From Deltaproteobacteria bacterium (GTDB lineage Bacteria; Desulfobacterota; Dissulfuribacteria; Dissulfuribacterales; UBA3076), in the NCBI GenBank assembly GCA_030262715.1, contig JAJSZR010000004.1, positions 1 through 41,694 on the forward strand: a stretch of 41,694 nt of DNA, in the 5' to 3' direction. Numbering within the stretch: position 1 is the stretch's first letter; every line of letters begins with the position of its first letter. This document shows positions 1 through 41,694 of this stretch, piece after piece. Both the position numbers and the translations under genes were made by a program. Under the pieces are notes generated by a model. That model was not told where the DNA came from, did no database searches, and saw only the letters and a program-made list of their open reading frames with translations.

Positions 1-526
1 CAAGAATCTTATTCCCTGGATTCCGGCTCTATGGCCGGAATGACAAGTCGCCTGGCGACAACGTAAAACTTGCTTCGCCTGAAGGCGAGGGGTTTCAACC
101 ATCCCCGAGAGCTAACCATGCGGGGCACTCAATGTCAGACTACAACTAAGCTTACTGCGGGGCAGAGCATTCCAAGTTTTGACAGCGCGGGTTAGCGGCT
201 GCATTTGCCTTGTTTATGGAGTGATTCTGTCTCATGGAATGCACCGCTCGACCTTCCTTCCCCAGGTCTGGGGGCAGTTGTCGGACAAGGAACAATTCCT
301 GGGACACCTGTGTCTTAAAGGCGGCATGGCAGCAACTGCATGGCATGATCCAGCTACCAGCGTAGAGGTATATCAAGCCGAGGTTTTTGGCGAAAAGGAT
401 TTCAAGTGAGCCTTCACTTAGAAATCAAAACAAGAAATACTAATGAACAGGAAATCTTTCTCATTTTGAATAATCCTTACCTATAACGTTCATCATTCCT
501 TCTTTTAAGAGTATGTCCATTCGAGA

Positions 527-2005
527 TCAGGACCTTTCTTGCAACCAATCCTTCACCAGTCTGGTCGCCATGCAGTCATCCTCGTTATAGTCCACGATGG
601 CCTGCATCTTGTTTCTCCAGTCTTTCGGGTCTTTTTGATACTTAAAGTAATAGGCGATAGCGTCCAGGGCGTTTATGTCATCGTGTCGCCATTTGAAACC
701 GAGGTAGTCGGCGATATCTTTGAGTCCGTTGCTGTAAGTGGGAAACACGAAGGCCCTTGTGCCCACCTTGTGGAGATCGATCATGTAAGGAAAAAGTAGC
801 GTTTCCACCTCTGATGCTAGGCCGTATCTTTCGCCCAATTGTTTTATGTGCCAGCGTTCGTAATTGTGCCAGTGATAAATGACATAGTCTTCCTGCTCTT
901 GCATAAATGACGTGAATTCTTGAAACATGTTGCCTTCATCCTGAAGCCGGTGTGCAATGAAGGGCCTGTAGTTCTCTGTGCCGTTTTTCCGGATTAGGAT
1001 TCCAATGAGATAATCGACCTGGCCCATCTCGTCTTCGTGGCCTGGCTGATCCGTCCCCTCCAGGTCCAAAAAAACTTCAGTGGATTTCTCGGGAAATTTC
1101 AAGGCGGATCGGTCGAGAAGAATCAACTCGTGTTTCTTGATTGCTTTAGCCCTCAAGATGAGCTTTTCGGCAGTGGCTTGCCCGATGCCACTGACTTTTT
1201 GCAAGTTTTTAACCTTTGCTGAGGATATATCCCAGATTTTCTTGAACCCATGGGCAACCAGATTGGCCTTCATTTTGGGTCCTACTTGTCCCACAAGGGA
1301 GACATCCCGGTTTTTGAGCGCCTGATGGTTGGCGTAAGTCTGCCACGGCCACTCAGCCCCATTGTATGTTGGGGTCGGTTCCTCTGCCCCGTCCAAAATG
1401 GCCTGGGTGCCCTTGATGGCTTTTGCCAAGCCTGTCTCGTAATCCTTGTATCTATATTCTTGTTCCTCATAATCACGGTTGATGATGAAGAACTTTTCCG
1501 GAAGGTATTCTTGAATCTTGTCGATAAGGTAAGTATAGAAAGCGCCCTGAATGATGTGTTCCTTTTTGATGTTCTTGGAAAGTTTGATCTCCTTCACCAC
1601 ATAGTGATAGTCACCAAAAATCGAGGCGTGTCCTGTCCGCTTTTCAAGGACATCGATTCTTCCTTGCATATTTTCAGGAAGAAAGAACATGGGCAGCCCG
1701 CATAGGACCTCGGTGCCTCTTGCCATTTCTTCCAATAGCCTTAAAAAACCCTCCTCTGGTTTTTTGTAGCTAATTGCCTCAAATTTTGGGTATTTCTTTT
1801 CAATGACATGCCTTTCGTGTTCCTGTCCCCTTTCATGCAAGAGCTCTCTATAGGGACTTCTCGGGTCCTTTTTGTCTTTTGAAACGAATGCCTCGCAGTA
1901 AATAGTGTAAGGTGAATCATGGTAGAGCGAAACATTCTGTGCCGTCAATTTACCTTTATCCGTGCCAGACCTGCACCGACGAAAGATGTCATCAATTCGT
2001 GACAT
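527..2005 (-). CDS. TM0106-family RecB-like putative nuclease (helix-hairpin-helix plus RNase H-like/YprB-type domain)
   Basis: ORF 527..2044. HhH-like 'KNLQKVSGIGQATAEKLILRA', then 'VFLDLEGTD...YLIGILI...HWHNYERWH...DYNEDDCMATRLVKDWL' typical of TM0106/YprB-like nucleases. Likely start MSRIDDIF near 2005. Confidence 0.8.
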   Translation of the reverse strand: MSRIDDIFRRCRSGTDKGKLTAQNVSLYHDSPYTIYCEAFVSKDKKDPRSPYRELLHERGQEHERHVIEKKYPKFEAISYKKPEEGFLRLLEEMARGTEVLCGLPMFFLPENMQGRIDVLEKRTGHASIFGDYHYVVKEIKLSKNIKKEHIIQGAFYTYLIDKIQEYLPEKFFIINRDYEEQEYRYKDYETGLAKAIKGTQAILDGAEEPTPTYNGAEWPWQTYANHQALKNRDVSLVGQVGPKMKANLVAHGFKKIWDISSAKVKNLQKVSGIGQATAEKLILRAKAIKKHELILLDRSALKFPEKSTEVFLDLEGTDQPGHEDEMGQVDYLIGILIRKNGTENYRPFIAHRLQDEGNMFQEFTSFMQEQEDYVIYHWHNYERWHIKQLGERYGLASEVETLLFPYMIDLHKVGTRAFVFPTYSNGLKDIADYLGFKWRHDDINALDAIAYYFKYQKDPKDWRNKMQAIVDYNEDDCMATRLVKDWLQERS

Positions 2006-2018
2006 GATGGGCAATACG

Positions 2019-2531
2019 CTATCCTTCCTCCTTCCAGATTTCAATAACCCTGTCTGCGACTTGCCCCGGAGTTAATTCGTCCGTATCAATTTCGTATTGA
2101 GCAGCGCTTTTGTATTTTGGAATCCTTCGTTCTAAGACTTCTATAATCTCTTCAGTAAAAGTCTTTCCGGTGGTCAAGGCGGGCCGTTCAGTGTCTCCTT
2201 GAATCCGCGAGACAATCGCATCCACTGAGGCTTTGAGCCAAAATATAAGAGAGTTCGTTTTTAGGGCCTCTATATTTTCAGGCCGTTCAATAATCCCGCC
2301 ACCGGTATCAATAATAATATTATCAAGTCCTGCCAATTTCCGGGTCTCTTCAGATTCCATATCGCGAAATTTTTGCCAGCCATATTTCTCCACAATTTCC
2401 GGAATTGACATGCCTGCCCTTTTAACTATTTCCGCATCCAAACCAATACACGGCATCCTAAGACGCACGGCCAAAAGCTCTCCCACCACACTTTTTCCGG
2501 TACCACGATAACCGATCAGTACTATATTCAT
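2019..2531 (-). CDS. aroK: Shikimate kinase
   Basis: Walker A 'GYRGTGKSVVGELLA', 'DTGGGIIERPENIEAL', 'RPALTTG'. Confidence 0.9.
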   Translation of the reverse strand: MNIVLIGYRGTGKSVVGELLAVRLRMPCIGLDAEIVKRAGMSIPEIVEKYGWQKFRDMESEETRKLAGLDNIIIDTGGGIIERPENIEALKTNSLIFWLKASVDAIVSRIQGDTERPALTTGKTFTEEIIEVLERRIPKYKSAAQYEIDTDELTPGQVADRVIEIWKEEG

Positions 2532-2564
2532 GATTCTAGTGTCTAAATGCTTAAGTTTTTTAAA

Positions 2565-2634
2565 GTAGACGCGCTGGACTCAAAATCCTGTGGGCCTCGC
2601 GCTTGTGCTAGTTCGACTCTCGCCTTCGGCACCA
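2565..2634 (+). pseudogene. Truncated, degenerate 3' part of tRNA-Leu (anticodon CAA)
   Basis: gtagacgcgctggactCAAaatcctgtgggcctcgcgcttgtgctagttcgactctcgccttcggcacca: D-arm end, anticodon loop, long variable arm, T-loop GTTCGACT and encoded CCA. The 5' acceptor/D-arm half is absent upstream, and anticodon and T stems carry mismatches. Confidence 0.8.
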
Positions 2635-3119
2635 GAATTTTTAACAGGTATGGCTACCGCCACGATTTCCTTAAGCAGGTCTTCCTTTAAAAGAATTCCT
2701 ACGACAGATGCCCCTTCCACGACCGGAAGCCAATCGATTTTGTGAGAAGTCATGAGATGGACAGCTTCCATAAGGGTACCATTTTGATGAATGACATGCA
2801 TAACCGGCGACATGATTTCACTGCTGGGCCTTTCAAGTATAGCCTCACACTCCTCCAAAAACTGACCCTGCCAGAAGATAGGAAGCTCTTCAGTGGCCTT
2901 TGTAGAAGACTCCATATGAGTAAGGATATCGTCGATAGAGAGCATTCCCAAGATCTCTTCTTCATCTTTTATCTCGTCAACTACCAGCAAGTAAGAAGAA
3001 CATCTACTTTTGCGTCTCTCATTCAGCACCTTGACCGCTTCTGCCACCTTTGTCTGCGGCGATATACGTTCAAGTGCCAACACATCAAGCATCAGATCTT
3101 TAATTCGTTTTTCAGGCAT
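2580..3119 (-). CDS. Tandem CBS-domain protein; C-terminus reads antisense through the tRNA-Leu relic
   Basis: Two CBS motifs ('ILGMLSIDDILTHME', 'WLPVVEGASVVGILLKEDLL'). C-terminal 'GAEGESRTSTSARPTGF' is the antisense translation of a tRNA 3' end. Confidence 0.85.
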   Translation of the reverse strand: MPEKRIKDLMLDVLALERISPQTKVAEAVKVLNERRKSRCSSYLLVVDEIKDEEEILGMLSIDDILTHMESSTKATEELPIFWQGQFLEECEAILERPSSEIMSPVMHVIHQNGTLMEAVHLMTSHKIDWLPVVEGASVVGILLKEDLLKEIVAVAIPVKNSGAEGESRTSTSARPTGF

Positions 3120-3135
3120 TACATCCAGACTTTTT

Positions 3136-3193
3136 AGGTAGAAGGTTGAAGGCTGAAGTTGTTAGCCTATCACCTTCAGCCTTCCACCTACCT
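3136..3193. repeat. Imperfect inverted repeat (hairpin) in the predicted leader of the CBS gene
   Basis: aggtagaaggttgaaggctgaagttg ... caccttcagccttccacctacct, arms about 23-26 nt with a short loop. Confidence 0.7.
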
Positions 3194-3225
3194 AGCTACG
3201 TTCCTCAAGTTGACTTTTTAATTTG

Positions 3226-3241
3226 AGCAAACGATGTGCCA
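3226..3241 (-). promoter_or_regulatory. Predicted sigma54 -24/-12 promoter for the CBS gene
   Basis: Minus-strand TGGCACATCGTTTGCT matches TGGCAC-N5-TTGCW with GG-N10-GC spacing. Confidence 0.8.
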
Positions 3242-3331
3242 GATCCTTGAGTGTTTACCCTCTAGTTGCTAATATATTGATTTTTAACCATTTGTGTACT
3301 ATTTGCGGAAAACTCAAGCCATTTATGAAGC

Positions 3332-3345
3332 GGCATATTTATGCC
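3332..3345. promoter_or_regulatory. Palindromic candidate upstream activator site 1 (GGCA-TATTTA-TGCC)
   Basis: Inverted repeat GGCA-N6-TGCC about 115-130 bp upstream of the inferred CBS transcription start. Confidence 0.6.
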
Positions 3346-3372
3346 ACAGGATTTGAGCCAAAATAGATTTTG

Positions 3373-3386
3373 ACATTTTTTTGCCC
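3373..3386. promoter_or_regulatory. Candidate upstream activator site 2 (GACA-TTTTTT-TGCC, one mismatch)
   Basis: Same 14-bp architecture, 41 bp from site 1. Confidence 0.45.
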
Positions 3387-3493
3387 ATCTGGTAATAATT
3401 TGAATTTAAAGAGAGCCGGCTAATTACTCTGTAAGGGCCTTCTGTGGGGCTTGGGCAATCAGCAGTCGGGCAACGAGAAAAGGCGAAGATGAG

Positions 3494-4573
3494 ATGATGT
3501 CTCATAAGATTGCGCTACATGGCCAAATCGAGCCGGATCTATTCCCAGAGTTTGTCATAGTAAGCGAGCATATGCATTCGGTGATTAGGACCGTGCAAAA
3601 GATTGCCCGGTTTGACGCCAATATCTTGATTTCTGGGGAGTCCGGAACTGGTAAGGAGCTTGTGGCCCGCATCATTCATCAAAAAAGCAGCCGGAGGAAT
3701 AAACCTTTTGTGCCGGTAAACTGCGGTATTCTTTCAGGCGAGCTGTTTGAAAGCAAGCTCTTCGGCCATGAAAAGGGGGCCTTTACAGGTGCTGTCAGGC
3801 AAACCAGGGGGAGATTTGAGCAGGCCCATAACGGGACTCTTTTTTTAGATGAAGTCTCGGAGATTTCGCTGCCTAATCAGGTGAACTTTCTGCGCGTACT
3901 GGAAGATGGCTGCTTTTGTCGAATTGGAGGCGAGATCCCCGTCAGGGTGAACGTCCGTATTATTGCGGCGACCAACAAGGATCTGGCAACTGAAGTCAAG
4001 GCAGGGCGCTTTAGAAAGGACCTATACTACCGCCTGAAGGTGATCCCCATTAATCTTCTTCCTTTAAGGAAACGGAAGAAAGCAATTCCTCATCTGGTAA
4101 ATAATTTCCTGGAAAGATTTGCCAAACTATATAAAAAGCCCAGGGTATCTGTCTCCCCTGATGCCATGGAATACTTGATGTCTTTCGACTGGCCAGGGAA
4201 TATTAGACACCTTAAGAATATAATGGAAAGAATGTTTCTGATGGCCCAAGGACCGCTAATCACTGTTAATGACTTTCCAGAGGATATTATGGACGTAGTT
4301 GCCCTTGACCCTGGAGAGAATCCAGGGCAAGAGACCCATAATCCAATCGCATCATCTTTCGATTTCGCAGCCTATGGTCCTATTGAACCGCTGCGAAAGG
4401 CACGTCAACGGATGGAGAAAACAATCATTCTGAGGGCCTTAGAGATGACGAGTGGACAGAGAGCCAGGGCCGCTGAACTTCTGGAGATTAAACCCCGTAC
4501 TCTTCGCCAAAAGATGAGCGACTATGGTATTGAGTTCCGGAAGACAGGAAAAGGAGGCCAGGCAAAGTTATAA
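3494..4573 (+). CDS. Sigma54-dependent transcriptional activator (AAA+ plus Fis-type HTH), no N-terminal receiver domain
   Basis: Walker A '[12 protein letters not shown]', 'GAFTGA', '[13 protein letters not shown]', C-terminal '[24 protein letters not shown]'. Confidence 0.93.
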
Positions 4574-4617
4574 GCCTGACAAAAAAATAGGAACGACTTT
4601 CGATCGTAGGACTAAGG

Positions 4618-5028
4618 ATGAAACACAGGCTTTTGCTAGTTGATGATGAAGAAATGTTCCTGGAATTTCTCTCTAGGCGTTTGATAAGCTACCAGTACGA
4701 TGTAACAACTTGCTTAAGCGGTGAAAACGCCCTTGAAATGACTATGGAGCGCGATTTTGATGTGGTAATACTGGATGTGCTTATGCCTGGTATGGACGGG
4801 ATCGAGACCCTGCGGGAAATCAAGAAGATAAAGCCGCTTACCGAGGTAATCATGCTAACTGGCCATGCGTCCAGGGAATCGGGCATAGAAGGAATGAAGC
4901 TCGGTGCCCACAGTTATTTGAGCAAACCCTGTAATACTGAAGACCTGATCGCAAAAATCAACGATGCCTATGATAGAAAGGTCGAACATGAAAAACGCAT
5001 CAATATGGCGAGTCTTAATCCATCATGA
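4618..5028 (+). CDS. Single-domain response regulator (CheY-like)
   Basis: 'LLLVDDEE', phosphoacceptor 'VVILDVLMPGMDG', 'LSKPC'. Confidence 0.93.
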   Translation: MKHRLLLVDDEEMFLEFLSRRLISYQYDVTTCLSGENALEMTMERDFDVVILDVLMPGMDGIETLREIKKIKPLTEVIMLTGHASRESGIEGMKLGAHSYLSKPCNTEDLIAKINDAYDRKVEHEKRINMASLNPS

Positions 5029-5306
5029 TAAATTACTTCCGGCAAAAATGCCTATCCTGGGACCCGCTCGCAAATGGGGCGTCAGCCTTTGTAATTCCCT
5101 TGACAATGTCCTGAGAAAATACTAAAAAATTTTTGGTTAAGATTTTCGAATAGATATATGTTTTGACCGAGAGCCGCTTGTTTTCGCCAACGAGCAACAC
5201 GGTTATCTAGATATTTTTCTCGGAACGGCAGTTCTGACTAAAAATGGTTTTGCAAGTGGCTCCGGAATGAATTTAGGGTTTTGTATTTGATTTCAAGGAG
5301 CGATCT

Positions 5307-5810
5307 ATGAATGAACAATCAACCATTAGAGTTATTCGAGTTTTATTGGTAGACGATGAAGCGACTTTACTTGAATACCTGTCCAAGCGCCTTCTTAGAC
5401 AGGGCCATACAGTGAAGGCTTCCTTCTCCGGCGAGGAGGCTATCGAGGCGGCAAAACAAGAGCATTTTGATGTGGCGGTTGTCGATTTAAAAATGCCGGG
5501 GATAGGCGGGGTGGAGACACAAAGGAGGCTTAGAGAAATCCAACCATTCCTGCAATGCATCGTATTGACCGGCCACGGTTCCATAGAAAGCGCTTTGGAA
5601 AGTGGCCACGAGGAAGCCTTTCAGTATCTGCTCAAACCCGTTGACTATGACAATCTTGTGGCCGTCATTAAAGAAGCGTACGAGAAGAAAATTAAGTTAC
5701 AGGAAGCAAAATTCCAGGAACAACTGGAGGAACTTCACAGGCATGGGCTCGGGGCACTCGGGATGAAAAAGGCCATTGCGGAGTTGCGCAAGATCTATGG
5801 ATTCGAATAA
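5307..5810 (+). CDS. Response regulator (REC domain with C-terminal helix)
   Basis: 'VLLVDDEATLLEYL', 'VAVVDLKMPGIGG', 'LLKPVDYDNL'. Confidence 0.92.
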   Translation: MNEQSTIRVIRVLLVDDEATLLEYLSKRLLRQGHTVKASFSGEEAIEAAKQEHFDVAVVDLKMPGIGGVETQRRLREIQPFLQCIVLTGHGSIESALESGHEEAFQYLLKPVDYDNLVAVIKEAYEKKIKLQEAKFQEQLEELHRHGLGALGMKKAIAELRKIYGFE

Positions 5811-6951
5811 CTCTCTGGAGACCGAGCTGAAAAAGGCCAAGCAAGAACTGGCCGGTTATAAGATAGAGTTACATCAGACCAGGGGCTATCTTCAGTGTAT
5901 TCTGCAGAATTCCGAGGATATGATCTTTGCTACGGAAGTCGGCGGAATGCTGATTTCCTTCAGCAAGGGCGGCGAAAAGGTACTGGGTTACTCTTTTGCA
6001 GAATTAATAGGTACCTACATAAAGGATTTGGCTGAAGACCCTGTATCATTTGAGGAGTTTTTTAACTCCTCCGGGCAGGATGGCCCCACAGTGCAGTTGG
6101 ACATCCCCTTTCGACACAAGGAGGGAGGCACTGTTTATTTCAATGTTTCCCTTATAAACCTGACGAACAGGGAAGGCCAAATTGTGGGCACGGTCGGAGT
6201 ATGCAGGGACATCACCCTGTGGAAGAAGATCCAGGAAGACCTGGTCCGAATCGACAGGCTGGCGGAAATAGGAAGGATAGCAGCCGGAGTCGCCCACGAG
6301 ATCAATAATCCTTTAGCGATTATTGGCGAGGCTTCGGGATGGGCCGGCGAGGTAATCAGCGACGCTAAAGGCCTAAATCCCGAGGACCGGGAAGAACTGG
6401 AAAAGGCCACCAAAGAGATCAGCCTTCAGACCAACCGTTGTCGCAGCATAACCCATGAATTATTGGACTTCGCCCGTGGTTCAACCCCGGCATTAATCGA
6501 ATTTGATATCCACGACATCCTCAAAGACAGCATTAGTTTTCTCAAACCCGAGCTCAAACACACATCCATAGAAATCGATACCCAGTTTATGCCAGGTCCC
6601 CTAACCATGAAATCTGATCCAAAGTTGTTGGAGCAGGTCTTTGTAAACTTCATTACCAATGCCATTCATGCTATCCGAAGTAAGGGGGAAGACAAAGGGT
6701 GTATCCTGATAAAAACCCTTACAACAAACTCGGATGTGGAGATAAGTTTTGAAGACAATGGTACTGGGATCACGGAGGAAAACCAGAAAAAGATCTTTCA
6801 ACTGTTTTTTACCACTAAAGCTCCGGGGAAAGGGACAGGCCTTGGCCTCTCAATTAGCCAGAATATAGTAAAGAAGTTAGGCGGAACTATCACTCTTGAC
6901 AGCAAGCCCGGAGTCGGTACCAACTTCATCGTGCGACTTCCGCTCTCTTAA
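5799..6951 (+). CDS. PAS-domain sensor histidine kinase
   Basis: PAS region; H-box 'AAGVAHEINNPLAIIGEASGW'; N/G boxes 'NFITNAIHAI', 'DNGTGI', 'GKGTGLGLSIS'. Likely start MDSNNS, overlapping the preceding RR. Confidence 0.93.
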
Positions 6952-6954
6952 GTT

Positions 6955-6968
6955 GGCAAAAAAATGCC
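6955..6968. promoter_or_regulatory. Palindromic candidate upstream activator site (GGCA-AAAAAA-TGCC)
   Basis: 14-bp inverted repeat 4 bp after the HK stop; about -166 to -179 relative to the inferred Mrp transcription start. Confidence 0.55.
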
Positions 6969-6993
6969 TAAATAATCGTTTCTTTATTTATAC

Positions 6994-7007
6994 GGCATTA
7001 TTTTGCC
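6994..7007. promoter_or_regulatory. Palindromic candidate upstream activator site (GGCA-TTATTT-TGCC)
   Basis: Second 14-bp palindrome, 39 bp from the first; about -127 to -140 relative to the inferred Mrp transcription start. Confidence 0.55.
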
Positions 7008-7107
7008 ACTTTCCGACACTGCTCAATCTATTCCTACCTCAAGACAAATTAAAACAAAAGGTGTAAAATCAGTGTGTTAAAAGGCATTTCTGTAAGAAAT
7101 GAGGGAC

Positions 7108-7123
7108 TGGCACATCTATTGCT
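7108..7123 (+). promoter_or_regulatory. Predicted sigma54 -24/-12 promoter of the Mrp-type operon
   Basis: TGGCACATCTATTGCT matches TGGCAC-N5-TTGCW with GG-N10-GC spacing, 66 bp upstream of the first CDS. Confidence 0.85.
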
Positions 7124-7188
7124 AAAAACAAATTAACAATCGTGCGTTTCCCAAAATTGCAAAACCAATAAAAAAAAGGGGGCGTCTG

Positions 7189-7758
7189 TTGGATAAGCAA
7201 GAGGAAGAAGGGCTGGGGCACGAGCACAATACCAGCAGAGTAGAAAATTTGGATCGGAGTTCAGGACGCCGAAAGAATTATGGCCCTATTATGGTCACAT
7301 TCTTTATTATGTTTGGTGTCTGGGTCGTCCTTTCAGGCAAGTTTGATCCTTTTCATCTCAGCCTCGGGGTCATCTCCTGCGCCATCGTGGCTTACCTTTC
7401 AGCCGACCTGTTGCGTCCTTCTGTGAGAGGTCTTTTAATTATGTTGGTCCGATGGATCCCGTATCTCCCGTGGCTTATAAAGGAGATTATCAAAGCAAAC
7501 CTACATGTTACATATCTTGTCTTCCATCCAAGGATGATGGACCTGATTGACCCCAGAATTATCAAATTCCGAAGCAAACTGGAGAGCGAACTGGCCCTGG
7601 TCACCTTTGCCAATTCGATCACCCTCACTCCAGGCACTATTACGGTCAATGTATCACCCGATGGCGATTTTAAGGTTCATGCCATTGACAAGGCGTCTGG
7701 TGAGCCTTTGCCGGGCGAGATGGAGGCCAGGGTTGCCAAGGCATTTGGGGAGGGCTGA
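7189..7758 (+). CDS. mnhE: Na+/H+ antiporter subunit E (MnhE/MrpE)
   Basis: 'VWVVLSGKFDPFHLSLGVISC', 'LVTFANSITLTPGTITVNV'; TTG start. Confidence 0.9.
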   Translation: MDKQEEEGLGHEHNTSRVENLDRSSGRRKNYGPIMVTFFIMFGVWVVLSGKFDPFHLSLGVISCAIVAYLSADLLRPSVRGLLIMLVRWIPYLPWLIKEIIKANLHVTYLVFHPRMMDLIDPRIIKFRSKLESELALVTFANSITLTPGTITVNVSPDGDFKVHAIDKASGEPLPGEMEARVAKAFGEG

Positions 7759-8045
7759 TGGATAACATCTTTTTATATTCGGCTCTTTATCTGGCCTTTC
7801 TGATGATCCTCTCCTTGGTCCGGGCCGTGCTTGGGCCAACGGTCCTGGACCGTATGATTGGCGTCAATGCCATCGGGAGCAAGACTGTCGTATTGCTGAT
7901 CCTGATCGGTTTTCTTTATCATCGGGTGGATATGTTCGTAGATATTGCACTGGCCTATGCCATGCTGAACTTTATCGCAGTGCTGGCGGCTTCAAGATAC
8001 TTTCAAAAGCGTAAAGGATTGTACGACGAAGCGCCGTATCTGTAA
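7758..8045 (+). CDS. mnhF: Antiporter subunit F (MnhF/MrpF)
   Basis: 'VRAVLGPTVLDRMIGVNAIGSKTVVLLILIG...DIALAYAMLNFIAVLAASRY'. Confidence 0.9.
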   Translation: MDNIFLYSALYLAFLMILSLVRAVLGPTVLDRMIGVNAIGSKTVVLLILIGFLYHRVDMFVDIALAYAMLNFIAVLAASRYFQKRKGLYDEAPYL

Positions 8046-8115
8046 ATTCTATTCAAGGATTCTTTTACCAATGCCTTTGACAGGGGTTCACGAAGGACAC
8101 AGGAGATTTTGAAGA

Positions 8116-8448
8116 ATGGATATCATGGATATCATCGTATTAGTGCTGTTGTTCTCCGGGCTGTTTTTCCTTACAGGAGGGGCAGTGGGGATTCTGCGTT
8201 TTCCTGATTTTTATTCCAGGCTCCACCCCGCAGGTAAACTTGATACCCTTGGCTCCCTTCTGGCCATGACCGCCTTTGCCCTTTTTAACCTCCATCATTT
8301 TTCCCTGGGCGCCTTGCTGACCAGCCTGAAAATTCTTCTTATTGTTGTATTTATTTTTCTGGCCAGCCCCACAGCAACCCATGGCATTGTTGACGCCGGC
8401 GTCAGGGCCGGTCTGGCCCCCTGGACCAAGGGACAGAAAAGGAGGTAA
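8116..8448 (+). CDS. mnhG: Antiporter subunit G (MnhG/MrpG)
   Basis: 'GLFFLTGGAVGILRFPDFYSRLHPAGKLDTLGSLLAM...SPTATHGI'. Confidence 0.92.
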   Translation: MDIMDIIVLVLLFSGLFFLTGGAVGILRFPDFYSRLHPAGKLDTLGSLLAMTAFALFNLHHFSLGALLTSLKILLIVVFIFLASPTATHGIVDAGVRAGLAPWTKGQKRR

Positions 8449-8451
8449 CCT

Positions 8452-8697
8452 ATGATCTGGCCGATAGATCTGGCAATTCTCACCCTGGTCGTTATCGCTG
8501 GTATTGGCGCCCTTATGGTCAAGGATTTGCTTGGTGCCGCCATCCTGTTTGGGGCTTACAGCTTCATGATGTGTCTGCTCTGGTCCATCATGGGAGCAGT
8601 GGATGTGGCCTTTACTGAGGCTTCGGTCGGAGCAGGTGTCAGTACGGTCTTTTTTGTTGCCGCTGTATTCCGCACATCAAGGAGGACAAAAGATTGA
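8452..8697 (+). CDS. DUF4040/MbhD-like antiporter subunit
   Basis: Small hydrophobic protein 'MVKDLLGAAILFGAYSFMMCLLWSIMGAVDVAFTEASVGAGVSTVFFVAAV', as in MbhD and the MrpA C-terminal region. Confidence 0.87.
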   Translation: MIWPIDLAILTLVVIAGIGALMVKDLLGAAILFGAYSFMMCLLWSIMGAVDVAFTEASVGAGVSTVFFVAAVFRTSRRTKD

Positions 8698-9527
8698 AGA
8701 TCATCGGACTCATCATAGTAGTCGTGACAGGTGCACTGCTTATTTACGCCGCGGCTGATTTTCCAGCGTGGTCAGACCCAGCTTCTCCGGCCAGCACGTA
8801 TCTTTCTCCTTACTTTATTGAAAAGACTATGGAAGAGACCTCGGTACCCAACATCGTCACCGCTGTGCTTGCGGACTATCGTGGTTTTGACACCATGTTT
8901 GAAACCACTGTGATCTTTTCAGCAGGCGTCGTATGTTTTTTTCTCCTGCGAATCTCTCGCCGCGAAGAGGAAGAGCCTGAGACAAGGTATTACCGGCATG
9001 TCCTCACCGGCGTAACCATCCAGCTCAAAGAGGGATACAAGATACCGCCGTCTGCTGACTTTGAACGGATTGACGCCGTCTGGACACCTCCTGACCTGAT
9101 TATCAAGACAGGGTGTCGAATATTGATTCCCTTTATTCAGCTTTTTGCCCTGTATGTAATCGCCCATGGACATCACAGCCCCGGCGGCGGATTTCAGGGA
9201 GGTGTTATCCTGGGGGCAAGCGTCATCTTGTTTGCCATTTCCCACGATCTGAGAACTGCTGTCAGACGAATGAGCGAGAAGCTTATAGGCATCCTTTGTG
9301 CTGTAGGCGTCTCGATCTATGCCGGCACCGGTGCCCTCTGTCTATTGTTAAAGCAAAATTTCCTGGACTACAGCGCTCTTGCGGGGGTACTTCATGTCGA
9401 CCCGATTACCGCGCGATCCCACGGTATTCTTATGGTGGAAATCGGGGTAGGGATTGCTGTTCTGGCCACCATGATCTGGATCTATAACAATATCTCATCT
9501 GCAGGCAGATACAGACAGGGGCTTTAG
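8694..9527 (+). CDS. mnhB: MnhB-type antiporter subunit (MbhE-like N-terminus plus MnhB domain)
   Basis: 'VLADYRGFDTMFETTVIFSAGVVCFFLL' and 'GHHSPGGGFQGGVILGASVILFAIS'. Confidence 0.9.
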   Translation: MKIIGLIIVVVTGALLIYAAADFPAWSDPASPASTYLSPYFIEKTMEETSVPNIVTAVLADYRGFDTMFETTVIFSAGVVCFFLLRISRREEEEPETRYYRHVLTGVTIQLKEGYKIPPSADFERIDAVWTPPDLIIKTGCRILIPFIQLFALYVIAHGHHSPGGGFQGGVILGASVILFAISHDLRTAVRRMSEKLIGILCAVGVSIYAGTGALCLLLKQNFLDYSALAGVLHVDPITARSHGILMVEIGVGIAVLATMIWIYNNISSAGRYRQGL

Positions 9528-9530
9528 GAT

Positions 9531-9929
9531 ATGACCGATTTGATTTCAACGGTTGTTGCCAAATATAATTACTGGATTTACATCACCTTGATGATGATCG
9601 GGCTGTATGCCATGATCGCCAAGAACAATCTTGTAAAAAAGATCGTGGGCATGAACATCTTTCAGACCGCCATCATCTTGTTTTACGTGTCCATAGGCGT
9701 CAAGAAAGGGGCCACGATTCCAATCTTAGAGCATGGCCACGGCCCTGATGTGCACCACGTCGTGCATGCCGTGGACTATATTAATCCATTGCCTCATGTG
9801 CTGATGCTGACCGCCATTGTAGTGGGCGTGGCCACTCTTGGGGTGGCCCTGGCTTTGGCCATAAGGATCTATAATAACTATAACACCCTGGAAGAAAATG
9901 AGATCCTAACGCAGGTAAGGGAAAAATGA
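9531..9929 (+). CDS. mnhC: Antiporter subunit C (MnhC/NuoK-like)
   Basis: 'LYAMIAKNNLVKKIVGMNIFQTAIILFYVSIGVKKGA...INPLPHVLMLTAIVVGVATLGVALAL'. Confidence 0.9.
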   Translation: MTDLISTVVAKYNYWIYITLMMIGLYAMIAKNNLVKKIVGMNIFQTAIILFYVSIGVKKGATIPILEHGHGPDVHHVVHAVDYINPLPHVLMLTAIVVGVATLGVALALAIRIYNNYNTLEENEILTQVREK

Positions 9930-11416
9930 GCGAACAGTATCCCGCACTTCTTGTAATTGTCCCGCTCCTGTCGGCCCTTGTCATCAGTGTTGCCGGATGG
10001 GTAAACAAAAGATTGTGCTTTCCTATTGCTGTTGCCGCCCTGGGTGTGGCTGCCTGGTCATCCGTTGGTCTGCTGTTCAGGGTCCTGGATGAAGGAGTTA
10101 TCGTCTATAAATTAGGTGGATGGTCACCCCCTATGGGCATAGCCTATTATATAGATTATCTCAATGGCCTTGTTCTGCCGGTGGTGTCCATAGTTGCCCT
10201 CCTTAATTTAATATCAAGCAAAAAGATTGTTGAGCAACAGTTTCCGGACAAAGCAGGCCCTTTTTATACACTATATGTCCTGATGGTAACCGGTCTATTG
10301 GGTATTGTGGTCACTGGAGATGCCTTTAACCTGTATGTGCTGTTGGAGATTGCGTCACTCACGGGTTATGGGTTGCTTGCCATGGGAGAGGAACGTGCCC
10401 CGCTGGCGACCCTCAATTATCTGTACATGGGTACGATTGGGGCCTGCTTTTATCTGTTGGGTATTGGATATCTCTATATTGTCACCGGTTCATTGAATAT
10501 GGTGGATATTGCCCGGTTATTGCCCCCGCTTTATCAGTCTAAAGCCGTACTGGCCGCCTTTATCATCTGTATGGTCGGGGTATGGCTTAAGATGGCTTTT
10601 TTCCCCCTTCACGCCTGGTTGCCCAATGCCTATACATATGCCAACTCTGCGTCAAGCGGTCTGATTGCCCCATTGATGACCAAGGTGATGGTCTATGTGA
10701 TGATTCGCCTTATCCTTACTGTTTTTACCCCGAAATTTGTCTTTAACACCTTGGCCGTGCACGACGCCGTTGTCTGGCTTGCTGTCATTGCTATTGTCAT
10801 GGGCGCCGTTCTTGCCCTGAAAGAGCGCAATTTAAAGAAGATGTTAACATACATCGTCGTGGCGGAAGTGGGCTATATGGTTGGTGGCGCATGGCTTGGA
10901 AACCGTGCCGGATTGACAGGGGCAGTCCTCCATATTGTAAACGATGCCCTGATGACACTTTGCGTCTTTCTCGTGGTGGGTAACATAGTTTACAAGATAA
11001 AAGGATATGCCTTTGGCGACCTGAAAGGCTTGTTTGCCAAAATGCCATTTACCATGGGGGCCTTTGTGATCGGAGCACTATCCATCATCGGTGTGCCTCC
11101 GACGTGCGGTTTTTTCAGCAAGTGGTATCTCATCTTGGGGGCCATTCAGGCGCACCAGTACGGTTTTATGGTCGCATTGCTCTTCAGCAGCCTGATCAAT
11201 GTAGTGCTCTTTTTCAGGGTTTTTGAGATCGGCTTTTATGAGCCCTTCAGCGACCATGAGGGGCACGAACATCATCCGGCAGTGATGGCCGAGGCCCCGC
11301 TCACCATGCTGGTTCCCCTTTATGTAGTTGCTATAAGCCTGATCTTGGTTGGTCTGTACACCGGTGACATCGTGAACCACATAGTCCAGTTTGTCATACC
11401 AAAGGGCTTTATGTGA
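9926..11416 (+). CDS. mnhD: Proton-translocating antiporter subunit D (first ND2/4/5-like)
   Basis: 'NLYVLLEIASLTGYGLLA', 'WLKMAFFPLHAWLPNAYTYANSASSGLIAPLMTKV'. Confidence 0.9.
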   Translation: MSEQYPALLVIVPLLSALVISVAGWVNKRLCFPIAVAALGVAAWSSVGLLFRVLDEGVIVYKLGGWSPPMGIAYYIDYLNGLVLPVVSIVALLNLISSKKIVEQQFPDKAGPFYTLYVLMVTGLLGIVVTGDAFNLYVLLEIASLTGYGLLAMGEERAPLATLNYLYMGTIGACFYLLGIGYLYIVTGSLNMVDIARLLPPLYQSKAVLAAFIICMVGVWLKMAFFPLHAWLPNAYTYANSASSGLIAPLMTKVMVYVMIRLILTVFTPKFVFNTLAVHDAVVWLAVIAIVMGAVLALKERNLKKMLTYIVVAEVGYMVGGAWLGNRAGLTGAVLHIVNDALMTLCVFLVVGNIVYKIKGYAFGDLKGLFAKMPFTMGAFVIGALSIIGVPPTCGFFSKWYLILGAIQAHQYGFMVALLFSSLINVVLFFRVFEIGFYEPFSDHEGHEHHPAVMAEAPLTMLVPLYVVAISLILVGLYTGDIVNHIVQFVIPKGFM

Positions 11417-11449
11417 CGGTTTATATGATGGAGATAAAATAGGGATCGA

Positions 11450-12934
11450 ATGGAAACGATTACGTCAATAAGGCCCTTGCTTGCTGTCCTGGTCTCTCTC
11501 TTGATTATTCCTTTGGTGGTGGTCTCAAGCAGAAGCCCCAATGTCCGTGAGTCTTGGACCTTTGTGGCGGCTGTTGCAAAGTTTCTGATCGTCCTATCTA
11601 TGCTCCCTGCAATCTTAAGGGGGACTGAAATAGTATATACGGTGGTCCAGTTTATGCCGGGGGCGGCGATCAGGTTCAGGGTTGATGCCCTGGGAATGCT
11701 CTTTGCGCTCGTGTCTTCAAGCCTCTGGATCATTACATCGGCATACTCGATCGGCTATATGAGAGGGCTGAAAGAGCACGGGCAGACCCGGTATTTTTGC
11801 TTCTTTGCCATCTGTCTTTCAGCCACCATTGGCGCGGCCTTTTCTGCGAACCTCTTAACCCTGTATCTCTTTTACGAGATACTTTCTCTTGCCACCTATC
11901 CATTGGTTACACACCATCAGGATCTGGAGGCGCGAAGCTCAGGCAGAAAATATCTCCTTTATGTCGTAGGTGCGTCCATCGGTCTTGTTTTGCCGGCCAT
12001 GCTTATATGTTATAATTTGGCAGGTACCCTTGAATTCAGCAAAAATGGCATTTTGGCAGGGACTGCCGTATCCCCGTCCCTGCTCTTTATCCTTTTGTTC
12101 ATGTTTGTCTTCGGGTTTGCCAAGTCAGCGATTATGCCCATGCACTCATGGCTTCCCGCGGCCATGGTGGCACCTACGCCGGTCAGTGCCCTGCTGCACG
12201 CAGTGGCTGTTGTGAAGGTGGGTGTCTTTAGCATCGTTCGTATCCTGACCGGGGTCTTTGGGATTCAACTCTTATCCTCATCTCATTTAGGGATGGCAGT
12301 ATGTTATGTTGCCGCCTTTACCATCCTGGTCGGCTCATTCATTGCCCTTTCTCAGAACGGCCTGAAACGGCTTCTCGCCTTTTCCACCATCGCCCAGCTC
12401 TCTTATATTGTGCTTGGGGTAGCACTCCTTTCCCCAAAAGGGATGACTGGCGGCATGCTCCATATTGCAATGCATGCCTTTGGGAAGATCACCCTATTTT
12501 TTTGTGCCGGGGCAATCTTTGTAGCCACGGGTAAAAAGAACATCAGCGAGATGATAGGGATAGGCCGGAGGATGCCGGTGACCATGGCAGCCTTTTTTAT
12601 CGCTTCGTTGAGCATAATAGGGATGCCCCCTTGTGGCGGTTTTATAAGCAAATGGTATCTTGCACTAGGAACCCTCCAGGCCCACCAGATAGGCTTCCTG
12701 GTAGTCTTGCTCTTTAGTTCGCTTCTGAATGCCTGCTACTTTATACCCATTACCTATAAGGCATTCTTCTGTAGGCCGGAAGATGCCATGTTTGAAAACA
12801 AGGTGCAAGAGGCCCCGGCTTTCTGTGTGGTGCCCTTGGTTATCACAGCGACAATTTCCGTGATTCTGCTTTTTTATCCCCAGCCTTTTCTCAGGCTGGC
12901 CAGAATGATGGTGCAGAGTATAACTGGAGTATAA
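11450..12934 (+). CDS. Proton-translocating antiporter subunit D-like (second)
   Basis: 'LFYEILSLATYPLV', 'FGFAKSAIMPMHSWLPAAMVAPTPVSALLHAVAVVKVGVF'. Confidence 0.9.
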   Translation: METITSIRPLLAVLVSLLIIPLVVVSSRSPNVRESWTFVAAVAKFLIVLSMLPAILRGTEIVYTVVQFMPGAAIRFRVDALGMLFALVSSSLWIITSAYSIGYMRGLKEHGQTRYFCFFAICLSATIGAAFSANLLTLYLFYEILSLATYPLVTHHQDLEARSSGRKYLLYVVGASIGLVLPAMLICYNLAGTLEFSKNGILAGTAVSPSLLFILLFMFVFGFAKSAIMPMHSWLPAAMVAPTPVSALLHAVAVVKVGVFSIVRILTGVFGIQLLSSSHLGMAVCYVAAFTILVGSFIALSQNGLKRLLAFSTIAQLSYIVLGVALLSPKGMTGGMLHIAMHAFGKITLFFCAGAIFVATGKKNISEMIGIGRRMPVTMAAFFIASLSIIGMPPCGGFISKWYLALGTLQAHQIGFLVVLLFSSLLNACYFIPITYKAFFCRPEDAMFENKVQEAPAFCVVPLVITATISVILLFYPQPFLRLARMMVQSITGV

Positions 12935-12936
12935 AC

Positions 12937-13077
12937 ATGACAAATGAGAGGACAGACGAAATAGAAGGCAAGATGGAACTTGGCCATAAGCCCGTTCCGC
13001 CTTTTCGGACCATTTTTTGGGTGGCTATCACCATAGGAGTTTTGTATCTGGGACTCATCTTTTTCAAGACGCTTTGA
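12937..13077 (+). CDS. 46-aa single-TM small protein (not in the ORF track)
   Basis: ATG..TGA reading MTNERTDEIEGKMELGHKPVPPFRTIFWVAITIGVLYLGLIFFKTL; sits tightly between operon genes with a hydrophobic C-terminal helix. Confidence 0.6.
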   Translation: MTNERTDEIEGKMELGHKPVPPFRTIFWVAITIGVLYLGLIFFKTL

Positions 13078-13129
13078 ATAGGATCGTCAGTGGTAACGTG
13101 TTTGTTGCTCAGGATATAGAAGGAACACT

Positions 13130-13390
13130 ATGAAACAAGAAAACAGCGAAGGCAAAAAATATCTTTTTGATAAACCTGGAAACATGAAGATACTGGCATG
13201 GTCTTTTTTCTTATCGCTTGTTCTTCTTCTTGTTTTAGAATTCTTTATTCACAAGCACACTCATTTCCCCTCGGAAGAGTGGCCTGAATTTTATTGTGTA
13301 TTTGCCTTTGTCGCCTTTGTGGCACTCGTTCTTTCCGCAAAATATATCCTGCGGACCCTTGTGAAGAGACGAGAGGATTACTATGACTGA
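13130..13390 (+). CDS. Small two-TM membrane protein within the Mrp-type operon
   Basis: 86 aa; two hydrophobic segments; overlaps the next CDS by 8 nt. Confidence 0.75.
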   Translation: MKQENSEGKKYLFDKPGNMKILAWSFFLSLVLLLVLEFFIHKHTHFPSEEWPEFYCVFAFVAFVALVLSAKYILRTLVKRREDYYD

Positions 13391-15158
13391 CGTCCTGCCG
13401 CCAGCGGCCATTTTTATCATCGGAGGACTACTGGTTCCTCTGATAAAAGGGAAATGGAAAAGCGCCTACATGCTGCTTATCCCGGTGGTAGGTTTCATAA
13501 ACCTGATCAATATCCCAGAAGGAACTCATTGGGTTGTAGGGTTTATGGAATATGATCTTATCTTTGGTAAAGTGGACAGGCTGAGCCTCCTGTTCGGTTA
13601 TATCTTCCATCTCATATCTTTCATAGCTATTCTCTATGCCATTCACCTAAAAGACAATCTGCAGCATGTGGCTGGGCTGGTTTATGCCGGCAGCGCCCTG
13701 GGGGTTGTCTTTGCTGGAGACCTTTTTTCTTTCTTTGTCTTTTGGGAGATGCTTACCGTAGCTTCCATATTTCTTATCTGGGCCCGCAGGACAAAGGTAG
13801 CTCAAGGCGCAGGATACAGATATCTTCTGATTCATGCGGCCGGAGGCCTGTGCCTTCTGGCAGGCATTGTCCTGTATGTGAATCAGACAGGCTCTATTGA
13901 GTTCGGGTATATCGGGCTGAATGGACTTGCCACCTTATTAATTTTCCTGGGTTTTGGCGTAAATTGCGCCTGGCCTTTTCTCCATCCATGGCTGACGGAC
14001 GCCTATCCGGAGGCGACAATTACCGGGACCATATTCCTGAGCGCTTTTACCACAAAGTGTGCTGTCTATGCCCTGGCCAGGGCCTTTCCGGGTACCGAGG
14101 CACTTATCTGGATTGGAGCGATTATGACGGCGTTTCCTATCTTCTATGCGGTCATTGAAAACAACCTCAGGCGAGTTTTGTCCTACAGCTTGATCAACCA
14201 GGTAGGATTCATGGTATGCGGAATCGGCATTGGCACACAAATGGCTATAAATGGTGCTGTTTCCCACGCCGTGAACGATATCCTCTTCAAGGCCTTGCTG
14301 TTTATGTCCATGGGCGCGGTAATGTATCGTAATGATAATAAAATCAACTGCACCGCCCTAGGTGGACTGTACCGGACCATGCCGCTCACCTGTATCTGTT
14401 GTATTATAGGGGCTGCATCCATCTCGGCCGTTCCGCTTTTCAGCGGTTTTGTCAGTAAGTCAATGGTCATGGATGCGGCTGCTACCGGTCATATGCAGAT
14501 CATATGGTTCATCCTGCTGTTTGCCTCGGTCGGTGTGTTGGAGCATGCGGGTATCAAGATCCCGTTTTTTGCGTTTTTCGGCCATGATTCCGGGCTGAGA
14601 CCCAAAGAGGCTCCCCTCCACATGCTTCTTGCCATGGGCATCGCGGCGTTCTTCTGCATCTTCAACGGGTCATTTCCCAGCTACCTGTATAGCCTGCTCC
14701 CATATCCGGTTGAATATGTACCGTACACGGTTCCGCATGTGGTAGGTCAGACCCAGCTCATTTTCTTTGCTGCCTTTGCCTTCACGCTTCTCACGCTCTC
14801 TGGTATGTCTCCCCCTGAGCTAAGGGCTATCAATGTTGATGCTGACTGGTTCTACCGCAAGGGTGGCGGGCTTTTTTACCGGGTCATGGATATGAGCATG
14901 AACGGATTGACCAGGGTCGCTGACAGGGTCATTGTGGGTGAGTTGACCGGATCTATCTGCCGCATATTCCAACGCTGGCCTGAGGTCCTCTGTCTTGGGG
15001 TTATGATTCCCCTGTGGAGTGTCACCGGCGCAAGGGGAAAAGACCTCCAGGGCAAGATCGAAAGGACTCGAGCGGCCTTGCAGACACACACCTCACCGAT
15101 AGGGATCAGTGCGGCTATGGCTACGATTTTTTTAGTGTTAATTTACCTATTAATGTGA
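13383..15158 (+). CDS. Proton-translocating antiporter subunit D-like (third, with C-terminal extension)
   Basis: 'FVFWEMLTVASIFLIWARR', 'CAWPFLHPWLTDAYPEATITGTIFLSAFTTKCAVYALAR'; extended C-terminus 'DADWFYRKGGGLFYRV...' plus a final TM. Confidence 0.9.
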   Translation: MTDVLPPAAIFIIGGLLVPLIKGKWKSAYMLLIPVVGFINLINIPEGTHWVVGFMEYDLIFGKVDRLSLLFGYIFHLISFIAILYAIHLKDNLQHVAGLVYAGSALGVVFAGDLFSFFVFWEMLTVASIFLIWARRTKVAQGAGYRYLLIHAAGGLCLLAGIVLYVNQTGSIEFGYIGLNGLATLLIFLGFGVNCAWPFLHPWLTDAYPEATITGTIFLSAFTTKCAVYALARAFPGTEALIWIGAIMTAFPIFYAVIENNLRRVLSYSLINQVGFMVCGIGIGTQMAINGAVSHAVNDILFKALLFMSMGAVMYRNDNKINCTALGGLYRTMPLTCICCIIGAASISAVPLFSGFVSKSMVMDAAATGHMQIIWFILLFASVGVLEHAGIKIPFFAFFGHDSGLRPKEAPLHMLLAMGIAAFFCIFNGSFPSYLYSLLPYPVEYVPYTVPHVVGQTQLIFFAAFAFTLLTLSGMSPPELRAINVDADWFYRKGGGLFYRVMDMSMNGLTRVADRVIVGELTGSICRIFQRWPEVLCLGVMIPLWSVTGARGKDLQGKIERTRAALQTHTSPIGISAAMATIFLVLIYLLM

Positions 15159-15209
15159 TATAAACATAAAGACATCAAAGATTCGGGCACGGAGAGGAGA
15201 AATAAATAT

Positions 15210-15692
15210 TTGGCTTCTATAGAACATCTGAAGAGAATTCGGCTCTTTGAAGATTTAACCGACGGTATGCTGGAACAGATACTTCCCCTGGCTCAAGAGC
15301 AGTCGTTTGCGGAAAGGGAGATCATTTACGAACCAGGTAGTGAGGCCTCCCATTTTTATTCACTTACCACAGGCAAGGTATTACTCCAGACAGAGCTTGC
15401 TACGGCCCTAATTATTTCACTCGGGGCCATCAAGCCGGGGTATTCATTCGGCTGGTCTGCCCTACTTCCCGGGCCCGCCCATACCTCCCTTGCTGTTTGT
15501 ATGGAACCAAGCGAAATCCTGGTCATGCCTGGAGACAAATTTAAGGCCCTTTTTGATCAAGACCACACCATGGGATTCCTGGTTATGCAAAAGGCTGCCA
15601 CAATCCTTGAGAACCGCTTGGAACGTCGTACAGCACAGTTTGTCAAGGTAATAACCAAACACCCCGATATAGCTACGCTTTTGGGTCTGTAA
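15210..15692 (+). CDS. Stand-alone cyclic-nucleotide-binding-domain protein (no HTH)
   Basis: 'LKRIRLFEDLTDGMLEQILPLAQEQSFAEREIIYEPGSEASHFYSLTTGKVLLQ'; TTG start; no DNA-binding domain. Confidence 0.8.
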   Translation: MASIEHLKRIRLFEDLTDGMLEQILPLAQEQSFAEREIIYEPGSEASHFYSLTTGKVLLQTELATALIISLGAIKPGYSFGWSALLPGPAHTSLAVCMEPSEILVMPGDKFKALFDQDHTMGFLVMQKAATILENRLERRTAQFVKVITKHPDIATLLGL

Positions 15693-15724
15693 AAGGGGAA
15701 GGGAATGTATTTCCGGACGAATCT

Positions 15725-17251
15725 TTAGCCTTCGTGGGGGTGCGGCTCAAAAGGCAGCCTGATGACAAAGGTTGATCCTTTTCCAGGTTCAGAGTCTACA
15801 CTTATGGTTCCGCCGTGCTCATGGACTGTTTTCCGGGTAATCAGCAGGCCGAGGCCCGTACCTCTTGACCCCTTGGTGCTGAATAGAGAGCTAAAGATCT
15901 GCTTTCTTACGGCCTCATCCATACCGCAACCATTGTCAGAGACCTGAAGAATAAACGCTTCATCACTTTCGCGCCTTGTGGTCACCCGCACCAGGTGTTC
16001 CTTGCCCTCGTCTTCATCAAATATAGCGGCATCAATGGCATTGGAAACCAGGTTAAGCAGACAGCGATGAATTCCTTTGGGGTCTAAAGATACATCGCCT
16101 ATGGTCGGATCAAGATCTATGACAATCTCTACTTTGGATTCTTTTGCCTTGAGATCCATTAGTTTGCACACATCTTCCACAATTTCATTCGGAGAGCACT
16201 TTTCATATTCAGGCTCACGTTCCTTGGAGTAGTTGAGGAGATCCATAGCCAGGCCGGAGACCCTGTCGATATTCCTTTGTACCATGTCCCAGCCAGTGCG
16301 AAGGCTATTCATATCCCCCTTCTTAAGTGCGTTGTCTACTATATAGACTCCTCCACGCAGACCACCCAAGATATTTTTGATACCGTGGGCAAGTCCGGCT
16401 ACAGTTTCTCCAGTGGCAGCCAACCTTTCGGATTTGATCAATTCCTGCTGCAACTGCTTGATCTCCCTTAGATCGTGGAGAAAACCCACACTGCCGATGA
16501 CCTCACCATCTTGATACAGAACAGTTCCCGAAAATTTAACCGGTATCTTGTCACCGTCCTTTCCTAAAACGAAGGTCTCTCGCCAAACATGCATTTCTTG
16601 TCTTTCTCGTTCTTTGCTATACAGACCTTGCATGATTTCTTCGGCTGTCTCCGGTGGATAGAGACTCCTTATATCAATCTTCCCTATTACTTCATCCTTA
16701 GAATATCCGAATATTCTCTCATCCCCTCGATTAAAGATCATTATTTTTCCCTGCTTATCAGTGCCGACTATACCGTCGATGGAACGCTGAATCAGATTGT
16801 CTTCAAACTCGTACCTCTGTCTTATCTCCTCTGTGGCTTGCTTAACCTTATCTTCCAGATTGTCGGTATATTCCTTGAGCATTTTCCTTAAACGAAGCCT
16901 TTCCTCGGCCCGTTTTAAGGCAACTGTTAGGGCTTCGTCCACAATAGGCTTGGTGACAAAATCAGAGGCCTCAAGTTGCAGAGATTGGATAGCCACGTCC
17001 ATATCGCCATGCCCGGTAACAACTATTACCTCGGTTTCAGGGCTTATTTCCTTAATCTTTTTCAATACCTCGATGCCATCCATGCCTGGCATCTTTATAT
17101 CAGTTAAGACAATGGGGGGGGCTTCTTTCTTAAAAACCTCCAGGCCGCTTTTGCCATCCTCTGCCGTCAGCACCTCGTAGCCATCGCTTTTCAGCGACAT
17201 TCCGACAATCTTCCTTGCCGGTTCTTCATCATCAATAAGTAAAAGCTTCAA
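15725..17251 (-). CDS. REC-PAS-histidine kinase hybrid
   Basis: N-terminal REC 'LLLIDDEEPARKIVGMSL...VLTDIKMPGMDG'; PAS; 'VAGLAHGIKNILGGLRGGVYIV'; 'SRGTGLGLLITRK'. Confidence 0.92.
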   Translation of the reverse strand: MKLLLIDDEEPARKIVGMSLKSDGYEVLTAEDGKSGLEVFKKEAPPIVLTDIKMPGMDGIEVLKKIKEISPETEVIVVTGHGDMDVAIQSLQLEASDFVTKPIVDEALTVALKRAEERLRLRKMLKEYTDNLEDKVKQATEEIRQRYEFEDNLIQRSIDGIVGTDKQGKIMIFNRGDERIFGYSKDEVIGKIDIRSLYPPETAEEIMQGLYSKERERQEMHVWRETFVLGKDGDKIPVKFSGTVLYQDGEVIGSVGFLHDLREIKQLQQELIKSERLAATGETVAGLAHGIKNILGGLRGGVYIVDNALKKGDMNSLRTGWDMVQRNIDRVSGLAMDLLNYSKEREPEYEKCSPNEIVEDVCKLMDLKAKESKVEIVIDLDPTIGDVSLDPKGIHRCLLNLVSNAIDAAIFDEDEGKEHLVRVTTRRESDEAFILQVSDNGCGMDEAVRKQIFSSLFSTKGSRGTGLGLLITRKTVHEHGGTISVDSEPGKGSTFVIRLPFEPHPHEG

Positions 17252-17298
17252 TATATTGCCCCATTGTCAGAACATTATTTAAGCGTTTACGGAACGTT

Positions 17299-17325
17299 GA
17301 AATTAGAAATTAGAAATTAGAAATT
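17299..17325. repeat. 7-bp tandem repeat (gaaatta)x~4
   Basis: gaaattagaaattagaaattagaaattt. Confidence 0.85.
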
Positions 17326-17465
17326 TGGCCTTCATGCTATCGTGCCAGACCATATCTGATAACTCTTCTGCCGGTTTGTAAACATCCAAATCGTAAACTC
17401 GTTTCATCTCCCGCAAATTTCTACTTTCCAATTTCAAGTTTCAAGCCGTGAACGGCTACCCATTA

Positions 17466-19160
17466 TTAAGCGTTTGAACATGAAGGGAATTTCAACAGGA
17501 ATGTTGTACCAGTCCCCGCCTCACTCTTTACATCTATAGTTCCACCATAATCCTTTACAATTCCATAGCTGATGGACAGGCCTAATCCCGTTCCAATACC
17601 TACTTTTTTAGTAGTAAAGAATGGTTCAAATATCTTATCCAGCACATGTTCGGGAATACCATTTCCTGTATCAGACACAGAAATTGCGGCCCGTCCTCTG
17701 TCTGAAAATGACTTTATTGTCACCTTACCACCCGATTCGCCTTTTTCCTCAATGGCTTGCCGGGCATTGACAACCAGGTTCAAAAGGACTTGCTCTAACT
17801 TATTACTATCTGCCATTATATGGGGCAGGTTATCATCCAGGTTCGACTCTATCTCTATATTACGTACTTTGAACTGTTGTCCCAATATCCCAAGGATATT
17901 TCTGATAGGCACATTCAGATCAAGCTCTGCTGTCTTGACACCAATCCTTGAAAAGTCCCGCATATGATTGATGATTGCCGATGCCCTATCTACCTGACCA
18001 ACAATTTCTTCAGTCACGGTTCTTAATTCTTCATCCTCAATCTTTTTGCCCTTTTTGATCATCTTTGACAGAAACGTAGCGCCTATTCTAATAACACTTA
18101 ACGGTTGATTTAACTCGTGGGCTACGCCTGATGCCATCTCACCCAAGGTGGACATCTTGCTGGCCTGGATTAACTGGGTCCTTTTTTCTAATTTCTTTAT
18201 CTCTCTTTCAGAAATATCCAGTTTAGAGACCATATGTTTAAAGGAATCTGCCAACTGGACCGTCTCGTCACCCACATGGGTTTTATATACTTTGCATTCA
18301 CGACACTCGTCCCATTTTTCTGGAAAGCTTCCTGACGGCTGGCCAAAACAGAGTGTTCCGTCTATGTACCAGCACATTGTCGTAGTATTTCCATACGCAG
18401 GGCAGTCAGTTTTCGTGCATTTTTCTATCTCCCAGCATTTGACCTCTCTGCCAAAATCAAGGTCTGTTTTTCCACGGCTGATTTCATCGGATAATCGCGT
18501 AAGGTCGGAAAGGGGTCTGGTAACGAATTTGGATAAGAAAATGAATAAGAAAACACCCACAATTACGACAGAAGCCAGGCCCCAGATAATCTCTCTATTC
18601 CTGACTTCTGCTACTCGCTTCTCTACCGGGCCCCAGCTAATTCCTACGGTTAAAATCCCTAATATTTCATTTTCCTTTCCATGGCATTTATGGCAGGTTT
18701 TCTCATTCGGGATAGGCATGGCATGGAGAAGTATCTTTTCTCCCTCCTGCACCTCCAGGACCTTCGCCAGGGAACCGGTGTCTAATGCCTCTTCAGTGGC
18801 ATGTGAATCGTCAAGCTTTTTTACATTGGCTGGTAATCCACTGTATTTGATAATGCCTGTAAGATCGCAAAGATTTACGACTCTCACATCCTTTAATTTA
18901 TACAAGCTTTCAAGGATGGCCTGCGCGGCCTCCATATCTGCTGCGAGCATGGGGTACTCAATACTTCTCATTACCGTGTCACTGATTTCATATGCCCGCT
19001 CCTCCTGCTTGTTAAGGTGAAACTTTATTCGCGTCACCATGTCATAGTAAGTAAGGAGGCCTATTACTATGATTAAAATTACGCTCATACCCATTATCAC
19101 CTTTTCCGTGACGCTGGTTATGTGGAGCCTTGCCCATAATCTATCCAAAAGAGGTGTCAT
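17466..19160 (-). CDS. Membrane histidine kinase with heme-binding (CHKCH) extracytoplasmic sensor domain and a 7-Cys module inserted in HAMP
   Basis: TM - 'NEKTCHKCHGKENEILGILTVGISW' - TM - HAMP halves interrupted by 'CWEIEKC...CRECKV' - 'ASGVAHELNQPLSVIRIGATFL' - HATPase 'GIGTGLGLSISYGIV'. Confidence 0.9.
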   Translation of the reverse strand: MTPLLDRLWARLHITSVTEKVIMGMSVILIIVIGLLTYYDMVTRIKFHLNKQEERAYEISDTVMRSIEYPMLAADMEAAQAILESLYKLKDVRVVNLCDLTGIIKYSGLPANVKKLDDSHATEEALDTGSLAKVLEVQEGEKILLHAMPIPNEKTCHKCHGKENEILGILTVGISWGPVEKRVAEVRNREIIWGLASVVIVGVFLFIFLSKFVTRPLSDLTRLSDEISRGKTDLDFGREVKCWEIEKCTKTDCPAYGNTTTMCWYIDGTLCFGQPSGSFPEKWDECRECKVYKTHVGDETVQLADSFKHMVSKLDISEREIKKLEKRTQLIQASKMSTLGEMASGVAHELNQPLSVIRIGATFLSKMIKKGKKIEDEELRTVTEEIVGQVDRASAIINHMRDFSRIGVKTAELDLNVPIRNILGILGQQFKVRNIEIESNLDDNLPHIMADSNKLEQVLLNLVVNARQAIEEKGESGGKVTIKSFSDRGRAAISVSDTGNGIPEHVLDKIFEPFFTTKKVGIGTGLGLSISYGIVKDYGGTIDVKSEAGTGTTFLLKFPSCSNA

Positions 19161-19218
19161 TTTACCTGTTCCTCAATTTCCCATACTCTCATACTGATGA
19201 TGGCATATAGTGCAGCGT

Positions 19219-19657
19219 TTAATACCCCGGATGCTTGTGCCCGCTGTGACAGCTTGTACATATATTCTTTGGAATGCTCAATGTCTTTTGATGTTCCAGC
19301 CTGGTCGGGGCCTTGAGATGTAAGCTGGCCGGACCATGGCAACTTTCACACTGTTTATTGACCATCCGCGGGGTTTTTTCCACACTGACAAATCCTCCTG
19401 TTTTCCCAAAGCCGGTCGTATGGCAAGGCAGACAGTCTGGGTCATGATCTTTTTTTCTCATCTGTATGACCCGAAAATTTCTTGAGTATATCCAGGAAAG
19501 ATAGCTATCCACGTGCTCTGGATGGCATTCTTTGCACTTATCCATTCCAACATAGAAGGCCTTCTCTTTTTCAGCACAAAGATACGGTGTATTAAAGGCA
19601 AAGAAATATAAAGCAATAAGCACGGTGATTATGGTGATAGATAGTTTTTTCATTCTC
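19219..19657 (-). CDS. Secreted tetraheme cytochrome c
   Basis: Signal-peptide-like N-terminus 'MRMKKLSITIITVLIALYFFAFNTPYLCA'; four CXXCH: CKECH, CLPCH, CESCH, CTSCH. ORF opens at 19686, but MRMKK is the likelier start. Confidence 0.88.
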
Positions 19658-20023
19658 ATCTTCAAGCTCCTTTGACCAGAATCCACATCGAAGATCTGGA
19701 AATAAATAGCATTTTATCCTATCGTGCGAAACATGATAGGTAAAACAGTGTTGAACCGAGTCGCAACCTGCGTCCGTTTTATGGACTTTATGAATATTAT
19801 ATAAAAACCCGATCATTGGATCAAGCACGATTGGTACAATCAAATATTATTCCCCGGTGCCTAAAGACCGGGCCATTTGGAGCAGAACGAGCCAGGGAAG
19901 CAAATACTTCACTTATTCCCATTTTGTCTTTCAAAGCGGAGCATTATGTGCTATGTATTCGTTCAGGTGAATAAATAGGCCTGCCTAAGGGCTTTCTTGG
20001 TAATTGCCGCAGTGAGGAAGGAA

Positions 20024-20458
20024 ATGGCTAAAAAGATACTTATCGTGGACGATGAACCTGATATTATTACCTTTATCAGCGCAGTTCTTAAAGAGAACGG
20101 TTATTCAAGCATAAGTGCCAGTAATGGGATCGAGGGGCTGGAACTCTTGCGCAAGGAGAAGCCTGATCTGGTTTTGCTCGACCTGATGATGCCCAAAAAA
20201 AGTGGTATTGCCATGTTCCAAGAGTTAAGATCGGATCCGGACATGAGCAATACTCCCGTGATTGTGCAGACCGGGGTCTCTGAGGTGACAGGGGTCGATT
20301 TCAGGAACTTCATGTTCAAACAACCGCTTCGGGATGAAAAGAAATTTGTCGAGAGCACTGGATTAACAAAATATACTATTCCGGACGGCTATATTGAAAA
20401 ACCAATTGATCCTGTCGAGTTGATTAAAGTAATTAAAGAAGTCTTAAAAGATAAATAG
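20024..20458 (+). CDS. Single-domain response regulator with an insertion before the conserved Lys
   Basis: 'KILIVDDEPDIITFI', 'LVLLDLMMPKKSG', 'VIVQTGVSEVTGVDFRNFMFKQPLRDEKKFVESTGLTKYTIPDGYIEKPIDP'. Confidence 0.9.
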   Translation: MAKKILIVDDEPDIITFISAVLKENGYSSISASNGIEGLELLRKEKPDLVLLDLMMPKKSGIAMFQELRSDPDMSNTPVIVQTGVSEVTGVDFRNFMFKQPLRDEKKFVESTGLTKYTIPDGYIEKPIDPVELIKVIKEVLKDK

Positions 20459-20497
20459 TCAAAGACAGATCTACAAAACGGGCTTCTTGAACAATAG

Positions 20498-20526
20498 ATT
20501 GAGACGACCTCAAAGGTCGTCTCAAT
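20498..20526. terminator. Bidirectional rho-independent terminator
   Basis: attgagacgacctcaaaggtcgtctcaat hairpin between convergent genes, followed by T-rich sequence. Confidence 0.85.
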
Positions 20527-20535
20527 CTTTATTGA

Positions 20536-21174
20536 CTAGTGTTCTTCTACCTCTTCCTCCCAGCCGGTTATCATCGTTATGATATGGGCCCAGAAGGTAT
20601 GCCCCAGGGTAGCCAGATACATATGGACAAAGAGGAAGGCAGCGAAACAGCAAGCTACCAGAAAATGTAGCCCGACTACTATTTTTACCCCGCCTAATGC
20701 TATCATCCATTTCTGCGTAATCAGCAGAAGCAGCAAGCCGGACAACAGGACGATCGGTACAAGCATCGTCATGATCATCAGATATGCCCCTTTCTGCATG
20801 GGGTTGAACTTTTTATCAGGCGTGGAGTGGTGCGGGTTCGGTTTACCTCGGAAGTAGTTGAAGCCATAGAACAGCATCTGTCTTATGATACCCGTCTTCA
20901 GGTCATACATGTTGGGGACATAGAGCTTTATCAGGCTCTTATCAATGAACACGTAATATAAAAACCATAACAACCAATCCAGGCACACGAAGATTCCGGT
21001 AAAATCATGAACCAGTACCGCTGTCCTGTAGCTGCCGAAGAGATTAATATACTCAGGAAACCTGATCTGAGCACCTGTAATGCACAGAGTTGTTATCCCA
21101 ATGGCGTGTATCCAATGCCATATCCTGACGGTAGTAGGGTTGAGGTAGATCATTTTTGGCTTTTCCATGATCAA
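20536..21174 (-). CDS. Membrane cytochrome b (cytochrome b561/formate dehydrogenase gamma-like)
   Basis: 'MIYLNPTTVRIWHWIHAIGITTLCITG', several TMs with conserved His ('LVHDFTGIF', 'VVGLHFLVACCFAAFLFVHMYLATLG'). Confidence 0.87.
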   Translation of the reverse strand: MIMEKPKMIYLNPTTVRIWHWIHAIGITTLCITGAQIRFPEYINLFGSYRTAVLVHDFTGIFVCLDWLLWFLYYVFIDKSLIKLYVPNMYDLKTGIIRQMLFYGFNYFRGKPNPHHSTPDKKFNPMQKGAYLMIMTMLVPIVLLSGLLLLLITQKWMIALGGVKIVVGLHFLVACCFAAFLFVHMYLATLGHTFWAHIITMITGWEEEVEEH

Positions 21175-22364
21175 TGTTTCCTCCTGTTTTTCCGGGTCAG
21201 AATTCTGAAAGTGCCGTGGAGGCAGGCCGCGCCCAAACCACCGGCTATGATTAGCAGGCCCAAAATGCTGAGAATATCGTTTCTGGTGGAGCCCACCATG
21301 TAGAAGTCAGGAGTGGCAAAAAGAGGGTCGAGCACTGCTCCCTCTTCAACAGCGACCCTGTTGTACGTGCCATCTTGATTAGGGAAGGCCACGTAACATG
21401 TCTGCATGGCTTTGGGTCCGGCAGCGTGGCAGAAAGAACAATCCCGGCGGTCTTCAAATATTCCGTAACCATGGCTTGCTGTTTCTGTTGACAGCATCCC
21501 CCACAGCCCCACGTCTTTATATTTTGAGTTCATATTAAACTCTCTGAGCTCTGCCTTTGTGATGGAGCGGTCATCGTTGGTATCTATGAGAGATTGAACT
21601 CCCTTGTCTTCGACTAATTGCGTGAGATCCTTGTAAGTTGCGAGGTCAATCTCACCTTCTTTATCTGGTTTGACGCCATCTCTTTTCTCAATATACATAG
21701 TGATGACAATGCCTTTTGAATCGGTATGGCAGCTTATGCACGTAGTTGCCTGCATGTGGAGCTTGTTCCGGAGGAGCCATTCAGAGTGGCCGGCACCTTC
21801 GTGACAAGTAGTACACTGTTTATTTTTTTCAAGACCTGAGGTCTCCAGGTAGCTCTTGGCTGTATGGGGGCTGTGACAATCTGAGCAAACCGCGTTTTCT
21901 GCATGAGAGCTATTCAGATACTCTTCAACGGCTTCTTCATGGCACATACCACAACTTTCACCAGGAGACTTGAGCCCTTTGGCCGCATGGGGATTGTGAC
22001 AATCCGTGCATTCCGCATTTCCCGCATGAAGGCCCTTTGATAACTCATCAATAGTATCTTCATGGCACATGTCACAGCTTTCGTTAGAGGGCTTGAGCCC
22101 ATCGTCCGGGTGGTCATCGGTTACGGAATGGCAGGACCCGCAACCATCTTCTGCGTGCTTTGTGCCGGCAAACTGGGTACCATCGATATATAGATGCTCG
22201 CCCCCTTCATCAATAATGGATGAATCGCCATGGCATTCCAGACATTCATCGGTTTCCATGGCACTCGACGAGGTGATGCCGATGCCGGTCACCGACATCA
22301 CGAAACCGAAAATACAGATTATAAGAAACTTTACTTTGAGCACCATCCTTCCTCTCTTCCTCAC
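21171..22364 (-). CDS. Nonaheme cytochrome c with C-terminal TM anchor and EF-hand-like loop
   Basis: Nine CXXCH: CLECH, CGSCH, CDMCH, CTDCH, CGMCH, CSDCH, CTTCH, CISCH, CSFCH; 'DTNDDRSITKAEL'; C-terminal TM 'ILSILGLLIIAGGLGAACL'. Confidence 0.9.
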   Translation of the reverse strand: MRKRGRMVLKVKFLIICIFGFVMSVTGIGITSSSAMETDECLECHGDSSIIDEGGEHLYIDGTQFAGTKHAEDGCGSCHSVTDDHPDDGLKPSNESCDMCHEDTIDELSKGLHAGNAECTDCHNPHAAKGLKSPGESCGMCHEEAVEEYLNSSHAENAVCSDCHSPHTAKSYLETSGLEKNKQCTTCHEGAGHSEWLLRNKLHMQATTCISCHTDSKGIVITMYIEKRDGVKPDKEGEIDLATYKDLTQLVEDKGVQSLIDTNDDRSITKAELREFNMNSKYKDVGLWGMLSTETASHGYGIFEDRRDCSFCHAAGPKAMQTCYVAFPNQDGTYNRVAVEEGAVLDPLFATPDFYMVGSTRNDILSILGLLIIAGGLGAACLHGTFRILTRKNRRKH

Positions 22365-22935
22365 CTATAGAACGTTAAAGTTCATGTGCGAGCATACCCC
22401 AATGTTTGAAGTAGCTATGGACCCGCAATAAGGGCGCAGATCCCAAGAAAAGCTCAGATATAGACCCTGCTTTTGTCATTTTTGATATCTTTGGACACAA
22501 GAGTCGAAAAAGCAGGAGTTAACAGTAAAACCAATGCAGGAATTATTTTTTGTGTTTTTTTAATGGCACGCCCCTCCTTCCCATTTAATTTTTTGTTTTA
22601 AGATGGCTCTCCCTTATTACATCCATATGAAATATGTTTTTTTATCAAATTACTTTGTAACCTGCTTGAAAGAAATTGGCAATATCAGTCTGACCATCCA
22701 GGCAAATCTTTTTTGTTTTTCGAGAAAGCATTCTCTGTTTTTTTCTGTAGATCGTCACCGTTTCCTATGCTTGACAAGCCCAAATGGCCTTGCTACTACA
22801 AAGACAAGTAATTAATATTAGAATATATAATGGCCACCGGACAATATTGCCGTGATTTCCTCTGGAAACTACATTGTTATCAGCGGTTTCGTATGGAGCT
22901 TTATTGATTAAAGAGGCCCTTAAGGTTAGGTCGCA

Positions 22936-23409
22936 ATGAGATATTTTCTTGCCGTTTTCACGGCAATATTAACGATTACCATCTTTAATCCGGAAAAGGT
23001 TAGAGGTGGAAATAACACTGAAATACAAAAATATGTCGGCTCAGAAGCCTGCAAGCCCTGTCATCAAAAGGAATATAGGAGTTTTACCAAATATGCAAAG
23101 AAGAGCAGTTCGTTCGAGAGCATTCAAAGGGTGAAAAAGGGCCTTACCGGGGAAGAAATCAAAAAGTGTTATTTCTGTCATACAACGGGATATGGTAAAC
23201 CGGGCGGCTTTGTCAGTATTGAGAAGACCCCTCATTTAAAGAACGCAGGCTGTGAAGTATGCCATGGCCCTGGCGAAATACATGTCAGGACGCAGCGCGC
23301 TCAGGATATCAAGATGAATCTCACAATGAAAGATTGCGAGGAGTGTCACATATCAGAGAGGGTCAAGGCCTTCAGGTACAAGCCCTTGATTCATGGAGGC
23401 GCGCATTAG
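22936..23409 (+). CDS. Secreted tetraheme cytochrome c (paralog of 19219..19657)
   Basis: Signal-peptide-like N-terminus; CKPCH, CYFCH, CEVCH, CEECH; shares 'CHTTG[YF]GK.GGFVS[IV]EKTP' with the paralog. Confidence 0.9.
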   Translation: MRYFLAVFTAILTITIFNPEKVRGGNNTEIQKYVGSEACKPCHQKEYRSFTKYAKKSSSFESIQRVKKGLTGEEIKKCYFCHTTGYGKPGGFVSIEKTPHLKNAGCEVCHGPGEIHVRTQRAQDIKMNLTMKDCEECHISERVKAFRYKPLIHGGAH

Positions 23410-23442
23410 CGGTCCCGATAGGCACGCATTGTTGAGGACAGG

Positions 23443-26139
23443 ATGTTTGGTTTTATAAGAAAGAGTTTTGCAAACAAGATAATGGCTACTGTAATAATCA
23501 GCATAGCTCTGGTTATGATGGCTGAAATTGTCTTGAGAATATACTTTGGGACAAGAGACAGAATGGAGTTGGTGAAAACTCTTAATTTAGACGTGTCTGA
23601 ATCGATCTATTCCGGCATAACATATCCAATGCATATTGGAAATAGTGAGGCTGTCAAGATGGTCTTGTCCGATGTTCGGACAAAGATGGGAAACGTCGAG
23701 GCATGGATATGCGATTTTGATCAAGAGATAACCTGGTCCACACACGAGGAAAGGGTAAAGACCAGGGTTGCGGATTCTATTTCCGATGAGGAGGCCTTGG
23801 CGGCCCTAACCAAGACATTGGGCTCAGGAGTGAGACAAGAGAAGGCATTTGTAGAAGAACTTGCTGGAAGAAAAGTCCTTATTACCATCCATCCCATTTT
23901 GAATCACAAAGACTGCCATCACTGCCATGGCTCTTCAAGGAAAGTTCTCGGTGGCATGATAATAGGAACGGATGTTGAGCATGCTTACATGACGGTCGCT
24001 GCTGCCAGGAACAGGACTATGTTGATAAGTGTTATTGGAATATCGATTATCATTGCCATAATTTATGTGATGGTGACCAGATTCATCAGGCGCCCTGTGG
24101 AGGATTTGGCTGACAAGGCAAAGAGGTTTGCAGAGGGCGATACATCTGTTTCAGTAGACATAAAGTCAGAGGATGAAATAGGCGTACTGGGCAGCTCATT
24201 TAACTATATGATTCAAAGGGCATCTCAATTCAGCAAAAGACTTGAAAGTGAGGTTGCGAAAAAAACCGACTTGTTAAACGAAAGGACCAATCTTATAGCA
24301 CTATTGGAAAAAGCAAACACCCAACTCAGGGAACTTGACAAACTAAAATCTACGTTCTTGGCGAATATGTCTCATGAGCTAAGGACACCGATGAATTCTA
24401 TTATCGGATATTCAGATTTGCTGATAGACGGAGTTGACGGACCAATCAACGAGGAACAGGAAAAGAGCCTTAGCAGAATTTCCAATAATGCCAGGCACCT
24501 CTTGCAATTGTTAAATGATCTTCTTGATCTCTCTAAGATAGAAGCAGGAAAAACCGAGTTAGAAGCAGAACAATTCAATCTAAAAGGACTCATTGATTCA
24601 GTAGTTCCCATGTTTGAGGGAATGATAACCCAAAGAGGTCTTTCCTTTGATTTTGATATCGATGAGAATCTGCCTTTAGTCTATGGCGATAAGAATAAGA
24701 TCAAGCATGTTTTAATGAACCTGCTGTCCAATGCGACCAAGTTTACCGATGAGGGAGGCATAACCATCCGTGCCAGGACATCCGATCGCGGCATTCATCG
24801 ACTTGGCGAGCCTCCTATATTTGCAGAGGTCTGTATAGAGGATACAGGTATTGGGATAAATGATGAGGATCTCGGTAAGATTTTTGACAAGTTCGTGCAG
24901 GCTGACCTTTCTACTGTCCGCCAATATGAAGGGACCGGCCTGGGGCTCAGTATTGCGAGGGGGTTGATTGCATTGCACAACGGTATGATCTGGGCCACGA
25001 GCAAGTATGGCAAGGGAAGTCAATTCTATTTCACCATTCCTCTCGGAAAAGAGGTACTCGAAGCTACAACTAAGCCGATCATAGAATTACGAGTGGCTGA
25101 CGACTTGGCTGAGCACTTCGGTGTGCCTGTCGAGACCTTTTTGAAGGACCCCGAATATGCCGGCAAACCGGTAAGGTGTCACGAATACATCCATTGCGGA
25201 CAGTCTGACTGCCCGGCCCATGACAGTGAAGAAAGACGTTGCTGGCTCATTCTTGGGACACATTGCGGAGGACTGAAAATCAGTACCTATCCGGAGAAAG
25301 TTGATTTTTGCAAAGATTGTAAGGTCATACAGAAACTGGTGCTTGAGTCACAGGGGTTAAAATCCGCTGAGGCAGAGCCGTTGACTGTAGAGGACATCTC
25401 TCGAAAGAGGGTCTTGGCAATAGATGACAACCCGGACGCCATTGATATCATCAGGAAATCTTTAGGAGAGGACTACAAAATAGTAGGTCTTCTCAGCGGG
25501 GAGAAGGCAGTTGAAAAGGCTATAGAGACGAAACCGGTAGCCATTACTCTGGATATCATGATGCCGAAAAAGGACGGATGGCAGGTGCTGCGGGAGCTTA
25601 AAAGTGCGCCAGAGACCCGGGATATCCCGGTAATTGTCCTTTCAATTGTGGATAATAAAAAACTGGGGTTCAGTCTGGGTGCTGCGGAATATATGGTGAA
25701 GCCGCTAGAGCATAATTTTCTCCTCAGAAAAATAAGAGATCTGGAAAAAATGGGCAAAATACAGCGGGCACTTGTAGTAGATAGTGAAACGGATACGGTA
25801 TCGCTGACCGAGAATACACTACAAGAAATCGGGTGTCAGGTAAAGACAGCCTATAACAGCCAGGATGCAGTCAAGTTGATACAGACTTTTGTGCCTGATC
25901 TGATCATCCTTAATTTGACAATGCCCAAGGTGAATGATTTTGATGTAATCGAGTATATAAAGACAGAAAAGAGTGCAAAGAAGATCCCTCTTATTCTTGT
26001 TACTAAGAGGGATTTGAGTGAGAAAGAGAAAGAAGATCTGGACGGTAGGATACGAGGTATATTAAACAAAATGATGCTTAAAGAAGAAGATTTCCCACAA
26101 GAGCTCAAAGATAGAATTGATAAGATAAAGAGTGCCTGA
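23443..26139 (+). CDS. Hybrid histidine kinase: heme-binding (CHHCH) sensor-HAMP-HisKA-HATPase-7-Cys module-REC-pseudoREC
   Basis: 'NHKDCHHCHGSSRKVLGGMIIG'; 'LANMSHELRTPMNSIIGYSDLL'; 'CHEYIHC...CKDCKV'; REC1 'AITLDIMMPKKDG'; REC2 'LIILNLTMPK'. Confidence 0.92.
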   Translation: MFGFIRKSFANKIMATVIISIALVMMAEIVLRIYFGTRDRMELVKTLNLDVSESIYSGITYPMHIGNSEAVKMVLSDVRTKMGNVEAWICDFDQEITWSTHEERVKTRVADSISDEEALAALTKTLGSGVRQEKAFVEELAGRKVLITIHPILNHKDCHHCHGSSRKVLGGMIIGTDVEHAYMTVAAARNRTMLISVIGISIIIAIIYVMVTRFIRRPVEDLADKAKRFAEGDTSVSVDIKSEDEIGVLGSSFNYMIQRASQFSKRLESEVAKKTDLLNERTNLIALLEKANTQLRELDKLKSTFLANMSHELRTPMNSIIGYSDLLIDGVDGPINEEQEKSLSRISNNARHLLQLLNDLLDLSKIEAGKTELEAEQFNLKGLIDSVVPMFEGMITQRGLSFDFDIDENLPLVYGDKNKIKHVLMNLLSNATKFTDEGGITIRARTSDRGIHRLGEPPIFAEVCIEDTGIGINDEDLGKIFDKFVQADLSTVRQYEGTGLGLSIARGLIALHNGMIWATSKYGKGSQFYFTIPLGKEVLEATTKPIIELRVADDLAEHFGVPVETFLKDPEYAGKPVRCHEYIHCGQSDCPAHDSEERRCWLILGTHCGGLKISTYPEKVDFCKDCKVIQKLVLESQGLKSAEAEPLTVEDISRKRVLAIDDNPDAIDIIRKSLGEDYKIVGLLSGEKAVEKAIETKPVAITLDIMMPKKDGWQVLRELKSAPETRDIPVIVLSIVDNKKLGFSLGAAEYMVKPLEHNFLLRKIRDLEKMGKIQRALVVDSETDTVSLTENTLQEIGCQVKTAYNSQDAVKLIQTFVPDLIILNLTMPKVNDFDVIEYIKTEKSAKKIPLILVTKRDLSEKEKEDLDGRIRGILNKMMLKEEDFPQELKDRIDKIKSA

Positions 26140-26153
26140 CAAACGGGGATGAC

Positions 26154-26549
26154 ATGAAAGAAACAGAGAAGATTTCCGGGAAAAAACTGCTGATAGTTGA
26201 GGACAACGAGGATAGTCGGGAGCTGGTAATCAAGATTTTAAAAAACCGGGATTATCAGATAATTGAAGCTGTTGATGGAGAAGACGGCCTGGAAAAGGCG
26301 ATTGCGGAACAGCCGGATATTATTCTTCTGGATATCGCACTTCCGAAAATGGGAGGTTATGAGGTTGCGAAAAATCTGAGGCTTCGAGAGGAGTTTAAGC
26401 ATACCTCGATAATTGCATTGACCGCACATGCAATGAAAGGAGACGAGGAAAAGGCTTTGCAGGCCGGGTTTAATGGGTATATATCAAAACCGATAAATGT
26501 CCGCGAGCTGCCGGAGCAGATAGAATACTACGCAAAAAAAACCATATAG
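26154..26549 (+). CDS. Single-domain response regulator
   Basis: 'KLLIVEDNEDSRELV', 'IILLDIALPKMGG', 'YISKPINVRELPEQI'. Confidence 0.93.
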   Translation: MKETEKISGKKLLIVEDNEDSRELVIKILKNRDYQIIEAVDGEDGLEKAIAEQPDIILLDIALPKMGGYEVAKNLRLREEFKHTSIIALTAHAMKGDEEKALQAGFNGYISKPINVRELPEQIEYYAKKTI

Positions 26550-26558
26550 GTTATTCAG

Positions 26559-27629
26559 GTGGACAAGAACAAGATCCTGATTGTTGAGGATAACGTAGAT
26601 ACCGTGGATCTCTTGAGGAAGAGGCTCCGCGCTGACGGGTACGACACTGCTGAGGCATACGACGGCGAAGAAGGCCTCAAGAGGGTTGCTGAATACGAGC
26701 CGGATCTGATTGTGCTGGATATTATGATGCCTAAACTGGATGGGTTTGAGGTATGCAAGAGACTCAAGGAGGATGAAAGCACCCGCTACATACCTGTCCT
26801 CATGCTCACTGCCAAAGGCGATGTTGACAGCACTGTCAAAGGTCTCGATGTCGGTGGGGATGATTATCTGGCCAAGCCCTTTGATTATAAAGAGCTTATT
26901 GCAAGGATACGGTCATTGCTCAGCATAAAGAAAGAGCGAGAGAAGTTGCTGGAGGAGGAGAAATCAGAGGCATTAGAAAAGATGATGGATCAAGTAGCGC
27001 ATGAGATAAGGAACCCTCTTGTTACTATAGGAGGGTTTGCGCGAAGGATCTCTGAATCCCTTTCTGAGGGTGATCCAAACAGAAAATATCTGGAATTGAT
27101 TGTACAAAATGTTGAGACCCTGGAACACATGATAAAGAAGCTCATTGAGCTGAAGACCACTGTAATATCTTATCGAGAGCCGGCAGATCTCAATGAGATC
27201 ATTGTCGAAGTCATTGAAGAATTCAAACCTGCGGTTGAAGAAAATCACATAGATGTAAAAACGGAGTTAATGAAAAATCCTCCCGATATTTCTGTTGATA
27301 GAGAACAAATTAAGGCGGCGTTTGCCCATCTTATTGAGAACGCAATTGAAGCAATGCGAAATAAGCAGCGCATTCTGAAAATTGGCAGCCGTGTCAGTGA
27401 GGGATATATAGAGATCAAGGTCTCCGATACAGGGGTTGGTATCCCAAAAGACAAACTGAAAAATATCCTGGACCCTTTCTTTACTTCAAAGATCCATGCC
27501 GGGCTCGGCCTGACTTATGCGCTCAAGATCATTCAGGCCCACAGGGGCACGATCTCAGTGGAAAGCGAACTAGGCAAGGGATCTGCCTTTACGATTAGGC
27601 TACCTGTGAAGAGACCTGGCAGCCATTAA
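26559..27629 (+). CDS. REC-histidine kinase hybrid
   Basis: GTG start; 'LIVLDIMMPKLDG', 'MDQVAHEIRNPLVTIGGFARRI', 'DTGVGIPKDKLKNILDPFFTSKIHAGLGLTYA'. Confidence 0.92.
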   Translation: MDKNKILIVEDNVDTVDLLRKRLRADGYDTAEAYDGEEGLKRVAEYEPDLIVLDIMMPKLDGFEVCKRLKEDESTRYIPVLMLTAKGDVDSTVKGLDVGGDDYLAKPFDYKELIARIRSLLSIKKEREKLLEEEKSEALEKMMDQVAHEIRNPLVTIGGFARRISESLSEGDPNRKYLELIVQNVETLEHMIKKLIELKTTVISYREPADLNEIIVEVIEEFKPAVEENHIDVKTELMKNPPDISVDREQIKAAFAHLIENAIEAMRNKQRILKIGSRVSEGYIEIKVSDTGVGIPKDKLKNILDPFFTSKIHAGLGLTYALKIIQAHRGTISVESELGKGSAFTIRLPVKRPGSH

Positions 27630-27668
27630 GCTCACAAATAAGCCACTTTTCCCCGCATAGGATAAATA

Positions 27669-27754
27669 TGGTGCCGAAGGGGGGAGTCGAACCCCCACGG
27701 GTTTTGCCCACCACCCCCTCAAGATGGCGTGTCTACCTATTCCACCACTTCGGC
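27669..27754 (-). tRNA. tRNA-Leu (anticodon GAG), CCA encoded
   Basis: gccgaagtggtggaataggtagacacgccatcttGAGggggtggtgggcaaaacccgtgggggttcgactccccccttcggcacca on the minus strand; complete cloverleaf with long variable arm. Confidence 0.95.
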
Positions 27755-27808
27755 AAAATACTATTTAGAGGTTTCAGGTTGAGTCGTTGATGGTGCAATG
27801 TTTTCAGG

Positions 27809-28222
27809 CTAATTTCTCTTTGGCTGGCTATCATCATCCAGGACATTTGTCTTTTCTCCCGAGCCTTGCACAGGTTCCTCAACCTCGGTTACTGGTGCAG
27901 GAGTAGTTTCAACAGGTTCAGGAATTACAGTCGTAACAGGTTCAGTAGTTACAGGACTGGTAGTTACCTGCACGTCCTGCATTACCGAGTCCTCAACCTT
28001 GTGAGCTGACAAATAAGTGAGAACAAGAGAAGAAACCATAAAGACTACGGCCAGTCCTGTAGTGAGTTTGTGCAGGAAGGAGGCCGGTCCTGCGCTGCCA
28101 AAGATGGTATCACTAGACCCGAATACAGCACCTATCTCAGCCCCTTTGCCTTGCTGGAGCAAGACAGTAAGAACCAAGAGGACACATGTAATAATGTGGA
28201 CTACTATTAATACAGAGTACAA
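27809..28222 (-). CDS. secG: Preprotein translocase subunit SecG with Thr/Pro/Val-rich C-terminal tail
   Basis: 'VLLVLTVLLQQGKGAEIGAVFGSSDTIFGSAGPASFLHKLT'. Confidence 0.92.
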   Translation of the reverse strand: MYSVLIVVHIITCVLLVLTVLLQQGKGAEIGAVFGSSDTIFGSAGPASFLHKLTTGLAVVFMVSSLVLTYLSAHKVEDSVMQDVQVTTSPVTTEPVTTVIPEPVETTPAPVTEVEEPVQGSGEKTNVLDDDSQPKRN

Positions 28223-28249
28223 AACATATCCTTTAAGCCGGTCCTTTAG

Positions 28250-29023
28250 TTAACCGATGCGGCAACTGGCGATCTGAGCAAAGCTCCCGGGTTTGAGAGA
28301 TGCACCGCCAACAAGTGCTCCGTCCACATCGGGGAGCGCCATTAATTCATTGACATTTTCCGGTTTAACCGAACCACCATACAATATTCGAATTTGCCCT
28401 GCAATACCGGAATCGAAACGACCGGTCAGCCAGGATCGTATATAAATATGGGTATCCTGTGCCTGATCCGGGGTAGCTGTCTTACCCGTACCGATTGCCC
28501 ATACAGGTTCATAGGCAACTACTACTTTGCCTGCCTTTTCGCTACCTACATCTGAAAAGCCTGTGGATAACTGCTTTTCAAGTATCTCATGCGTAAGTCC
28601 GGCTTCTCTCTCTTCCAACTTTTCTCCGATGCATAGGATTGGAAGCAAGTCATTTTCCAGGGCAGACTTGACCTTTAAGGCAATAAGGCTATTTTTTTCT
28701 CCGAAAATGTGCCTGCGCTCTGAGTGCCCGAGGATTACCCACTTGACTCCGAATTCCTTGAGCATGATCGGTGATATTTCACCGGTGAAGCCACCCTTTT
28801 GCTCAAAGTACATGTTTTGAGCTGCCAGTGTCACAAATTCGCTTTTCTTTATGATTTCACCGGCTGCTGAAAGGGCGGTAAACGGAGGTGCAATTACTAC
28901 CTCTCTTTCTGGCAGGTTATTCACTAGAGGCAAAAAGACATCAAGGAATTCACGGGTCTCGGCCACGGTTTTGTACATCTTCCAGTTAGCTGCCAAAACA
29001 GGTTTCCTCTTCAAGTTATTCAT
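28250..29023 (-). CDS. tpiA: Triose-phosphate isomerase
   Basis: 'AANWKMYKT', 'VILGHSERRHIFGE', 'VVAYEPVWAIGTGKTATPDQAQ'. Confidence 0.97.
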   Translation of the reverse strand: MNNLKRKPVLAANWKMYKTVAETREFLDVFLPLVNNLPEREVVIAPPFTALSAAGEIIKKSEFVTLAAQNMYFEQKGGFTGEISPIMLKEFGVKWVILGHSERRHIFGEKNSLIALKVKSALENDLLPILCIGEKLEEREAGLTHEILEKQLSTGFSDVGSEKAGKVVVAYEPVWAIGTGKTATPDQAQDTHIYIRSWLTGRFDSGIAGQIRILYGGSVKPENVNELMALPDVDGALVGGASLKPGSFAQIASCRIG

Positions 29024-30213
29024 TTTTTACTGCACTCCTCAAGTGCCGTTATGCCCGGCAATTTTTTTCCTTCCAAAAGGTTGAGAAACGCCCCCCCACC
29101 TGTGGACATGTAAGATATGTTTTCTACTTCACCGGCTCTGTGGATGGCCAGATCAGTATCTCCTCCGCCTACAATACTGAGGGCCTGACTATTGCCGACT
29201 GCATGCGCCAGGGCCATCGTACCCTGGCTAAAGGGGTCGAGCTCAAAGGCCCCCATTGGGCCATTCCATACTATGGTTTTGACATTGTAAAGGGCTTCAC
29301 TGAAAAGATTTACTGTTGCGGGCCCTATGTCCAATGCCATCCAATCATCAAGAATTTCCTGGGTTGGCACGATCCTGGTCTCGGCGTTTGCGTCAAGATC
29401 CTGTGCTATGATGCAGTCAACAGGAAGATAGAATTTGATACCTTTGTCTTTTACCTGATTAATTAAGGCCTTGGCCGTGTCTACCAGCTCTTTCTCAGTG
29501 AGGGATTTTCCTATGTCAAGGCCTTGAGCTGTCAGGAACGTATTGGCCATGGCCCCGCCAACTATCAGCTTATCCACCCGGTTCAGTATATTTTTAATGG
29601 CTCCCAGCTTGCCGGATATCTTGGCCCCACCCAGGATGGCCACCAGAGGCCTTGCAGGCTCTTCCATGGCCTTTTTGAAGTACAACAGTTCTTGCTTTAT
29701 AAGGAAACCGGCTGCACACTTTTTAACCAGGCCGGGTACCCCGGTTACTGAGGCATGGGACCTGTGTGATACTGCAAAGGCATCATTTATATACACATCG
29801 GCCATTCTTGCCAAAGCTTCTGCAAAGCCGGGGTTGTTTTTTGTTTCTCCTTGATGATACCTGAGGTTTTCAAGTAGCAGCACTTCTCCGTCTGACATGG
29901 AGCTGGCCTGGTTCTCCACTTCTACTCCAATACAGTCCGGGGCCAGAGATACCTCCTTGCCTATCAGTTCTCCAAGACGCCTGGCCACTGGCCTCAGGCT
30001 GAATTTTTCTATCCTCTGTCCTTTTGGGCGGCCAAGATGCGAGCAGAGTATCAGCCGTGCTCCAGCCTCTCTGGCGTGACGTATGCTTGGCAGGGCCGCC
30101 CTGATGCGGTTGTCGTCTGTGATATTACCGGAATCGTCCAGAGGGATATTGAAGTCCGTCCTCATCAGGACCCTTTGGCCTTTTAGTGAAATTTCGTCTA
30201 TGTATTTAATCAT
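29020..30213 (-). CDS. pgk: Phosphoglycerate kinase
   Basis: 'RVLMRTDFNIPLDD', 'CSHLGRPKG', 'ILGGAKISGKLGAIKNIL', 'VGGGDTDLAI'. Confidence 0.97.
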   Translation of the reverse strand: MIKYIDEISLKGQRVLMRTDFNIPLDDSGNITDDNRIRAALPSIRHAREAGARLILCSHLGRPKGQRIEKFSLRPVARRLGELIGKEVSLAPDCIGVEVENQASSMSDGEVLLLENLRYHQGETKNNPGFAEALARMADVYINDAFAVSHRSHASVTGVPGLVKKCAAGFLIKQELLYFKKAMEEPARPLVAILGGAKISGKLGAIKNILNRVDKLIVGGAMANTFLTAQGLDIGKSLTEKELVDTAKALINQVKDKGIKFYLPVDCIIAQDLDANAETRIVPTQEILDDWMALDIGPATVNLFSEALYNVKTIVWNGPMGAFELDPFSQGTMALAHAVGNSQALSIVGGGDTDLAIHRAGEVENISYMSTGGGAFLNLLEGKKLPGITALEECSKK

Positions 30214-30251
30214 GACCGTATCTATCCTTACAAATCCCTATATCTAAATTT

Positions 30252-33200
30252 TCAGACCAGATACACCTCTTCTTCTATCTGAGTGGCATGCTTACCCATG
30301 TATATTGAGCCGTTTCTGCCGTCAATACTCAGGAAGTCGCCGGAACGAATAGTGCGGTCGTGTAATCGCGCAAAACCCAGATTTTCGAAGACCTGCAGTT
30401 GCTTGCAGCCTACAACGCAGTTCTTGTCCAGGCGAAATGCAATAATGGCTGCATGAGATGTCTGTCCTCCTTTTGCTGTAAGCAGGCCGTCTGTTAAAGT
30501 AATTTCCTTGATATCGTCCGGGACTGTGTCTGACCGGATCAGGATCAAAGGGGTTTCGGGCTCCTTCTCGCGGAAGGACTTGATCTCAGATAAAGCAAAT
30601 ACGGCCTTTCCGGTCATGGCCCCTCCGCTCACCCCAATGCCTCTGCCCAGGTAGTTGGCCTCCAATTCTGCTGATGGTACAAAGACCTGAACGATGTATC
30701 GCCTCTTGGTGGTCATGTTCCGGCTCTGGAGTATGAAAAGCTGATTGCTTTCCGGGCCTTCAAAGGTAAATTCAATCTCCTGTGGGTCCCATCTTTTTTC
30801 ATAGATGAGCTTTCTGGTCATGGATAACAAGGTATTGTAAATCTCCGGAAAATTTGTTTCCAGAGTCATTTCGGAATCAAGCCCCATGGCCTTTTGCTGC
30901 TTTATTGAAATCGGATATGTGGAGACCAGGCCGCTCACAATGTCATCCCCCTGATTTCCGGTAGTAAAATCGCCCCACAGGCTGATATTGTCTATATGGT
31001 CAGTATGGATCGGCGTGAAGGCCACGCCGCTCCCTGAGGTCTCAGTAAGATTTCCATAGGCCATGGCCTGCAGTATCACAGCCGTGCCCCAGTAATCGGA
31101 CATCTCCATTATTTCCCTGTAGTTCTTTGCTTTTTCAGACTCCCACGACGTAAGAATCAGTCGTATAGCCACAAGGAGCTGCTCAAAAGGGTCCACCTCC
31201 AACTCCAGACCATGGTCCAGCGTGGCTTGATGATAAGCCATGGCCAATTCTTTCATCTGGTCTCCGGTAAATTCCCTTTTTTGCTTTACTCCATACCGGC
31301 GCTTGTGATTACTAATGAGCTCGGTGAACATCTCACGGTCCAGATCAAAGGACATGGCCCATGATTGGACAAACCTGCGGTAGTTATCCCAGGCAAACCA
31401 GGCATTACCGGTTTTTTCCGCCAGGCCTTCTATGATTTCAAGGTTACTGCCTACGTTTATGATTGTTGACATCATCCCAGGCATGGAAATGGCTGCTCCG
31501 CTCCTTACAGATAGGAGCAAGGGATTTGACGGGTCGCCAAACCTGCATCCGGTCTGGCGCTCTATCTCCCCAATGGCTTTCTGAAGCTGCGATCTGAATT
31601 CCATGTATACACTGGGCAGTTTCCTGATAATCGGGTAGCACCTGAAGACCTCGGTGGTGACTATTACTCCTGGCGGAACAGTCAGGCCCTTCTGTGCCAG
31701 GAGCACCAGGTTAAAGCCCTTGTTGCCGAGGTGTATGAGGTTTTTTGTCTGTTGTTTCGGACTGTGTATGGGACACAAGATCTGATTTGGATCATAGCTC
31801 AACATTAAGTCAAGGTCCTTGTAATCCAGCCTTTCTTTTTGTTCTCCAAGCACCTGGTATACCCGGGCGATAAAGTTATCCAGATACTGTAGACCAAAGG
31901 TGCCGGAGATGAGGTCTCTCAGGAACCACTCTGTTATCTGATGAGTCAGTTGGATCTCGTTTTCAGCCTCTTTTATAGCAGTTTTGTATTTTGGAAGAAG
32001 GTTGTGTTTGCCCAATTGGCGAACAATGAGAGAGATATTGTCCTGATGGGGGCTTATGTAATAGGCATGGATTATATCTTTAACACCCTCCGACAGCCCT
32101 CTCACTACGTCCAGATACTGTGAAAAGGCAAATCGCCGGACCTCGAGGGATTTTTCCAGCAAGGCGAGATGAGTGGCGAACTTACTGGAATACACTCCAT
32201 CCAACTGCACAGCTCTCCAGAAGAGCCGGAGATACCTCAGTATGCGCACAAAGATAGGCCTCGAGATGAAGGTTGAATCTATCTCAGCTATCAGTCGTTC
32301 GAAGTATAAATTTGCCAGGTTCTCCAGGCGGAAACTGAGGCTGAGGGCGTCAAACTTGCGCTCATGGTAACGGCCATACATTGAAGGAATATCCACTGTT
32401 ATATGCCGCTTGTGGTATATGTCTTCCCTGATTTCAAACTGCTCCTTGCTGAGTATAATGCCCTTAAGGACATCAAGCTGGTCCAGGATTACCTCAAGGC
32501 ACCGTTCTGGATCGTCATCCACATCCAGGACTTCAAGTACTTTGTCCAGTCCCTCAAAACCCTGATTTCTGGCTTCCTCCAGGTGATGACGGATTTCCTG
32601 GGTGCCGAGCTTGTATTTATAGGTTTCAAGCCTGTACATCCGTATGAGAAGTTCAACACGTCTTCTCTCTTGAGGGGGAATGTCAGGGATTTGACTCAAA
32701 ACTTGAGAGAGCCGGTCCTCTTCCAAATTCAGCAGGCTATCTACACTGCGGGTAAATCGTTTGATATCCAGCACATCTGCAAGATGCCGTACGAGCCTGT
32801 GGACATGATCCACGAATGGGCCATGGGCAGGAACCTGCTCCAGGATTTCAGGGGGCAAGAAAGGGGCCAATTCCTCCTTTTGCCTGCTGAACCAGAAGCA
32901 CAGAATGGCTTCAATAAAATCGACAATGCGGTTGTTGCTCTCAACATGGCTCTGTTTTCTCAGGAAGTGAATAAGGATATCCTTGCGGTGTGATATCTCA
33001 TCCAGTTCTGTTGACACGTCCCTCAGAAGACCCTCTGCTCCTATCTCATTGAAATAAACCGGCAGGACCTTGGCCAGTTGTTTGACCAGATTGTAATTTG
33101 GTTCTACGTTGCAGTTGAGTAATCGGCTGACGTCTTTCTGAAACAGGTCTGCATCCCGGATACATGTGCCTGCCAGCTTAAGGTTTATAATAAGGGCTGA

Positions 33201-34529
33201 CAACAGGGTGCCGCAGACACTGGTTTTTTGTTCTATAAATTTTAACCAGACGCGGATGTTCTGCAGGTGAGCAGGATTGCTTAAGATATGCCATTCGGCA
33301 TCTACGCCCTTAATGCCAGGGGGTTGGAAGCCAAACCGGACTACCTGATTGAGAAAAATCTCTATAAGCCTTGTGTCGTCCCTGCGGACGACCTCTGAAC
33401 CTAAGGCCTCGATGCACTGAAGTGCAGTCCTGGGGAAATTGCCTACTTGCTGCTTCAGGAGTGCAAAGCTTCTGGAAAGGATCTCTTGAAGCTGCTCCAG
33501 GTCTGCAGTGTGTATAAGATACAAAAGGCTGCGCTTGATCTGGCGAAGAATTTCCTCATGGATCGTGGACAGGCCTTCCATTTCAATAAGATGGAACGGA
33601 AACAAAAGATGTAATCCTGCTTCTTGATTGGGGGAAGATCGCTCTTTTGATGATACGGGCGGGATTTGACAAGACAGCCGGCCCAGTTCCTGGACAATCT
33701 TTTTGTACTGATTCACTATATCCAGGTAGCCCGGGCGCCTGGCCAGCTCCAAGACCTCTTTTTGCTTGAGAGGCGTTTTCTTTTCGATTTCCAGGTCTTC
33801 CAGAGAGGATCTGAGCTGCTTATGGGAGACCGGTTCGATGAGCCTTAGCGTCTTTTCCAGGTCTTCAGAATCCAGTTCCATGGAGAACTGTTCAATAGCG
33901 CTGTTTAGCCAGTTCTCAGGGTCTTCTTGTCCAAGCCAGTATTGAGAGGTAGCTTTCTGGACTTCAATAAGAAGTCTTCCCGCTGCATCCCACAACCCCG
34001 GAGAGATCTCTTGCCCATCCAGGCGGTTGGAAAGATTCTGTATCAGGCGTGATACAGGGTGATAGCTCCTGGCAACGGCCTTAATCACAGGCGTGTTGGA
34101 TTCTTTGAGCCTGTGGAAGGCATGTTCAATATCAGGCAGTATTGTCAGAAGCTTTTCAGTATCTATTTTTTGAATGATCTTTTCCAGAAAGGCCAGGAGT
34201 CCTCCTGCGGCCTCGGTCTTTTGATTTTCTTCAGGGGCCTGGGAGATGACATTAAAGAAGATGTCCAGGAGTACTCTGATGGCCTCAGGTCCCTGAGATG
34301 AACGGCTGTAAGTAGCAAAGTTTTTGAGGGCAAATGACTTCAGCTCTCCAATCACAACTTCCCAGTTGCGAAATGGATGGTGCAGTTCAAAGAGAAGGCT
34401 GTTGACAGCCTTAATTATTCCCTGATAATCCTTGACTGCTTCCCGGAGAACCTGGTAGCGGGAGTCAAACACTAATTCCCGAACGGCTGTGGCCTCAAGG
34501 TTTGCGCGAAGGGCTTCCGATATTATCAT
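30252..34529 (-). CDS. Giant PPDK-like protein: large N-terminal region, ATP-grasp and phosphohistidine swivel domain, no PEP TIM barrel
   Basis: 'LGNKGFNLVLLAQKGLTVPPGVIVTTEVF', 'LLLSVRSGAAISMPGMMSTIINVG', 'TTGNQGDDIVSG', 'GGQTSHAAIIAFRLDKNCVVGC'; ORF ends about 30 aa after the swivel domain. Confidence 0.87.
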   Translation of the reverse strand: MIISEALRANLEATAVRELVFDSRYQVLREAVKDYQGIIKAVNSLLFELHHPFRNWEVVIGELKSFALKNFATYSRSSQGPEAIRVLLDIFFNVISQAPEENQKTEAAGGLLAFLEKIIQKIDTEKLLTILPDIEHAFHRLKESNTPVIKAVARSYHPVSRLIQNLSNRLDGQEISPGLWDAAGRLLIEVQKATSQYWLGQEDPENWLNSAIEQFSMELDSEDLEKTLRLIEPVSHKQLRSSLEDLEIEKKTPLKQKEVLELARRPGYLDIVNQYKKIVQELGRLSCQIPPVSSKERSSPNQEAGLHLLFPFHLIEMEGLSTIHEEILRQIKRSLLYLIHTADLEQLQEILSRSFALLKQQVGNFPRTALQCIEALGSEVVRRDDTRLIEIFLNQVVRFGFQPPGIKGVDAEWHILSNPAHLQNIRVWLKFIEQKTSVCGTLLSALIINLKLAGTCIRDADLFQKDVSRLLNCNVEPNYNLVKQLAKVLPVYFNEIGAEGLLRDVSTELDEISHRKDILIHFLRKQSHVESNNRIVDFIEAILCFWFSRQKEELAPFLPPEILEQVPAHGPFVDHVHRLVRHLADVLDIKRFTRSVDSLLNLEEDRLSQVLSQIPDIPPQERRRVELLIRMYRLETYKYKLGTQEIRHHLEEARNQGFEGLDKVLEVLDVDDDPERCLEVILDQLDVLKGIILSKEQFEIREDIYHKRHITVDIPSMYGRYHERKFDALSLSFRLENLANLYFERLIAEIDSTFISRPIFVRILRYLRLFWRAVQLDGVYSSKFATHLALLEKSLEVRRFAFSQYLDVVRGLSEGVKDIIHAYYISPHQDNISLIVRQLGKHNLLPKYKTAIKEAENEIQLTHQITEWFLRDLISGTFGLQYLDNFIARVYQVLGEQKERLDYKDLDLMLSYDPNQILCPIHSPKQQTKNLIHLGNKGFNLVLLAQKGLTVPPGVIVTTEVFRCYPIIRKLPSVYMEFRSQLQKAIGEIERQTGCRFGDPSNPLLLSVRSGAAISMPGMMSTIINVGSNLEIIEGLAEKTGNAWFAWDNYRRFVQSWAMSFDLDREMFTELISNHKRRYGVKQKREFTGDQMKELAMAYHQATLDHGLELEVDPFEQLLVAIRLILTSWESEKAKNYREIMEMSDYWGTAVILQAMAYGNLTETSGSGVAFTPIHTDHIDNISLWGDFTTGNQGDDIVSGLVSTYPISIKQQKAMGLDSEMTLETNFPEIYNTLLSMTRKLIYEKRWDPQEIEFTFEGPESNQLFILQSRNMTTKRRYIVQVFVPSAELEANYLGRGIGVSGGAMTGKAVFALSEIKSFREKEPETPLILIRSDTVPDDIKEITLTDGLLTAKGGQTSHAAIIAFRLDKNCVVGCKQLQVFENLGFARLHDRTIRSGDFLSIDGRNGSIYMGKHATQIEEEVYLV

Positions 34530-34547
34530 GTTTGTAATTATCTATAA

Positions 34548-35555
34548 TTAAAGGACTTTATGAGCATTCATGTGAAGGATCAGATCTAATACCCTGTTGG
34601 AGTATCCCCATTCATTATCATACCATGACATGACTTTAATTGAATTATCCTGAATAACTTTGGTGCACGCGCCATCCACAATAGAGGACCTTGGGTCTCC
34701 CATGAAGTCTGTGGAGACCAGAGGTTCGTCTGTGTATCCAAGGAAACGGTTAGTAGCCGCCTTAATAGCCTCGTTTATTTCGGGTACTGTGGCACGTTTT
34801 TCCACCTGGGCCACAAGATCCACTATAGAGACGTCAGGGGTGGGCACACGGACCGCCAGGCCGTCAAATTTGCCTGCGAGTTCCGGAATGACTTTGCTTA
34901 CTGCTGCTGCGGCACCGGTCTTGGTGGGGATCATATTGACAGCGGCGGCCCTGGCCCGTCTGAGGTCGCTGTGGGGAAAATCAAGCAATCTCTGATCGTT
35001 TGTATAGGCGTGTACAGTAGTAATCAGCCCGGAAACTATACCAAATCTGTCCAATATTACTTTGGCCATAGGGGCGAGACAGTTGGTAGTGCAGGAGGCG
35101 TTAGATACAATGTGGTGACTGGCTGGATCGTAGTCGTCTTCATTGACCCCCATCACAATCGTGACGTCCTCATGCTTTGCAGGGGCTGTGATTACGACCT
35201 TTTGTGCTCCAGCCTCCAGATGTCCGCGTGCAAGATTTGCATCACTAAACCTTCCGGTAGCTTCGATTACGTATTCCACACTCATTTCCTGCCATGGCAA
35301 CTGGGAGGGCTCCTTGATGGCTGTTATCCGTATATCTTTGCCGTCCACAGTTATTCCCTGATCTGTGCCATGCACATCGAGGGGAAAGGTCCTCATTACA
35401 GAATCATATTTTAATAAGTGAGCCAAGGTCTGGGTGTCTGTCAGGTCATTTATGGCTTCGATTTCAATAGATTCAAATTCCTTATATTGTTTAGAAGCCC
35501 TGAAAATGCTCCTCCCAATGCGTCCGAAACCGTTGATGCCGACCTTAATAGTCAT
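34548..35555 (-). CDS. gap: Glyceraldehyde-3-phosphate dehydrogenase (type I)
   Basis: 'VGINGFGRIGRSIFRAS', 'SNASCTTNCLAPMAKV', 'WYDNEWGYSNRVLDL'. Confidence 0.97.
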   Translation of the reverse strand: MTIKVGINGFGRIGRSIFRASKQYKEFESIEIEAINDLTDTQTLAHLLKYDSVMRTFPLDVHGTDQGITVDGKDIRITAIKEPSQLPWQEMSVEYVIEATGRFSDANLARGHLEAGAQKVVITAPAKHEDVTIVMGVNEDDYDPASHHIVSNASCTTNCLAPMAKVILDRFGIVSGLITTVHAYTNDQRLLDFPHSDLRRARAAAVNMIPTKTGAAAAVSKVIPELAGKFDGLAVRVPTPDVSIVDLVAQVEKRATVPEINEAIKAATNRFLGYTDEPLVSTDFMGDPRSSIVDGACTKVIQDNSIKVMSWYDNEWGYSNRVLDLILHMNAHKVL

Positions 35556-35644
35556 GTCTGAACCTCCTAGTAGCTAATATTCAAGCATTAAGTGTATTGG
35601 TTAGGCCTTGAGCATTGTTCAGGCCAATACGATGTTAAACCGCA

Positions 35645-35726
35645 GAATATCGAACAAGGAATTTCGAATCATGAAGGGTTTTTAAAGCCATTTCCTTCGA
35701 CATTTATAATTCCTTGTTCGATATTC
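35645..35726. repeat. Inverted repeat with perfect 18-bp arms (gaatatcgaacaaggaat / attccttgttcgatattc)
   Basis: Arms 35645..35662 and 35709..35726; intergenic between gap and the EIIA gene. Confidence 0.9.
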
Positions 35727-35776
35727 GATATTCAAACGTCAGTTCGAATGGCCCGAACGATGATCAAGACCATCAG

Positions 35777-36180
35777 TTACTTTTTCAGGATTGCCGTGGC
35801 CTGATTGATACTTTTCCTGCTATAATCTACTACTTCGTCAGCCAATTCATGCAGGGATTGATCTTTATTCCGGCACTGGCACAATTTGATTAACATGGGA
35901 AGATTTACCCCTGTTATAACTTCAACCTTGTTGTCCTCCAGGAAGGCAAGGGTCATGTTGGCTGGAGTCCCACCGAACATATCTGTTAGTATCAGCACAC
36001 CGTCACCTGTATCTACTTCCTTAATGGCCTTGCGGATATCTGACTGTAATTTATCTATATGCTTAGACGGATCTATAGAAAGGGTGATCATTTGTTCGGC
36101 CTTACCTACAATGAAAACCGTTGTCAGTAACAGCTCATCAGCAAGATGACCGTGGGATGTCACAACCACACCTACCATGT
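35777..36180 (-). CDS. PTS mannose-type EIIA domain protein
   Basis: 'MVGVVVTSHGHLADELLLT', 'VLILTDMFGGTPANMTLAFL'; ORF opens at 36229, but MVGVVVTSHG is the likely start. Confidence 0.9.
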
Positions 36181-36182
36181 AT

Positions 36183-37118
36183 TTATTCCTCCAGTTCCAG
36201 GTCTCTGTGTGTGACGATAACCTCCTCATCAGACCTTGTAAATAGCTCCTTTAAATGTTCCGCAATGACAACACTCCTGTGTCGACCCCCTGTGCATCCC
36301 ACGGCAATCACCAGATAAGACTTGCCCTCTTTCCTGTATTTTGGGACAAGGAATTTCAGAAGGCCTTCGGCATGTCTAAGAAACTCTATAGTGTCTTTCT
36401 TCTCCAAGACATAAGTTCGTACTTCAAGGTCGCAACCGCTTAAGGGGCGCAGTTCCGGCTCGAAGTATGGGTTTGGCAAAAATCTGACATCCAGGACCAG
36501 GTTGGCATCGGCAGGAACACCGTACTTAAAGCCAAAAGACAGTATGTGTATCACAAGTTGATCCAGGCGCTTTCTCGGAGAGTAAAGATTGACAATGTTC
36601 TGCCTTAGCTGATGAACATTGAAGTCTGAGGTATCAAGTAACTTGTCAGCACATTCCCTCAGTCCCATCATATGTTCCCTCTCAACATGTATTCCTTCAA
36701 GGACATTGCCCCTGGGCTTCAAGGGGTGTTGGCGGCGGGTTTGGCTGAATCTCCGTATTAATACCTCATCCTTTGCATCAAGAAACAGGATTTCGAGATA
36801 AAATCCTTCTTCTTTAATCTGTGTAAAGATAGACTGGTATTGATCGAGGAAACTCTCTTCTCGCACATCCATCACAAGGGCTACACGGGTGGGTATTGTG
36901 GAGGCATTTTCCGTAAGAGAGAGGAATTCGGGCAGGAGAGCTATTGGAAGATTGTCCACACAGTAATAGCCCATGTCTTCAAAGGCTTTGAGTACAGTAC
37001 TCTTACCGGATCCGGACATGCCAGTTATGACTATCGTTTGAACCAGTTTGACCGGATTATCAGATGCTGAAATTACCACTGGCTTATCTAAAGTGGTTTG
37101 GGATTTAGATCTTACCAT
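36183..37118 (-). CDS. rapZ: RNase adapter protein RapZ (P-loop)
   Basis: 'VITGMSGSGKSTVLKAFEDMGYYCVDNLP', 'FLDAKDEVLIRRFSQTRRQHPL', 'VAVGCTGGRHRSVVIAEHL'. Confidence 0.95.
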   Translation of the reverse strand: MVRSKSQTTLDKPVVISASDNPVKLVQTIVITGMSGSGKSTVLKAFEDMGYYCVDNLPIALLPEFLSLTENASTIPTRVALVMDVREESFLDQYQSIFTQIKEEGFYLEILFLDAKDEVLIRRFSQTRRQHPLKPRGNVLEGIHVEREHMMGLRECADKLLDTSDFNVHQLRQNIVNLYSPRKRLDQLVIHILSFGFKYGVPADANLVLDVRFLPNPYFEPELRPLSGCDLEVRTYVLEKKDTIEFLRHAEGLLKFLVPKYRKEGKSYLVIAVGCTGGRHRSVVIAEHLKELFTRSDEEVIVTHRDLELEE

Positions 37119-37572
37119 CCATTTCTTCTATTACTTTTTGAATGGAACGTGCATCCGGCGCTTCCATAATTCGCTGGAGCACTTCCTGGGACTTTAACAG
37201 TCTCGAAACCCGGGCTAATATTTTGAGATATGGGGTTGCAGAGTCGTCAGGCGCAAGCAAGAGGAACATAATGTGAACCGGAAGGTTATCCATTGCGTCA
37301 AATGGGATACCATCCGGGCTCCGACCGACTACTATGAGCATGTGGCCCAACTCGTGGAGTTTCCCATGTGGAATTGCCACTCCACTCCCAATACCCGTAC
37401 TGCCCAGTTGTTCACGCTCCTTGAGGACAGATAATACGGTATCCTGGTCCAAGGCTGGCTCTACTTCTGCTACCCTTTTAGCCAGGCTGGCCAGTGCCTC
37501 TTCTTTGGATTTGGTATTAAGATTGAAGATGATACATCTGTTGCAAAGAAAATCGAGTATCTTCACAGTCAT
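37105..37572 (-). CDS. ptsN: PTS EIIA-Ntr
   Basis: 'LKEREQLGSTGIGSGVAIPHGKLHEL'. Confidence 0.93.
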   Translation of the reverse strand: MTVKILDFLCNRCIIFNLNTKSKEEALASLAKRVAEVEPALDQDTVLSVLKEREQLGSTGIGSGVAIPHGKLHELGHMLIVVGRSPDGIPFDAMDNLPVHIMFLLLAPDDSATPYLKILARVSRLLKSQEVLQRIMEAPDARSIQKVIEEMDGKI

Positions 37573-38102
37573 TACGGTTCGACTAATCCCAAAGTCCCAT
37601 CCATACGCCAGTAAAGGACGTTTATTGCGTTGGTCTCGGCATTGGCGAACATCATGAAGTTTTGATTAAGTGACTGGAACTGAGCCGCTGCTTCCTCAAC
37701 AGCCATAGGTTTGGCATCCATTTTTTTTGTGCTGATTATACCCAAGCCCTCTCTTCCTATTTCTGGAGATGGTGAGATATCTGAAAGGACCTCCTCGGAC
37801 ATCGAGCCAGATCCTCTCTTGCTGCGAATTTTTTCTTTATATCGCTTTAACTGCTTATAGATTTTATCAGATACCAGGTCTATAGCCGCCCGCATTTCAT
37901 TCTGCTCTTCCCTGGCTGCTGCCCTTACGCCATCTCCTGAAATCACAACATCCGCTGTCTGCCTGAATTTCTCTACTGACAAAACGACATTTACATCCAT
38001 GGGACCATCGGCATATTTCTTGAGTTTTTGGAGTCTATTTTCAGCGTATTCGCGCAGTGCATCCGAAGGGTCTAGACGCCTAAATGTCACATTGATTTGC
38101 AT
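37572..38102 (-). CDS. hpf: Ribosome hibernation promoting factor (long form)
   Basis: 'MQINVTFRRLDPSDALREYAENRLQKLKKYADGPMDVNVVLSVEK...AAIDLVSDKIYKQLKRYKEKIR'; C-terminal domain 'KPMAVEEAAAQFQSLNQNFMMFANAETNAINVLYWRMDGTLGLVEP'. Confidence 0.95.
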   Translation of the reverse strand: MQINVTFRRLDPSDALREYAENRLQKLKKYADGPMDVNVVLSVEKFRQTADVVISGDGVRAAAREEQNEMRAAIDLVSDKIYKQLKRYKEKIRSKRGSGSMSEEVLSDISPSPEIGREGLGIISTKKMDAKPMAVEEAAAQFQSLNQNFMMFANAETNAINVLYWRMDGTLGLVEP

Positions 38103-38126
38103 AGAATACCTCCAAACGGGGATTTA

Positions 38127-39632
38127 TTAATCGCTAATTTTTTTTAAATTATAATTAATTGCAGGTCGCTTGCGGCGACTTGAGGGCAAAATACCCATCA
38201 GGTCTCTGTATTTTGCCACAGTTCGTCTTGCAATACGTATATGGTCCTTGGCCAATATTTCCACAATCTGCTTGTCACTGTATGGTCGAGTTAGGTTCTC
38301 TACCTGGATCATCTGACGAATCTGTTCTTTTACACTATAGGATGCCACATCAGGGCCGTCGTCCCGGCCCAGACTCGCACTAAAAAAGAACTTGAGCTCA
38401 AAAATACCCTGTGGTGTGTGGACATATTTATTTGTGGTTACTCTGCTTATGGTGGATTCGTGCATCTCGATGTCATCTGCCACGTCTCTGAGTATTAGGG
38501 GTTTGAGATAGGCTATTCCTTTATCCAGAAATTCCCTCTGGAACTCTACAATACTCTTTGTGACTCTGTAGATAGTCTTTTGTCGTTGTTGGATGCTGCG
38601 AATCAACCACAGGGCAGACTTGAGTTTGCCCTGAATGAAGTCCTTGGCAGAGGGAGTAGCAACTCCGTTTTTAATGGTATCGCGATAAAAAGTGCTTATT
38701 TTTAGTCTCGGCATGTCTTCGTCATTCAAGGCAACTATGTATTCATCATCTACTTTATAAACATGAATGTCGGGAACGATATATTGAATCTCCTCACTGC
38801 TGAAAGGTCGCCCGGGACAAGGTTCCAGGTTGGTTATTATCTCAATTGCCTGGGCTATTTCCTCCAATGACTGCCCGGTAGCCTTAGCCATAGCTTGATA
38901 ATTGTGTCGTTCAATATGGTTAAGGTGCTCACTTACCAGTTCCAAGACCAGTGGGTCATTGATACCCAGATGATCCATCTGAACCAATAGGCATTCTTTA
39001 AGATCCCGGGCTGCTACACCAACAGGGTCGAAGAGCTGGACCTTTTTTAGCACATCCTCTACTTTTTCTGGATCACATTCCACTTCTTCAGCTATCTCTT
39101 CAATTGTAGTCTTGAGATAGCCATTTCGGTCAAGATTTCCAATAATGAGACAAGCACTCCGACGCTCCATGCCATTGAAGTGTGCCATCTGGAGTTGCCA
39201 CATCAGATGTTCTCTCAGATCGGTGGTGCGAGTGAAGAGGTTTTCATAGTTTGGTGCTTCCTTTTTTTCAAAGGAATATGCAGGAAGTGAGGACCTGTTG
39301 TCTTCGTCCCAGAAATCTTTCCAGTTTATGTCTTGAATTGCATTGTCTTCCCAGGGAATTTTTTCAAGTTCAGAGGAAGCCAGAGTCGGAAGTTGGGTCT
39401 CGTACGAGGCAGGTTCTTCTTCCTGGAGAGAGTTGCTGCGATCAGTATCATTTGAGGAGGGGATGTCTTCCGATTCAGATTCCTCCAGGACTGGATTGAT
39501 TTCTAATTCCTGGTCAATCGTTTCGATTAGTTCAACCCGGGAAAGTTGAAGCAGTTTTATGGCCTGCTGCAACTGGGGAGTCATTACCAGTTGCTGTGTC
39601 AGCTTAAGTTGTTGGCGAAGTTCTAAGGCCAT
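38127..39632 (-). CDS. rpoN: RNA polymerase sigma-54 factor
   Basis: N-terminal 'QQLKLTQQLVMTPQLQQAIKLLQLSRVEL'; RpoN box 'ARRTVAKYRDLMGILPSSRRK'. Confidence 0.97.
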   Translation of the reverse strand: MALELRQQLKLTQQLVMTPQLQQAIKLLQLSRVELIETIDQELEINPVLEESESEDIPSSNDTDRSNSLQEEEPASYETQLPTLASSELEKIPWEDNAIQDINWKDFWDEDNRSSLPAYSFEKKEAPNYENLFTRTTDLREHLMWQLQMAHFNGMERRSACLIIGNLDRNGYLKTTIEEIAEEVECDPEKVEDVLKKVQLFDPVGVAARDLKECLLVQMDHLGINDPLVLELVSEHLNHIERHNYQAMAKATGQSLEEIAQAIEIITNLEPCPGRPFSSEEIQYIVPDIHVYKVDDEYIVALNDEDMPRLKISTFYRDTIKNGVATPSAKDFIQGKLKSALWLIRSIQQRQKTIYRVTKSIVEFQREFLDKGIAYLKPLILRDVADDIEMHESTISRVTTNKYVHTPQGIFELKFFFSASLGRDDGPDVASYSVKEQIRQMIQVENLTRPYSDKQIVEILAKDHIRIARRTVAKYRDLMGILPSSRRKRPAINYNLKKISD

Positions 39633-39658
39633 AGAAAATTAGAGAAGCCGTAACTAGC

Positions 39659-40381
39659 TTACAGTTTAAAGTTTTCTCCCAAATATATTTTTCGTGCCAG
39701 ATCGCTTGAGGCGATGTGTTCCGGAGTACCCTCTTCGTTAATAACTCCTAAATTAACAATATAGGCGCGATCACATACAGTCAAGGTTTCGCGGACGTTG
39801 TGATCCGAGATAAAGACTCCTATTCCCCTGGCCTTCAGGTCCTGTATTATCTTTTGCAGGTCGGAGACAGCTAGGGGATCAACACCTGCAAAGGGTTCGT
39901 CAAGCAGAATAAACGATGGGTCGGTAGCGAGTGCCCGCATAACTTCCACCCGTCTCCGCTCCCCCCCTGAAAGCGACTGTGCCTGTTGATCCGCGAGGAC
40001 GGAGAGTCCCATGTCATCTAAGAGTTTAATGGTCTTGCTCTCTATTTCCTGACGGGAGAGCCCCCTTGTTTCCAATACAAGGCGGATGTTATCAGCAACT
40101 GACAGCTTCCTGAATACCGAGGGCTCCTGAGGTAGATAGGTTATGCCTTTACGAGCCCGTTTGTGCATAGGCAAATTTGTTACATCTTCTCCATCAAACG
40201 AAACTCTCCCTTCGTCAGGTCTGATGAGACCGGCGATCATATAGAATATAGTGGTCTTGCCGGCACCATTTGGGCCCAACAGACCTACTATGCTATGGCC
40301 TGATAATTCGAGGCTTACGCCATTGACCGCTGGCCGGCCACGGAAACATTTCACCAATTTCTCTGCCTTCAATTTGCTCAT
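39659..40381 (-). CDS. lptB: LPS export ABC transporter ATP-binding protein
   Basis: 'GLLGPNGAGKTTIFYMIAG', 'YLPQEPSVFRKLSV', 'LSGGERRRVEVMRAL'. Confidence 0.96.
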   Translation of the reverse strand: MSKLKAEKLVKCFRGRPAVNGVSLELSGHSIVGLLGPNGAGKTTIFYMIAGLIRPDEGRVSFDGEDVTNLPMHKRARKGITYLPQEPSVFRKLSVADNIRLVLETRGLSRQEIESKTIKLLDDMGLSVLADQQAQSLSGGERRRVEVMRALATDPSFILLDEPFAGVDPLAVSDLQKIIQDLKARGIGVFISDHNVRETLTVCDRAYIVNLGVINEEGTPEHIASSDLARKIYLGENFKL

Positions 40382-40403
40382 AGATGACCTGAGAGGTAAT
40401 TAT

Positions 40404-40979
40404 TTACTCTGCCGGATAGACAACAGCCTCAACCTTTGTTTCATTGCTTCCTTCAACTACACTTCGATCTTCATTAATAAAAAAGATTATCCGTTCTCCA
40501 CTCACCCTGTTAGGGCCTTCCAAAACCTGGGCCGCACCCGTAATAGTTATCTTTTCAGCAGGTTTGTCGTAGATAGCCTGTTCTCCAGTGCCAACACGCT
40601 CACCCTGGATTATACGTACTTGACCTGTGGCTACAATTTTTTTGACCGTCTTTTTTGTTTCCCCCCTCTGTTTTCTTTTTTCATAAAAGACATCGAGTTT
40701 TTCGGAATATATGGTGAGATCACCTCTTGTGGCCTTCACATGCCCGGTGAATACCACGATACCGGATTTATCCATCGCCTCCATCAGGTCACTCTCTATA
40801 TAGATTGGGATCTTGCCCTCACCTGCCGGACCGGTAGGTCTAGTATCTGGTGTGCCTTCCTGGGCCATAGCTATCGAACAGTGGAAATGCATAAAAATAA
40901 GGATGCAAAATAAGGTAGTTGAGGCTACATTTCCAACCTTGCTCATTCGCTTGCAGATACATAAATTTTGACACTTCAT
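40404..40979 (-). CDS. lptA: LPS transport periplasmic protein LptA
   Basis: OstA-like repeats 'IYIESDLMEAMDKSGIVVFTGHVKATRGDLTIYSEKLDVFY'; adjacent to lptB. Confidence 0.9.
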   Translation of the reverse strand: MKCQNLCICKRMSKVGNVASTTLFCILIFMHFHCSIAMAQEGTPDTRPTGPAGEGKIPIYIESDLMEAMDKSGIVVFTGHVKATRGDLTIYSEKLDVFYEKRKQRGETKKTVKKIVATGQVRIIQGERVGTGEQAIYDKPAEKITITGAAQVLEGPNRVSGERIIFFINEDRSVVEGSNETKVEAVVYPAE

Positions 40980-40991
40980 TATTGATTCCTC

Positions 40992-41558
40992 TTAAAGTTC
41001 CAGTTCGCCATTTTCTGGAAGGACAGCCGTCTGTCTCTTTACTGTAAGCTTACCCTTTTGAAGGTCGTACTCAAGCCCCTTGCCCTCCATTTCTAGTGCA
41101 TCTCCTTTGATAAGTACTTTGTCCCTGGTCCAGATAAGTTTTTTCTTCTGACTGAAGTGCATGCTTTCTGAAAAGAGCGTAGAACCGTTTTCAAAGTGTA
41201 TTTTTACATTGCCATTCAGTGACATTTCATCGTCATCGATTCTGTATATGCCTGAATCAGCAATAACAATAACATGACTTCCTCCAGTAGGGGAAAATTT
41301 TATTTTTATCCTTTCCAGATCCATGATATTTTTGTCTTCATAGAGCCGGGCTACATTTGCCTTTAGGACCCACTGGGTCTTTTCGCCTATATTTTTCGTA
41401 TAACTGACACCTTCAAAGGTAAGATCAGCCTTCATTTCTCTGAGGTTTGTGGTCCATAGATCACTGGTATTCTTGCTTTGCTGCCAAGGCTTCCAGAGAG
41501 CTATCAATAAAAGGACGCTGGCAAGTATCCAGAATAGATGTCGTTGTTCGAGTTTCAT
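40992..41558 (-). CDS. lptC: LPS export system protein LptC
   Basis: Single N-terminal TM; 'FEGVSYTKNIGEKTQWVLKANVARLYEDKNIMDLERIKIKF'; adjacent to lptA. Confidence 0.87.
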   Translation of the reverse strand: MKLEQRHLFWILASVLLLIALWKPWQQSKNTSDLWTTNLREMKADLTFEGVSYTKNIGEKTQWVLKANVARLYEDKNIMDLERIKIKFSPTGGSHVIVIADSGIYRIDDDEMSLNGNVKIHFENGSTLFSESMHFSQKKKLIWTRDKVLIKGDALEMEGKGLEYDLQKGKLTVKRQTAVLPENGELEL

Positions 41559-41694
41559 GCGTTGACCTTCGGTTTTGCAGGATATTCAGACAGGAGTTTA
41601 ACAGACAATCAGCTTTTCTAGCAACAAAATAATATAAAATCAACAAGTTAACCCTTTATGTTTTGTAAGACCCCACGCTTGACTTGAAAGCCAA

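Follow-up and report, generated by a model that had tools for sequence, protein, structure and literature searches.

In Mycobacterium tuberculosis the truncated PPDK VadK (Rv1127c) autophosphorylates and controls the enzymes encoded beside it, those of the methylcitrate cycle (PMC13400623). In rifampin phosphotransferase (RPH; PMC4844700) and in HpeHI, a dikinase divided into two proteins (PMC12167813), an ATP-grasp domain and a His swivel are instead combined with a module for a non-pyruvate acceptor. Here we describe a protein family, termed BIG, that is related to these systems and of which literature searches returned no description. The copy designated BIG1 lies in the window, the whole stretch of 41,694 nucleotides analysed from a genome of the Desulfobacterota; a second copy, BIG2, is paired elsewhere with the gene gap2. 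Features of the locus are as follows.

30252..34529, minus strand: BIG1, PPDK-derived ATP-grasp/His-swivel protein, 1425 aa, ATG start
33333..34529, minus strand: residues 1-399, helical, solenoid-like in the AlphaFold2 model (pLDDT 86.8), of low conservation with 2 near-invariant positions per 100
32880..33332, minus strand: residues 400-550, block A, conserved at 28 near-invariant positions per 100, with H421, R426, D459, D461, E499, R503, D510, E511, R515, R524, K525, H528 and E530
32295..32432, minus strand: residues 700-745, block B, conserved at 39 near-invariant positions per 100, with E702, K707, R708, H709, S716, Y718, Y721, E723, K725 and R734; a beta-hairpin in the AlphaFold2 model, strands 701-708 and 715-722
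30705..31757, minus strand: residues 925-1275, PPDK-type ATP-grasp, with K937, R1009, E1251, E1253, Q1268 and R1270
30279..30662, minus strand: residues 1290-1417, His swivel domain, motif GGQTSHAAIIA
30453..30455, minus strand: codon of His1359, predicted phospho-accepting residue (PPDK His455), kept in 104/104 family members
34548..35555, minus strand: gap, NAD-type GAPDH (TIGR01534 over cut-off; NAD-pocket D37 kept), 18 bp upstream of BIG1
29020..30213, minus strand: pgk, 38 bp downstream of BIG1
28250..29023, minus strand: tpiA (homologue search), 4-bp overlap with pgk
27809..28222, minus strand: secG (sequence and conserved position after tpiA)

Full-length homologues of BIG1 occur at 33-90% identity, and comparison with the 90% relative gives dN 0.047 and dS 0.337; as judged from these alignments, the ORF is genuine and ancient. 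The initial annotation described a PPDK-like ATP-grasp and swivel with the TIM barrel absent, and this architecture is borne out. Pfam assigns to BIG1 only PF01326 (best stretch 977-1218, E 1.7e-25) and PF00391 (1327-1407, E 5.9e-16), while residues 17-512 of C. symbiosum PPDK (1kbl) align to BIG1 residues 931-1417 (E 4.9e-79), placing its C-terminal end at the point where the PPDK linker to the barrel starts. The ATP-grasp groups with PPDK in both sequence and fold (about 33% identity over the shared domains; superposition of the modelled fold at 3.1 A over 538 columns), and RPH and HpeI give much weaker matches than PPDK, with the N-terminal module uncovered by any match. BIG1 scores 374 bits against the PPDK equivalog TIGR01828 (NCBIfam), far below its cut-off of 843. 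Two matches restricted to the PPDK portion, L029 and L030, come from Bacteroidota; the former is an ordinary full-length PPDK and the latter aligns with the same portion of BIG1.

Among 104 aligned members K937, R1009, E1253, Q1268, R1270 and H1359 are 100% conserved and E1251 is at 99%; equivalents of PPDK K22, R92, E323, Q335, R337 and H455 are retained. Given this conservation of the His and of every ATP-site residue tested, BIG would be expected to autophosphorylate on His1359, the ATP-grasp charging this residue from ATP as in PPDK. BIG is best read as a histidine dikinase of PPDK descent in which the barrel was lost and an N-terminal module of about 920 aa gained. The strong PPDK likeness of residues 925-1420, together with the division of HpeHI into two proteins (PMC12167813), could also suggest a split enzyme, in which BIG and a TIM barrel from a separate gene together make up an ordinary PPDK. 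This is very improbable and is contradicted by the genomes: in the window's own and 15 other BIG genomes, PF02896 matches all fall in ORFs of at least 589 aa, as long as whole PtsI, PpsA or PPDK proteins, and none is a lone barrel; the complete genome G014, which encodes both BIG and Gap2, lacks PF02896 proteins altogether. The intact ATP-grasp and swivel, the lack of a PEP barrel and the non-pyruvate role first proposed for the protein are all supported.

The N-terminal region of about 920 aa has no relative in Pfam (11 members run) or NCBIfam and, even as a 71-sequence profile, no match among PDB sequences. Foldseek with the AlphaFold2 model returned helical-solenoid resemblance only (query-length-normalised TM at most about 0.18), with no fold relation to any phosphoglycerate-binding enzyme. 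The region remains, in line with the initial annotation, without a known domain, and no known enzyme was recognised in it. Blocks A and B nevertheless exceed the ATP-grasp in conservation and are full of Arg, Lys and His. Because these two blocks are more conserved than the ATP-grasp, the region looks like a binding or acceptor module, in keeping with the acceptor role suggested for it earlier, and block A is a candidate acceptor or partner site. The region could harbor a small-molecule site, as the invariant charged residues of the blocks go beyond the needs of a passive protein-binding solenoid. Glucans or free sugars, also named initially as possible acceptors, found no support. Glucan water dikinase employs the same His-swivel chemistry as BIG, yet a comparable activity on glucans or another polymer is the least credible of the readings considered, given that Pfam detects no carbohydrate-binding domain in BIG, that its ATP-grasp is of PPDK affiliation, and that its genomic link is specifically to GAPDH, above all Gap2.

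The placement of BIG1 between gap and pgk-tpiA-secG, all on the minus strand, holds in the window, but in most relatives the neighbour is a GAPDH gene pair, gap and gap2, and not pgk. One or both of these genes lie within 1.5 kb of BIG in 69/80 loci (opposite-strand cases included); 10/80 loci have no adjoining GAPDH gene, and gap2 is retained in genomes with such loci as well. Within the genus of the window, gap is the only GAPDH gene beside BIG1, so that Gap2 is not the immediate neighbour of this copy, and gap2 occurs elsewhere, beside BIG2. In this genome gap2 is on another contig, which made the link to Gap2 invisible from the window. The BIG2-gap2 pair of the window's family is closest, on both genes (65% and 77%), to that of another family of the phylum, and by this comparison the pair is inherited together. 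A protein of about 555 aa resembling glycogen synthase is encoded near BIG in 8 loci, and in a distant clade the coupling is to a GAF/sigma-54 activator instead. Plasmids gave no match.

The new observation of this analysis is the near-perfect co-occurrence of BIG with a second, divergent GAPDH. BIG is present in 115 of 395 sampled Desulfobacterota genomes (about 30%) and Gap2 in 116, with 114 genomes common to both; the three exceptions are incomplete MAGs (62-79% completeness), and in families of mixed content (f10, f18, f41, f56) the two are either both present or both absent. Gap2 retains Cys196 and His226 at 100%. Under the rule for the NAD-specifying Asp of the GAPDH pocket (PMC9145139), its invariable replacement by Gly-Arg (100%, n=61) implies that Gap2 is probably NADP(H)-dependent. 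Mirror-tree correlations of 0.83-0.89 leave gap and gap2 indistinguishable as the partner of BIG. The near-constant co-occurrence with a second, probably NADPH-using GAPDH argues that BIG probably controls or feeds the GAPDH step of sugar metabolism. Replacement of Pgk by BIG was rejected, as Pgk was found in 28/28 BIG genomes tested, and no glycolytic step is missing in them. A link to sulfate activation, through use of AMP and PPi, was also rejected: aprA occurs in 83/115 BIG genomes, a far looser association than that of Gap2, and the 32 without it include the window's own.

We favor, at a probability of roughly 0.45, a PPDK-derived histidine dikinase that regulates Gap and Gap2 at the GAPDH step, a reading built on sequence conservation, on co-occurrence and adjacency with the GAPDH genes, and on analogy with VadK. 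The charged swivel would offer its phosphoryl group either to a bound partner or to the N-terminal module itself, rather than to pyruvate; that partner would be the GAPDH step, comprising the NAD-type Gap of the cell and, most of all, Gap2, the obligate partner with an NADP-type pocket. Phospho- or dephospho-BIG may then bind or modify the GAPDHs and so set glycolytic versus gluconeogenic flux, a scheme modelled on VadK and the methylcitrate cycle. The interpretation offered in the initial annotation is upheld in part, with a regulatory role at least as likely as that of a small-molecule kinase; since the evidence consists of gene neighbourhood and co-inheritance, it does not separate regulation from catalysis.

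As a metabolite dikinase, BIG would form from blocks A and B an active site whose acceptor is a small phosphorylated compound of lower glycolysis, such as 3-phosphoglycerate/1,3-bisphosphoglycerate, and with Gap2 would drive gluconeogenic conversion of 3PG to GAP or, running the other way, regenerate ATP out of AMP and PPi. The conserved blocks rich in Arg, Lys and His, the obligate partnership with Gap2, the glycogen synthase-like neighbour, and the precedents of RPH (PMC4844700) and HpeHI (PMC12167813) for new acceptor modules are consistent with this proposal. It is nonetheless unlikely: Pgk already covers the reaction in every genome tested, the N-terminal fold bears no relation to phosphoglycerate-binding enzymes, and the genomes lacking aprA deprive AMP/PPi recycling from sulfate activation of a general rationale. 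A regulator of Gap and Gap2 is the more likely role. A specific form of the idea, which we regard as quite improbable, is a two-protein gluconeogenic module, in which the swivel, charged by ATP (and perhaps Pi), would phosphorylate, within the N-terminal site, either 3-phosphoglycerate or an intermediate bound to GAPDH, and pass 1,3-bisphosphoglycerate to an NADPH-dependent GAPDH. If true, BIG would be a phosphoglycerate dikinase, offering a new route past the thermodynamic barrier of this step, beside Pgk. Alternatively, the N-terminal solenoid might assemble Gap, Gap2 and perhaps Pgk while the kinase portion senses the ATP/AMP/PPi state and passes no phosphoryl group on. The solenoid-like model, the position of BIG within the gap-gap2-pgk-tpiA cluster, and the preference of the VadK authors for binding over transfer (PMC13400623) are compatible with such a scaffold or sensor, a doubtful option inasmuch as full conservation of the catalytic His and ATP site, and the highly conserved charged blocks, suggest chemistry.

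A family found in about 30% of sampled genomes of the phylum has so far been hidden behind partial "PEP/pyruvate-binding" matches, and its co-inheritance with Gap2 points to unrecognised control or chemistry at a central carbon-metabolism step, in anaerobes obliged to switch between gluconeogenesis and glycolysis. In Bacillus subtilis, GapA and GapB are NAD and NADP GAPDHs that reportedly have opposite roles. Gap and Gap2 likewise appear to pair one NAD-type with one NADP-type pocket, although Gap2 forms a separate divergent branch with insertions, and we know of no BIG-like protein in the GapA/GapB system.

Among ATP-grasp/His-swivel proteins, PPDK differs from BIG in having the PEP/pyruvate TIM barrel and in lacking the additional N-terminal residues. 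RPH and HpeHI share with BIG the ATP-grasp, the swivel and a (in BIG, putative) non-pyruvate acceptor module, but their acceptor domains are unrelated to that of BIG, whose ATP-grasp is of the PPDK and not the RPH type. The closest functional precedent, by analogy, is VadK: it too is PPDK-derived, has no barrel and no lone barrel in its genome, keeps the catalytic His, and adjoins the genes of the enzymes acted upon (for BIG, the putative partners Gap and Gap2). VadK differs in comprising only the two PPDK domains, at about 490 aa, and in its tie to the methylcitrate cycle rather than to GAPDHs. After VadK, BIG would be the second independent case of a PPDK that shed its pyruvate half and was turned towards metabolic enzymes encoded nearby. 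The general idea that PPDK serves as raw material for histidine kinases thereby becomes testable.

BIG1, the window's copy of a family of PPDK-derived proteins (BIG), lies in a tight gap-BIG-pgk-tpiA-secG run, as judged from its spacings: it starts 18 bp past the stop of gap, the NAD-type GAPDH gene, and ends 38 bp ahead of pgk, which overlaps tpiA by 4 bp and is followed by secG. The lptC-to-EIIA cluster listed here is kept upstream of gap-BIG in many relatives.

30252-34529, minus strand: BIG1 ORF, 1425 aa
35777-41558, minus strand: lptC-lptA-lptB-rpoN-hpf-ptsN-rapZ-mannose-type EIIA cluster, directly upstream of gap
7189-15158, plus strand: by eye, an Mnh/Mrp-like multi-subunit Na+/H+ antiporter cluster that includes several large membrane subunits
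17466-26139: multihaem-type (CxxCH-rich) proteins adjoining sensor kinases with CxxCH in the sensor part (by eye)

The ATP-grasp and His swivel of the initial annotation are borne out by Pfam, which finds in BIG1 the PPDK ATP-grasp and mobile His domains and nothing else; the top NCBIfam model is PPDK, whose cut-off of 843 bits is far above the 374 bits scored. The TIM barrel is indeed missing, since residues 931-1417 match solved PPDKs (E ~1e-79) and end where it would start. In an AlphaFold2 model spanning residues 227-1425 (mean pLDDT 86.8), PPDK 1kbl and the kinase part can be superposed at 3.1 A across 538 columns. BIG residues K937, R1009, E1253, Q1268, R1270 and H1359 correspond to PPDK K22, R92, E323, Q335, R337 and His455 and are invariant in 104 homologues, 99% of which carry Glu at the equivalent of D321; for all these PPDK residues we presume the roles commonly ascribed to them. 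BIG1 differs from a 90% relative by a dN of 0.047 against a dS of 0.337. From the conservation of the tested ATP-site residues and the His we infer that BIG autophosphorylates, like PPDK and VadK, a truncated PPDK of M. tuberculosis. Two BIG genes are broken, near residue 494 by an in-frame TAA (G301, contig 9) and near residue 618 across two frames (G065, contig 1), through natural splits or sequencing errors.

A lone PEP barrel, earlier named as the partner that would make a split PPDK, was absent from 16 BIG genomes, where all PF02896 matches fall in ORFs of at least 589 aa, the size of PtsI, PpsA or PPDK proteins; the complete genome G014, with BIG and Gap2, has no PF02896 match. On these 16 genomes a split PPDK is rejected. 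So is substitution for Pgk, which is present in 28/28 BIG genomes tested, and a general tie to sulfate activation, because aprA is missing from 32 of 115 BIG genomes. The window's own genome (a MAG, 94% complete) lacks an aprA match; most genomes of its order have one.

These 115 genomes, among 395 of the phylum, were found with an N-terminal query, leaving out weak matches in G046, G312 and G386, and describe distribution within one phylum without implying confinement to it. Titled loci belong to Deltaproteobacteria/Desulfobacterota MAGs, e.g. Desulfobulbaceae, Desulfocapsaceae and Desulfoarculaceae, and a plasmid search gave no match.

The near-obligate partner of BIG is Gap2, a divergent type I GAPDH of 410-450 aa that falls under the TIGR01534 cut-off. 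In the window's genome it is encoded on contig 43:

L145:8510-9778: Gap2, 423 aa, with short insertions and Gly-Arg for the NAD-specifying Asp

Its catalytic Cys196 and His226 are invariant in 61 sequences, as is the Gly-Arg pair standing where D37 is invariant in 68 Gap sequences. Since mutants of other GAPDHs that lose the NADP-excluding Asp and gain positive charge there can bind NADP (PMC9145139), Gap2 is probably NADP-dependent. From this predicted pocket beside the NAD-type Gap, BIG-bearing cells appear to hold one GAPDH of each type. Holding both is classically taken to indicate that glycolysis and gluconeogenesis use separate enzymes.

Of the same 395 genomes, 116 carry Gap2, 114 of them with BIG; the mismatches are G005, G078 and G113 (79%, 62% and 76% complete). 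Fisher's p for this co-occurrence, kinship of genomes ignored, is 1e-96; a better argument is that in the mixed families visible in the search outputs (f10, f18, f41, f56) each genome has both or neither, the incomplete G113 excepted. Counting one locus per genome, 69 of 80 loci have gap and/or gap2 no more than 1.5 kb from BIG and 10 have neither; the remaining locus is cut off before this can be judged. Gene orders include gap-BIG-gap2-pgk-tpiA-secG, BIG-gap2, gap-BIG and convergent BIG/gap2, and the link survives distance in G195 (BIG at 2.42 Mb, gap2 at 0.04 Mb). The complete genome G101 carries gap2-pgk twice with the same scores (C1:505485 and C1:1778713), as if recently duplicated. Upstream of gap-BIG in 8 loci of several lineages (near L105:2788) lies a protein of ~555 aa with sequence resemblance to glycogen synthase, a neighbour that suggests a possible tie to glycogen or gluconeogenesis.

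The window's genome has a second copy, BIG2 (46-47% identity to BIG1), on another contig with gap2 immediately after; the nearest relatives of BIG2 (65%) and its gap2 (77%) are both in another family of the phylum. Since most genomes of the genus retain the BIG2-gap2 pair as well as BIG1, and only the BIG2 type occurs in the sister genus g248, BIG1 is a copy that lost its neighbouring gap2, remaining with NAD-type gap. Its N-terminal part is 81-89% conserved within the genus.

The N-terminal ~920 aa of BIG found no relative in Pfam (11 members scanned), NCBIfam or a PDB profile search. Confidently modelled by AlphaFold2 (pLDDT 86.8), this region is nearly all helical with a single long beta-hairpin at 701-722, and has no fold relative by Foldseek, whose matches are all generic helical-repeat proteins with query-length-normalised TM of at most ~0.18. 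Near-invariant positions per 100 number 2 in residues 1-399, 28 in 400-550 (block A), 39 in 700-745 (block B) and 22 in the ATP-grasp; this concentration in the two blocks, whose invariant residues are mostly Arg, Lys, His, Asp and Glu, suggests a candidate binding or active site borne by a solenoid. Speaking against a regulatory role, their density would suit a small-molecule site, and dikinases of such kind, RPH and HpeHI, accept small molecules (PMC4844700, PMC12167813). We consider it unlikely that BIG is a metabolite dikinase of the GAPDH step, and quite improbable that it is a pure scaffold or sensor.

We favour, tentatively and at a probability of roughly 45%, regulation of the GAPDHs by BIG. 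A distant clade in family f62, 28-30% identical and with the His retained in the form GAH, has another partner, in an operon-like arrangement kept in both genomes, where no Gap2 was detected:

L143:5606-9868, minus strand: distant BIG homologue, GAF/sigma-54 activator directly after
L144:5061-9515, plus strand: distant BIG homologue, GAF/sigma-54 activator directly after

This activator, which lacks a receiver domain, takes the place of a GAPDH, and the coupling hints at regulation. The kinase core is of a known kind; our literature searches gave no earlier description of the N-terminal module or of the obligate partnership with Gap2. VadK, a PPDK minus its pyruvate domain, phosphorylates itself on its His. 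Its gene lies next to those of the methylcitrate cycle, in a genome without a lone barrel, and the protein interacts with the enzymes that these genes encode and adjusts flux through them (PMC13400623). BIG shares with VadK the core and the kind of genomic link, but is linked instead to GAPDHs and bears a much larger partner module.
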